NCBI GenBank assembly: GCA_022478985.1
Contig: JAKSZP010015910.1
Coordinates: forward strand, 1 to 64,000
Length of the DNA stretch: 64,000 nt
Source: Massospora cicadina
Taxonomy: Eukaryota; Entomophthoromycota; Entomophthoromycetes; Entomophthorales; Entomophthoraceae
Reading direction: 5' to 3'
Numbering within the stretch: position 1 is the stretch's first letter; every line of letters begins with the position of its first letter. The position numbers and the translations under genes were made by a program. The notes beneath the pieces are model-generated. The model saw only the letters and a list, made by a program, of their open reading frames with translations, was not told the origin of the DNA and did not search any database. Shown here piece by piece: positions 1 to 64,000 of this stretch.

Positions 1-660
1 TAATCTTGGGATTTGGGCTCCAGTTGAACAGACCCATTGTAAAATACTGCCTTGCTCTTGGTCTTGAGCCTCATCAGGCGAAAAATGAGAGTCCATGATA
101 GTGATAGATGTTGTCACTGGTGCGTAACTCAGAGTGCCCCTGTAGTGAGCACCAGTCTGGAAGTTTTGAATTACACTTCTAATAGGGCAGGTTTAATCTC
201 GAAGTTACACTGGGTGGATTCTCCAAAAAGGCGTTAAATTTAATTGAAAATACAGGTTATAATTCGACCTAATCTTTATTTTCGAAAAGAGGGAATATTT
301 ATAGGCTTTTTTATGGTTCATAATCTATCAGAGCGAATTAATCTCTGCACAATTAAATCTTCAAACAATTGATCAGGATCAGATTGATCACTAACCTTGT
401 TAGATTGTGATATATTACTCACTCCTTCCGATGATGTCAGGGGAATTGAAGTAGATTTTTCAGAGATATGAGAATTTGGTAAAATCTCAACAGTGATCAA
501 TTGGGCAAGTTCACATGGGGCTTCCTTATAGCTCCAGGTATTAGAGTTGGTAGCGCCACCACTTCCTAGGTGCACACACCCAACCTACCCTTGAGGATCT
601 TCAGCCCACCCTTACAGACAAAGACCCATATTCTAATTATAAAAGATAGGTGAGAAAAAG
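1..660 (-). pseudogene. Decayed 5' part of an LTR retroelement (LTR end, primer region, gag-like start)
   Basis: Read on the minus strand, an AAAGTTCTTTTTCTC stretch near 640-660 is followed by a GTGGTGGCGCTACCA segment near 545-565. That segment resembles the one on the plus strand near 8,585-8,600 (GTGGTCGGCGCTACCA), as expected for the LTR/primer-site junction of related elements. From about 575 down to 318 an 85-residue open stretch (SGGATNSNTW near its start, Ser/Asp-rich later) could be the start of a gag. No catalytic domain is visible and the element leaves the window on the left. Family assignment is inference. Confidence 0.3.
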
Positions 661-1299
661 AACTTTAATAGGGAATTCAAGGTATTTATACTTAGGTTTT
701 TTCATTGCAATCTTACGTTCATATATCAACAAACATTAGTACTTATTTCTGGAAAACAAGCCTATCATCAGCATCCTCTTTTGGCAACCATTACCTCAAA
801 ATCTTCATAATCAATTGCTAACTATTAAATAGATTCATCCTCTAAATCAATCACCATTTAATAATAGTAAGTTATTAGTCTAATTTATTTAAATATCCTC
901 ATACTTGATCGCTAGTAATTATGAACTATAGGTGAAAAATAATGGAATTTAAATTTCCGCTTATCAGAAATTTTATCATTGATGCTGCAATATGATTGTC
1001 CAGAGCAAGAGTCACCAGTCAATCCTAAAATCTATGATCTTGACTATACTTTGCGTAAGTACATGTAATCTCAAGCTCCTAGAAATTAAATGACAATAGA
1101 ATGTCTCGCCTATAGGAAACACTCAGCATTTTATTTGCTGACAATTGGTGTGTACATATTGTTACATCGCTTCACTAGTAAACGTTAACATTAATAAATT
1201 AATGGTATAAACTTATCAATTACCATCAGCTTCTGTCACTGTTAATTGAGATACTAATTGCTAATATGGATTATCCCTGATACTCTAGAAATGGTTGAT
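661..1299. other. AT-rich stretch with no recognised gene
   Basis: Very AT-rich with stops in all frames. It probably holds decayed LTR or RT sequence of the neighbouring elements. I see no motif I can assign. Confidence 0.5.
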
Positions 1300-2330
1300 A
1301 CAAAAAATAGCTCAACAAAGAAATAATGAGAACAAATCTGAACCTGATAATATTAATAGTTTGTTGAAATATCTAAACTTGAGCATATGAGGAGCACAAC
1401 TTGAAAACATATAATAGTATTATCACAACTAAAAAAATTAATTGACAGCCATGTTTAGTTAACCAAAACCCTTAGTCTCAAAACATTGAGAGAAACCCAT
1501 TATAGTAAAATCCTAACAACTTTTTTCCTATGTACAGATGCAAGTGACATTGGGCTCAAGTAATAATCGCCCATTAGGAGGAAAAAGGGATAGACAATTT
1601 TTCAAGTACTACTTCATGGCATCTACTAGAGCTGAAAAGAATTACACTGTGATGGAAAGAAAATTCCTAGTGGTAATAAGAGCAGTGAAGCACTTTTGAT
1701 AATACTTGTACAGTTTACAATTTATAATCTTTATGGATCACACATCATTCTATTGCTGCACAACATGATCTATTCAGATGGACGCCATGCCTGACGGGCA
1801 GTACAACTCCAAGGGTATGATTTTTGGACCATACACAGAGCAGGCAGCAAAGATCTCAACCTAGTCGGACATTCTTGATTGCTTTATTCCACCTCCAAGC
1901 ACATGAGAGCAATCACCTAAAAAACTTGATTAGATTACCAAAGGATGAATGGCAAGATGTGACCAATGGAGTGTAGCTATCCTAAATTTTTCTTTATATA
2001 GTTAACCAGCCTATTAATGCAAATCTAGATTAAGATCAAGGAAAATTATTACCCATACATCTGACCTAGTTATAGAATGAAACTTATGATGGAAGCACAC
2101 ATAATGTTAGCTCTAGCCACTTCCAAGAGACATTGACATACCTAAGAGACCAGTTCTATTGGGAGTTGATGTCAGACAAAGTACATCAAAAAATAGTGAA
2201 TCTGTATCTTGAGCAAGCTTCAGACCTCTAGAGAAGTGCTTTTAATTCCAGCTGATTCCGCCAACAGCCTCAATCCACAACACATTCATTGACATGATAA
2301 GTGTTGATATTGTTAACCAGATTATGGCTC
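1300..2330 (+). pseudogene. Element F: decayed gypsy RNase H and integrase N-terminal part
   Basis: The stretch 1,535-1,860 reads as a Ty3/gypsy RNase H with stops and frameshifts: LCTDASDIGLK (first catalytic Asp), then RAEKNYTVMERKFLVV (the catalytic-Glu segment), then a YLYSLQF..MDH segment and GYDFWTIHRAGSKD, typical of the end of the domain. About 300 bases later (2,210-2,320) is a stretch like the linker before the integrase core. The integrase core resumes at 8,690, so F is interrupted by roughly 6.3 kb that includes LINE copy 1. The reading is by domain-order similarity; the element cannot encode a working product. Confidence 0.7.
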
Positions 2331-2627
2331 TTTTTGATATCAGCTATCATGATTTATTAATCAGGCATCAATGCCAATTAACTTATATAATTTAAGGGTT
2401 CTGACTTTACTTAATATAATTGATTCAATGAATTACCTTATGTCAGGCACCCGTGCCAACTAAATTCTGCTGGTTCAACTTTTGCAGTCAGCGGATCCCT
2501 GCGGGTTTGGGATAATTACATCATGTAACCTTGACTACTTAATATTGTTTAACTTTCAAGAATTCAGTGGATCTCAGCGCTTAAAATGTCAGGTGATCAA
2601 GCCATCTGATTTTCTCGATTGACCCTG
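2331..2627. other. Sequence between element F and LINE copy 1
   Basis: AT-rich DNA that belongs to whatever interrupted element F before or along with the LINE. No coding similarity recognised. Confidence 0.4.
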
Positions 2628-2646
2628 CTTTAATTTTTGGTTGTTT
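2628..2646. repeat. Target-site duplication of LINE copy 1, 3' side
   Basis: The 19-mer CTTTAATTTTTGGTTGTTT is present exactly here and again at 7,884-7,902. The two copies flank the LINE precisely, and the T-rich target is what an APE-type endonuclease would nick. Confidence 0.93.
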
Positions 2647-2803
2647 TTTTTATTTAACCGAGGTAAGCCAACCAGGGGATGGACATTACCAAATATATGT
2701 GAAACTTAGAGAATAACTAACAAATATATAAAAAATTGGGCACCCCAGGGTACTCAAGTTACCCCTGTTGCCAGCGGGACTGCTAGGTATGAGGGTTGGT
2801 GCG
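2647..2803 (-). other. LINE copy 1 3' UTR and tail
   Basis: Downstream of the ORF2 stop on the minus strand. It contains GGCAACAGGGGTAACTTGAG and CTGGGGTGCCC and ends with CCTGGTTGGCTTACCTCGGT followed by TAAATAAAAAAAA. The same landmarks occur in the truncated LINE at 41,604-41,747, and the last about 25 bases resemble the 3' ends of the SINEs in this window. Confidence 0.85.
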
Positions 2804-5800
2804 CTACTCTGAGGGGGTTTCCCTTACTATGGAGCAGGTGTGAAGGAAAGGATCTGTGTGGAGGAACCAGAGTGGGAACCATGATTCTATGAGCGCTTTT
2901 TGTCTTGGTCTCATATATCCATAGAGCCAGGCTTGGAAGTGCTCTAGTAAGTGGACATGGAATCTGTTGATAATCCTATGAATGGTTGGGACCGTGCCCT
3001 TGAACGCATCTAATGCAATTGTGTGTATTGTCCACATTGCAACGGGTATTTATCAGGGAGCGGAGGGTAGATGGGATTGGTGACTCGATCTGGAGCGTGA
3101 AGATGCTCTTTGATATCAAGAATTCCTGTTCATTTTGAATCTTGAGCAGGCGTGCGACTTCCTGCCATATAGCTTTGGTTAAGGGGCATGTTTCTAAGCG
3201 GTGATGTAGGGATCCCTCCCCTCCACATACTGCACATGTTTTGTGGAGGGAGTTGGAGCGGTTCGCCATCCTATAGGTCCTTCTCAGACAGCGCCAGGCG
3301 TTTGCTCTTATCCTTGGTTGTAGGAGTGGGTGGTGTGTCATTTTCCACATTGCTTTCTGAGTGGTTAAATCATAGGGAATGTCCAACATATCTAGGTATT
3401 CTATCCTAGCTATGTTTGGGGTTGTTGCGAGCATATCCCTCTGGGGGTGGTTTTCTGGGTTTCTTAATTTGAATTGGGGGCTGGGTCATCCCCTTCCCTG
3501 TATAGTATTCATGTTCTCTATGGTCCATCCCATATGGCGGATTTTTTGGAGGATATGTTTGAAATGAGGGGAGGTTCCATGCGGACCCATTGCAGTAGGA
3601 TGTTTGGAAAGGTATGAAAGTAGTCTGGGTGGACTATGTGGGTTGGTTAATTTGAGCGCCTGTGCAAAGTTAGTCCTTGCTGCTCTGGACCAATGTTGTT
3701 GCGGGAGGTCTGGAGCAAGGATTTCCACTATCCAGGTACCTAGGATGTGATTGGCGTGGATCTCAAAATCTATTAGTCCTATGCCTCCGCTTGAGAGTGG
3801 GCCAAATAGTGTTTCCATCCGTGTAGGAGGGTGAGAGCCAGGCCACAACCAGCCCTGGATAAGCGCGCGAATTGAGGTTATAAAGGTAGGTGAGGAGGCT
3901 ATCGCATGGGCCTGGTACCACAGTATTGGGAGAATGAGCGAGTTAGCAACTGTAACTCGTCCTGTTAGTCCTGGGGGTTCTCCCCTTGATGGAGACTACG
4001 CGTTTGGATACCCGTTGTAACAGGTTACTTTCCATTGTCTCATTAGCATATCCCCCTGATTCTAGCCAGATTCCAAGGTGTCAGACAGGAGTGGTGGTGG
4101 GAGGTGTTGCAAAGGGTAAAATGATTGGGTTCTTTCTTCAAGTGTTGGTAAGAGGTTCTGATGTTGTGGCCCAATTGTTTGTATATTTGCCTAAGAGGAT
4201 GATTTATGTCTTCCTTTTGTTGAGCGATGCATTGCTAACCTTAGAGTGTTCCACTAGATTGCGTTCCAGCTGTTGGGCATCTTCATTGTTTGCTATACCT
4301 GCTATGCAGTCATCTGCAAAGGCCAGTATCTTGACTGTTGGTTGTCCTTGTGCGGTTATCCCCATGAGACGTGAGTCAGTTACTCGGAGGAGTGGGTCAA
4401 AGCTGAAATTATATATAGCAGTGGGCTGAGGGGATCCCCTTTATTGAGCCCTCTGTGTGGTTTAATCTTATTTGTTAAGAATCCAGGGCCACATACAGCC
4501 ATGGTTGCAGATTCTGTTAGGAGCATCGCCCATTTTATGAATCTTGGTGGGAGTTTGAAGGCATGTAGACATTCTTTTAGGTATGGCCAGCTAACACAGT
4601 CATACGCCTTTTCTTGATCCAAGAAGACCAGGGCACCAGTTGCTTTGGATTGGCAAATATTTGCAACAGGGTGAATGTTGTTCCAGATTGAACGCCCTGG
4701 TATAAACCCAAACTGGTTGGGTGACAGGACGTCAGAGGCAATTGCGCCTAATCTAGCTGCTAAAACTTTTGTTAGAATTTTTGTGTCAGTATTAAGAGTG
4801 CAATTGGGAGCCAGTTGGCCAGGTCCAGCTTGTCACCCTTTTTATACAAGGTTATAACATAGGATTCATGGCCTCCTGGTAATAGGCGTGTTTCTAACAA
4901 GCTCTGGTTCATAGGCGCCAATAGGAGGGGGGCGATTTGTTGAAAATATTTTTTGTAAAATTCGTAGGGTATCCTATCAGGCCCTGGGCATTTCCTACGT
5001 GGTGCACCGCGAATTGTTTCCCAAAGCTCCTCCCGTTTAATAAGGAATAGTATATTGTAATTCGGTGGTGTAAATTGTATCTCAGCAGTTTGAATAAATT
5101 CTTTAATTTTTTGTGAATTTGTTGGTGTTTTGCAATATAATTTGGTGTAATAGTGGTGTACTTCCGCCTTGACCTCCTCAGGGTCAGTTGCCACGGTGCT
5201 GTTGGTCTTGTGGACCTGTGTGCACGCGGGCTGGTTTCCACGGGAATGGAATTGGTGGAAGAAGTATGTTGAACAGGTTTTGCCTTCCTTTATGACTTAC
5301 CTTTGTTTGATACTTTGATTCTGTGTTGGTGTTCAAAAATGAGGTTGTTATGTTGGGCTGAAATTTCTGCCCATTTGCATCCCCAGTAAGGGCTATAGCC
5401 AGACCTTGGAGTTTTTATTTCCAGGTGGTCTAGTTCCACCAAGGTACGCTTGATTGTGGCCGTGTCCGCAGTGTGCTTACATGATGCAATATGTCAGGTT
5501 TTGTTAATTAAATCCTTTTTGAAAATTTCCCATGTTCTGATGGGATCCAAAGTGAATGGGGTTGTGAATTCTGGGTTCATATCCTTGTTTTCAACCCAGT
5601 CGGATATCTTGGGCAATTTTAAATTTTCTGGGTGAAGCTTTCTCCAAGGTGACACCTGTGTGTGGGATTGAGTTGGTGTTAACTGCACTGTAACTAATTG
5701 GTGTTCAGAAAAATTGATCTTTTTTGTTGTAAATTTGGAGATTCTTGAGTGGTGGGATTGCAGGATGAGGATGTGGTCAATATGACTAATCGATATGAGC

Positions 5801-6366
5801 ACTACCTTGCGTATGTTAGGTCTCATCATGTGGGGAAGGATTGGTGAATTGGGGGGAAGAGCATCCTGTAAGCCAAGAGATGCCTTCATTGTGCGATATT
5901 TAATGCGTCCAGGTGGATATCCTCTGGGATTAGGCCATTGATCTGTATTGGGGTTATCCCAGCAGTTGAAATCGCCTAACATGATGATATCTGGTGGGAG
6001 GGTGAGAGTAGAAATGCTTTCAAAAAATTGTTTTCTCTCAGTTGCAGTGCACGGTGCATAGATATATGCTAACAAAATTATTTCATCTTGACATGTGATT
6101 GTTGCTACCAGGACTCAACCGTGCAAGTGTGATGATGAGTTTGTAATTTTAAATTTTTTGTTGTTTTGGGCTATCACCCCACAGTGAGACGTCCATACTG
6201 ATTGTGATGGTGCGACCCTGGTTGACCAGGATTCTTCTTCCTCTTGTAGGCAGTGGGTTTCTTGGATGGCCAAGATGTCTACAAGAGGTTTTCTCAGGAA
6301 TGCCAGCTTTTTGGCTTAGGACATATGAGCCCTGGCTCCCATGATGTTTAGCGTCCCTATTGACAC
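2804..6366 (-). pseudogene. LINE copy 1 ORF2 remnant: endonuclease, reverse transcriptase, zf-RVT
   Basis: ORF2 would nick DNA and reverse-transcribe the LINE RNA at the target. The APE endonuclease (about 6,350-5,500) shows IQETH, YAPCTATER, GDFNCW and HIDHIL. The RT (about 5,200-4,100) shows the YDCVSWPYL and GDPLSPLLY segments; the region matching the FADD box of copy 2 lies near 4,320. The C-terminal part (about 3,850-2,804) has FGPLSSGGIGL and a CxxC..H..C finger (CAVCGGEGSLHHRLETC). Lesions include a TGA after INKT at about 5,494 that is shared with copy 2, several frameshifts, and a first Met codon of copy 2 (ATG) that reads ACG here. Dead copy. Confidence 0.9.
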
Positions 6367-6427
6367 TAGGTGCCTGCGGTGCCTCAGGAGTGGTTGGGAG
6401 GGCCCTCTGGCCCTATCCCATCGCGGC

Positions 6428-7804
6428 TCATTTTGGCCATGCTCCACGTCTGTACTCCAACTCTTTGAATGCCATTGTTGGTTCCCTTGATCTAACCCAA
6501 TGATTCAAGGGTATTGCAGTTTTTTGCATTTGCGTCAAATTTCCCCGCACAGGTCTCATGTTGATTTGATGCGGATTGTTGATTGGATTTTATATTTTTG
6601 AGGTTCACCTTTGTTGCATTGTGCACCGCATTTTTGCCCAAATTGTGGTTGCATTGTTCCTCAGTATGTGCATGACTGATGACGCTTTGTGGCTCATCCA
6701 GTTACTGTGAAAATTTTTGACCTGGGCATATTGTTCTGATTGGTTGGTTTGGTGAATATCCAAATTATCCTCCCAAATTTGTCTGGGGTTTGTGGTGGAC
6801 TCCGCGTGTGCCGCTGCTTTGGCTGCTGCTCTCTTGCGGGCTTTTTGTGCTGCTTTACACTGTTTACTTGTAACTGGTCCACGATGGAGTATAGTCCATC
6901 TTCACCCAGCAGAATGGGTGGTGGCCATCAGTCATTTTGGCGAAGTTTTCATTATCTTCATCCATATCTTCTTCATAAAAATCATTTTCTATTAAGCCCT
7001 CTTTCACAGGGCATGCATGTTCCTTATGGCCCAGCGAGCCACAGTGGTTGCAAATGGGTGGTGCGCGTTCTGGTGTAACTCGAAATTCAGCTGACTGGCC
7101 CCCATCTGCAAAGTGAAATTCTGATGTGTGGGGAGTTCTGAATAAATCCTCTTCCACTTCTGGGAAGGGGTTGATTACAGCAATAGCTTTGCCCGTGCAC
7201 AGGTCTGGCATTAAGCAAAATTGCTGTAATTCGAGTTGTTGGATTTCTCTGTAGACCACAAGACCTTTGCGGAGCTCCTCCTCGATTACCTTATGAGGAA
7301 GGTTGGTGAGGAGTGAGTCAAAGGAGATGAACAAAGTTTTCACGTTGTTCCATCTGGTGCACGCGGTGTGCACAATTTTTTGCCCTTGGGGAGGGCAATT
7401 TCCACACAGACTTTTGCTGCGGCATTGGCTTCATCAGCTGTTTCAAAACCAATGTCAATCCATCCGCAGCCCATGTTGTTGGTGGCTACGTACACCGCGT
7501 GAGGGAAAAGTGAGAGCTGTGCCTCACATGTTTTCTCCCACAGGGTCAGTGACTCATCCCCAAGGAAGAGTCTGATCCCGTGCTCCACCTTTGACAAAGG
7601 TTGGTTGAACTGAATGTACATATATTGCGCGTGCTTTACAGTGAATACCATAAACCCAGATGGTGTCTGAGTTTGTGATTTTTTTACGGATTGGGTTTCT
7701 GGTCCCCCTCCAGGGCGTTTCTTGCCCTTAGTTGCACCATTGAGCACACCACTCGCCGTGACGCTCGCCCATGTTGTATTGTTTTTGTTATTAAAGTCGC
7801 CCAT
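6428..7804 (-). pseudogene. LINE copy 1 ORF1 remnant (gag-like, CCHC zinc knuckle)
   Basis: ORF1 proteins of LINEs bind the element RNA. It starts with an ATG at 7,804 (MGDFNNKNNTTW). The first part stays open to 7,340, ending in RAPDGTT. The continuation lies in the -1 frame from about 7,373 (ending near 6,864) and carries a zinc knuckle CNHCGSLGHKEHAC near 7,060-7,020. Another single-base change near 6,915 shifts the frame again relative to copy 2. The ORF1 stop matching copy 2 is the TGA at 6,428-6,430. The first frame change sits at exactly the same place in copy 2. Confidence 0.85.
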
Positions 7805-7883
7805 CTTTCCAGTTTGTGATTATCCAAATTTGCTGTTCAAATCAAATTGTAGTAACTAAAGTGATTGTTAGGAGAAAGGAAAA

Positions 7884-7902
7884 CTTTAATTTTTGGTTGT
7901 TT
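7884..7902. repeat. Target-site duplication of LINE copy 1, 5' side
   Basis: Exact second copy of the 19-mer at 2,628-2,646. It sets the 5' end of the LINE at 7,883. Confidence 0.93.
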
Positions 7903-8058
7903 CAGTCTTAATTTAGCTCATCAAAATGAGTTTTTAATGTCTGACGGTTCCCAAAGCATCTGGATAAATCACCCAATTTATTTTTAAGGATAATTTTATG
8001 GTGTAGCTTCAAGTCATGCCCTCCAACCAATTGGTTTGAGCTATTTTAATACAATATT

Positions 8059-8170
8059 CATTTTCATAAATTTACCAGTGACTAATGCTGAGGATCAATC
8101 TTTAACTAAATTTCATTTTAACAAGATTTACCTGCGATTAATGCCAAGGACCAATCTACAACTAATATTT
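8059..8170 (+). repeat. Two-unit degenerate tandem repeat, about 56 bp
   Basis: Unit one (8,059-8,113) and unit two (8,114-8,170) share the order CATTTT, ATTTACC, TAATGC, AGGA, CAATCT, AACTAA. Both are interrupted by scattered substitutions. Possibly a repeat inside an LTR or a small local duplication. Confidence 0.55.
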
Positions 8171-8420
8171 TATTAAGGATTTAGGCAGAAAATGCAGTAA
8201 TTTTATATTTATGATTGCCAGCTGAAGTTGCTGTGCAATTTGTGATAGGGTTACTTGAAGATGTTGCTGAAAATTTCTGGAATATATTTTTAGTTGCTGG
8301 TGGGTTAAACCAATGATATTTCATGAGTTTCTGGAGAACTATGCCAAAGATGGGTAAGGTTGGAGCCTTACCAATGTATTATGCCCCATGATACCCCAGA
8401 ATCCAATATAACCCCAGATC

Positions 8421-8680
8421 GTATAAAAGTTAGTTAGTTAGGCTGATCAGCTATAAAAACCCCACCTTTTTAACTAAATAAAGTTCTACATTCTCCTATT
8501 CTTTTTTCAAGTATCTGTTACTAGAAACCTGGATAGCAAGAGATCTAAAAGGATTAGATGCTGGGTCAAGCATCTAGGGAGTGGTCGGCGCTACCACTCC
8601 CCCCTGATGCCAATAAAGGCAGCGTAGCAAGGGGTCAACAGTCCTCATGCTGTTGATTCTGGAACACTAGCCAAGTTACT
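8421..8680 (+). promoter_or_regulatory. LTR-like 3' part with TATA-like and polyadenylation signals
   Basis: CTATAAAAACCCC (8,451-8,463) is a TATA-like signal. ACTAAATAAAGTT (8,475-8,487) holds a polyadenylation-like hexamer. They are followed by GTGGTCGGCGCTACCA near 8,585, similar to the junction near 550 on the minus strand. This looks like the end of an LTR plus primer region lodged inside element F. The left LTR boundary is not resolved. Confidence 0.4.
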
Positions 8681-9157
8681 GAACCATTGAAAAATAATGA
8701 ATTTTTCAAAAATAGGAAAGTTGCCTATTGCCTCAAGTGGATCCAAGTTTATCATCATATCTGTTGACCAGATCACCAATTGGTTTAAAAATCAGATGTC
8801 AAGACATATATCACAGGAACAACCGCCAGATTCCTGTATAAGCAAGTGTTAAAAAACATGGATGCCCTCCTATTCTGCTATCAGATAATGGAAAGTTCTT
8901 TATCTCTGTTACCATAAGAAACTTATAGATCTAGTTATAGTAATGCTATTAAATTACCACTCCATACACCCCATCCTAAAACAGAAGCGTGAAACGCATG
9001 AATGGAACCTTAAGAATATAGAAGAAATATGACCCTGAATTTCAAGTTGAATTAGTACTAACTATTACCATTTGCGCTGCTAGAATACCAACTGTCAGAT
9101 AATAGAGTATTAGATAATATGGGAAGAGTATCAGTCCATTGAGCCCAACAAGGGGAA
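8681..9157 (+). pseudogene. Element F: integrase core, continuation
   Basis: A decayed retroviral-type integrase core. SGSKFIIISVDQITNWF carries the first catalytic Asp context, and HGCPPILLSDNGKFF carries the second (SDNG). Stops and frameshifts interrupt it. It continues the domain order of 1,300-2,330 (RNase H, integrase linker), so both parts belong to one plus-strand gypsy element split by later insertions. The end of the internal region is an A/G-rich tract (ACAAGGGGAA) right before the LTR at 9,158. Confidence 0.75.
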
Positions 9158-9831
9158 TGAAGTCTATAACAGAAAAAGATTTTAAAAGTTCCCCTAATTA
9201 ACTATATATAAAAATAAGCATTTTGTAAGGCTCAACTCTTTACAAGAACAAAAACATTAGACTAACTTAAGCCCAATTTACTCTGAGACAAAATCCTGGC
9301 TAATTAAAGACGATGATTATCTGAAGGTTGTGCAATTACTACATCAGGTGACTTATGAGGAAGTAGATTAAGTTGTACACTCAAAAGGGTACAAATCTAG
9401 AATCTTCCTAATGATTGACTTAATTAATACCAATCTTGTCAGATTTGCGTTATTTAAGCCATATTTCTAAACTATTATAATTAAGCTACAAAGGCATTCA
9501 TGAACCTAGAAGCAGTATCCAACAGACAGCCTTGATTAAGATATCCCCCTCTATTACTTACTTTGCTGATCTTTCTTATAAGGATTGTATTTTTAATGTG
9601 ACATATAAAAATCCATAAGCTGTTCTTAGGAAATATGACATTTTTTATTCATTATCTCTATTTTTGGTATCGTTGCTTCAAAAAATACTTTTGCTGATAT
9701 TACCATAGGAAGGATACTCTAGCTGACAGGACCTAAGAGTGATTTGGCGCCCTCAATTATAAATAAAATACATGCTGTAAGTCTTATAATGCTACAAGTA
9801 TTGACTGTTGGACTTCTTAGGCACAACACCA
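9158..9831 (+). repeat. P/F-family LTR, left copy (674 bp)
   Basis: Homologous along its length to 16,771-17,447. Shared blocks include GACAAAATCCTGG, TGACTTATGAGG, GGATACTCTAGCTGACAGGA and TGTTGGACTTCTT. The start was set by TG directly after a purine tract in both copies, and the end by CA, after which the copies diverge within a few bases. It serves at once as 3' LTR of F and 5' LTR of P (see findings). Confidence 0.75.
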
Positions 9832-10600
9832 TTGATCTACAATATAACATAAGCTCTATAAGGTAGTGCTCGCTACAGGGGTATCAGCCCTTGCTTAACA
9901 AAACATGCATTTAATAAATCACACCATGGAAGACAATATGGTTGATAGCTTAAACCTTTGGGTGAATAGCAGGGACAATGTAAATGACCAAATGGAAGTC
10001 CGCTCTTGGTCATATTTACAGAAGTAAAAGAAAATTTAATGGAGTTCCCAAAATCTCAACTTCAAACTTGGGTTTCCAATGAAGGAGTTTGAGACTTACT
10101 TTGAGGAGTATAAACCCAAAAGAAAGAGCCGGCTGAAAAAGGGCATCCACCATCAACAGAACTCTCATGAATCTATGTGAATTCAGTGCTTTCCCAGAGA
10201 CATATGGTTCAAGTGCAGGTCTGTTTCGGTACATAATGTGATCTGTAACCCAACACTTTACAATATTGTGCAATTATTAGGAGTACTTAAAGAGACTTCC
10301 CACATCATATTAATTCTCGAGGAGCCTTTCCAATGACCTACAAACAGGTATATAATTTGGCATCTCAAATTATAAGAAACATCCGCTGGCTGATCAAAGT
10401 GACTCATTTTTATATCATTCAACTCCATAACCCTATGAAGACCATTAATTCTGGAGTCGTTAAGTATGTGGGTAAAGCTATGGATTTTTCTAAGAAGGTA
10501 TTGCGGATCTGATGAAAAGACAAGTAAAATTCTTGAAGATATTGTGAAGAGATTCAATGACAAAACTCTGAAGCCCATGGTGAAAAGGAAAAATATGAAT
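9832..10600. other. Start of P internal region, no recognised domain
   Basis: Follows the left LTR. AT-rich with short open stretches on the minus strand (10,016-10,578) that show no family similarity. Probably primer site, leader and decayed gag. Confidence 0.4.
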
Positions 10601-12100
10601 TAAAAGCAATTATAATATGGAGGAACAAATATAGCTCCTTAAATCCCAACTTGATTTCTCCCTTAAGAGAACTGATGATCTTAAAGCCCAATAAATCTCA
10701 AAGCTTCAGTTGGTATATCAGAACCTTTTTCCCAAATAGCCCATGTCAAGCAAATTCTAAACTCTTATGTACCTCAGGCGACTACTCAATTAATTGCCAA
10801 CCGACTAAGCAAATTAGAGAGCAAAACACAAAGTAAATCATTTAGTTTAGTTATTCTAAATCTTCCATCGCCTAAAAGGAACTGGGAAACGCTAAGATAA
10901 TCTCACAGAAGAGCTGAAAGCCAAGAATAACATTTCTACATGCACTGGATGCCAAAAGATGAAGGAGGACTTAAGTTGGAGCATTAGAGTATTATAAGAT
11001 GAGAACAAACTCTTGCAAACTTACCCCTCATTCTTCATAAACAAATCCAAAGTTTGGACATCCATGTTGAGAACCTGGAGAATGATAAATTGTTTTCAAA
11101 AGAAGTGTTAATCTGCTGGTTATCGCACCAAGACTTACTCTAAAGGAATTAAGCAACATCTTAACCCTATGCAAGATCAAATTTGCTAATTCAACAAATA
11201 AGTCGAGCAGAGTGACACATGTACCAAACTTACTTTATCATAAGCTCCTGTAGTAAATGCTGTCACAAATTTTGAAGCCATTACTTTTAAATATACCTTC
11301 AAGAACAAGGTTACACATGAGCTAGAGGATCTTATCATTCCTCTACTTTTATGAAGCCGTGATGGAAGGTACAACTGGTCATCAAAAGGCTAATCATATT
11401 TTGTCTTGTTTAGATAGATGTTTCAGGAGGTTATGGTACCCCATATGGACGACCTGAACACCTAGAGTGAAGTTAAGGAAGCTATTAAAAATTGGTTTTA
11501 GCAAAGCTTAAGCATAAAGAAATAAGCCTTCATGAGAACTACGCTACACCAAAATAAAACCCTGGCCAATTTCGTGAATTGTTTTGTATCAAAGCTAAAA
11601 CGGCAATGACCACAAAGATGTTTATATTAGACAAAACAGTAGCTGCCGACAATGCTGTTTTACATAGTAATCCTGATCTATCCATGCCTTAACATCTATC
11701 AAATGAAATTTGACTTTGTAATAAGCAATAAAGAAGCCCTGCTCGTTGTGAGTGATATACACAAGGCAGAGACCTACCAAAAGGCTTCCACAAAACAAAA
11801 AGTATATCCCGTGGATAAAGCAAAGCCTAAAGAGGTGAGAAGCTTAAGTGCTACTATTGCAAGAAAAATAACCACACTGAAGATAAGTACTTTAGGATAA
11901 CCTCCCCTTGCTGAGCAGGGAAAAGGTTGTATTAGGGTCAGGTACCTCTAAAGCTGACCAGCCTAAGGTGCCTGAAAGCAAAACATTACCAATAGCGCAT
12001 CTCACGTGCATTGAAACAATTCTGGTGACGACTCTGAAGCGCTTACAAGGACAATGGTATTATAATTTAGGATCCATGCTGAGAAATCTATTCTGGATTG
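10601..12100 (+). pseudogene. Element P gag remnant with broken zinc knuckle
   Basis: Gag forms the particle and binds RNA. The clearest trace is at about 11,845-11,895, where KCYYCKKNNHTEDKYF has the C-x2-C-x4-H-x4-C spacing of a CCHC knuckle but Tyr replaces the last Cys. The stretch from 11,540 (LHQNKTLANFVNCFVSKLK) has the look of a gag C-terminal part. A protease follows at 12,380, as expected. Many stops; non-functional. Confidence 0.55.
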
Positions 12101-12359
12101 CTTGAACACCAAATAAAATATTGACAACGCCCAGGTCCTGATGGACAACTTATCTCAATAAGATTTCCAGATGTCAAAAAATAATTGATATGCCATTGAT
12201 GCTGAATGTTATCTTGCTTGTTAGTATGACCCATATCAAGCGTACACAGTCTAATCAAGATTAAGATATATCCTAAGTTTACTTAAAAAGCTCACGCAAC
12301 ATTCCATAGTTAAGAGGTTATAGCAATCCCACCAAAGCTTGGAGGAGCCATTGACAAAA

Positions 12360-12760
12360 TTGAAGTGATAATCAGAAAGTCAGAGTAATGGTTATCTTGG
12401 ATACAGGATCCTCAATTATTAGCTCACATTCCATCTCGTCAAGATCAAACTTGACTTCAACATCAAGTACACTCAAGAGTATAGCATTGCCAGTCAAAAC
12501 AATATTAAGGTGATAGATGCGCATTCTTCTTTGTAAATTTGAGTTGTCAAATTAGTTTTCTTAGCTCCTCAGTTGCCCTAGAAGATAGCCAGTATGATAA
12601 ACTCATTGAGAAGCAGTTTATGATCGAGTATGAAGGATCTATCAATATAAAGGAACAATATTTACCATTACTCAATTATTAAGTTCCTTTCTACTGGATG
12701 ATATAGACTTTAGCAAGGAAAATACTCTTGTCAGGTCGAGTACCCTGTTTCCGCTTTTCT
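12360..12760 (+). pseudogene. Element P aspartic protease remnant
   Basis: VMVILDTGSSIISSH at about 12,385-12,430 contains the D-T-G active-site triad of retroviral-type aspartic proteases. It lies between the gag zinc knuckle and the RT, as in gypsy polyproteins. The downstream flap region is too decayed to read. Confidence 0.65.
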
Positions 12761-13179
12761 TTACATTATACTTCTTCTTAAAGAAATATGTAAAGGCTCC
12801 TCAACTCAGTAGACATAGCAAGTGATATACCATTTTATGCTATCAAGGAGGAAATTAAACTAAGAGAACAAAGAGTAAATCATACTAACATAACCATGCA
12901 TGTACCCTTAACTGCTTGCCACATATTAATAGTGTTAATGGAGTCATTATATTTAAACCAAGAGTTTTACCATGAGTTGTTAACTCAGTCTATGAGAAAC
13001 CTTTTGAGCTACTACTTGGAAATATGGCTAATCGAGATATCTTAGTCAATAAACATCTAGAGATTGTGATGTGTCAATTAATTCCAATTTATGAAATTGA
13101 CAAGGTACAATTTTTAACAACCATCTTGATTTTGGCCTACTCTTCAATAAATTAATTTGCACCAAACCTCAAGTCCAGA

Positions 13180-14212
13180 TGTCTGATAGGTTAAGTTTGA
13201 ATGAACTTGATAAATTGCATCAAATGCTCAAAGATTACTAAGATGTTTTCTCCACGTCAGATGTTGACTATGGTTCCATGAAGAACTGGACACATATTAT
13301 CAACTTAGGAGATTATTTTCCTATACAATCAAAGCCATATAGGAAGTTGAAGTAAGAGGAGCAATACATGAAGGCCAATCTTAAAAAACCATTAGATGCT
13401 TACTTACTTGTGCCCTCCCAGAGTCCATGGTCATCCCCACTGTTAGTCATAAGAAAATAACGTTCACAGAATAATGATGGATTACATGAAGCTTATCAGG
13501 ATCACGAAGAAGAACAGCTATTTTACTCCACAAATTTACATTCTTTTGACCTTAATCTCAATCTCATGATTATTTCTCATAATAGACTTCAAAAGGGGCC
13601 CTTTTTGAAATATATTTATCGCCAAAAGGCCAAGAAAGCTGCGCGTTAATATTCATGGAAGGATTATAATTCACCCAGCTCCCTCATGGATTATGCTTCA
13701 CACTCGCCTCATTTAAGTGGGTATGGATCATATTATGTAGAAATCTCAAACTGAGTTACGTGATTGTCTACCTAGATGACATAATAGTGTTCTTAAAAAT
13801 CTTTATTAATTATCTTGACCACCTTTAGTCAGTTTTACAATGAATATGCAAAAACAACATCAACCTAAGTAGTGAAAGATGTAGTTTCTTCTAACGTAAT
13901 TGGAACTCTTAAATCATGCCATTTTGTGATAAGAAATTAACTCATATACAATAAATTGAGGCAATCTCTAAGATGCAAGAGCTGAAGAGCCTTACAGATA
14001 TACATGCAATCTTAGGAATGCTGGGATACTATCATCAGTTAATCCCTAGTTCTGCTCACTCACTGCCTCATGTCCTTTTGCTTGCCAAAAACCCTTTCAT
14101 ATGGGGAGTAGAGCAAAGAACTGAATTTAAGACTATGAAGGATTTGTTGAAAAGAAAACCATTTCTAAAACATCCAAACTTAAAGATTTTTAGACATTTG
14201 CTGCTCGCTTAA
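13180..14212 (+). pseudogene. Element P reverse transcriptase remnant
   Basis: Recognisable gypsy RT landmarks appear in order: a QLPHGLCFTLASF segment (the usual MPFGL..AP box), LSYVIVYLDDIIVFLK at about 13,760-13,805 with the intact catalytic YLDD, then ILGMLGYYHQLIP and FIWGVEQRTEFKTMKDLL (thumb/connection), open from 13,973 to 14,212. Several frame changes and stops occur before 13,973. Non-functional. Confidence 0.8.
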
Positions 14213-15085
14213 GCTCTCAAGTTTACTGGACAGGTATTGGTATGCGTTGAGCCATATTATAAATAAAACAAGGTGTGTTATTAATAGTTTGGAGATTATC
14301 GCCCTAGTTGAGTTTTCACACAACCAAATGAGTCTTGTCTTCAGCGCTAGACTGGTGCTAAAGCTCTTCCTTCTGTCCCTAAAAGGTACTCTGATAACTC
14401 CAACAAAAAGAAAGAGAATTCTACCCTTTTAATTTTTCTCACAGAGATGCGGAGAACTTCCAAAGAAATATATTAACTAAAAGTATCTAATTCTTCAACT
14501 TTTATCCCAAGAGTTCAAAATATAATAAATGTATTTCTGTTATCTTTTCATGTGTTTTCTTTCTGCTTTATTTTACTTGAACCAAGGGAATTTATATGTA
14601 ATCTGGCTAAACTATTACATTGGCACCTCCCTGGGGAGATGGCTACCATTGCCGATGGATTACCCTCCTAAGTTGCAACCTACACGAATTTCTCCTCTTT
14701 CAGGTTTTTCCATCTACTAATTACCTACATCAGTGAATTAACCAAATTAGGTTCACTTGATAGTTGCTACAAGAAGCGTTATCAATGGTCAGCAGCTAAT
14801 AAAATCCTTGAGTTGCTCAGTGACAAACTCTGATTGATCTATATAATTAAATTGTCAATAATAAAAATGGAAACCAAATCATATAGCAAAGTACCTTGTT
14901 GGGGATCATCCCCAACAAACCATTAGCAGTCTGGTGGATTAAATACTGGTGAAATAAAATCCCAGCTTTAAGCTAATATTCTGTTAGGACTAACTTCCAG
15001 CAAAAGTATCATCTTCTAGTAATAACTCATCCATCAAGGTAAATCACCTAGTAGGCACTGCAGATTTTACATAATCTGATTGTGC
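14213..15085. other. Probable insertion in P between RT connection and RNase H
   Basis: In gypsy elements the RNase H Asp motif follows the connection segment by only a few dozen residues. Here about 870 bp intervene without pol similarity. The middle (14,600-14,710) is slightly less AT-rich. I could not find a TSD or recognise the insert; a solo LTR is one option. Confidence 0.45.
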
Positions 15086-15480
15086 TGGAGGACATAGCAT
15101 AAATTCCCAACAGGAAGCCATTCATTTTTCCTAAAGACGCCTCCAACTTAACCATAGGGGTATCTTTCCCAACTGGATGATGAAGGCATTAACCACCTGG
15201 TGTCCTATTATAGTAAGACGCTTCCAAAGGCCAAGAAAAATTATAGTTCTAAGGAGAAATAAATGCCTAGCTGTTCTAACCGCAGTGGAAAGTACCAGTC
15301 CTTGTTGTATGGTATAATATTTACAGCTGTTACAAACCACACCTCTTTAAAGTGGCTGCAAAATATGAAGGATCTGACAGATAGACTATCCCAATGGCTC
15401 TTAACCTTCAGCACTATGACATAACATTGTCTATCAATCTGAAACAAGGTATATGAATATATATGGATTAAAAAATTGCT
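15086..15480 (+). pseudogene. Element P RNase H remnant
   Basis: FIFPKDASNLTIGVSF (catalytic Asp motif) at about 15,115, then YYSKTLPKAKKNYSSKE (catalytic Glu segment), GKYQSLLYG, FTAVTNHTSLKWLQNMKD and RLSQWLL. This is the whole gypsy RNase H sequence order with stops. In the TDH box the Asp is replaced by Asn (TNH). It would degrade RNA in RNA/DNA hybrids in a live element. Confidence 0.8.
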
Positions 15481-15879
15481 CTTACTACACCTAGACAATA
15501 GCAAGGGTAAATAGTTATATGAATTCTCATAAAGCCATGCTCTTGGAGGGTGAAGATGAACCTGTTCAAAATATGTTAGATAACACTTTCAAAAATACTA
15601 AAGTTCTGATGGGTTACTATACAAGAAAGTTAAAACTGCTTGGTTAACTTATTTGCAATCTTTGAGTGGGTACCAGCTATAATGGAAGCCCACAATACCT
15701 TAGTACATAAGGAGCCAAAGATACTTACAAATGGATCAAACATTAATGCTATTAGGAAGATATATGGACTCTGTAGTGTTAGTTTGAGATGATTGCATAA
15801 ATTTATCAAAATAATGCCACATAAGGCTAAGTACAAGTATCAGTCAATGACCCTTCAGCACACATTCCATACCATCAAG

Positions 15880-16770
15880 TAAAATGCTATAGGTCTACTT
15901 TCTAAAATCTATAGGAGGGAATACATTTCCTCGTAAGGTATCAATATTTATTATAAAGTGGGTCAAAACAATTGCCATTTGCGTGCAGAATGCTAAGGCT
16001 ACCGCTGGTTTCTTATATCAATCTAGTTACTAGACACGGGTGCCCACAGATATTACTATGTGATAATGGACAAAAAACTACTAAAGTTTTTGAGAATCTT
16101 AGCTGCGATCATGAGAGCAAAGCAACTATTTTAAGCGCCTTTAACTCACAACTAATTAATATTTAGAAAGATAAAATGGAACGCTAGTTAAATACTACTA
16201 AAGATGGCTACGTCTTGTCTTTAAACTGGAACCAGTATCGTCTGATTGCGTTGATGGCTTAAAAATAAGTTTCTATCATATTATCAAAAGTCACCTCAAG
16301 GCCTTAAAAAAGAGAGCCTGGCATTTAAACTTTATTATCCAGTAAAGCTATTAATGATAACACCAAAGAGCCTTAGAAAGTGCTAAGAAAATTAATTAAA
16401 GAGATTATATAACTTTAATCAGAGCAAATGACAAATCTAGCCACAATAGTTACCAGGGAAGGCCGGGAAGCAAATGCAACTTGACAAGCTTTAACCGTCT
16501 TTGAAATCAGATTTAATCTTGTACTACCATAATTTCATAGCGCCAAAAGAAGAAAAATTAGACTTTATCTGGGATGGGCCATATGCTATAACCTGCAAAC
16601 GTGAGGACATTAACTCAATTAAAATTTATTGAGGTTTTACAATAAACTGCTCTCACAACCAATTCTTACTTTGGTAATCAACTACTAATAAACCTAAAGG
16701 GGTGATTTAGGATACCAGAGCATTGGGAAAGATAGGAAGAACATCAATCCATCAAATATTACAAGGGAAT
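15880..16770 (+). pseudogene. Element P integrase remnant
   Basis: IIKWVKTIAICVQNAKATAG is followed, after a one-base frame change, by LVTRHGCPQILLCDNGQK. The second catalytic Asp (CDNG) is kept; the first one appears lost. Near 16,560, FIWDGPYAITCKRE resembles the post-core GPY/F segment of gypsy integrases. A purine tract at 16,761-16,770 leads into the right LTR. Confidence 0.75.
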
Positions 16771-17447
16771 TGACATCTAAATCAGAAAAAAGACGTTAAA
16801 AACCCTTTAATTAACCATATGGAAAAATTTGAAAAGTTGTTAAACTCAACAAAATAAACGAAAATTCTATCATACTGAAATAAGCCCAAAATAAACCTTA
16901 GACAAAATCCTGGGTATTGAAAGCAGAGGATTATTTATAGGTCAGGCAATTACTACATTAGGTGACTTATGAGGCAATAAATTAAGTCATAGCCTCAAAA
17001 TGGTACAGATCTGGATTCTGACCAATGAATGTCTTAAGTAATATCAAATCTTATCAGATTTGGTTTATTCACACCATATTTCTCACCTACTAAATTATGC
17101 TATGAAGGCGTATATGAATCTTTAAGTGGCATCCAATGAATAGCCCTGATTCAGAAAGCCTCATTCAATTTTATATATATATTGTTAATTTTACTTATGG
17201 GACTTATATTGTTCAAAGTGACATACTAAAACCCTTAAGCTATTTATTAACAAAATTACTCCGTTTTATTCATTAACTCTATTTTGTACTATTGCTTTGA
17301 TAAGTCCATTTTTTTATCTTAGTTTAAGAAGGATACTCTAGCTGACAGGACCTAAGCGTGACTTACACCCTCAAAAAAATAAAATACTTTTTGTGAGCCT
17401 TAGACTGCTACAAGTATTGGCTGTTGGACTTCTTGAGTACAACGTCA
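16771..17447 (+). repeat. P-family LTR, right copy (677 bp)
   Basis: Matches 9,158-9,831 over its length, with many substitutions. It begins TGACATC and ends GTCA, giving a short TGAC/GTCA inverted terminal match. Confidence 0.75.
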
Positions 17448-17588
17448 TTGAGCCAAAAATGGAAGCCTTACATAAACTTAGTCTTTAACAGTTGATTGTC
17501 ATGTCTCTTCTCAAGGCCCAGTATGGGCGAGAAGAAGCGCTACTTACCCTGATGGTACTAGTTATCTCTACAGATCATAATAACCTAC

Positions 17589-18955
17589 TGTCATGGAAAT
17601 GGCAGAAGAAGTTTAGACCAGCCTGCTAGTCAGGATGCATAAGTACCCAAAAAGCAAGCCATAATGCCAGAGGCTTTGCCATCTGAATGACTTGATATGG
17701 AGCCGGACATTAGAAATGGTGAAGTGTTGGTGTAGCAACATGGTGAGAATGATTCTGACGATGAACCACACTGAACCCACTCCTGACCCAGGGGGTCTTG
17801 CTGCAGGGGGTGGAATCACTGAGATAGTTTCAATGAGATCCTCAGCATATGGAGCCATTTCAACTGGGGTGGCAAGGAGGTGGATTCTCTCTTGCAATTG
17901 GTGGACATAAGGCCACAAGATCCCCATATATTGTTGCCAGAAGTTAGTGATAATGGGGTTGTAGAGCCAAAAATATCGGACTCACTGAACCCAATTGATG
18001 ACAGAGGGGGCCATAGTGACCAAGAATACTGGTAGAGCCCATCCGGTATATGGACTGACAGGCCACCAGGGAAATGCCATCAGGGACGCGGTTGGAAGAA
18101 AAAAATAAAAATTGTTTTATTTTTTGGTTAATTTTATTGAAGGAAAAGGAAGAAAATTGACCAACAATTTTCTCAGTGCCATGCTACTGATTAAATAGTG
18201 GTCAATTGGGGTAGTGACAAGCCGGGATTGGGTCCCACAATTCCAACCTAACTGGAAAATTGTTTGGAATGGGTGGGTTTGTTCCTTGAGAACTGACATC
18301 ACAAAATTTGGCGGTGGACTGAGTTGCTGTCAGTTCAACCTTAAACGTCTGAACTGGGGTTCAACTACATTTCAGATGGTTGGCGCGACAGCATTTAGCC
18401 CAACATGTAATGGGAATCCCCCAAGGCTACCCACATAGGGGTAGGTCCATTTGTTGGAAACAGGTTCAGGATGCCCAACCTGACCGCGCTCAGTTTCTGA
18501 ACTGTCCACTTAGTCAATGGCATCACATTGGCTGCAACGCCTGAATTGCCAACAGAGGGCTTTGAACCCTCATCAATAGCGCCTGATGTAAGTTCTATTA
18601 GCATATTGATTGAATTGGAACCTTTGGGTTTTCTGATTGATACCTCAGTCTTCATGCCTTTCCGGCCATTTGATATTCAGGCATTGGCCAGATTGTCACT
18701 CGAAATAGATCTGACCAATTTCAATTTGACAATCTTGGTGCAGATTTTGCTAATCCCTGCAACAGTTCTGCCGAGGTGAGTGTGGGTACTGGGGGTGGGA
18801 TCTGAAGCGGAAGGGCTGTTACCCATTGCTCGTCTACTACATGGGCGAGATTGCCCTGAGTAACGAGGGGTACCGCCATCCTCTTCAGTGTCTTTTTACC
18901 CAGGAATGGTAAGATGGCCCAATAAAGAGCCAGGGGATGTTCCCCGGGACTTACA
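17589..18955 (-). mobile_element. Solo LTR of the B family (1,367 bp)
   Basis: Read on the minus strand it starts TGTAAGTCCCGGGGAACATC and ends TTTCCATGACA, like the B LTRs at 41,748-43,177 and 53,047-54,469. No pol sequence is attached. The 5-bp flanks are CCTAC (17,584-17,588) and TCTAC (18,956-18,960), one mismatch apart, as expected for an old TSD. It arose by recombination between two LTRs. It keeps the LTR reading-frame traces of the family: VDEQWVTALPLQIPPPV, LISSMALRKLLVNF, ILWPYVHQLQERI and SGVGSVWFIVRIILTM. Confidence 0.88.
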
Positions 18956-18960
18956 TCTAC

Positions 18961-19292
18961 CACCTGGGAGTGCCAGGAGGAATCAGAAGATATAACTATT
19001 ATTCAACTGAAAGCATCTAAGAACAACAAAGATACTATCATTAAGTGTTATAGAGGAGTTGGATAAGGCCTAGATTACCAGAGCTCAATTTAGGAGATAA
19101 ACTCCTATTCTACCATGTATGGGGAGCTAGCCTAAAAAGTTTCAAGCTATCTGGACTGGCCCTGAAACCATCCTAATCAAAGTAAGGAGCAAATTAGTCT
19201 AAAAGAGATGATGACACTGGTATAACTTTCAGAAAATTTTATGTCTGGCATCTTAGGTCCTTCCCTGGTCTTGTCTTGGGAGGAGAAATGAT
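18961..19292 (+). pseudogene. Gypsy integrase C-terminal fragment and polypurine tract
   Basis: LNLGDKLLFYHVWGA and KKFQAIWTGPETILIK (about 19,080-19,180) match the post-core GPY/F region of gypsy integrases. GGGAGGAGAAATGA (about 19,278-19,291) is a good polypurine tract right before TGTAAAAATACC, which could start a 3' LTR. A second, more decayed version of this region follows at about 19,395-19,560. Confidence 0.6.
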
Positions 19293-19860
19293 GTAAAAAT
19301 ACCATTAGTAAATAAATAATAATTTATTGCCTTCTGAAAGGAACCTCGCCATAATACAAAAAACTAGGAATTTACATATAGAAGATTAAGACGCATATAA
19401 AGGAGATGAACCCCTTTTTATAGATGACGCCGGCATAAAAAGTTTCCAGCTAGGTAAGATGATCCCAACCAAAGTAATCTGCTTCCTTCTGTAAGAAGAG
19501 ATTTATAATATTAAGATGATGACGATATTAACTATCTTGAAGTTTGATCTCCTTTTATTCTTTATGTGCAAAATAAATAATAAGCAACCAATAATAAGTA
19601 TTTCCATCTGAAACTACCAATGATGAAGATGTGACCTAAACCCTTCCTACACAAGTTACCTAATGGAAGCAATCAAACCTTCCATTTAAATACTACACAA
19701 AAAGGTAATCAATTAGTATAAAAGTTCAGTCAAAACCTTTAAACAAGGCAAATCAGAACCGCTTTTTCTTTAATCACTTAGTTAATCAAACTCGAAGTTT
19801 TAAAGAATTTTTTACTACTGAGCTCTTGTCAGTTACAAAACTAGCCGTCATTAACCAGAT
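19293..19860 (+). repeat. Possible 3' LTR start with a diverged duplicate of the upstream segment
   Basis: From about 19,395 the order GGAGATGAACCCC, AAAAGTTTCCAGCTA, CCAACCAAAGTAATC repeats that of 19,090-19,200 (GGAGATAAACTCC, AAAAGTTTCAAGCTA, CCTAATCAAAGTAAG). This suggests an old tandem duplication of about 310 bp or two overlapping element ends. Nothing else is recognised to 19,860. Confidence 0.4.
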
Positions 19861-20800
19861 AGACGCCTCCTGCACCATATGGGGTGGCAATGAGCGTAGC
19901 TTCAGGAGTTTATTGGCTGCCACCAAAGCTTCTCAAGGCTGGCCCAGTTAGCCCCTTAAAACAATACAGGCCACTATGTCCCTCCTCAGGACAAAGCTCA
20001 CCATTTCACACGCTCCTAGGCGGTGCTCAGAAGCCCCTTATGCTCCCCTGGAACAAAATGAGTTTTGGCCTTCAGGTTGAGTATCAGAATCTCTTCCCCT
20101 ACGCAAGCGCAACCTACATTGAGATGGCCATGGCAGTGTACAAACCCGCCAGTTTTATTAATTTACGCCCCTTTAAGAGGTACTTTGATCTGGGCTTCTC
20201 ATGTGAAGCCCACGCTATGGCAGCAGCCCAGTTGCCTCTAAATTATAGAACACAATGATATCAATAATACAAACTCACTTGCCAGATGAGGCCACAATGG
20301 TGGTCCAGTTCACCAGCTTTCCCTCTCACCTCTCCACCAAATGCCTCAGCAATGAGCTTATAGAGGGATTCACTGCTTATGGCGCCAACCCAATGCTGCA
20401 GTTTATGGTGCCGGTTTGTCTCTAGGCGTTGTACATTTGTGACAATCTGCCCATTCTGTTGTAACACATGCCTTGATATAACCTCACACCATGATCAGAT
20501 CAGCCCTTGATTATCCCTTCTGGGCCCGCTATGAAAATGGCCACGCCGTTTTGACACTTGTTCTTTACTCTTGACCATATAAAGTGCTAGTGACCACGCT
20601 TTCCATCAAAGCTGCTGTTATAAATTTGGCATAATTGTTGAGATACACCGTAAGGGCTTTTGTTCAGGGTCAATTCATTGAGCAATGGATGGACAAGATG
20701 GAGATTGTTGGACCACAAGACATATGTAAAGATTATAATAAAATATGACGCAATTGCTTCAGCCACATTACCTTTTATTTATTTAATATTAAACAGCAGA
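19861..20800 (+). pseudogene. Unidentified decayed coding block, gag-like
   Basis: Several plus-strand segments in changing frames look protein-like and are less AT-rich than their surroundings: LQVEYQNLFPYASATYIEMA and AVYKPASFINLRPF (frame open 19,884-20,258), then DEATMVVQFTSFPSHLS (about 20,283), then LDYPFWARYENGHAVLTLV (about 20,505) and IEQWMDKMEIVGPQDI (about 20,680). They would form one protein of roughly 280 residues after repairing frameshifts. I do not recognise the family. A gag-like structural protein of a retroelement is my best guess from the setting; another viral-derived protein is possible. Confidence 0.35.
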
Positions 20801-22200
20801 TTCCTTCTGCTCCACTCACTTCTTCCTATTAACAACCCTTTCTCCTTCAATCTTCTCATATTACTTATATCTCAATGACTTCAGTTGATACCGACCCTCT
20901 TACTTGGACTATTTGTTTTACCATATTCTTATTAGTTCTGGTAGAGTTCACCATTTATTAGATTCATGATTGCCTTAATTTGAGGCGTCTACCCCTTATT
21001 CTTTAGATGTCAACATCTCAATATTTGTTATTCATCAACATCACCTTATCACCTGATTCGGAGGCGATCCAATATTATCTTTCCTAACTCAATATCGCCT
21101 CATTTAAGGCGCTTAAATAATTGCAACTTGGAATCATTATAGGCAGATTCTATCCATTCCGCCATAATGACTTAGGGCTTATCATCCAGTCATATCAGAA
21201 TCACAACAGCTGCCTCCTCTACTCCTCCATTTGGCATAAGCCCCACTTCTAATTCTACTAAATTTTTTACTTGGGGATGGTCTTCCCTCCCACATCTTGG
21301 ATGCCATAGGTGCTTCTCCCACCACTCCACCCAGCCAAATTTTGACTTTCCAACCCACTCCTGAGCAGATGACAGCTCAAGTGTTGGAGAGTTTGCCATA
21401 ATCCTCTGTGTGCATCTAATCAGAGGCTGCCAATCCACCAACTCCTGTCACTGGACCAGTGCTGGTCATTTCAAATCCTTTTGAGGCTCTTAAATGTATA
21501 TATGAGGCTTATTGCCCCTACAGGATTAATTCTGACTTTGACTGGTCGGAATTCTTCTCCCAGCCCTATTTCTACTCCCCACCGCCATTTCCATCCTAAA
21601 ATTGGGCTCCTGATTTACAAAACAATTTATCATAAAGCTGTCAAAGAAGCCTCTGCCTCTACCAACTCCCTCCTCTGCCAAGCCCACCATAAGGCAACTG
21701 ATCCACTTTGCAAGGGTTTCCTTATACCTAACTTCCTTATAGATTTCCCATAAAGACGCCAAATTTGATATCAAAGAAATAGCTTTTGCAGCTGGATGCG
21801 TGTGCATCAACGCAGTGAGATCTTCATTCATTACCCTAACTACCCCCAAACCCACCAATTTATTAAATCCTTCACCTATGTGCCTGACCTAATTACTTTT
21901 GCCAATTTTAATTTGCTCAATATGTTGAGGTAATGCACACCACTGGACTCATTGATGAGGAGAACTCCCACCTCTTTCTTCTCCTGCCGCATGTTGCTGA
22001 CACTCCCACCTTTCTTTTATTCAACTTGCCCGCCTTCTGAAGACGGCACTGGACAAAAATCCTCCACCCCTCTTCCCCTTCTAGAATAAATGCTTAGGCT
22101 AACGAGGCGGAACCATAATAGGATATTTTAACTATCCATCTTTTTGTTTAGCACCCCATGAATAAAGATGCGTGGAGGGACTTAATGGGTTAGGCATCAC
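20801..22200 (+). other. Pro/Ser/Thr-rich decayed stretch, no assigned family
   Basis: Frames here give low-complexity runs such as TTAASSTPPFGISPTSNSTK (about 21,195) and WSEFFSQPYFYSPPPFPS (about 21,545), with stops between. This could continue the gag-like block upstream. No catalytic motif seen. Confidence 0.3.
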
Positions 22201-23930
22201 TAGTGCTAAAAAAGGCGCATCAGAACTGCGACATTATGTAAATCCAAATGTGATTATCATAAAACTTAATTTTGATAAGAAGAAATATCCAGAAGTGGTA
22301 TTGCTGCTGTAAACTTAGAAGCGGGTACTAATCAAGAGGTCTTTGACCATACTGGTTCAGGGATGTCCACTTCTAGATGGAGCTTGCAAGTACAAGAAAT
22401 AAGCCAAATGGATGCACCACCAAGGCAAAAATCAATAAGATACTGACCAGGGGTATATGAAGCCCCTACAATATTGCCATACCCAATTTTTATATATTTA
22501 TAATTCACCTTTAGTTTATATGTAAAACATATAAATGAAGTATAATAGATAATTAATATAATTCTAATGAAAGCTTATACCCAAGAATACTAAGTTTTAT
22601 CTTTCTTTCCACTTATATTGGGTTAAATGAAGAGATCACCAGTAACCAATCTGATATCTAAGGAACAGGACACTATTTTTAAAAGGATACCTAAGTTGCT
22701 GATACCGCCAAGGGAAATGTTGGTCAAAGTTTATTAAGCCTTGTGTTAGGATATGTGCTGAATATTTAAGAGTGTTAATAAGAATACCGCCAGAAGAGCT
22801 TTGAGCTGTTATAATCAGCCATCAATGCAGCATTGGATATCATCAGAAGAAGTTTTACTTAGTGAAGATCAACATTCCCCTTTATTAACGTCGCCTGGTG
22901 TCTAATCTGTATGCAGCAGAACCCATTCACAGAATGTTGGGCTCCTGGATTAATCAAACAAGGGCTGACGTGCTGACTCACTGCAAAATCTTTTTTCTGG
23001 ATCCAAGCGTTGAAGTATAGACATAGTGTATGTTTTGAGGGACCAACACTTGTGGTTAGATTAAGAGGATCTCCCAGTTTAAACCATGAAAGGGAAAGAA
23101 GATGCAGCCATACCTCTCTTCACCCTGAGAGAAATAGTTCATGTGGTAGATGATAAGTGAGTGCTAATGTATCCTCTGAGATTTGGACCGCTTAATTCTC
23201 TTTATACTACCAAGAGTTGGCAAGAAAAATTTGGGATTTATGTCAGTATTGACAGTGGTCGGAAGCCAAAGTCAATGGAAGGTGAGCAGAAATTTTCTAC
23301 AAGAGGTTCCCTCCACCAATTTAAATTCTACTGGCAGAAAGAAATGGGGGTTGTTGAAGTTAAATGATTAAGTCAAACTCAAACACAAAAACCCAAATTG
23401 CTCTTCTCCACCAGCATCATTTCAATTATGCTCATCCCAGAAAGGTACAGGTGTGATATACCCCTTCCATACTTAATGGAACCAACCATATGTGGCTTAG
23501 CCATGGGCGCAACCTGATGTCCGCTGGAGGAGCCATTGTCATCACAACAAGAATAATTGCATTGGAATGAATACTCCCATTAGTAAGCTAATATAATCTG
23601 ACTGGGCAAAATTGGATCTAAGTTGGTATTAGAAATTTTTTAGAATGTTGATCCGCCATGATTTAATTACAAAATATTCCAGACAGTAGTGCACTTAATC
23701 CTAGTTCCTCATTCACTGAGCATTTAGTGCACAGGTCCTCAACAGGTACCACTGTCACTCTATTTTTCCCTTCCAGTATTTTAGTTATGTAAAACGCCTT
23801 TAAAAAACTGATTTTATGTTTGTGTATTACTAATTTTCTAAAAACTAGTGTATATGGATTTTAATTTTGAAAATCCCTGACTGATGTCTATGGTTGCCTT
23901 AGTTTCTTTGCATACCACTGCATGGGTGGC
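22201..23930. other. AT-rich stretch, nothing recognised
   Basis: Short chance open frames only (for example 23,161-23,371). It may hold the RNase H and integrase part of minus-strand element D, but no motif is readable. Confidence 0.4.
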
Positions 23931-24900
23931 TGTACCAGAGGTATATGATTATTGCTTTGGGTGTTCACTCATCCTAAGTTCCAGGTCAGTCTTATTATCA
24001 GCACGCTCCATAACACGTAGAAATTAGACTGCACTTTACAGCCTAAACCCTTCCTTCAGTGCGGGAAACCACTAAAGATATTTAGTGCCACTTGATATAT
24101 AAAAATGGTTCAGATAACTGTGACAAATAGGGAGTAGATTTCTTAAGATATGTGCACATCCCTAAGAAGCTTATCAAGACTTTTACTTTAGTAGATGTGA
24201 ACAAATTGCAAATGATTTTCTATTTGTCTGGAGTGATAATATGACCCTTGCCAAGCACTGCATTTCCCAAGAAAGTAATCTCGGACTTGAAAATCCAAAT
24301 CTACTTATTTTCAGCCCTAACTCAGCCTCTCATAAGTGTTTATCACCTACCACAAGTGGATCTCATGAGATGATTAATCTGGGGGAAAACTAGTATATCC
24401 TCCATATAGGTCACCGCACATATACTTAAAAGCCATCCTATCACCACATCAATACGTCATTAGAAAATGCAGGTGCAATCTTAAGGCCAAAAGGCATGAC
24501 ACGGAATAGGAAATCCCTTTTATATGGTATGGAATTTAGTAAGCTATTCCTTCCCTCTAAAACGCGGATCATGTTAAAATATAAAAGAAATTCAGCTTGG
24601 TGAAGTCTTTGGTTTTTACATTATGAAAACTTTGCTTTCAATGGTTTGAGATGATAATTGGGTATGATTCATTGTTAAAATTACCATAGTCTACACAAGG
24701 GCGTAGAGTATCAACTGTTTTTCCACAAACAAAAGTGTTTATCATGCTGGAGAGGTACGCTGTAAGTTTGAATCTTTATCCAGGTGTTTGGTAACTCAAA
24801 CATCTAGTGCTGCATCTTCTCTTAAGGTTCATAGGTATATAGGAGAGGGAATGAGAAAAGGCCCACTGTAAGGTTCAAAGTATAATCAAACTCATAATGG
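23931..24900 (-). pseudogene. Element D: decayed minus-strand gypsy reverse transcriptase
   Basis: RT boxes appear in order on the minus strand: DTLRPCVDYGNFNNESYPII (about 24,710-24,650), FTKLNFFYIL (24,605), HIKRDFLFRVMPFGLKIAPA (about 24,530-24,470), AVTYMEDILVFPQ (about 24,415-24,375; catalytic box reads YMED, second Asp kept), then a KSEITFLG segment and LISFLGMCTYLKKS (about 24,170). The order is that of Ty3/gypsy RT. Stops and at least two frameshifts make it dead. The rest of the element is unreadable or lost. Confidence 0.8.
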
Positions 24901-27900
24901 TCCATTGAAACATTTGAAAGATCCGAATCAAGAGTATACTTTAAACCCTCCAAGCAGGGAGGTAAGGAGTCTTCTTGAGTGGATTTCAGCAAAGGCGTAA
25001 AGACAGTTTCTGCACATTAGGCCATTTTAGTAAATTTCTTGTTTTTACCGCATACATGATGTTATATCTCCCCCCCATTATTCTGAGCTAAAGGCAAAGT
25101 ATTTCTAATAAGTTTTGTATTAAATTTCCGCCACCACATTATTTTAAAGATAACTAGATACAGCAGGGTTTTAACCACTAATTAGTGGTCAGCAAGGTGA
25201 TACTTACAAACTTGATAGTTGACAAAACCCTTAAATTATAATGTGGGCTATATGCTTGAGGCTCCTGCCCTGCCAAAACCACCTGAAAATATTGTAAATA
25301 AAGGCAATCATATAGGACTTAATTTTTATGTTCTTTGTCAATATCATCAAAAAGGTGTCCTAATTCATCCAAAGGAGAATAGAGTAGCTGAGAGCAGAAA
25401 AATTCAGTATATTTTTTATTTAAATTAAATAAGTCAACCAACTCACTAGTAAATTCTCTTCAAGAATATTACTACTATCATTTTATAACAACACTTAACT
25501 TCTTGCCTCATGATGGCGGCAAATTATTGTACAAGCCATGTATGAGCCCTCTAGGGTTCTGGTATACAGAAAATGGTTTGAGGATAAGCCCACAAGAGCC
25601 TATAAACGTTCATTTAATTTTATTTATATATTAGTTTTAATAAAGTATAGTGTTTCAAAGATAGGTTCCAAACTGATTTCATAGAGTTATCAATATTTAC
25701 TATCATATCAAAAGCCCCTACTGATGAGGTTTTCTCTGTTCTGCAAAAATATAAATACAAAACTAAGATATTATTGTTTTAATTATTATTGCAGATAGAC
25801 TTAAGTAAGCCCAAAAATTCTGGCAAGGTCAATAAAGTTCAACAAAAGAGTAAGCATTTTTAAAAGAATAAGTGCTGATTCTGGGTAAGTATTTATAAGG
25901 GTCCCTGTAAATGAGACATCAATGGATTAATTTATAGAACCAACTTTGGATTGGGTGAGGAAATTCCTAAGAAGGCCTTAAATCACTTAAACAAAGTTTG
26001 CAGGCAAAGACAAACATATCTGTGAGGCTTTTCTATATTTGATCCAACTAGAATGGAAAATGGTGCTCTCAAGACGTCAGACATTATTTAGGCTGGGCCT
26101 GACCATGCATCTAAAATAAGTACGCTACCCATGGGTTTTTCGCCTGATAAAGTGTGAAGTACTTCTGGAAGGTTTAAAATGAAGTTACATATGGTGATGT
26201 GCTTCAAGAAGGCGTTCCAAACATTTAATAGATTCCAATAGCTAGGGCCAATCTCTGAAAACTATAAAGACTAAGTCTTCTTAACTAGTCAAAAGGTAAT
26301 GAAATAAGTTTGTTTTATAAGGAGGCAGCTGATGGCTGTTAGAAAAGATATGAAATAATCTTCAGAAGCAATAGAAGAAAGTTCTGTTATAAATCAAAAG
26401 ATATTAAAGGTTGGATATAATAAGTACATTAAGGCTTCAAGGGGTTTGCTTCCACTAGGTAACTGTATGATTTGTAGGAACCCTCCAATTGGTGGTAGTG
26501 AGAAAAACAACAAGTTGTATAAAAAAGTAAGCCCATCAAAAAAGGTGATTAGAAACATAGTAGCTATGACAAAGTTCACACAACCAAAAGCCCTCAGTGA
26601 TGGTTACATAGAAAAGTGCATACATGTACAAAAATATAGTTGGTCATATAATGTGAAAAAAGTGCTTACAACTCTCATATTTTTAAAGAGATGAGGCAGT
26701 ATTAAAATCCCAGTCATAAAGGAAATTACTGTTAAACATATATAAAAAACACTGTAAATGATGTCAACACCTTCACGGCCTAAAGACATAAATAAGTGGT
26801 TGCTAAGATTATCAAGTAACCCATTAATATAATGACTTGTCTAGTCTCCACAGTAGAGTTTAGTTCAAGTTGGGAGTCTCAGTCTAGGCTTTGAAAGTAT
26901 ATGATCTCAATGTCTAGACTTAATTATTAAAGAAAACTGGATTACCATTGTAATTTGGAGAATTAAAAGAGAAATGGAAACGGGATAACTTTTGAGTAGG
27001 TAAAAAGCTATGATATCAAAAGGTATCATCTGATAGGTAAACATAAAATAGTCTTCTTTTAGTAAAAGGAGAGATGCCCAACAGAGAGGTTGATTGGATA
27101 AACATGACCTTATGATATTATAGGGAGATGAGTCATGAGTGTTTTTGGGCGCCAAGCCTAATTAAGTCAATAAGATAAATATCAATGGTAGTCCCATAAC
27201 TTGTGATTCTCAAACTTAAGACTTAAAAAAGTTCATATTTCATGCTTGAGTGATATTCATAGTGAGAAAGAAGCTAACCATGTCAAAATAAAATGTGATG
27301 CCTCATCTTTGTTTAGGCTATACTTTATAATTTTAATGCCATTGATGTAATGTCTTGAACCTCATCACGCAACTTCTAATACCTACTTGAGCAGGCTTGG
27401 CCCTTACCAGAATTGGTACAAGGTATACATGATATCAAAGAAGGAAATTAGCTTAACCACTTTTGTCTTATTTAATTCCTCCTTGTTTCCACGATTAACA
27501 CATGAAATTACAAAATTAAACATGACACATGACACATTACACATCTACCACATGAGCCAGGTCGCTTAGCTGGAAAAGGAGATTCATGGGACGCCTGGGG
27601 CCTTTTTTTTATGCCTGAAGGGATATTGGACATTATCAGACTGATGGGCTGGTCATCAGGACTTACAGACTCTGTCATATCTTTATCACTCTGAATGTAG
27701 AGAATGTAGAACCTAGTATGAAGAATTTTAACCTCCTCTATTTTTCATCCCCAAACTTGCAGTATTTTCAATAGTAGACCTCAACCCAAGAGACTGTCAC
27801 TGATATTCTAAGTTGCTATAAAATTTCTTGGTCGATGTAACAGCAGATGATGCCATGAAGTTTATCCATGACCGAGCCCCTTCTTTGCTGAGTGCCTCTA

Positions 27901-28500
27901 CCAAATTAGAAGTTCAATTTATGATTTCAGCCAATGATTATATCTTTCAATGGCCTTGGATAGAGCTGTGGAATATCTCACCAAGTTTTCTTCTTGTGAC
28001 AAGCTAGAGATTCAAACGGTATATGTGCGCCCTACTGTCACAGTTGAGATCATCATGATGTTTTAGTGTCAGAGGGTCATCTTAGTAGTCTTAAAAACGT
28101 CAAATCTGACAGCTATAACATATTATTAGTCATATTTTATTTTCTATCGCATTCTTTACATCTTTAGGGCTGAGATGCAGTAGTATGCTTTGATACTAAT
28201 GCTTCCCAGAAAATTTTTAATCTTGATATGTATATGTTATGAAGCTTCCAATGGCGCCAGGTAGGCCGTTGAGTGGAGAGGCGTCTCATCCATTTATATA
28301 TGATATTCAAATCCAATCTACTTCCATGGGTTATGATTTTTTACAAAAAAAACCGTACTTGATCGTGAACCCCTGCTTTAAACCATAATTTTAGGATTGG
28401 AGTGATAGCAGAAGTTAGTTTTCAGATCAGTCATAGGAACAAATGGTTCTTGCGCATGTAAAATGGTTTAAATATGTATTACCTCTATTACTGTTTTTCT
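24901..28500. other. AT-rich decayed DNA, no gene recognised
   Basis: About 3.6 kb of AT-rich sequence with small open frames on both strands (for example 26,446-26,694 plus, 26,907-27,155 minus). None shows a domain, a repeat structure or matching flanks. The upper part may be the gag/protease side of minus-strand element D. Confidence 0.4.
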
Positions 28501-29110
28501 TGATAGTATCTCTCAATATTGGTGATTGTTTTTGCCAAAAATTGGCAAATTTAATTTATGTACCACCTACAATTCTTTGTTAAAGCTCCCTGAGTGCATA
28601 AAGGTATTTTCCGAATTATTTGATATCACCAAGGCTCCCTATCTCCCTGCTCACACCTCCCTCAAAGCTAAGTTTATAATTACTTTGGATTTGATAATGA
28701 TACTTACCTCGTCTACCATCTGTCTATGAAAGATGAGATCATGGATGTCTGGGAGGTTGACATGTTTTTATTTTTTATATCTTTAAGAATTCTATCTGTG
28801 TTTAATCCACTTCTTTTAGTGGAAAAGTTATATGCGTCCCTGAAGACATGTATGACCAATAAAAATCTCAATAATGTAACAGAACCTGATCATATCCCCT
28901 AATTTTAGAGCATCCAATAGTGCGTTACATGGAGATGGATAAGGTTTTCAGTAAGATCAAATTCTTGAATGCCTTTAACCATATGCAGATAAAAGTTTCA
29001 TGAATTTCTAATGGAGTTGTTAAGATTTGTGCGGAGGCATTCTATCTTAATAGTACAGCCTTTTTCACATATCAATATGAGATAATATGTATGATGAAAG
29101 AACTATTAAA
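28501..29110 (+). pseudogene. Element E: fragment of a plus-strand gypsy RT
   Basis: DITKAPYLPAHTSLKAKFII (about 28,620-28,680) resembles the segment just before the RT. From about 28,935, KVFSKIKFLNAFNHMQIKVS matches the FSKIDLRSAYHQIRIKE box, then AFFTYQYEIICMM follows. The MPFGL and YxDD boxes are not found downstream, so the fragment is truncated or too decayed. Confidence 0.6.
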
Positions 29111-29920
29111 CAAAATTAAAGCTTCATCTATCATAAACAGGTTTTTTTCTCAAGATGTTATAAAGCTCATTGTATACTAAAAACACTTACAGCGCCTTGA
29201 TATTTCAGGTTGGTTGGTCTTAGTTGTAGGTAGGTTATAATTCCCTACTAGTCAACCTATTACCCTTTCCTAATGGAAGCCCCTTCATTATATGATTCTC
29301 TACATAACATGGTTCCCATTAGTGAAGATAACTAATAAATGAGCAGCAACTATGAATTCAAGGTCAGTTGCATAATATCTAGAAAAGACTGAAAAATAGT
29401 TCATTGGCCTTAGGGCATTTATAACTAATAGCAATTACCTCAATACAAATGAGAAGCTAAAAATGGCTAAAGAAGATAAAAATACCATGGATGAGACTAA
29501 GCTGGTGCAATAGCAAGGTATTTTGACTTTATAAAAGTAATAAAAGTTCACATATCCGCTCTGAAACTTAATTTAAATCTAATTTGAGGGAAGTAAGGTT
29601 GGCATTAGTGGGTTGGCGAGGAATCAATTGTAACTATAACTATAAACAAATATTGGTGTTGGATATCAATAAAATTTCACTAAATCTTACTAACAGGTTG
29701 AAATTATCATGAGAGGGAAGATCAATTGAAGTCTAAGAATTTGAGGAAGCGGCTTGTGAGAATCAATAGTAGATAAATTCAACAGAATAACGTTAGCTTG
29801 GTGGCAAATATTAACAGTAAGTTAATATAGAAATGTTATGATGGTGAGGGCGAGGTATATGAACAAAGACATTTTTCTAATAATTAGTTTGATTCATATA
29901 ATTAAAATTACTTGGATAAA
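29111..29920. other. AT-rich interval before SINE S4
   Basis: No coding or repeat similarity recognised. Confidence 0.4.
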
Positions 29921-29931
29921 ATAAGCTTGGT

Positions 29932-30222
29932 AGGAAGGGTACCCCAGTGGTAGAGTATGGACTCCATGACCACTGCCTCCTGAGTTTGATCCCATTGGAC
30001 TAACTTTGGGCAGGGGACGATTATGACTGTGTTGGAGGTGCATACCAAAGCCTTAAACGGAGATATTGAATAGCAAGGCGGTCCATGGAGTATCTGGCCT
30101 ATCATACGCCACATTTGAAGAAATTTTCAGGTTTTATCCTCTTTTCCCTTTCATTCAATTTGCTATTAATTGGTGCGGTATTGTCTTCAGGTCAGCCCAG
30201 CTCAAATAAAAAGAAAATTAAT
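29932..30222 (+). mobile_element. SINE S4 (tRNA-like head, LINE-like 3' end), about 290 bp
   Basis: The head reads GGTACCCCAGTGGTAGAG (box A-like) followed 31 bases later by GAGTTTGATCCC (box B-like), the internal RNA polymerase III promoter layout of tRNA-derived SINEs. The body has CAAGGCGGTCCATGGAGTAT and TATCATACGCC, shared with S1-S3 in the opposite orientation. The 3' end is TTCAGGTCAGCCCAGCTCAA followed by ATAAAAAGAAAA. Flanks ATAAGCTTGGT (29,921-29,931) and TATAGCTTGGT (30,223-30,233) form an imperfect TSD. Confidence 0.85.
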
Positions 30223-30233
30223 TATAGCTTGGT

Positions 30234-30650
30234 CTATACAATCTCAACATTACCTACACTCTACAAAACAAGAAGGAATTAAATGAGTGGGGACAACATG
30301 ATTAATAAGAAGTGGTGTCATTCAGGCTAACGCTATGAAAGAATTTCTTTGAGACCTAAACATACAATATATTATTAAGTTAACTCCTTGTGGACCCTCT
30401 GATTTGTAAGCATCAGTAGCAGTCTTTATGATCTAAACGCACTTTTTTCATATGTGATCCGGTTTATTAGTCTGAATATACTATTTTACATAGTAAACAA
30501 CTACTAATGGCAAAAGTGAGTAAAGTCCATTGATCTTTTTATTGCAATTTTAAAAAGATTTATCTTTCTGAGCCAGCGCGCTGGAATATGCTTCACTTTA
30601 TAGCTTGATATATGTCTACGTGAGGTTCTCTAGATACTTCTTTATACTAA
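30234..30650. other. Interval between SINE S4 and element C
   Basis: AT-rich, no recognised feature. Confidence 0.4.
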
Positions 30651-32249
30651 TGATCTCATTATGGACACTGAGTATAGAAGGGGGAGCATGGGATGCTTCC
30701 CATATAGTAACTTAAATGGCAATTGCCCCATAGATTAGTATGAGGCGATATTTTAAGTGAACATGGCGGAGGGCAATGAAAGGTTTCAACTGGATATTTT
30801 CCCATAGAAGACTTCCAGTATATGCCAACAAGAGTACTTTTTACACATTCAACTAAGCCGTCAGTCTCATGATTATAGGACATGGACATACCCTCGATTT
30901 TAAACAAATTTAATAAAATATGGGATGACATGAGATGTATAATTGGCACATTAAATTTCTATACAAACTGCGGGAATACATGCAATATGATATATTAAAA
31001 AAACTTGTCTGTTGTTGTGGCGCCTAGTCCCTTATCAAATTAGTCACTACCCATTCAGTGAGGTGATGAATAGCCACAAAACTGTAATTCATTTTATGCA
31101 TAGCTATTGGGACAGTGAGCCCAAAACATAAATGGAAATGGTATCCAAGAAGAATTAGCTTGATTGATTGCTAGATGGCGGACTTCCAGTATAGGTTTAA
31201 TGTTTGACATTTTTTTAAAATTTAAGGTATCATAGGTATCTAAATGCATTGATCTCCAATAAGAATGCCTCTTCATATGCAAAATTCATTTTGTAAGCTC
31301 ATGCCTCATTCTTTATGAGCCTCAATAATTATATCTGTTTAATCGTCTGCCTCTGTATAAATTTTTGGCTCTCATTAAGGAATCATTATAGTTTTAATTT
31401 TACCAATAGTAACTTTCCTAAATTTTTAAAGATTTTTGAAAATTTAGTTCTTTGTCAATTTTTGGATGATAGATTTATTATAATCTCGCCCACTAGATTG
31501 GCTTATTAGGCCATAGTGTGCAGCTGATATGAACACTCACCATTTTGAACTTTTAGGACAGGGTAGTGCTTTATTTAAAATTCATGGCTAGTGATTTTAA
31601 ACTCATCTAAAGATCCAAGCTTATGCTTCCTTACTTTGTAACCATCATTTTGATGCATGTTCAGTTAATAGCATAAATTTCACCATTAACACACACATGG
31701 ACTTGCTTACATGCATAGATTATCATCAAACATACCTTCAAAGTTACTGTGTAAGTTCTTCTGTGCATGTTAAAATATATTTATAGTATGACAAAGTATG
31801 CTTAACAACCAGAGTCAGTTTGTCTTAACAGCGCTCCTATGGTGATGAGAGATGCGTCCACTTGAATAATAGATAGTTTATCAAATTTGGGTACATGAGT
31901 ATTAGAGCATTGGTAAGGAACCCATTTTAGTTTTAAAGCAAACTGGCAGTTTGCCGTCCACTGGTTTTGTAAGCCATTCTACCACAATTGGAATAAAGGA
32001 TCCTAAATTTACTAAATTCTTGACAAAATGGCAATAGTAGCCAATAAATCACATATAACCCTATATCCTCAGTTGCTACTCAGCTGCTTCATTTTTTGCT
32101 TCAGTTTTAGCTAGCTGGGGCCATAAGCCATGCAATTAATGACAAACCCCAAAATATTACAATTGCTCTCATTAATTGCACTTACTAAGCTTGATTATAA
32201 GGTCATCTTTGGAGAGGCGACAGAGTACTTTTTCAATTGCTGCAGGTGC
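30651..32249 (-). pseudogene. Element C, 3' half: RT end, RNase H and integrase remnants
   Basis: On the minus strand from 32,249 downward: LSKDDLIIKLSKCN and NILGFVINCMAYG (RT palm end), a GYYCHFVKNLVNLGS box (about 32,040), IIQVDASLITIGALLRQ (RNase H first Asp, about 31,870). Near 30,900-30,660 an integrase segment follows: MSMSYNHETDGLVECVKSTL, the usual AYHPETDGQTER box, and a late SPHTN..G segment. The catalytic core between is unreadable. Its upstream half lies at 40,053-40,530, beyond element A. Confidence 0.8.
32245..32249. repeat. TSD of element A, left (GGTGC)
   Basis: GGTGC immediately before the 5' LTR and again at 40,048-40,052 immediately after the 3' LTR. Confidence 0.9.
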
Positions 32250-33898
32250 TGTAAGTCTTGGGGACCAGCCCCTACAACTGGATAGGGAGCAGCATCCCTT
32301 TTGGACCAAAAGGGGGCCAAAGGCCCAAGTGAACCCCCTGTCACAGCTGAGTGACCTGGCGCACATGGTTGATGAGCGCTGTGTGACTGCCCTTCCGCCT
32401 AAAGATATTCAGATTTCTCCCCTCCCCCCTCCCCTACCCTGGTAAAATTAATAGAGGGGACCTGCCAGGAGATCATGCAGGCCAGGGGCCATGGGCAGGC
32501 CCATGGGACCCCTCATTCACCAGGGGAAACTTACCAAAATTTTAAAGAAACAGCCAGCTAAGGTATCGGAGTCTGGTCTGCAAATTCTGGGCTAATGGAG
32601 CTGGTCCAGACTGTTCAGGTCTGAGAGTCAGATCAGAACTCGATTTAGGTTTTGAACCAGGCCACCAGTGACTCAGACCAGTTGCCCCTACCCCCAGAAT
32701 GGATCTGAGAAGTTCAGATTGCATAGAAAATCAAATTTTGAGTCCAGACCGAGTTGTGGACAACCAAGCATCAAGGCCACAGCCCCCCAGGATGAATCTG
32801 GGAAATCTGAACCATGTGAGCTGCCCTACTTGAATGGTCAAGGCCTGGATCAGTACCATTGACCTGGTCTGGCCCCAAAAATCTGGGAAAATCAGCAAAA
32901 GTTTTTTTTGATTTTTGTAAAGATTTTGGGCATTCATCCACTCCCCCACCCGCCAGCCAACCAAATTCCATCGCTGATCCCCACCACCCAATACCCTAGC
33001 ATCCTCACTATGCAATTTTCCAAATACTTAAGGCAACTGCCCTGCTGATGGGCAGTTGTTGGTTCATTCTTTATTCTCCTTGCGCTTTTCACCAAAATAA
33101 AGCCAAGTATCTCAAACGCCTTGTTGCGGACTCGACCTGTTTATTTTTTCCTGTTCAAAATTCTGCTGATCGATCCAGCAAAGTGTGCCACCACCCAAAT
33201 TATTATCCCAATGATTGTTGATGGGTCATCCAGTTGCTTAACCCTGCCATGTGGCGGTGGATTGTATCTGTGGTAAACCGCCTTGCTCTCAATGATGGAA
33301 TTAACTCTCCGTCCATTTTCACATATCTGTTAAATGCAAACCCATCTGTTCACTTCGCTGTCAGGTTTCCTGAGAGTGCTCCCCTATTGGAGCAGCCTCA
33401 GGGCGCCCCCACCCTGATGCCCGCGAGCTTGGCCCCCACACCTAGCTCATCTGCCATTGATCCCACCCACCTAAGGGGCCCAGAGTCCCCTGACCAAGGG
33501 GGACTTAGCCCTAACACTCATCGCAGGTCTGTTTTCCCCTCCAACAGCACCCCTGTCCGCGCGGTGGGTCCTATGCCGCCCCTCTCTGGTGCACAGACCC
33601 ACCTACCCTAACTGAAGGTCAGCAACTGCACACCCTGGAGGAGTTTTCATCCTACCCACCTCTCCCACCCTTGGGGGTTGCCCCCGCAAGACTCACAGTT
33701 GCCCCATTGCAACTATCTGGTTTGCCTTGGGGGCCTTTGGTACATTTATAAACATTTGCTTTCCTCACGTCCCCATTAGATCCCCCCTCCTTCTAGTTGC
33801 ATGGACCGCTGTGCCCTTGGCATTCTGAGCTCTCCACTGGGTGCTCACACAGCCTGACTGGGAGCCCAGTCTAATTCTTATCAGCCGTTTCCATGACA
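32250..33898 (+). repeat. Element A 5' LTR (1,649 bp)
   Basis: Starts TGTAAGTCTTGGGGACCAGC and ends CCGTTTCCATGACA, matching the 3' LTR. The first 35 bases contain a GGGG-acca-GCCCC inverted repeat. Long open segments lie inside it (for example 33,234-33,611, Pro-rich), similar to those of the 3' LTR. The last of them reads through the LTR end into gag. Confidence 0.92.
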
Positions 33899-34880
33899 TA
33901 ATGAACTGACCCATAACCTCAGCCTTCTCTGCCCTCCTTGCTGACACTGATGAAGCGTTGGCCTATGCACTTTCCTTAAACATACTCTCTCTGCGACCTG
34001 GCCTTCTCCTGCTGGTTGGCTGCCGCTGTCATCTGAGCATGCCGCCAGTTTGTGTTGACCTGGTCCCCGCCCTGCAGACCCCTGGTATCAAGTGTCACCC
34101 CATCAGTCAACATGATAGGGTTGGGAGTCCCCCTATCCCTTCTGAGGAGGTGGCTGACCAAATCCTGGGTGTCCTGGTGGAACTTCAGGTGTGCTTCACC
34201 GCCGATGGGTGGAAAGCTCCCCTTCCTTCTGATGCCCAGCAGAGCGTAGCTCTCCTTGAAGCCCTAGATGGGGATGCCCACCGCTAGGTCAGGGGAGTGC
34301 TCCGCTTTGCCACTAAGTCTGGGAACCCCACCCCCCTACTGGCGCTGGTCACTTCGGCAGTCCAGGCCCCTGAGTCTAGACTGGCGCGCCTCCTCCGTCT
34401 CTTCACACTAGGTCAGACAGCCATGGACCTGCCCTCCTTGATCAAATCTTTTGTGGTCCTGGCCCGCACAGTGCCTATCCCCCCAAGATCGCCATCTCCA
34501 CCTTCTGAGCTGCCTTGGACCCCACTATGGCTGCCCATGCATCTTGGGACCCCCTCCCTGGGTCCTTAGAAATTGCATTCTCTGTGGCTCATGAAATTGG
34601 GGACAGGCCTTTACATACACCCGTGTGCGCTGCTGCAGCTCTTGAGGGGCCACGTGCCACCCCCTGCTCTCACCCCAGATCAGGAAAGTGGGTCCTTGAT
34701 CCCCCAGAGCTCAGAGCCTGCCCATCCTGGCGCCATCACCCCCCAGTAACCCATAAGACCCCCTCAAAGAGAGTGTAGCGGGAATATGCTTCAACCCTCG
34801 CTGCCCCATTTGGGACAGGGAGGAAGCAGAAACCCCTCCCCATTTCCAGACCAGTCCGGCGCCTCTTGGTCAATCTCTTC
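33719..34880 (+). pseudogene. Element A gag remnant, starting in the 5' LTR
   Basis: VWFALGAFGTFINI and LLLVAWTAVPLAF (from about 33,719, inside the LTR) and HWVLTQPDWEPSLILISRFHD lead across the LTR boundary at 33,898 into AFSALLADTDEALAYALSLN and EEVADQILGVLVELQVCF, with in-frame stops (TGA after AVPLAF, TGA after HDIMN, TAG after GDAHR). The order and wording match element B (SIWFVLGIIFT, LAMPLAFW, ATSALLFEVGAAV, LLDAVEGDANRW). The early part is hydrophobic. No zinc knuckle is seen. This is a structural protein by position; the sequence family is not one I recognise. Confidence 0.6.
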
Positions 34881-34899
34881 TAATGATGGGTCATGCTCC

Positions 34900-35470
34900 C
34901 TCCTCGGCTGCCCTCTCTCTTGCCCACCCCAATAAAGAAAATCAATCCTACTTCTTGTTCCCTATCTCTTTCCCCTCAGAGTTGGGCGAATTTACTGCGC
35001 AAGCCCTCCTTGATACCAGAGCGGCAGGCAACATTATTGACCTCTTGTGGCGCATTCCTTGGACCTGGTAATGGAAGAAGCCTCATCAGTCCTGGGTGCT
35101 TCATTGGAGCCCATGAAGTCTTACCGCGTCTGACGCCCATTGCACTTCTCTGTCCACGACTTTGGGTTCAATGACCACTTTTCAGCTGTACAGGACTTGC
35201 TCTACCCCATGATCTTGGAAGGGCTGGTGGCGGCGACAGCAGGTCCACATTAATCTTGCCAATAACTCCTTATTGTTCTCAAACCTCAAGTTGAGTGGAG
35301 AGCTTCCCTTGTTGAAAACCCTCCCCCTTGACACATCCCTCATTACTATTCCCCCCCTGGACACCGCTCCTATTGACCTCCTTTCAGACTTCCCACCCTT
35401 CATAATCCCCTATAAGTCCATTTTTGACATGTCGCTGGCTTCCAAGCTCTCCCTACACTCTGAATATGAC
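34900..35470 (+). pseudogene. Element A protease remnant
   Basis: AQALLDTRAAGNIIDLL at about 34,998-35,050 aligns with the L-D-T/S-G-A active-site loop of retroviral-type proteases, but the essential Gly is Arg here (LDTRA). The frame changes soon after. It lies between gag and RT as expected. The linker 35,273-35,480 (FDMSLASKLSLHSEYDLTF) precedes the RT. Confidence 0.6.
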
Positions 35471-35499
35471 CTAACATTTTAGCTGACGGTTGAACTAGT

Positions 35500-36400
35500 C
35501 AAGATCAACTGCACCCTCTACCCCTACACAGAGGAAGAGGACAAGGCCTTGGGGACTTGGCTAGACGAGATGCTAGAGAAGGGCTGGCTTATCAAGAAAT
35601 CTTCACCGGTTGCCTCCCCCATAGTTTTCACTTGGAAAGCAGATGGCACCCTGCGCCCTTTTACCGACTATGGCCACCTCAACAACATCACCATCCCTGA
35701 CCCCTACCCGCTGCCCTTAGAGCAGACCATTGCCCAAGCCATCGCTAAATCCCGGGTCTTCTCAAAACTGGATCTGGTGAACGCCTTTAACCAGGTGAGG
35801 GTGGCGAGAGGATAAGAGTGGCTCACAGCTATCCGCACCCGCCGGGGTCTTTTTCAATTCAGAGTGATGCCTTTTGGACTGAAGAATGTTCCAGCCACCT
35901 TCTAATGCCTCATTGATTATGTGCTTGGGGACTTGCGCTTTTCATGCGCTGTAGCCTACATTGATGATATTCTGATCCACTCCCCTACCCCAGAGCAACA
36001 CACCAAGGATCTAGAAGCAGTGGTGGCAGCCCTCCACAGGGAAGGGCTCTTCATAAAACCCTCAAAGTGCAAATTTTTCTGGGACGAAGTGACCTTCTTA
36101 GGTAACCTCATCCTGAAGGATGGATATGCTGTTCCCCCTCAAAGCTCAAGACGATCTGGTCTTGGCCTACCCCTACTACACAGAAACAACTCCGGAGTTT
36201 CCTAGGCACCATCACCTTCTTAAAGAAATTCTCCCTAGCCCTCACCCAACTGGCGGCACCCCTTCACCCCCTCACTGGAAAGAACGCCCCCTTCAAGTGG
36301 TCCCCGGAATGCCAGCAGGCCTTCAAGTCTATCAAGGAGGTTTTCCTCACCTCCCCAGTCCTGCGGCATGCCAACACCTCCTGACCCTTCATTGTAGCCT
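35500..36400 (+). pseudogene. Element A reverse transcriptase remnant
   Basis: Well-preserved gypsy RT: KKSSPVASPIVFTWKADGTL, then SKLDLVNAFNQVRV, then FQFRVMPFGLKN and CAVAYIDDILIHSPTPE (catalytic YIDD at about 35,957). In-frame stops TAA at 35,813-35,815 and TAA at 35,903-35,905, and a frameshift near 36,130-36,150, inactivate it. Continuous reading of the same domain in element B (from 44,800 across N to 50,374) shows what an uninterrupted copy looks like. Confidence 0.92.
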
Positions 36401-36840
36401 GCAACGCCTTGTTGGTGGCAGTGGGCGCCGTGCTGCTACAGGAGCATGAGGGGGTCGAGCACCCAGTGGCCTTTTACTCCCACAAATTCAGTTCCACAGA
36501 ACAAGCATGGCCAATATATGACAAGGAGCTAGCAGCAGTGGCGTGGTCACTCACCTCCTGGCGATACCTCCTGCAAGGCGCCCAGCATGAAATCACCGTT
36601 TGGACTGACCATAAGGCTTTACTATACTACCGCAAACCCCAGAAGTTGGGGCACCGCCAAACTCGCACATACCAGGACCTATGTGGGTTTCATTTTAAAT
36701 ATGAATTCATAAAAGGCCCCCTGAATGTGTTGCTGGATATGCTCATCTGGAACCCATCTCTATCACCCAATGGTGAAGAGGACCTGCTAGAGCTTACTAC
36801 TGTAGTGCCCCCTCCCAAATCCTCTCCTTGGCCCCTCTGA
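36401..36840 (+). pseudogene. Element A RNase H domain
   Basis: Open from 36,409 to 36,840. VAVGAVLLQEHEGVEHPVAF, then FSSTEQAWPIYDKELAAVAW (catalytic Glu kept), WRYLLQGAQHEITVWTDHKA (TDH box kept) and FIKGPLNVLLDML. The first catalytic Asp of the usual TDAS motif reads Asn (CNA at about 36,402), and the open frame only starts after it, following an earlier stop. Confidence 0.88.
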
Positions 36841-37960
36841 TGGTAGCCTTTTCTGACCTTGCCCCTGACGCCCTGCTCCTCCTCCGCGTCCTTGCTGCCC
36901 AGACCTGTTGCCCCAAAAGGTTAGAGCTTTACACTGACCTAGAGTCCTCGAGTCAAAAGAGAGCCCCATACACCCTGTGGGAGGGAACCATCTGGTTCCG
37001 CAATTGGGTTTGGGTCCCCCTCATTCCTATGCAACTGTATTATCAAAGAACACCATGTCCCCCAGACCGTTGGGCACCCAGCATCAAGAAGTGCGCAGAT
37101 CTCATAAAAAGAACTTATAATTGGCCAAGGTCCTCGAAGGACATCCCCGCCTGGATCTCCCACTGTGTCACCTGTGCCAGGTCAAAATTGGACTGATCTG
37201 GGAAGAAGGGGTTGCTACACCCCCTGCAGCAGGTAGAAGGCCCGTGGACCTCAGTCTTGGTAGACTTCATTGTGGAGCTCCCACCCTCTAATGGCTTAGA
37301 TGCTATCATGGTAGTCATTGATCGATTTACCAAGTTTGCGCTCTTCATCCCCTGCCTTTCCTTTATCATTGCAGTGGAGACCGCAAATTTATTTGTCAAC
37401 CATGTCTTTGCCATGTTTTGTCTCCCCAAAGAGATAGTGAGTGAAAGGGGACCCCAGTTCACCTCCCATTTCTGGGAAGAGTTGTTAATCCTCCTCAGCA
37501 TCAAGCCCTGCAGATCTACAGCCTACCACCCCCAGTCCGATGGGCAGACTAAGCGGGTGAACCAGGTACTGGAGCAGTACCTGCGCTGTTATGTGACAGT
37601 CTCACAGGACACTTGGGCCAAGGACCTACCCCTTGCACAGTTTGCATACAACAATTCACTCCACTCCTCGACCAACCTCTCTCCCTTTGAGGCCACCCTC
37701 AGTTACAACCCCTACTTCTAAATTGGCCCCAGCTCTCCTCAACAGTCCCTGCAGTTGAAGACTGTGTGTGTGCACTCTGCGAGACACACAACCTGGTTCG
37801 TGAACATATGACAAAGTCCATCAAGGATTACAAAAAGTTTGCCAACCGGAAGTGCCTCCCTGGACACAAGATTGAAGTCAGCTCCCTTGTCATGCTGGAC
37901 ACCTGCAATCTTCCCTTAAAAGCCCCACCCAGAAACTCGCAGCCAAATGCTCTGGCCCCT
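36841..37960 (+). pseudogene. Element A integrase
   Basis: Zinc-binding part: ADLIKRTYNWPRSSKDIPAW, with CVTCARSKL giving the CxxC pair (about 37,165). Core from 37,212: VDFIVELPPSNGLDAIMVVI, IDRFTKFALFIPC (first Asp), EIVSERGPQFTSHFWEEL (second catalytic Asp is Glu here, SERG instead of SDRG), AYHPQSDGQTKRVNQVLEQY (third acidic position falls in this box). The core is open over 169 residues to 37,721. After that the frame breaks at 37,719-37,721 (TAA). Would insert cDNA into chromatin in a live element. Confidence 0.9.
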
Positions 37961-38384
37961 TTGAGGTGGAGAAGGACTTAGGAAATGGAGCCTATCATTT
38001 AAAGTTACCCGCTCACTGGAAGCAGCATAACGTCTTCCACACCTCCCTCCTGACCCCCTTCAAAGGGAAAGGCCAACATCCCTGGAGCCAATCCTCATTG
38101 GGGAATCCCAGGAAGTGGAGGTGGAGGCTATCCTGTCTTCCTGGAGGTCCCGCAGATCTGTTCAGTACCTGGTTGCCTGGAAAGGCTACCCCTCATATGA
38201 GAACAGCTGGGTGAGTGCACGCAACTACGCAAATTGCAAGGACCTGATAGAAGAATTCCACAACTCCCACCTGGCAGCCCCCCGTCCACCCCCAGAAGAT
38301 TGCAGTCATCCTGACCATAAAGCTCTCAGAGAGGCACAAGAGCTATGCCCTGGTCCATGCCCCATGTGGGGCCTCCTCCCTGTT
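37961..38384 (+). pseudogene. Element A chromodomain region
   Basis: WKQHNVFHTSLLTPFKGKG (GPY/F tail to pre-chromodomain) at about 38,015, then in another frame from 38,115 VEAILSSWRSRRSVQYLVAW, KGYPSYENSWVSARNYANC and DLIEEFHNSHLAAP. This is a chromodomain, which in chromoviruses directs integration to marked chromatin. The first aromatic cage residue is absent and Trp/Tyr positions of YLVAW and ENSW are kept. One frameshift separates it from the integrase tail. Confidence 0.9.
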
Positions 38385-38401
38385 GAAAAAGTAAAGAGTA
38401 G
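38385..38401 (+). promoter_or_regulatory. Element A polypurine tract
   Basis: GAAAAAGTAAAGAGTAG runs directly into the TG of the 3' LTR at 38,402. This is the usual plus-strand primer. Confidence 0.85.
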
Positions 38402-40047
38402 TGTAAGTCTTGGGGACCAGCCCCTACAACTGTATAGTGAGCAGCATCCCTTTCAGACCAAAAGGGGCCAAAGGCCCAAGTGGACCCCCTGTCGCAGCTG
38501 AGCAACCTGGCGCACATGGTTGATGAGCGCTGGTTGACTGCCCTTCCGCCTAAAGATATTCAGATCTCTCCCCTCCCCCCTTCCTCAACCCTGGTAATAT
38601 TAATAGAGGGGACCTGCCAGGAGATCATGCAGGCCAGGGGCCATGGGCGGGCCCATGGGACCCCTCACTCACCAGGGGAAACTTACCAAAATTTTGAAGA
38701 AACAGCCAGCTCAGGTATTAGAGCCCGGTCTGCAAATTCTAGGCTAATGGAGCTGGTCCAGACTGGTCAGTTCTGAGAGTCAGATCAGAACTTGATTCAG
38801 GTTTCGAACCAGGCCACCAGTGACTTGGACCAGTTGCCCCTACCCCCAGAATGGATCTGAGAAGTTCAGATTGCATAGACAATCAAATTGTGAATCCAGA
38901 CCGAGTTGTGGACAACCAAGCACCAAGGCCACAGCCCCAGGATGAATCTGGGAAATCTGAACCATGTGAGCTGCCCAACTTGAATGGTCAAGGCCCAGAT
39001 CGGTACCATTGACCTGGTCTGGCCCCAAAAATTTGGGAAAACCAGAAAAAGTTTTTTTTGATTTATGCCAAGATTTTGGGCATCCATCCACTTCCCCACC
39101 CGCCAGCCAACCAAACCTCATCGCTAATCCCCAACCACCCAATACCCTAGCATCCCCACTATGCAATTTGCCCAATACTTAAGGCAACTGCCCTGCCAAT
39201 GGGCAGTTGTTGGTTCAATCTCTATTCTTGCGCTTTGCTCCAAAATAAATCCGAATACCCCAAATGCCTTGTCACAGACTCCACCTGTTTGTTTTTCCCT
39301 GTTCAAAATTCCACTGATTGATCTGGCAAAGCACGCCACCACCCAAATTGTTATCTCAATGATCACCAAATGGGTCATCCAGTCGCTCAACCCCACCACA
39401 CAGTGGTGGATCATATCTGCAGTAAACTGCCTCACTCTCGATGATGGAGTCAACTCTTCATCCATTTTTGCATATCCATTAAAAATGAACACATCTGTTC
39501 ACTTCGCCGTCAGGTTTCCTGAGAGTGCTACCCTATTGGAGCAGCCTCAGGGCGCCCCCGCCATGATGCTCATGATCTCAGCCCCCACACCTAGCTCGTC
39601 CACCATTGATCCCACCCACCTAAGGGGCCCAGAGTCCCCTGACCAAGGGGGACTCAGCCCTAACACTTGTCACGGGTCTGTTTTCCCCTCTGACAGCACC
39701 CCTGTCCGCGCGGTGGGTCCTGTGCTGCCCCTCTCTGGTGCACAGACCTACCTACCCTAACTGAAGGCCAGCAACCGCGCACCCTGGAGGAGTTGTCATC
39801 TTTCCCACCTTTCCCACCCTTGGGGGTTGCCCCCGCAAGACTCACGGTTTCCCCCATTGCAACCATCTGGTTTGCCTTGAGGCCTTCGGTACATTTATAA
39901 ACATTTGTTTTCCTCACGTCCCCACTAGATCCCCCCTCCTTCTAGTCACATGGACCACTGTGCCCTTGGCATTCTGGGATCTCCACTGGGTGCTCACACA
40001 CCCTGACTGGGAGCCCAGTCTAATTCTTATCAGCCGTTTCCATGACA
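38402..40047 (+). repeat. Element A 3' LTR (1,646 bp)
   Basis: Matches the 5' LTR throughout. It carries a 199-residue uninterrupted frame (39,161-39,760). The hydrophobic start includes AVVGSISILALCSKI and the Pro-rich end includes HLRGPESPDQGGLSPN. A further open stretch (38,480-38,776) begins near AHMVDERWLTALPPKD. The 5' LTR holds the same segments with one or more frame breaks. CAAAATAAATCC (39,240-39,251) holds a polyadenylation-like hexamer. Confidence 0.92.
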
Positions 40048-40052
40048 GGTGC
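40048..40052. repeat. TSD of element A, right (GGTGC)
   Basis: Second copy of the GGTGC at 32,245-32,249. After removal of A and one TSD copy, the RT of element C becomes contiguous. Confidence 0.9.
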
Positions 40053-40530
40053 TTGCTAAACGTTTTGGGAAAACTTTTATATCATCTAATTAAATTAAAG
40101 AGTATTTTATATCATACAATGTACTTTCCATGATCTGCTGAAAGGTTGTGGGACGTTGCAAAACCATTTCAGATCTTAGAGGGTTTAGTAAATTCATGGT
40201 CCAAAATCATGATGCATTTCTCCTGTTTGTTTTATGCAGCTTGATTTTCCTTTAGCCATTAATTGATCCAAGGATGAAAAATATTGTGCAATGCCTAAGT
40301 GGACTAAATCATCATCTTTTTTGTAATGAATAGGAGTCCTTTTAATAAAATTGTTAATCCTACTATAGTCAATCACCCCGCAATTAGATCTGTCCTTCTT
40401 TTAATACTAGTACTGATGAGGCCTAAGGACTCTCAGAGCGCATTATCATCCCAGTTGTACAAGATGGTAAAATATTTATGTTGATAACTTTATCATTTGC
40501 CTTCAAAAGTCTAATAGGATTGAGGCGAAT
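40053..40530 (-). pseudogene. Element C, 5' half of RT remnant
   Basis: On the minus strand: LGMIMRSESP (about 40,450) and SSVLVLKEGQ (about 40,405), the segment before the CVDY box. Then IDYSRINNFIKRTPIHYKKD and LGIAQYFSSLDQLMAKGKSS (40,376-40,250). A LDDIKVFPK box, the catalytic LDD, lies at about 40,094-40,066, directly before element A. The thumb and RNase H continue at 32,249. Together these make one gypsy RT in order. Confidence 0.85.
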
Positions 40531-41223
40531 GAGTAGGTGATTCTAGTATTAATATAATGTAGCACATTTTGTGTACAACCTAACTGTAAAAATTTTACTA
40601 AAAATGATCCTATACTTCTCAAATAATGCCAAGTCTTGGTTTTTGGGCTCAGTTACCAAGAAAGGTTTATGAAAGAAAACTTACAACTAGCGGAACTTCC
40701 TGCCTCATCTTTAAGGCCTAATTTGTTCAAAATTTTGAAATTTAGTGAATAATTAGTATTTAGACAACTAGTAAAGTATGAATAAAAGTAACAAGTTGAC
40801 TTTGATTTATCTGAATAAAGTATGAATATAACTTTGGTAATAGCACTTTAATTTCACCATTGTTAGCAAGATAACACCGGGTAAAGAAACTGGCTCTAAG
40901 TTTTCTTAGTAGATTGGTGTAATATGCTGCCATATAGTCATTGAGGAATTTTTAAGTCAAAGTTTTCATTATAATTTGATGGCCCGCTGAGATAGTTAAC
41001 TATGAGCATGCCTTAGCAGAATGCCTTTTGTTGTGTAATTGACTGAATCAATCGCATGATTATTGTTCATTTGATTATAACTGATTACTAAGGCTTTGCT
41101 CATAAGTAAGTAAGTTTTAAAAGTTTATTAAATAGTCAATCAAATAAATATATTATTGTTAATTTAGGTTTAATAAGTTTATAATTTAACATTTATCTAA
41201 GTCCAAATATTTTAAAGTTATAA
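40531..41223. other. Decayed, AT-rich; probably gag/protease side of element C
   Basis: Lies upstream of the C RT on its strand, but no protease or gag motif is readable. Confidence 0.4.
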
Positions 41224-41500
41224 ATTTTATTCAAGGTGGGCTGACCTGAGGATGATAATGCGCCAATTGAGAGTTTTGAATTTGTGGTATTAGGAGCATA
41301 AAACCCAGAAATCCTCCGCACATGGAATATGTTAGGTCAGGAACTCCATGTACCGCTTTGGTGTTCACTATCTTGGATTGGGGCATTGTTGCGCACTGCC
41401 AACACAATCATTATCATCCCCTACTCAAAATTTCATCCACTGGTATCAAACCTAAAGCATTGGTCATTGAGTTCATACACTACCACTGGGGTACCCTCCC
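41224..41500 (-). mobile_element. SINE S1, about 277 bp
   Basis: Minus-strand copy: head GGGTACCCCAGTGGTAGTGT at 41,495-41,476, box B-like AGGTTTGATACC, body with ACATGGAGTTCCTGACCTAA, 3' end CTCAGGTCAGCCCACCTTGA followed by ATAAAATT at 41,224. Flanks TTAAAGTTATAAATTTT and TTAAATTCATATATTTT are a possible eroded TSD. Confidence 0.85.
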
Positions 41501-41580
41501 TTTATTTAAATTCATATATTTTGTGAATCATAGTTTTTTGAATCTGATGTCTAATGTTTTATGAATTTTATTATAAATTG

Positions 41581-41603
41581 GAGAGTCATGACTTTGTATT
41601 TTT
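41581..41603. repeat. TSD of the truncated LINE, left copy
   Basis: GAGAGTCATGACTTTGTATT followed by TTT here matches GAGAGTCATGGCTTTGTATT followed by TT at 55,351-55,372, with one mismatch in the first 20 bases. The two copies flank the truncated LINE once B and N are removed. Confidence 0.85.
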
Positions 41604-41747
41604 AAATTTTATTCAGGGAAGGCTGGCCATGGGATGGAAACTTCTGATAAACATCATTACAAAAATCTAGAAACATAATGGCACCCCAGAGGAGCCAAAG
41701 CTACCTCCTGTTGCCAGAAGTACTTCCAGTGGAAGGAAGAGGGGAAG
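41604..41747 (-). mobile_element. Truncated LINE, 3' UTR part (rest at 54,475-55,350)
   Basis: Minus-strand landmarks in the same order as the LINE copy 1 3' UTR: GGCAACAGGAGGTAGCTTTG, CTCTGGGGTGCC, then CATGGCCAGCCTTCCCTGAA with an ATAAAATT tail. Broken at 41,747 by element B. It belongs to a different subfamily from copies 1 and 2. Confidence 0.88.
41743..41747. repeat. TSD of element B, left (GGAAG)
   Basis: GGAAG directly before the 5' LTR, repeated at 54,470-54,474 directly after the 3' LTR. Confidence 0.9.
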
Positions 41748-43177
41748 TGTAAGTCCCAGGGAATGTCCCCTGGGCGTTGATCGGGCCATTTTCCCATTCC
41801 TGAGTAAAAAGGTACTGAAGTGGGTGGCAGTACCCCTCGTTACTTAGAGCTATCTCGCCCATGTGGTAGATGAGCGCTGGTTAACATCTCTTCCGCTTTG
41901 GATCCCTCCACCAGTAACCACACTCACCTCATCAGAACTGTTATGGTTAATTAGTGAAATCTGCGCCAAGATCACTGAAATGAAATTGATCAGTACAAAA
42001 TTGAGTGGTAATCAGCCTGATGTTTGGATTTCAAGTGGTCAGAAAGCGATGAAGACTCATCTATCAGCTGGAATTGCCAACATTTTCAATTCAGCTAACA
42101 CTACAATCGCAAAAATCACCCCCTCCTAAAATCATCAGTGATCATCCCTGATGGGCAGGTAACAGCATTGGGCATCATTGACAAGGGTTTGAAGCTCCCT
42201 TCTGGAAAATTGGGCATTGCAGCTGATGCAATGCTCTTAACTGAACGAACAGCCCAGTGACCCAGCACGGGCAGGTTGGGTATCCTGAACCCATTCCCAA
42301 CCAATTGGGCCCACCCCTACGTGGTTTGGCCTTGGGGGACTACCACTGCTCATCAGGCCAAATGCCATCACACCAACCATTGGAAATGTAGCTGAGCCTC
42401 AGTTTTGACGTTTGAGGTCGAATCAACAGCAATTCAGCCTGCTACCAAATTCTTCAATGTCAGTTCCCAATAAACCTATCTTCCCCATTCCCAAAATTAT
42501 TCGCTGGTTAGGTCAAAATTGAGGGTCATGACCCCAGATTGTCCTTGCATCAATTGACTACTATTTAATCAGTTTCATCGCACTGAGAAAATTGTTGGTC
42601 AATTTCTTCCTTTTCCTTTGCAATAAAATTTTGCCTCAAAAACCAATCAATTTTGATATATTGTATTTCATTCTGGCCGCATTCCCAATGGCATTCCCCT
42701 GGTGGCCTATCAGTCCATACACTGGATGGGCTCTACCAGTATTCATGGTCGCTATGGCCCCACTGTTGTAGATTGGATTCACCGAGCTAGATACTTCTGG
42801 CAATTTAACCCTGTCGTTATGAACTTTCATCAACAATATACTAAGATCTTGTGGCCTTATGTCACCCATCTTCAAGCAAGGATCCGCCCCCTTGTCTCCC
42901 CAGTTGAATCTGCCCCATATACCGTTGAACTTATTGAAACTATTTCTGTGGCTCCACCCCTGCAGTAAGACCTCCAGGGTCAGGATGGGCTCAATTTGGT
43001 TTGTTCTTGGGATCATATTCACTGTTGTATTACACCAAAAATATGTTGTTTCCCAATGCCCAGCTCCATACAACATCGTTTGGTTGGCAATGCCTCTGGC
43101 ATTCTGGCTTGCTTCTTGGGTGCTTATGCATCCTGACTGTCAGGACAGTCTAAGCTTCTTCTGCCATTTCCATGATA
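41748..43177 (+). repeat. Element B 5' LTR (1,430 bp)
   Basis: Starts TGTAAGTCCCAGGGAATGTC; the first 30 bases hold the inverted repeat CCCAGGG-aatgt-CCCCTGGG. Ends CCATGATA (CA changed to TA; the 3' copy keeps CTATGACA). Contains coding-like stretches (41,863-42,129; from ATG 42,457; 42,702-42,968; 42,859 onward) that recur in the 3' LTR and the solo LTR. Confidence 0.92.
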
Positions 43178-44170
43178 TAATCAACCAACCATTGTTTCCA
43201 GCCACTTCCGCCCTGCTCTTCGAGGTGGGAGCTGCAGTGGTTACCCTTTACCAAATAAATGTGCAATCAGTAGCCTTCTTTTTGTTGTTTGTTTGGTCAC
43301 TTACTGATTTTGGGAATAGTATCTGCTCTACCTTGGAGAATCTTCTTCAGACCGCCAAAGCTGCGCGGATTGCTGCTCCTCCCCCTCCCAATAGCTCAGA
43401 AGGAAGCTCAAGTGTTCCTTCCTAGGAGATAGCCAATCAAGTTCTTGACGCTTTCACTGAGGTGCAAATGCATTCAGCAATTGCGCTTAAAAACGCCTCC
43501 ACAATATCTCATGCCCAAAAAGGGCTCACGTTATTGGATGCTGTGGAAGGGGATGCCAACCGTTGGTTTAGAGGCCTTCTGCGCTCTTCCTCACAATTAG
43601 GAGACCCCACTCCACTGATGGCTGTCGTGTCAGCTGCCTTGAAACCCCCTGTGTCACGCTCAGACCACCTATTCAGAGTGCTCTATGCTATGTCTAAAGC
43701 CCTTAGCTTGGCTTCTTTGGTCTCTGTTTCCGTGAGCTGGCTCCCACGCTGGTCCTCTCTAATGATATGCTTCAGGCAGTCTTTAGATCAGGTTTGGATT
43801 TGGTTTCCGCTCATCACGAGGCTTGGTCCACCATACAAAGAACAGTAGATCAATTATGTGTCACCACAACTACTATCAATGCCTTCCCTCGCCATGCTTC
43901 CCACTATTGGAAGGGAATTTTATGATAAGGTTGCCCAACTATGACACGAATAAAATGTCTATCTTTGAACCAGCGATGGACCCAGTTGCCAATCCTATTG
44001 AGACTCCTGTGTCCGAGTTGGCTGGTCCCAATTCACCTGTAAATGAATCCGTGAAAGCCCAGATGGAGGAAGTTGGCTCCCCCGGCCTTGTGATTCCAAT
44101 TTTTGCTCCAGCAAAAACCCCAACCTTCTCCCCAATTTGCCAGTTATTTCTTCAGTCACAATAGAAACAG
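42457..44170 (+). pseudogene. Element B LTR-borne frame and gag remnant
   Basis: From an ATG at 42,457 (MSVPNKPIFPIPK) the reading continues with breaks through IDYYLISFIALRKLLVNF, then ILAAFPMAFPWWPISPYTGW, ILWPYVTHLQARIRPLV and GSIWFVLGIIFTVVLHQ to LAMPLAFWLASWVLMHPD. It passes the LTR end (43,177) without a stop into ATSALLFEVGAAVVTLYQIN, FFLLFVWSLTDFGNS and, after a stop (TAG at 43,424), LLDAVEGDANRWFRGLL. Four or more stretches are hydrophobic enough to span a membrane. The later part aligns with element A gag. No zinc knuckle is visible. Role as gag is by position; the membrane-like front is unusual. Confidence 0.6.
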
Positions 44171-44700
44171 TTAAATCCTCCAATTAACAAAACTTTTTAT
44201 TTCTTATTGTCTATGAAGATCAGTGTCAATTCTCACCATGTCTCCTTTGAGGCCCTGGTGGATATCGGGGCCACGGGTAACTTAATGATTGTTGAGTTGG
44301 CCCAACAATTAGAACTGGGCATGGATGTAGGTCCCTCGGTGATGGTGGCTTCATCTGCTTACCAGACCTCATATGTCATCCATCAGCCAAAACCTTTTTG
44401 ATCTATCAGTTTAGCTTCTGCAATCATTTTTCTGCTATGCTGAACTTGTTGTTTCCAGTGATCTTAGGTGTGGGATGGTGGCGCTGATAACATGTCAAGA
44501 TTCACTTGGAGTCTAATAAGTTGTCGTCTGCAAATGATCAGCTGGAGGGTGAATTCCCTCTAATTAAAACTATTAAGAAAACAAAAGTCCGCAGTTCTAT
44601 TACTTCCCTCATCACTTCTGTGGGCATACCAGCCAATTTTCCTGAAAGCTTAATGCACTATTGAAGTATCTTTGACTCAGAAAAGGCAGATCGTCTGCCA
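44171..44700 (+). pseudogene. Element B protease remnant
   Basis: FEALVDIGATGNLMIVELAQ at about 44,245-44,305 is the protease active-site loop with D-I-G in place of D-S/T-G. Open 44,207-44,401, then broken by a stop. Linker to RT includes ITSLITSVGIPANFPESLM. Confidence 0.65.
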
Positions 44701-44960
44701 CCTCACACTAGGTTTGACTGTGGATTTTGAATGACTGTGGAGTTGGTATATATCTACTGTCTGTTGTATCCCCATACAGCGGAGGAAGAGATTGTGCTCA
44801 ACACTTGGTTAGACGATATGCTGAAAAAGGGTGGTTGTTCAAGGAGACCTCGCCAGTCACATCCGCCATCATCTTTGCCAAAAAGGCGGATGGTTCCCTC
44901 CATCCCTATGTGGATTATGGCCACTTAAACAAAGTAACAGTTTCTGATCCCTACCCCCTG
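44701..44960 (+). pseudogene. Element B RT, first part
   Basis: TSPVTSAIIFAKKADGSLHP then VDYGHLNKVTVSDPYPL, the start of the RT palm. A frameshift lies near 44,815 between the LDDMLKKG segment and this frame. It stops at the N insertion and resumes at 50,374 with PLEQTISQEIAKSCVFSKLD-type wording, as in element A at 35,700-35,770. Confidence 0.92.
44956..44960. repeat. TSD of element N, left (CCCTG)
   Basis: CCCTG immediately before the LTR at 44,961 and again at 50,374-50,378 immediately after the other LTR. Confidence 0.93.
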
Positions 44961-45593
44961 TGTCAGGTACTGGTGTACTACTGACCTGGTTGGGTGTAGC
45001 TAACCATGAGTTAGCATAACCAAGGGGTTTGGCCCAGTATGAAAAGGACACTAGAGGTGTCCAGGTATAAGGAATGGTGGGTAAGCTGGTATGGGAGTTG
45101 CTTAAAGACATGGCGTTAAAAGGAGATTGTTGGAAGGGCATTCCTTGTAGGCTGGGTTGGTAAATCAGTAATGATAGCACTTTAGTAAATAAACTTAATA
45201 GTGTTTTCATTATAAGAATAATTTTATTGACCACAAAAATTAACCAAATGAATGCCTTGGTTTTATATACCATCCAACTTCCTGGAATTACCTAAGCTTA
45301 ATTGATTTTAAACGGTGCACTATCCTTCTCTGGAGCTTATGGGATTGCAACTTGCATGTGATTTTGAAAGGCAGTGGAAATCGTCTCAGTATCATCATAA
45401 ATTAGTTTTGGTGCGATTAATTGACTGAATACTATTGCAAATAAAGTAATTTAAACAATTAATCGAATATTTTCACTACAATCATTAATTTGATATGCAA
45501 TTATTCGATCTAATTTCATCACAAATCATATTGATCTGACTGACAATATCTATAATCTTAGGAATTCCACTAATGTCAGATTTTACCCTGACA
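44961..45593 (-). repeat. Element N 3' LTR (633 bp)
   Basis: Starts on its own strand at 45,593 with TGTCAGGG and ends at 44,961 with CCTGACA. The last about 36 codons of the pol frame lie inside it. Confidence 0.95.
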
Positions 45594-46117
45594 TCATCTC
45601 CCACCAAGGCTGAAGCTACCTGAGAGGCCTTCTTCTTCCATTTTTTTAATAACTTGCCTGCATTCTTTAAGTTCTCCTCAGGCTCCCAAGTGCTCTCTTC
45701 TGCAGGATATCCAGCCCACTTAACCAGATATTGCACTTTACCATGGTGTGTACTTCTCCCTTTAATAGCCTCCACCTCATACTCAGGACAGGGATCTTTA
45801 ATAAGTGGTGGTGCTAGCTCTTTAACTTTCTGGTGTGGTAGGGAGATTCCTTCTTTCATGTGCAAGAGGGAACGATGGAATACATTGTGAATTTTCCAAC
45901 CTTCAAGCAATTTAAGATGGTAAGCCACCTTTCCTATAACCTCTGTGACCTTGTATGGCCCTACGCGCCGATGGGCAAGTTTCTGACATGGTATATCCAA
46001 AAGAATATTTTGAGAATCCAGGTAAAATTGGCTACCTACTTCCAACACCTTACCAGGCACACGCTTCTTATCTGCAAAGTCTTTGTAAGTATGTACTGCT
46101 CGGTTCAGATTAGCCAA
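45485..46117 (-). pseudogene. Element N integrase C-terminus and chromodomain
   Basis: 210 open residues. FADKKRVPGKVLEVGSQFYL, AHRRVGPYKVTEVIGKVAYH (GPY/F) and HNVFHRSLLHMKEG precede the chromodomain at about residues 110-165: EYEVEAIKGRSTHHGKVQYL and VKWAGYPAEESTWEPEENLK. The three aromatic cage positions (Tyr, Trp, Trp) are kept, so it could have bound methylated histone H3. After it comes a Lys-rich tail and about 36 residues that read into the 3' LTR. A break near 46,120-46,190 separates it from the integrase core. Confidence 0.9.
45594..45605 (-). promoter_or_regulatory. Element N polypurine tract
   Basis: On the minus strand GGTGGGAGATGA leads straight into the LTR start TGTCAGGG. It lies inside the pol reading frame. 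Confidence 0.75.
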
Positions 46118-46188
46118 GCAAAGTGCATGAGTTTGATGGATGTTCCATAAAAATTCCCTCCAGGGGGGTTATCCGCTTCAACAGATGG

Positions 46189-46970
46189 TTATGGTTCCCA
46201 GTTCACATCATACCTATAGTTAGCTTTGAACGGTGACATTCCAGTTGAAGAGTGATCTAGAGTGTTATAACAGAACTGGGCCATAAGCAATAACTCAACC
46301 CAGTTGTCCTGCTCTGCATTAACATAGAATCTCAGGTACTGCTCCAGCACCTGATTAATTCTCTCAGTATGTCCATCAGTCTGCGGATGGTATGCAGTGG
46401 ATAAACATCTCTTGATTCCAAGGTCTACAAGGAGCTGTTTCCAATAATTTGATGTAATTTGAGGCCCTCTGTCTGAGATCACCTCCTTGGGAGTACCATG
46501 ATACAGGAATACATTTCTCTAAACAGATGAGCTATCTCTTTAGCCGTGACATTGGTAGAAGTTGAGATAAAATAAGCCATTTTAGTAAATTTATCTACCA
46601 CCACCAACACTTCATTGAATCCTTGGGAACGGGGTAGCTCTACTATAAAATCCTTGGACATTGACTCCATGGCTTTTGTGCGATTGACAATGGCTGTAAT
46701 TGTCCTTCAGGAAGTCCTCTACGAACCTTGATGCGCCCACAGACCTCACATCCTGCCACATATTTTAAGACATCCCCTCTAAGACCAGGCCATCGGTAAG
46801 TTTTCTGAATCAGTTGGATCATTTTATTCTTCCCAGGGTGTCCTACCATGCCTACATCGTGGTGCTCGCGCATGACATCCAATCTTAAAGGTCCTTCTGG
46901 CACATAAAAACAACCTTTCCAGAATACTAACTGACCCTTTAACGAGTAACCCTTTTTTGTACCATACACT
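46189..46970 (-). pseudogene. Element N integrase, zinc-binding and catalytic core
   Basis: Zinc-binding H2C2 domain: REHHDVGMVGHPGKNKMIQL, TYRWPGLRGDVLKYVAGCEV, CGRIK (46,880-46,720). Core: VVVDKFTKMAYF (first Asp), ISDRGPQITSNYWKQLLVDL (second Asp), STAYHPQTDGHTERINQVLE (third acidic position), then DHSSTGMSPFKANY. A frame change near 46,650 and another near 46,480 break the frame; all three catalytic positions are still present. Confidence 0.92.
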
Positions 46971-47106
46971 GTCTAATTTTTGAATAAGATCATTCTTCAC
47001 ATTCTGACAGAAAGCATCATCATTTTAAACATCCAAAATCTCATCTCCACGGCCCACTAGCACAAGATGAGTTAATATTGCAGCGAGATCCTTGGTCTTC
47101 AGAAGC

Positions 47107-48480
47107 ACCTGTGTTTAAACTTGGTATTTCCCCCTTTTCAGGGATCATGTCAGGACGCCGGCTTAAGGAATCTGGAACCAAATTAATTTTCTCAGGTTTG
47201 TAACCAATTTCTAAGTCATAATCCTCCAGAGTAAGTGCCCATCATGCCTGACGCTGGTTCAATTGCCGTGGAGTAAAAAAGTAAGTCAAGTTTTTATGGT
47301 CTGTCAAAACTTTCACTGGGTACTTTGCCCCACACAGGTACCGGCGCCAGTGTTTGAGACATTGAACAACAGCTAACAAATCCTTGTCATAGATAGGATA
47401 GTTGCATTCCGCTGGGATAAATTTCTTGGAATAGTAGTCTAAAGGATGCAGCCTACTATCATCCCCCTCCTGCAACAAAACCCTCCCAAGAGCGTATCCT
47501 GAAGCATCAGTCTCAACCACAAAGGGATTTTCATCATTGGGCATTGCCAACACAGGTGCAGAAACAAAGGCAGCCTTCAAGACAGAAAAAGATTTTTCCG
47601 CTGCCTGAGACCATTTATATGGAACACTTTCTGATGTAAACCGTGTTAAGGGTAACGCAATAGAAGAAAAGTCTTTGATAAAATCCCTATAAAAATTTGC
47701 CAAGCCTAAGAAACTACGAACATCTTTCCAGCTATTAGGTGTAGGCCAAGATGTGATGGCATCCACTTTGCTAGGTGCCATGGTGAGCCCATTCCTGCCC
47801 ACAACATAACCAAGAAATTTAACTTCCTCCTGTGCAAATTCACATTTTGATAGCTTTACAGGCAAGTTGTACCTTCCAAGTTGTTCAAAGACCAAATTCA
47901 AGTGCAGTAAGTGTTCCTTCTGCGCCTTACTGTAGATCAAAATGTCATCAAGGTAGGCTACGCAGAAGTGGTCCAGATAGCCACCTATCACCGTATTAAT
48001 CATTTGTTGAAATGTACTAGGTGCGTTGCACAACCCAAATGACATCACCACATACTCAAATAGCCCAAATAATGTCTTAAACGCTGATTTCCACTCATCA
48101 CCTTCTTTTATACGTATCTGGTTGAATGCATCCCTCAAGTCAACTTTGGAAAAGATTCTAGCTCCAGACAATTGGTCACTCAAGTGATCAGCATCAGGTA
48201 AGGGGTACCGGTTCTTTATGGTTATATCATTGAGCTTCTGGTAGTTTATACATGGCCGTAGTCCACCATCCTTCTTACTAACAAACAACAAGGATGATGA
48301 ACAGGGAGAGCGGGAAACCCGTATGAACCCCTTCTCAAGCATTGTATCCAGATATTCTCTCAGGGCAATTTTTTCCCTCTTATTGCAACTATAAATAGGT
48401 TCATGGGTGGTCTGCTTCCCTTCTAGTAAATCAATCGCGTGATCAAAGAATCCATGAGCTGGTAGTTGCTTAGCCTCCTC
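47107..48480 (-). pseudogene. Element N reverse transcriptase and RNase H
   Basis: 366 open residues from 48,342 to 47,242. RT: VSKKDGGLRPCINYQKLNDI, FSKVDLRDAFNQIRIKEGDE, VMSFGLCNAPSTFQQM, HFCVAYLDDILIYSKAQKEH (catalytic YLDD intact), FLGLANFYRDFIKDFSSIAL. RNase H: FVVETDASGYALGRVLLQEG, YPIYDKDLLAVVQCLKHWRR (the usual catalytic Glu of KELLA is Asp), VLTDHKNLTYF. The frame upstream runs to a TAG at 48,481 and ends downstream at 47,242, with a readable DYDLEIGYKPEKINL tail to about 47,107. Confidence 0.95.
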
Positions 48481-48965
48481 CTATCCAAAAAGTGAAGCCC
48501 ATTTTGAGAGATACTCAGGGATCTTCCATTTGAAAGGATCCAATGGACCAACCTGATTTACAGTTGCGGACATGTCCAAATTTTTATGCTCTTCTAACAC
48601 ACACTCAAGAAGTTTATCCTTTAGCTTAATTGTGATAGAGTTCCGTCCATAATTGTGCTGGAGTTCAACCTGTGTCCACCAAGGATACCCAATAATTACA
48701 GGGTGGGGTGAACTACGCAGGACCCAAAACTCAACTTCCATTTTACTTACCCCAAACTTCAAGTCAATGTGACGTGAGCAGCGGTAAGCTAGAGACTGTT
48801 CATCATTTCCCAATGTTACTTTCATCAATGTTTTCTTTGCATGCAAGCCCAGCATCTTCACTGCATGCTCTGAGATGAAGTTCCGTGAGGCCCCACTGTC
48901 CAGAAAAGCCATAGTTTTCAAAAACTTCTTTCCAACATGTAAGTTCACTCTTAATAATGGATAAG
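48481..48965 (-). pseudogene. Element N protease
   Basis: Open from 48,948 to 48,481. FLKTMAFLDSGASRNFISEH carries the D-S-G active site; HPVIIGYPWWTQ is the usual later I-I-G/L-G box. A single TAG (at 48,481-48,483) is all that separates it from the RT frame, which continues as EEAKQLPAHGFFDHAIDL. Confidence 0.9.
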
Positions 48966-48999
48966 ACTGAGTATCATTCTTTAATGAAGAAACGATGGT

Positions 49000-49740
49000 C
49001 TGGGGGTTTCTATTCTTTTAATTCCCTTGAATACAGCATTCTTCTGGTCCGCCAACACTCACCATTAGATTCTGTGTGATATCAATAACTTTTTTAATGG
49101 CAGCGTGGTGGGATGATGTCTGATTAATTCTGCTAAACGGCTTCCTAACCCTTGTCTGAAGTAAAGCGCTCCCATTTCTTCATCTAACTCTGTCTTCTGA
49201 AAGATATCCAGGAACATCTTTATGTATACCTCAACAGTTTTCCCTTCTTGCTGAAAATTCATCAAGGCTATCTTTGACTCTAATCTAGTATTAGTGTAAG
49301 TTGCTGCTGCTAACAATTGACTTTTGAATTCCTCATATTTAGTGCACACATTATCATTCTCTTCTAGGTTAATTATAAACCAATTCAGCACATTACCAGT
49401 GAGTTGTGAACCCACTTCCATAATTATCTTTCATCATCTGAATAGGTCTCAGAATAAGCTTTAAAATATGCCCCCAACAACGCAAGACCTTCTTTCACTT
49501 CACCTAAGGATAATTTCTTTTTCAAGGGAACTGTAGGGTAAGTCATAGGTGTATGGTTGGCCACACTAACTGTCTGCACTTGACTGGGTCCTACTGCTCC
49601 TTTATAAGCTCTTTTATCTTTCTTTACTGGGGAAAACATCCACACCAGCAATTGGTAACTTCCCATCAACATGAAATATATCAAAGCCCCCAATAATAAA
49701 AACGCGGTGAGATATTTATTGTAGGTAGTGGCGGTCAAAT
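49000..49740 (-). pseudogene. Element N gag
   Basis: NVLNWFIINLEENDNVCTKY, EEFKSQLLAAATYTNTRLES, MNFQQEGKTVEVYIKMFLDI and LYFRQGLGSRLAELIRHHP match the Retrotrans_gag family layout (49,421-49,065). The upstream open stretch (to 49,738) begins right at the LTR edge and has a strongly hydrophobic run LTAFLLLGALIYFMLMGSYQ (about 49,710-49,650). A stop separates the two. No CCHC zinc knuckle is seen between gag and protease. Confidence 0.75.
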
Positions 49741-50373
49741 TGTCAGGGACTGGTGTACTACTGACCTGGTTGGGGGTAGCTAACCATTAGTTAGCATAAC
49801 CAAGGGGTTAAGCCCAGTATGACAAGGACACTAGAGGTGTCCAGGTATAAGGAATGGTGGGTAATCTGGTATGGGAGTTGCTTAAAGACATGGCTTTAAA
49901 AGGCGAAAGTTGGAAGGGCGTTTCTTGTAGGCTGAGGTGGTAGATCAGTAATGATAACACTTTAGTAAATAAACTTAATATTGTTTTTATTATAAAAATA
50001 ATTTTATTGACCACAGAGATTAACCAAATGAATGCCTTGGTTTTATATACCATCCAACTTCCTGGACTTAACTAAGCTTAATTAATTTTAAACAGTGCAC
50101 TATTCTTCTCTGGAGCTTATGGGATTGCAACTTGCATGTGATTCCAAAATCCAGTGGGAATCATCTCAGTCTCATCATAAAATCTTTTTGGTGAGATTAA
50201 TTGACTGAATACTATTGTAAATAAAGTAATTTAAACGTTTAATCAAATATTTTCACTACAATCATTAATTTGATATGCAATCATTCGATCTGATTTCATC
50301 ACATATCATATTGATCTGACTGACAATATCTATAATCTTAGGAATTCCACTAATGTCAGGATTTATATTGACA
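49741..50373 (-). repeat. Element N 5' LTR (633 bp)
   Basis: Same length as the 3' LTR with no indels. Begins on its strand at 50,373 with TGTCAATATAAATCC and ends with CCCTGACA at 49,741. The internal region starts ATTTGACCGCCACTACC, which does not show the usual TGG start of a tRNA primer site. Confidence 0.95.
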
Positions 50374-50378
50374 CCCTG
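50374..50378. repeat. TSD of element N, right (CCCTG)
   Basis: See 44,956-44,960. Confidence 0.93.
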
Positions 50379-50970
50379 CCTCTGGAGCAGACGATCAGCC
50401 AGGAAATTGCCAAATCCTGTGTGTTCTCTAAGCTGGATCTAAACTCTTTTAACCAAATTTGGATAAAGAAAGGGCAAGAATGGTTAACAGCGATCAGGAT
50501 GAAGCGCAGCATTTTCCAATTTCGTGTGATGCCCTTTGGGCTGAAGAATGCTCCAGCTATGTTTCAACTTATGATCGATAATGTACTGGGTAACCTCCAG
50601 TTTACCTGCGCAGTTGCATATATTGATGAACTTCTGGTTCACTCCCCAACTCCTGAATAAAATGCTACTGACTTGGAAGCAGTTGTGGCCGCCTTGCATA
50701 AGGCAGGCTTGTTTGTCAAGCCTTCCAAGTGCAAGTTCTATAAGGAGGAGGTTACCTTCCTTAGGAACCTTGTCCTTAAAGATGGTTATGCAATCCCTCC
50801 CAATAAGTTGGACACTATCTGAGAATGGCCAACCCCAACTACTAAGAAACAACTACGAAGTTTCTTGGGAACCATCAATTTCTTAAAAGATTTCCCTGGC
50901 ACTTTCCCAGCTTGCTGCCCCGCTCCACTCTCTCTTACAGGGAAAAACGTACCATTCCACTGGTCCCCCA
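50374..50970 (+). pseudogene. Element B RT, second part
   Basis: Continues the RT after the N insertion: VFSKLDLNSFNQIWIKKGQE, FQFRVMPFGLKNAPAMFQLM, CAVAYIDELLVHSPTPE (the catalytic box reads YIDE, second Asp changed to Glu), then ALHKAGLFVKPSKCKFYKEE-type wording in another frame, FLGTINFLKDFPGTF. Stop TAA after SPTPE at 50,658-50,660. Confidence 0.92.
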
Positions 50971-51420
50971 AATGCCAACAGGTGTTTGAATCAATTAAAG
51001 AGGTGCTCGTGTCCCCTCCCATTATAAAACATGCTGATCCCACCAAGCCATGTATCGTTGCATGCGACGCCTCATTGGTAGCAGTGGGAGCAGTGTTGCT
51101 CCAGGAGCACAATGGCTTAGAGCACCTGGTCGCCTATTTTTCCTGGAAGTTCACCTCTATGGAGCAGCCTTGGGTTATTTATGACAAGGAGTTGGCATCC
51201 GTTGCATGGGCATTAACTCATTGGAGGTATCTGTTACAGGGTGCTCAACATGAGTTAACGGTCCTCATGGATCACCAGGCTCTCTTGTACTTTCGTAAAC
51301 TCCAAACATTGGCGCATTGGCAAGCCCAAACCTAACAGGACCTGTAAATTTTAACTTCAGATATGAATTTGTAAAAGGTGCACTCAACATACTTCCCAAT
51401 TTCCTCAGACGCAGCCCTGC
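50971..51420 (+). pseudogene. Element B RNase H
   Basis: Open 50,865-51,335. CIVACDASLVAVGAVLLQEH (first Asp), FTSMEQPWVIYDKELASVAW (Glu), WRYLLQGAQHELTVLMDHQA (MDH in place of TDH). A TAA follows at about 51,333, then RYEFVKGALNILPNFLR in another frame. Confidence 0.9.
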
Positions 51421-52400
51421 CCACTGTTCCTCAACCCAGAGGAAGCGGATCTCGTTACCATGATTCCTGCTGCCCAAATCCTGCCAATTCCCCCCTGTCA
51501 TTTCATCCATCACTCTGGATCCTGACGCCCAGCTAGTTGCTCAGGTCTTAGCCAGTCAAATGGCCTGCCCTGAGGGCGTGGAGTTGGTTGAGCAGTTGGC
51601 TCAACAGATTCACAAACACTCCCTATACTCCTTGGAGGAGGGGCTCATTTATTTTTGGTCTCAAATCTGGTTTCCCCTCCTTCATAACCGAGGTATTCCG
51701 CGCACATCACAATCCCCTCACGGTCAGTCATCCTGGCAACAAATAATGCATCAACTTGATTAAGCGGACCTACAATTGGGCGGGTTTGACCAAAGGAGTT
51801 CCATCCTGGATCACAATTGCATTACTTGTTCCAGGGCTAAGTTGGACCACTCCAGTAGAAATGGTCTTTTACACCCCTTATGGCAGGTGGAGGATCTATG
51901 GACATCGGTGTCCAGAACTTTATTGTTGAACTCCCCTGTTCTAACAGGTTCACAGTGGTGATGGTGGTGGATCATTTCACTAAATATTCCCTCTTTATAC
52001 CTTGTACTTCCGCAATTATGTCAGAGGAAACCGCCCGCCTTTTCATATACCATGTGTTCTTAATGTTTGGTCTCCCACAGGAGATCATCAGTGACCATGG
52101 TTCACAGTTCACGGCACGGTTTTGGAGTGAACTCCTATCTATCCTAAAAATATCCCCCTGTTGTTCCACTGCATATCATCCCCAGTCTGATGGAAAGACC
52201 AAGAGAGTTAACCAAATCCTTGAACAGTACCTGCGTTGTTATGCTGCACCTGCACAGGACACCTGTGCCGGCAATCTCCCCTCTCTCAAAACGCTTATAA
52301 CAATGGGACTCACGCATCCCTGGGTTTTTTCCATACAAAGCAACGTTGGGTTATAATCCTTCATTTTTAGTTGAACCTTGCTTGTGGCCCAAGGTCCAAG
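51421..52400 (+). pseudogene. Element B integrase
   Basis: N-terminal part open 51,560-51,763 (VELVEQLAQQIHKHSLYSLE), zinc-binding CITCSRAKL at about 51,818. Core from 51,880: VQNFIVELPCSNRFTVVMVV, VDHFTKYSLFIPC (first Asp), EIISDHGSQFTARFWSELLS (second Asp kept, unlike element A), AYHPQSDGKTKRVNQILEQY. Frame broken near 52,290. Confidence 0.9.
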
Positions 52401-53030
52401 CTACCGCGGACCACACTGAACATATCAGGTTGACTCAATCCTTAGTGCGGGAACACCTCACTAAAGCCATCAATGATTACAAGAGGTTCATGGATTGCAA
52501 GCAGCTCCCAGGTCACAATCTAATGGTGGGCTCCTATGTTATGCTCAATACCCGTCATTTAAGAATTTAAGCCCCTTCCCATAAGTTTTCTAGTAAACGC
52601 TCGGGCCCCAATTTGGTGGAGGAGGTCTTGGGTAACGGTGCAGTCCAGTTGAAGCTCCCTACTCATTGGAAATAGCACCCCATCTTCCATGTTTCCCAGC
52701 TGTCGCCCTTCAAGGGTATGGTTCCCATGGAACCTGAACTGATCATCAAGAACGGGGAAGAGGCTAAGGCAGAAAATATCCTGGCATCCCAAAATCCCGA
52801 TGGTCCATACAATATCACATGGCTTAGAAAGGGTATCTAGCATATGAGAACAGTTGGGTCAAGGCGCGCAATTGCGCAAACTGTATGGAACTGGTTGAAG
52901 CATTCCACGAATCCCACCAGAAGCTCCCCGCTCCCCCCAAAAGTTGTGACGGTTATAATGATCAAGTTACCCAAGGCACACAAGAATGTGGCTCTTGTGC
53001 AGCTTCCCAATGGTGTTGCCCTTCCTTTGG
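52401..53030 (+). pseudogene. Element B integrase tail and chromodomain remnant
   Basis: REHLTKAINDYKRFMDCKQL and VGSYVMLNTRHL (to 52,570), then HWK..HPIFHVSQLSPFKG (about 52,665-52,715), EAKAENILASQNPDGPYNIT (about 52,760), and in another frame YENSWVKARNCANCMELVEA. The chromodomain is split by a frameshift and a TAG near 52,836. Confidence 0.8.
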
Positions 53031-53046
53031 AAAAAGGAAAGGTTAA
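53029..53046 (+). promoter_or_regulatory. Element B polypurine tract
   Basis: GGAAAAAGGAAAGGTTAA immediately before the TG of the 3' LTR. Confidence 0.85.
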
Positions 53047-54469
53047 TGTAAGTCCCGGGGAACGTCCCCTGGGTGTTGATCAGGCCATTTTCCCATTCCC
53101 AAGTAAGAAGGTTTAAAGAGGGTGTCAGTACCCTCGTTACTCAGGGAGATCTCGCCCACGTGGTAGACGAATGCTGGGTAACAGCTCTTCCACTTCAGAT
53201 CCCTCCCCCAGTACCCACACTCACCTTAGCAGAACTGTTACAGTTAATTAGTGATTCCTGCGCCAAGATCACCGAAATGAAATCAATTGGTACAAAATTG
53301 AGTGGTAATCAGCCTGATGTTCAGATTACAAGTGGTCAGAAAGGAATGAAGACTGATCTATCAGCGGGAATTGCTGATGGTTTTGATTCAGCTAACACTA
53401 CAATTGCAAAAATCGCCCCCTCCCAAAATTATCAGGAATCATCCCTGATGGGCAAGTAACAGCATTGGGCACCATCGACAAGGGTTCAAAGCTCTTCCTT
53501 CTGGAAAATCAGGCATTGCAGCCAATGCAACACTCTTGACTGAACGAATGGCCCAGAGACCCAGAATGGGCGGGTTGGGTATCCCAAACCCACTCCCAAC
53601 CAATTGGGCCCGCCCCTACATGGGGTGGCCTTGGGGGATTCCCACTGCTCGTTGGGCTAAACACTGTCACGCCAACTGTTGGAAACATAGCTGAGCCTCA
53701 GTTTAGATGTTTGAGGTTGAACTAACAGTGACTCGGCCTGCCGCTGAATTTTCAATGTCAGTTCCCAGTAAACCTATCTTCCCCATTCCCAAATTATTGG
53801 CCGGTTAGGTCAAAATTGAGGTTCATGATCCCAGCTTGTCCTCGCATCAATTGACTACTATTTAATCAGTTGCATCGCACTGAGAAAATTGTGGTCAATT
53901 TCTTTTTTTCTTTGCAATAAAATTTTGCCTCAAAAACCAATCAATTTTGATTTATTTGATTTCCTTTTGGCCGCATTCCCAGTGGCTTTCCCCTGGTGGC
54001 CTATCAGTCTGTACACTGGATGAGCTCTACCAGTACTCATGGTCACTATGGCCCCTACTGTTGTAGATTGGACTCAGTGAGCTAGATACTTCTGGTAATT
54101 TAACTCTGTCATTATGAACTTTTGTCAACAATATACCGAGATCTTGTGGCCTTATGTCACCCATCTTCAAACAAGATGCGCCCCCTTGTCTTCCCAGTCG
54201 AATCCGCCCTGTATACTGGTGAACTTATTAGAACTATATATGTGGCTCCGCCCCCTGCAGTAAGACCTCCAGGGTCTGGGGTGGGCTCAATTTGGTTTGT
54301 TCTTGGGATCATATTCACTATTGTATTACACCAACGATTCATCATTTCAAGGCCTGGCTCCATACAACGTCATTTGATTGGCAATGCCTCTGGCATTCTG
54401 GCTTGATTTTGGGTGCTTACGCATCCTGACTGGCAGGCCAGTCTAAACTTCTTTTGCGTTTCTATGACA
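53047..54469 (+). repeat. Element B 3' LTR (1,423 bp)
   Basis: Matches the 5' LTR. Reading frame 53,073-53,459 (VTQGDLAHVVDECWVTALPL, AGIADGFDSANTTIAKIAPS) and 54,122-54,406 (PPAVRPPGSGVGSIWFVLGI) parallel those of the 5' and solo LTRs. Confidence 0.92.
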
Positions 54470-54474
54470 GGAAG
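54470..54474. repeat. TSD of element B, right (GGAAG)
   Basis: See 41,743-41,747. Confidence 0.9.
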
Positions 54475-55350
54475 TGTCAGGGGAGGCCTGGGCCTAAACT
54501 GAACATGAATGAAGGAAAAGGTCCAGCTAGAGGATCCAGATGGGGGACCATATTGAAACCAATCTGCGCTGTCAGGATGGCAGGTGGCCAAACAACCAAG
54601 CTTGGAAATGATCTGTGAGGTGAGATTGGAAGCAACGCACAGCTTCACGGAGGGTTGGGGTAGTGCCAGACAGTGCATCAAGGAGAATAGTATGGATTTT
54701 CCATAGCGCTATTGCAATAATTAAGGCGCAGAGAGAAGGGTGAATAGGTGAGGTCATGGAAAAGTCGAAGATGTTTCTTAGACAGGCTGAAGATCTGTAA
54801 CTGTTCTGGCAAAAGAGACGCATAACGTCCTGCTAGATCACCTGTGATGGCGGGCAATCTTCCAAGTGATGGACTAATGACCAGTATTGACCACACACAA
54901 TGCATGAAGACTGAGAGGCATTGGACCGCTCAGCAGTCTGGTATACCTTTCTCAGGCATCTCCACACATGGGCGCGAATCTGGGGTTGTAAAAGAGGATG
55001 GTGTGTGTACCGCCAAATGTCCTTCTGGGCCTCAAGAGAGTATGGGATGTCCAGCTTGTCAAGGTAGTCCACGTGGGCAATGACGGGGGAACATTGAGGT
55101 ACCAGGCTGTTTAAAATGACTTTCCCATGGGCTTCTTGCTTGAAACGGGAAGTAGGATGACCCCTCTGGGCCGTGTGTTCACTGATTCCAATTCTCCATT
55201 CAGTGATCTGCATAGAGAATAGAATTATTTAAATTGGGGCAGTGTCCCATGTGGGCCCATGGCATAGAGATGAGAGGCCAGATAGTTAAGTAGAGAATGG
55301 GGGTGGGATTGTGGAGGCAGAGAGCGTGGCAAAATTGGAGCAGGCCACAT
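54475..55350 (-). pseudogene. Truncated LINE, ORF2 C-terminal part
   Basis: Minus strand: LLNYLASHLYAMGPHGTLPQ (about 55,290), VDYLDKLDIPYSLEAQKDIW and RYTHHPLLQPQIRAHVWRCL (55,070-54,970), finger CIVCGQYWSLVHHLEDCPPS (C-x2-C-x7-H-x4-C; 54,905-54,850), WKIHTILLDALSGTTPTLRE (about 54,690) and HFQAWLFGH. These align with LINE copies 1 and 2 (YLDMLDIPYDL, HHPLLQPRIRANAWRCL) at moderate identity, so this is a second subfamily. 5' truncated at 55,350 beside its TSD. Confidence 0.9.
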
Positions 55351-55372
55351 GAGAGTCATGGCTTTGTATTTT
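55351..55372. repeat. TSD of the truncated LINE, right copy
   Basis: Pairs with 41,581-41,603. Confidence 0.85.
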
Positions 55373-55621
55373 AAGTATTATTCGAGATGAGCCAACCTGA
55401 GGATGATAATGCACCATTGAAGGGGATTTGAATTAATGGAAAAGGGGGATAAAACCTGGAAAACCTCTATGCGCAGCATATGATAGGCTAGGAACTCCAT
55501 GGACCGCCTTTCTATTTGCACTTTGGTTCAGGCATTGGTGCGCAACGCCAACACAGTCATAATAGTCCCCTACCCAAAGTTCATCTAACAGGATCAAACT
55601 CAAGGAGGCAGTGGTAGAGGG
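55373..55621 (-). mobile_element. SINE S2, 5' truncated, about 250 bp
   Basis: Minus strand: box B-like GAGTTTGATCCTG (about 55,602-55,590) kept, box A region missing. Body with AACACAGTCATAATAG (plus orientation 55,549-55,564) and CCATGGACCGCC, 3' end CTCAGGTTGGCTCATCTCGA then ATAATA. Flanks TGGCTTTGTA (55,359-55,368) and TGGCCTTGTA (55,622-55,631) look like its TSD; the left one overlaps the TSD of the truncated LINE. Confidence 0.8.
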
Positions 55622-55639
55622 TGGCCTTGTAATCCAATT

Positions 55640-56300
55640 AGTTATTATTGGCGCTACAGTTTTCTGGACTGGCGCCAAGGTTTGTAGGTGGCTTGAAGCT
55701 GAAAAATTCATAAAGAGCACAGAGAAGGAAACGGAAAAATGATTTAGAATACCAAATAGTTTATTAAGTCAAAATGTTTAGATATTTATATGGTGGGTTG
55801 GGACTCGGTGCCTTTGGGATAGTCAGGGCTCATCCATTCAGGATCTTTACTGATCTTTCAGAATAGCCTCCTCATGGGCATCCTCAGTGGATAGTGTTGC
55901 TCATCTGACCGAATGGGTAGAAACGCCACCCCACGTGACTCAGGAATAGGGAGCAGGATCCTGAAATTGATATAGCTCAGTTAGGTTTGATGACCAATTT
56001 GGCACAGCCTGATTTGGAAGGGGGAACATGATTTAATGGTTATCTCAAAGTCTGACAGTTAATTTAAATTTTAACACATTATTGGGCCTCTCAGGTTAAG
56101 TCAAATCTAGATTTTTTATCAATTGTGTTTTATTGGATCAGTTTGTAAATAGTTTTTTATATTGAATGGGCGGCATTGTATCATACTTCAGAGGATTGGT
56201 GGCTTGTCATTTTCAATATTTAATATAAGGGTGCAGTTGTAGGGTATTTCCTTATATCAAAAGGAACTTAGTCGTAGAGATGGAGCTGGGGGTACAGCGA
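55640..56300 (-). promoter_or_regulatory. LTR-like block with TATA-like, poly(A) and TGGCGCC primer-site signals
   Basis: On the minus strand ACCATATAAATATC (about 55,795) precedes ACTTAATAAACTA (about 55,765), and about 85 bases later AACCTTGGCGCCAGTCC (55,684-55,668) resembles a TGGCGCC tRNA primer site. Likely the 5' LTR end of an LTR element whose internal part is interrupted by S2. The far LTR boundary was not found. Confidence 0.45.
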
Positions 56301-57010
56301 GAAGCCTCTGATGTGGAGAGATGCATCATAAATCCTACCATGGCTCACAAATTAAGTGGTGGTGCAAGGAAAGCGTTTATTGGTAAAGACACAGCTAGCA
56401 TCAGAAGTAGCCCTTTCTAAAGCATTGAATTTGGAAGAAGAAGAAGGAGGAGGGTACAGGTCAGTAGAGTACAGTTCATTTGTTGTTCATTTTAGTTTAG
56501 TGTAGATTACAAAAGAGTTGTTTTAACAAAACACTTTATCTAATATACTCTTCTTTGTTTTACATATAAGAACTTTTGCTATATAAATCAGAGAATCATA
56601 GCATAAGAAGCCATAGTTTAAGTAGTGACAGAATAATATAGCCTTCAGTATTAAGCTTACAGATCTTAACTTAAGAAGTACCATCTTTTGGTGCATTGTC
56701 TCCATATAATAGGCAACTGCAAGTCCACTTTTAATTAAGGAACAAAGAACCAGCCATTTGAAGAAAAAAAATTCAACGCTTTTCAATTCAAATTTAGCTA
56801 ATCAAACACCTGGTACATTTAGAACCTTTTCTTTACAAATTGGTATTATTCCATCCCTTAATGTGAAGTTAGAAAAATAAGGATTCCAGGACGTAGAGTC
56901 ACCGTTATTCTTATTTTAGTACAGATGAAGGTTATTTCAAAGTATCTACAAAAATATTGTCTTCATAATGGCCTTGATTTCTTAAGTCTTCATAAAAGAG
57001 TCCCTCATAA
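56301..57010. other. AT-rich interval, nothing recognised
   Basis: One 87-residue open stretch on the minus strand (56,523-56,786) has no family similarity I know and is likely chance. Confidence 0.4.
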
Positions 57011-57299
57011 TTTTCAAAAATTTTATTTGAGGTGGGCTGACCTGGGGATGATACTGCACCAATGAAGGGAAGTGAAAAAAATGGGAAAGGAGGATAAAAG
57101 CCAGAAAACCTCCATGCACGGCGTATGATAGGCCAGGAGCTTTATGGACCGCCTTTTCTATTTGCTATCGTGATTTGGGGCATTGGTGCGCAAAACTAAC
57201 ACAGTCATAATTTTACTCTGCCCAAATTTCATCTACTAGGATCAAACTTGTGGAGACAATAGCAGATGGTCCATATTCTACCACTGGGGTATCCTTCAC
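57011..57299 (-). mobile_element. SINE S3, about 289 bp
   Basis: Minus strand: head GAAGGATACCCCAGTGGTAG (57,297-57,278), box B-like AAGTTTGATCC, body AAGGCGGTCCATAAAGCTCC and TATCATACGCCGTGCATGG, 3' end CCAGGTCAGCCCACCTCAAA then TAAAATTTT. The cleanest full-length member here beside S4. Confidence 0.87.
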
Positions 57300-59061
57300 T
57301 AGAGATAATAATAATCAAGTCATAAAACTTTCTCAATAAAACAATGATTGAAGCAATACTACTAGTGAGGAAAAACGCAGCAAAAGCGCACTAAGATTCT
57401 CCAAATGATGTAGTAAAATTAAGTTTTCAGTTCCATATCCTTTGCAATGTTCAATTCAGGACTAGAGATCAAGTTATTCACTAGTTTATTAAACAAAATA
57501 TTAATTAAAGAACCATTATCCAACAAGTCTCTTACTTAAAGTTTCTTCACCATGATATTAATATAGGTGCACTCAGATTATTAAGCTTCAGAATAATATA
57601 TTAAGTTAGAATCCAAAGTGTCATCTTGACCTAAATAAGATTAAAGTTCTTCACTTAATTAAGGCATACTTCCTTAGTCTTCAGATAGTTTATTGGAAAC
57701 GTGAGACACTTAACTCTGGGGTATGTTAGAGGTACATAAAGGCTCTTATTGTTTCAATTGTTGCCATTAAGCTTTGCTACTAATCTATGCACCAATTTAG
57801 CTACTCTATTCTTCTGTTACAAAGTGTTCAAAGCTACCACATCATTTGCTATTACTTGATTGACGCTGGTGGTAGGATTGTATGATTGTCATTGAACTTT
57901 TTGTTGACAATGTGTATTGTATATTTTGTCTTTATATGGTTTTTTTGGTGGTTTGATAAAGTATAATATCCCTTTTTATTATGCCACTTATTTTCGTGAT
58001 TATTCTTATAAGTTAAATGTACAACATAGACCTTGGTTTTCAACAAATGCAGGAATTGGTTTTCATAGTGCACTAGTTATTTCATATATAAAAATTAATT
58101 TGACTGACATCCAATTATATATTGTCAAGATTTATAAGGCAGTAAAATGCTTTTTTAAATGGGTTATTGTGTATCTTGTAAGGCTTACATTGGCTTTACT
58201 TTACCACTTCAAATGTGATGGCGCATTTGTGATATAAAATAACCAATTTTGTAATGGTATGTTTTTCATTAATGGAATTTAACAATACCAAACAAAAACA
58301 ATAGGGCATACAAGTGTGATGAAGGGCAATTTGGGCGACAAAATTTTTTAGTATTGGTCCATATAGCACTTATCATTAAACTAAACCATTGTAAAAGCTT
58401 AGACTGCTCCACCCTTGTATTTGGAGAAGTTGAAAAACAATGTTTTCCATGTAGTTACACATTCTGCCTCACCAAATTTCCTAGATATAAAGATCTTTTT
58501 CTTTTGGTTAGTCATGCCAGATTTACTAAATTTAAGCATCATCAGCTTATGACTTTCAGAGTATAAAAGGAAAAATTGTACCAGCTTTACGGTCTAAGGG
58601 CAGCCACATAATAATCTAAACAATATAATAATGTTGTGCATTTCATTCTTATTTGAGCTTGTGAGTTGACAAAATTGATTTAAAGTATACTTTCATTTCC
58701 ATTGAGACAGTTGGTTCGCAATAATTCATATTAAATCCAGGGCTGCTTGAAAGAGGAGTGGGAACAAAACATTTTTGGGCCACTGGAGTGACACATGTTG
58801 AGATTGCTGGAGCAGCGCAAATTAACGTTGCCAAAGGAGCTTGAGCCAAAAATTTGGTTATATTGCAAAATGGTCTCACTGTAGTACCAGTTTATCCAGA
58901 TATACATGAGGTCAGTAGGGAAGTAAAATAAAGTAGGCAATTTGCACTCATGTGCCCCTCATTAGCTTTGGTTTCTAGATCAATAATATTGATATGGTAA
59001 ATATTCATTTTCTAATGGCAAAATCTACTTAATATGTTTAGTAAAATGGTGACACTCCAGC
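57300..59061. other. AT-rich interval, no gene recognised
   Basis: Open stretches at 57,917-58,237 (hydrophobic), 58,354-58,566 and 58,649-58,879 (minus) lack recognisable domains, introns or partner repeats. I leave them as unassigned. Confidence 0.4.
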
Positions 59062-59139
59062 TTTTTCTTTCTTGTAACAATCAATTTAGTTACTACAATT
59101 TGATTTAAACAGCTTATTTGGATAATCACACACAGGAAG

Positions 59140-60518
59140 TTGGGCAACTCTATCAATAAAAATAATACAACATGGGCGAGCGTTGCAGCAAGTGGTGCAC
59201 TTAACGGTGCAACTAAGGGCAAGAAACGCCCTGGAGGGGGACCAAGAACCCAATCTGCAAAGAAATCGCAAACTCAGACACCATCTGGGTTTATGGTATT
59301 TACTGTAAAGCATGCACAATACATGTACATTCAATTCAACCAACCTTTGTCAAAGGTGGAACATGGGATCAGACTCTTCCTTGGGGATGAGTCACCGACC
59401 CTGTAGGAGAAAACATGTGTGGCACAGCCCTCACTTTTCCCTCACGCGGTGTATGTAGCCACCAACAACATGGGCTGCGGCTGGATCAATATTGGTTTCA
59501 AAACAGCTGATGAAGCCAATGCCGCAGCAAAAATCTGTGTGGAAATTGCCCTCCCTGAGGGCAAAAAATTGTGCGCACCGCGCGCACCAGATGGAGCAAA
59601 GTGAAAACTTTGTTCATCTCCTTTGGCTCGCTCCCCACCAACCTTACTCATAAGGTAATTGAGGAGGAGCTCCGCAAAGGTCTTGTGGTCTACAGAGAAA
59701 TCCAACAACTCGAATTACAGCAATTTTGCTTAATGCCCAACCTGTGCACGGACAAAGCTATCGCTGTAATCAACCCCTTCCCAGAAGTGGAAGAGAATTT
59801 ATCCATAATTCCCCGCACAGCAGAATTTCACTTTGCAGATGGGGGCCAGTCAGCTGCATTCCAAGTTACACCAGAACGCGCACCACCCATTTGCAACCAC
59901 TGTGGCTCACTGGGCCACAAGGAACATGCATGCCCTGTAAAAGAGGGCTTAATGGAAAATTATTTTTGTGAAGAAGCTATGGATGAAGATAATGAAAACT
60001 TCACCAAAATGACTGATAGCCACCACCCATTCCGCTGGTGTGAAGATGGACTATACTCCATCGTGGACCCAGTTACAAGTAAACAGTGTAAAGCAGCACA
60101 AAAAGCCCGCAAGAGAGCAGTGGCTGAAGCGGTGGCACACGCGGAATCTGCCATTAACCATGGACAAATTCAGGAGGATATTTCAGATATTCACCAAACC
60201 AACCAATCAGAACAATATGCCCAGGTCAAAAATTTTCACAGTAACCATACTGAGCCACAAAGCGTCATCAGTCATGCACATACTGAGGAACAATGCAACC
60301 GCAATTTGGGTGAAAATGCGGTGCACAATGCAACAAAGTTGAACCTCAAAAATATAAAATCCAATCAACAACTCGCATCAAATCAACATGAGACCTGTGC
60401 AGGAAAAGTTGATGCAAATGCAAAAACCGCAATTCCCTTGAATCATTGGGTCAGATCAAGGGAACCAACAATGGCAGTAAAAGAGTTGGAGTACAGATGC
60501 GGAGTATGGCCAAAATGA
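59140..60518 (+). pseudogene. LINE copy 2 ORF1 (gag-like, CCHC zinc knuckle)
   Basis: The start codon of copy 1 (ATG) reads TTG here. First frame 59,140-59,604 with a TAG at about 59,404: SINKNNTTWASVAASGALNG, TPSGFMVFTVKHAQYMYIQF, NNMGCGWINIGFKTADEAN, ending RAPDGAK. The rest lies in the -1 frame from 59,571 to 60,518: WSKVKTLFISFGSLP, VIEEELRKGLVVYREIQQLE, zinc knuckle ICNHCGSLGHKEHACPVKEG (about 59,890-59,950), then an Ala/Lys-rich part (KARKRAVAEAVAHAE) and a His/Gln/Asn-rich tail. The knuckle and basic part suggest RNA binding. Confidence 0.88.
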
Positions 60519-60580
60519 GCCACGGTGGGATAGGACCAGAGGGTCCTCCCAACCGCTCCTGAGGCGCCACGGGCACCATA

Positions 60581-63500
60581 GTGTCAATAGGGATGTTAAA
60601 TATTGCGGGAGCCAGGGCTCATACGTCCCAAGCCAAAAAGCTGGCATTCCTGCGAAAACCTCTTGTAGACATCTTGGCCATCCAAGAAACCCACTGCCTA
60701 CAAGGGGAAGAAGAATCCTGGTCAACCAGTGTCGCACCATCACAATCAGTATGGACGTCTCACTGTGGGGTGATAGTCCAAAACAACAAAAAATTTAAAA
60801 TTACAAATTCATCATCACACTTGCACGGTCAAGTCCTGGTAGCAACAATCACATGCCAAGATGAAATAATTTTGTTAGCATGTATCTACGCACCATGCAC
60901 TGCAACTGAAAGAAAAAAATTTGAAAAAATTTCTACACTCACCCTCCCACCAGATATCATCATGTTAGGCGATTTCAACTGCTGGGATAACCCCAATACA
61001 GATCAATGGCCTAATCCCAGGGGATACTCACCTGGACACATTGAATATCGCACAATGAAGGCATCTTTTGGCTTACAGGATGCTCTTCCTCCCAATTCAC
61101 CAATTCTTCCCCATATGACAAGACCCAACATATGTGAGGGACTGCTCATATCAATGAGTCGTATTGACCACATCCTCATCCCACAATCCCACCACTCAAG
61201 AATCTCCAAATTTACAACAAAAAAGATCAATTTTTCTGATCAAAGATTAGTTACAGTGCAGTTAGCACCAACCCAATCCCACAAACTGGTGTCACCTTGG
61301 AGAAAGCTTCACCCAGAAAATATAAGATTGCCTGAGATATCAGACTGGGGTGAAAACAAGGCTACAAACCCAGAATTCACAGCCCCATTCACTTCAGATC
61401 CCATCAGAACATGGGAAAATTTCAAAAAAGATTTAATCAACAAAACCTGACATATTGCATCATGCAAGTATACCACGGACACAGCCACAATCAAGCGTAC
61501 CTTGGCAGAACTAGACCACCTGGAAATAAATACTCCAAGATCTGGCTATAGCCCTAATTGGGGACGCAAATGGGCAGAAATTTCAGCCCAACTTAACAAT
61601 CTCATCTTTGAACACCAACACAGAATCAAATTATTGAACAAAGGTAAGTTAATAAAGGAAGGTAAAACCTGTTTGACATACTTTTTCCACCAATTCCACT
61701 CCCGCGGAAACCAGCCCATGTGCACACAGGTCCGTAAGACCAATGGCACCGTGGCAACTGACCCTGAAGAGGTCAAGGCGGAAGTACACCGCTATTACAC
61801 TGAATTATATCGCGATATGCCAACAGATCCACAAAAAATTAAGAATTTATTCAAACTTCCAAGATACAAAGTACACCACCAAATTACAATATACTATCCC
61901 TTATCACACGGGAGGAGCTTTGGGAAACAATTCGCGGTGCACCATGTAGGAAATGCCCAGGGCCTGATGGGATACCCTACGAATTTTACATCAAATATTT
62001 TCAACAAATTGCCCCCTCCTATTGGCGTCTATGAACCAGAGCTTATTGGAAACACGCCCATTACCAGGAGGTCATGAATCCTATTTTATAACCTTGTATA
62101 AAAAGGGTGACAAGTTGGACCTGGCCAACTGGCGCCCAATTGCACTCTCCAACACTGACACAAGAATTCTAACAAAAATTCTAGCAGCTAGATTAGGCGC
62201 AGTTGCATCTGACGCCCTATCACCCAACCAGTTTGGGTTTATACCAGGGCGTTCAATCTGGAACAACATACACCCTGTTGCAAACATTTGCCAATCCAAA
62301 GCAACTGGTGCCCTGGTCTACTTGGATCAGGAAAAGGCGTATGACCGTGTTATCTGGCCATACCTAAAAGAATGTCTACATGCCTTCAAACTCCCACCAA
62401 GATTCATAAAATGGGCGATGCTCCTAACAGAATCTGCAACCATGGCTTTATGCGGCCCTGGATTTCTAACAAACAAGATTAAACCACACAGAGGGCTCAA
62501 ACAAGGGGATCCCCTCAGCCCACTGCTATACAATTTCAGCTTTGACCTGCTCCTCCGAGTAACTGACTCACGTCTCATGGGGATAACCGCACAAGGAAAA
62601 CCAACAGCCAAGATACTGGCCTTTGCAGATGACTGCGTAGCAGGTATAGCAAACAATGAAGATGCCCGACAGCTGGAACACACTCTAGAGGAATACTCCA
62701 AGGTGAGCAATGCATCGCTCAACAAAAGGAAGACAGAAATCATCCTCTTAGGCAAATACACAAACAATTGGGCCACAACATCAGAACCTCTTACCAACAC
62801 TCAAAGAAAAAACCCAATTATATTACCCTTTGCAACATCTCCCACCACCACTCCTGTCTGACACCTTGGAGTCTGGCTAGAATCAGGGGATATGCTAATA
62901 AGACAATGGAAAGTAACCTGTTATAACGGGTATCCAAACGCGTCGCCTCCCTTAAGGGGAGAACCCCAGGACTAACAGGACGAGTTACAGTTGCTAACTC
63001 GCTCATCCTCCCAATACTGTGGTACCAGGCCCATGCGATAGCCTTCTCACCTACCTTTATAACCTCAATTCGCGCGCTTATCCAGGGCTGGCTGTGGCCT
63101 GGCTCTCACCCTCCTATACGGATGGAAACACTATTTGGCCCATGCTCAAGCGGAGGCATGGGACTAATAGATTTTGAGAGCCATTCCCATCACATCCTAG
63201 GTACCTGAATAAAGGAAATCCTTGCTCCAGACCTCCCACAACAACATTGGTCCAGAGCAGCAAGGACTAACTTTGCACAGGCGCTCAAATTAACCAACCC
63301 ACATAGTCCACCCAGACTACTTTCATACCTTGCCAAGCACCCTACTGCAATGGGTCTTCATGGAACCTCCCCTCATTTCAAACATATCCTCTGAACTATC
63401 CGCCATATGGGATGGACCATAGAGAACATGGGTACTATACAGGGAAGGGGACGACCCAGCCCCAAATTCAAATTAAGAAACCCAGAAAACCACCCCCAGA

Positions 63501-64000
63501 GGGATATGCTCGCAACAACCCCAAGCATAGCTAGGATAGAATACCTAGATATGTTGGACATTCCCTATGATTTAACCACACAGAAAGCAATGTGGAAAAT
63601 GACACACCACCCACTCCTACAACCAAGGATAAGAGCAAACGCCTGGCGCTGTTTGAGAAGGACCTATAGGACGGTGGACCGCTCCAACTCCCTCCACAAA
63701 ATATGTGCAGTATGTGAGGGGAGGGATCCCTACATCACCGCCTAGAAACATGCCCCCCAATCAAAGCTATATGGCAGGAAGTCGCACACCAGCTCAAGAT
63801 TCAAAACGAACAGGAATTCTCAATATCAAAGAGTATCTTTGCGCTCCAGATTGAGTCACCAATTCCATCTACCCTCCGCTCCCTACTAATACCCATTGCA
63901 ATGTGGACAATACACACAATTGCATTAGATGCGTTCAAGGGCACGGTCCTAACCATTCATGGGATTATCAACAGATTCCATGTCCACTTACTAGAGCACT
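60581..64000 (+). pseudogene. LINE copy 2 ORF2: APE endonuclease, RT, zf-RVT
   Basis: First Met codon at 60,593 (MLNIAGARA), 74 bases after ORF1. Endonuclease to 61,450: LAIQETHCLQ (Glu), CIYAPCTATERK, IMLGDFNCWDNPN (Asp/Asn), SRIDHILIPQSHH and SDQRLVTVQL. A TGA at 61,448-61,450 interrupts; LAELDHLEINTPRSGYSPN follows in frame. RT open 62,022-62,861: LANWRPIALSNTDTRIL, NQFGFIPGRSIWNNIH, VYLDQEKAYDRVIWPYLKEC, HRGLKQGDPLSPLLYNF, KILAFADDCVAGIANNED (catalytic FADD). C-terminal from 63,407: YLDMLDIPYDLTTQKAM, HHPLLQPRIRANAWRCLRRT, finger start CAVCEGRD. Frameshifts near 61,840, 62,000 and 63,720. Confidence 0.92.

What the first reader, a model, noticed from the sequence alone, without database searches (positions are those of the whole stretch)
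41748..54469. LTRs of the A/B gypsy family carry long coding-like frames, the last reading through the LTR end into gag
Seen: in both B LTRs and the solo LTR (17,589-18,955) the same protein-like segments occur in the same order: VDERWVTALPLQIPPPV-like near the LTR start, LISFIALRKLLVNF, WWPISPYTGWALPVF, ILWPYVTHLQARI, PPGSGVGSIWFVLGIIFT. In element A the LTRs hold a related start (AHMVDERWLTALPPKD) and a related end (VWFALGAFGTFIN, VLTQPDWEPSL). In both A and B the last segment crosses the LTR/internal boundary into gag-like sequence (FHDIMN/FHDIINQ). If real, 1.4-1.65 kb of each LTR is coding and the 5' part of gag is duplicated at both ends. This is a problem for a normal U3-R-U5 layout, because RNA starting in the LTR would lack the upstream coding part.
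Basis: partly seen in the sequence, partly recalled or inferred. Interest (0 to 1): 0.8.

Follow-up and report, generated by a model that had tools for sequence, protein, structure and literature searches.

The report
Retrotransposons with protein-coding LTR ends
Three families of old jumping genes in this genome use both ends of their long terminal repeats as protein-coding sequence (the tail of the enzyme gene on one side, the start of the particle gene on the other) with the predicted transcription start between them, an unusually large-scale version of an arrangement known piecemeal elsewhere.

Summary
A and B are chromodomain Ty3/Gypsy retrotransposons with 1.65- and 1.43-kb LTRs and 5-bp target duplications. 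A TATA box, a predicted RNA start and AATAAA lie mid-LTR. The start is marked by a motif complementary to the sequence just after the LTR, as in self-priming Tf1/sushi elements. The U3 frame before it is the tail of Pol (A, C) or of a frame following Pol (B), read from the 3' LTR. The U5 frame after it is the start of ORF1/Gag, read from the 5' LTR; in B and C it crosses the LTR end and primer site into gag. Nothing is lost, so U3-R-U5 works. LISFIALRKLLVNF is TATA/R sequence.

Frame-specific stop avoidance in 40 B, 22 A and 41 C genome LTRs supports this, with synonymous excess among shared variants in B U5, B U3 and A U5; some simpler tests were not significant. C is nested in B and has no detectable U5-protein similarity to it. 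A has an in-frame UGA inside the primer site in 5 of 5 copies. A and B U5 products have TM-like windows, C's does not; a membrane role is inference. New variant of a known kind.

The parts
41748..43177 (+). Element B 5' LTR (TG..; its own terminal CA is mutated)
   Evidence: TSD GGAAG read directly
53047..54469 (+). Element B 3' LTR
41749..42126 (+). U3 coding frame in the B 5' LTR (126 codons, one in-frame stop in this copy); the counterpart that would be translated is in the 3' LTR
   Evidence: 0.73 stops per copy against 9.0 and 10.0 in the other frames, 40 copies; 18 of 40 without a stop; shared-versus-singleton p=0.0165
52943..53423 (+). ORF3/Pol-tail frame entering the B 3' LTR (end approximate)
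   Evidence: A-B pN/pS 0.48 before the LTR and 0.37 inside it, other frames 0.79-1.50; stop-free for about 68 codons before the LTR in 3 copies
42562..42568 (+). TATA-like TATTTAA, B 5' LTR
   Evidence: exact in 35 of 40 copies
42594..42604 (+). predicted RNA 5' end / self-primer motif, B
42622..42627 (+). AATAAA, B 5' LTR
   Evidence: exact in 33 of 40 copies
42688..43177 (+). U5 part of ORF1 in B (ATG at 42688; this copy has indels)
   Evidence: dN/dS 0.32 in frame, solo against B; ATG in 37 of 40 copies
42985..43422 (+). open piece of ORF1 crossing the B LTR end into gag
43179..43189 (+). predicted primer-binding site of B, inside ORF1
43426..43845 (+). Gag-like piece of B in the same frame as U5
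   Evidence: tblastn to A, E 2e-18; no Pfam hit; position before protease and RT
32250..33898 (+). Element A 5' LTR; U3 frame about 32251-32430, TATA-like 33025, primer motif 33058-33068, AATAAA 33096, U5 frame from ATG 33211
33900..33910 (+). predicted primer-binding site of A, containing in-frame UGA
38402..40047 (+). Element A 3' LTR; the Pol/chromodomain frame runs into it
38031..38498 (+). A chromodomain ORF crossing the 3' LTR start
   Evidence: PF00385 E 1e-12
17589..18955 (-). solo LTR of a B-related subfamily
44961..50373 (-). Element C, third chromovirus family nested in B; LTRs 50373-49741 and 45593-44961; TSD CAGGG
45485..46168 (-). C integrase C-terminus/chromodomain ORF running about 35 codons into U3
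   Evidence: PF00385 3.7e-17 and SH3_Tf2-1 1.1e-13; 0-0.31 stops per 20 codons over 16 three-prime copies
44962..45210 (-). C U5 part of ORF1 in the 3' LTR (from the ATG)
   Evidence: no stop in 32 of 41 copies, other frames 0 of 41; 29 of 41 also without indel
49427..49786 (-). C ORF1 piece crossing the 5' LTR end (49741) into a hydrophobic segment

Best explanation
A, B and C are decayed members of self-priming chromodomain Ty3/Gypsy families (Tf1/sushi-like) whose LTRs are coding at both ends. RNA starts mid-LTR, 32-35 nt after a TATA box, at a short motif that pairs with the internal sequence just after the LTR and would prime reverse transcription. ORF1 starts in U5 about 24 (C), 94 (B) or 152 (A) nt after the RNA start and, in B and C, runs across the LTR end and primer site into Gag. 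The Pol/chromodomain frame (A, C) or a frame following it (B) runs into U3 of the 3' LTR and stops before the promoter. Each part is therefore present once in the RNA, and reverse transcription copies both into both LTRs. Shown: geometry, frame-specific openness in all three families, selection signals in B U5, B U3 and A U5, covarying primer and primer-site motifs. Inferred: RNA start, self-priming, translation, membrane association of the ORF1 N-terminus, and how A deals with its UGA (readthrough, or a separate ORF).
For: (1) Frames: in 22 A LTRs the U5 frame has 0-0.23 stops per 40 codons per copy against 0-3.1 (mostly above 0.8) in the others; 11 of 22 have none over about 280 codons. In 41 C LTRs 32 have no stop from ATG to LTR end, 0 in the other frames. 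In 40 B LTRs U3 has 0.73 stops against 9.0/10.0 and U5 2.5 against 5.3/6.5. (2) Selection: solo-B dN/dS in U5 0.32 (bootstrap 0.20-0.51) in frame, 0.76-1.26 in other frames, 0.74 within the B LTR pair. Codon positions between solo and B 26/18/45, p=0.0015; within B 21/15/16; contrast p=0.024. Shared against singleton syn/non at non-CpG sites: B U5 27/39 v 60/217, p=0.0025, other frames 0.37/0.75; B U3 23/32 v 45/140, p=0.0165, others 1/0.46; A U5 31/33 v 55/138, p=0.0056, others 0.26/0.86. (3) A-B blocks at the LTR ends: pN/pS 0.37-0.61 in frame, 0.77-1.50 in other frames; RT control 0.22. (4) RNA start: motif at TATA +33 (A5), +32 (B5), +35 (C), then AATAAA. It is the best complement in the whole LTR for A5, C5 and C3; 14 of 5000 shuffled A primer sites do as well near the TATA box. 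12 of 22 A LTRs hold the exact 11-nt complement of the A site; 2 of 8 five-prime B copies hold the exact complement of the motif in 16 of 40 B LTRs; in C 28 of 41 LTRs and 9 of 13 sites give 8 exact pairs. A and B differ at four compensated positions. (5) Continuity: C U5 to gag (14 copies) and C Pol into U3 (16 copies); A Pol into U3 (5 copies) and B U5 to gag (6 copies).
Against: No RNA or protein data. Plain codon-position counts over 40 B copies are not significant (31/20/34, p=0.15; CpG-masked p=0.215). With the stricter cut (shared by 8 or more) B U5 gives p=0.07 and B U3 0.0495. Solo-B positions in U3: p=0.37 and 0.53; U3 dN/dS 0.74 and 0.45 with other frames 0.59-1.12. In the non-coding middle all three frames give solo-B ratios 0.39-0.62, and U3 353-640 gives 0.45-0.68, so a ratio below 1 alone proves nothing here; only the frame contrast does. 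A-B codon-position counts in single LTR blocks are significant in 2 of 8 (p=0.0125 and 0.0075), the other six p=0.09-0.56, while gag and pol give 3e-5 or less. A U3 has only 3 shared variants; C U5 gives p=0.052; C U3 too few sites. Single copies are decayed: 1 of 40 B copies lacks U5 stops and 0 lack both stops and indels; A 13 and 3 of 22 from the ATG; C 32 and 29 of 41. Only 4 of 15 C three-prime copies are themselves open for 100 codons before the LTR, and 8 of 13 five-prime copies for 99 or more after it. In the window's B copy the primer pairs at only 9 of 11, better runs lie elsewhere in B5 and A3, and the solo LTR shows no run of 7 or more with the B5 site. Family A has a conserved UGA in the primer site, and its frame meets further stops inside. 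The C U5 part has no TM-like window in frame (best 1.12), while another frame reaches 1.72. The structure model is poor (pLDDT 55).
Confidence: 0.86

Rival explanations
1. The frames are chance: protein-like translations of conserved regulatory DNA in the LTRs.
For: True of part of it: the LISFIALRKLLVNF segment is TATA/R sequence, and U3 beyond 378 in B shows little frame preference. Matches also appear on the minus strand of the U5 end. Several simple codon-position tests fail.
Against: Frame-specific stop avoidance in 103 LTR copies of three families, frame-specific dN/dS, continuity into gag and from Pol.
Confidence: 0.04
2. The U5 frame is a separate small protein or leader peptide, not the N-terminus of Gag; Gag is made by re-initiation or from a different start.
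For: Family A has an in-frame UGA within the primer site in 5 of 5 copies and further stops in that frame inside.
Against: In B and C the same frame runs without a conserved stop into gag; in A the 40 codons after the UGA keep pN/pS 0.61 against B, other frames 0.81 and 1.27.
Confidence: 0.3
3. Origin: the LTRs of an ancestor with shorter LTRs expanded into the ends of pol and gag, or foreign coding sequence was captured at the boundary, so coding ends became repeated.
For: A simple way to obtain a Pol tail in U3 and a Gag start in U5; not tested here.
Against: No outside homologue was found for the capture version: 0 Pfam families above cut-off for 8 of 8 LTR and gag pieces scanned, 0 protein hits, 0 in viral contigs. 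The protein collection may hold few eukaryotic proteins. This concerns origin and is compatible with the best explanation.
Confidence: 0.3

Closest known systems
Tf1/sushi group chromoviruses (Tf1, Tj1, sushi-ichi)
   Same: Chromodomain, Tf2-1-like SH3 in A and C, no tRNA-type TGG after the A and B LTRs, predicted 8-11 nt self-primer at the RNA start pairing next to the LTR. Self-priming as a group feature: passages of PMC10085805, PMC6317226 and PMC4600332.
   Different: LTRs here are 0.63-1.65 kb (a table in a passage of PMC3601003 gives 572 for its sushi training set) and code at both ends; no passage I saw describes this. The 2001 paper on vertebrate members was seen only as a cited reference.
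Ty1 (yeast)
   Same: Primer-binding site lies in the GAG ORF (passage of PMC4974528); a GAG start inside the LTR is recalled, from no call.
   Different: Ty1 is a Ty1/Copia element primed by tRNA-iMet; its LTR holds only a few GAG codons (recalled), against about 83 (C), 165 (B) and 230 (A) here.
Plant CRM group A, Beetle7 and Bingo chromoviruses
   Different: Only the Pol end is reported in the passages seen; no U5-encoded ORF1 start. Other plant chromovirus clades than Tcn1 are not self-primed (passage of PMC6317226).
Ty1 Gag trafficking
   Same: Gag made at the ER through signal-recognition particle (abstract start and passages of PMC3945221), a possible model for a hydrophobic ORF1 N-terminus.
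   Different: Ty1 Gag lacks a recognisable signal or TM segment; here TM-like windows are predicted in A and B, not shown to act.

Membership tests
LTR retrotransposon | Direct LTRs with TG..CA ends and 4-6 bp target duplication | tested here: met
   A, B, C boundaries and 5-bp duplications; solo 4 of 5; B5 end mutated
Ty3/Gypsy chromovirus | RNaseH, then integrase, then chromodomain | tested here: met
   A: RNaseH, rve (29.8 bits, below the 32.6 cut-off), chromodomain; B: RNaseH and rve by Pfam, chromodomain by tblastn to A; C: RT, RNaseH, integrase SH3, chromodomain, integrase core not scanned
Tf1/sushi group | Self-priming: RNA 5' end complementary to the site after the LTR | tested here: met
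   Sequence complementarity and A-B covariation; weaker in the window's own B copy; priming itself not testable
Tf1/sushi group | Tf2-1-like integrase SH3 domain | tested here: inconclusive
   A 1.5e-13, C 1.1e-13; B 34-aa fragment 0.0071, below cut-off. That this domain defines the group is my assumption.
Tf1/sushi group | Position in RT-integrase phylogeny | not tested
   No reference sushi sequences were at hand
Ty1-like layout (analogy only) | Gag frame starts in the LTR and contains the primer site | tested here: met
   B and C; A has UGA in the primer site
Ty1/Copia membership | Integrase before RT | tested here: not met
   rve lies after RNaseH in A and B; integrase SH3 after RNaseH in C

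The most novel reading that the evidence does not exclude
A lineage of self-priming chromoviruses in which half or more of each LTR is coding: promoter, self-primer and poly(A) signal are squeezed between the Pol tail and the Gag head, and the Gag precursor begins with an LTR-encoded, membrane-inserting segment. In one family the primer site doubles as a regulated UGA between that segment and Gag. Every solo LTR then carries a promoter plus an in-frame start of a protein.
Probability: 0.42. Interest if true: 0.75.

Novelty: new variant of a known kind. Interest (0 to 1): 0.6.

Why it matters
LTRs are usually treated as non-coding control regions. Here the ends of two genes are replicated as LTR, so solo LTRs scatter a promoter fused to a start codon and coding sequence. 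The primer site is under both base-pairing and coding constraint, and standard annotation (gag after the LTR, pol before it) would truncate both proteins. It also makes testable whether Gag of such elements has a membrane-inserted N-terminus.

Tried and rejected
Rejected: whole-LTR coding (U3 middle and TATA/R show no consistent frame). Rejected, by inference from the motif geometry: RNA starting upstream of U3. Rejected: tRNA-type priming for A and B (no TGG in the first 42 internal nt). Led nowhere: protein search with the B crossing piece (66 candidates, 0 hits) and the B U3 piece (12 candidates, 0 hits); viral contigs (20 pattern matches, 0 relatives); Pfam on 8 U5/U3/gag pieces of A and B (one sub-threshold match, E 0.2); PDB with the gag piece (3 matches, E 0.1-0.36); single-sequence fold (pLDDT 55, not taken to fold search); C against B U5 (best E 0.74 and 55); solo piece against A U5 piece (E 8.2); RNA duplexes z about -2. 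The first look at C had wrong boundaries and was redone; the row 'internal just after LTR' was counted in a wrong frame and is not used. The genome search with the solo LTR did not complete.
Full report
What is there. Elements A (32250-40047) and B (41748-54469) are LTR retrotransposons with LTRs of 1649/1646 and 1430/1423 nt, flanked by 5-bp duplications GGTGC and GGAAG (read). A solo LTR of a B-like subfamily lies at 18955-17589 on the minus strand. B is split by element C (50373-44961, minus strand, 633-nt LTRs, duplication CAGGG). Pfam finds RNaseH and integrase core in A and B (the A core just below the curated cut-off), chromodomain and Tf2-1-like SH3 in A, a sub-threshold protease in B, and Gag, protease, RT, RNaseH, SH3 and chromodomain in C. 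The B chromodomain was seen only by tblastn to A.

The peptides.

Where the RNA starts. Neither A nor B has a TGG in the first 42 internal nt. Instead the 11 nt one base in from the LTR pair with a stretch in the LTR. In A5 this is the best of the positions tested (11 of 11 with two G-U), 33 nt after TACTTAA and 38 nt before AATAAA. In B5 the homologous stretch (9 of 11) is 32 nt after TATTTAA and 28 nt before AATAAA, although B5 has better runs elsewhere. Shuffled primer sites do as well near the TATA box in 14 (A5), 165 (A3), 213 (B5) and 214 (solo LTR with the B5 site) of 5000. In C the best run of the LTR is 35 nt after TATATAAA and 6 nt before AATAAA. Genome copies sharpen it: 12 of 22 A LTRs have the exact 11-nt complement of the A site, which 4 of 5 five-prime A copies carry. 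Of 8 five-prime B copies, 2 (L017, L029) have a site exactly complementary to the motif in 16 of 40 B LTRs. In C, 28 of 41 LTRs and 9 of 13 sites give 8 exact pairs. The A and B motifs differ at four positions on both sides. Passages of PMC10085805 and PMC6317226 call self-priming a common feature of the Tf1/sushi group. This puts the RNA start near LTR position 809 (A), 847 (B) and 360 (C).

Is it coding? Between the solo LTR and B the U5 frame has dN/dS 0.32 (bootstrap 0.20-0.51); the other two frames give 0.76-1.26; the two LTRs of B, which diverged after insertion, give 0.74 (0.44-1.48). A control warns against reading the value alone: the non-coding middle gives 0.39-0.62 in all three frames, and U3 353-640 gives 0.45-0.68; U3 2-339 gives 0.74 and 0.45 in frame against 0.59-1.12. 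Codon-position counts in U5 between solo and B are 26/18/45 (p=0.0015), within B 21/15/16 (p=0.55), contrast p=0.024; in U3 they are not significant. A-B blocks give pN/pS 0.37-0.61 in frame at the U3 start, just before the 3' LTR, at the U5 end and just inside, with 0.77-1.50 in the other frames; RT as a positive control gives 0.22. The simpler A-B position counts reach significance in only 2 of 8 LTR-related blocks.

Genome copies, counted in alignment-column frames: the A U5 frame has 0-0.23 stops per 40 codons per copy from column 781 to the LTR end (22 copies); 11 of 22 have no stop over about 280 codons, and an in-frame ATG at column 961 is in 21 of 22. B (40 copies): U3 0.73 stops over 126 codons against 9.0 and 10.0, with 18 of 40 free of stops; U5 2.5 over about 164 codons against 5.3 and 6.5, with only 1 of 40 free; ATG in 37 of 40. 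At two of the three most frequent B U5 stop positions the other copies mostly carry CGA or CAA, as CpG decay would give. C (41 copies, median divergence 3.8%): 32 free of stops from ATG to LTR end, 0 in either other frame. Free of stops and indels: A 3 of 22, B 0 of 40, C 29 of 41. Non-CpG variants shared by several copies are more often synonymous than singletons in the coding frame: B U5 p=0.0025 and B U3 p=0.0165 (shared by 4 or more; 0.07 and 0.0495 at 8 or more), A U5 p=0.0056 (3 or more). Neutral or against: codon positions in 40 B copies (p=0.15 and 0.215), A U3 (3 shared variants), C U5 (p=0.052) and C U3. B U3 from 378 to TATA gives p=0.035 in one frame and 0.17-0.20 in the others; I treat it as not shown to be coding.

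Continuity. Over 6 B five-prime copies (B5 and 5 of the 7 others) the U5 frame has 0-0.5 stops per 30 codons for about 900 nt. Over 14 C five-prime copies it has 0-0.21 per 20 codons across 253 nt of LTR and 300 nt of internal sequence; copy by copy, 8 of 13 are open for 99 codons or more past the LTR. Over 5 A copies the U3 frame is the Pol/chromodomain frame, with 0-0.2 stops per 30 codons for about 520 nt upstream. Over 16 C copies it has 0-0.31 per 20 codons across 270 nt and into 35 codons of U3, ending at a TAA present in 38 of 41 LTRs, though only 4 of 15 single copies are open for the whole 100 codons upstream. For B, 7 upstream stretches were fetched and only 2 proved to be 3' LTRs; with B3 that makes 3 copies, in which the U3 frame is stop-free for about 68 codons before the LTR. 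It is not the chromodomain frame in this copy, so a separate ORF3 or a frame change is open, and a second frame is also stop-free over much of that stretch. In A, 5 of 5 five-prime copies have UGA inside the primer site, followed by similar sequence in the same frame; further in, that frame has 0.8 and then 1.8-2.0 stops per copy, so the A gag frame is not simple.

Mechanism. The RNA begins between the two coding parts. U5 at its 5' end supplies the ORF1 start; U3 at its 3' end supplies the Pol tail. Hydropathy averaged over copies gives TM-like windows at similar distances from the LTR end in A (codons 157 and 195 of 230) and B (98 and 131 of 165, and one at 13), none in their other frames. 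In C the U5 part has none in frame (best 1.12; another frame reaches 1.72), but a hydrophobic segment lies just past the LTR end. A membrane-inserted ORF1 N-terminus is my preferred reading, by inference only, and weakest for C.

What is known. Ty1's primer site lies in its GAG ORF (passage, PMC4974528). [quoted passage not shown] What I did not find, in searches of an open-access library (listings, with passages of the papers named here), is a chromovirus with the Gag start encoded in U5 or with both LTR ends coding. That is weak evidence of absence. Hence: new variant of a known kind.

Host. First-look candidates numbered 18,536 (B), 5,903 (A) and 2,353 (C), of which 40 each were scored; these are not copy counts.

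Noticed in passing
44961-50373 minus strand: A third, younger chromovirus family (C) nested in B shows the same two-ended coding LTR without detectable similarity of its U5 protein to B.
   Followed up: yes
33899-33910: Family A carries an in-frame UGA within the predicted primer site in all 5 five-prime copies examined, followed by conserved sequence in the same frame: possible readthrough.
   Followed up: partly
2938-7883 and 59062-64000: Two copies of a LINE (CCHC-like ORF1, endonuclease/RT-like ORF2, by reading) lie in opposite orientation near both window ends, 92% identical.
   Followed up: no
29932-30211, 41218-41501, 55369-55622, 57014-57297: Short dispersed repeat of about 280 nt, four copies 72-77% identical; one lies just left of element B and two to its right.
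   Followed up: no
9098-9835 and 16711-17451: A 740-nt direct repeat, 72% identical, of unknown nature.
   Followed up: no
53047 (B LTR start): The LTR start TGTAAGT contains a splice-donor-like GTAAGT; not tested.
   Followed up: no
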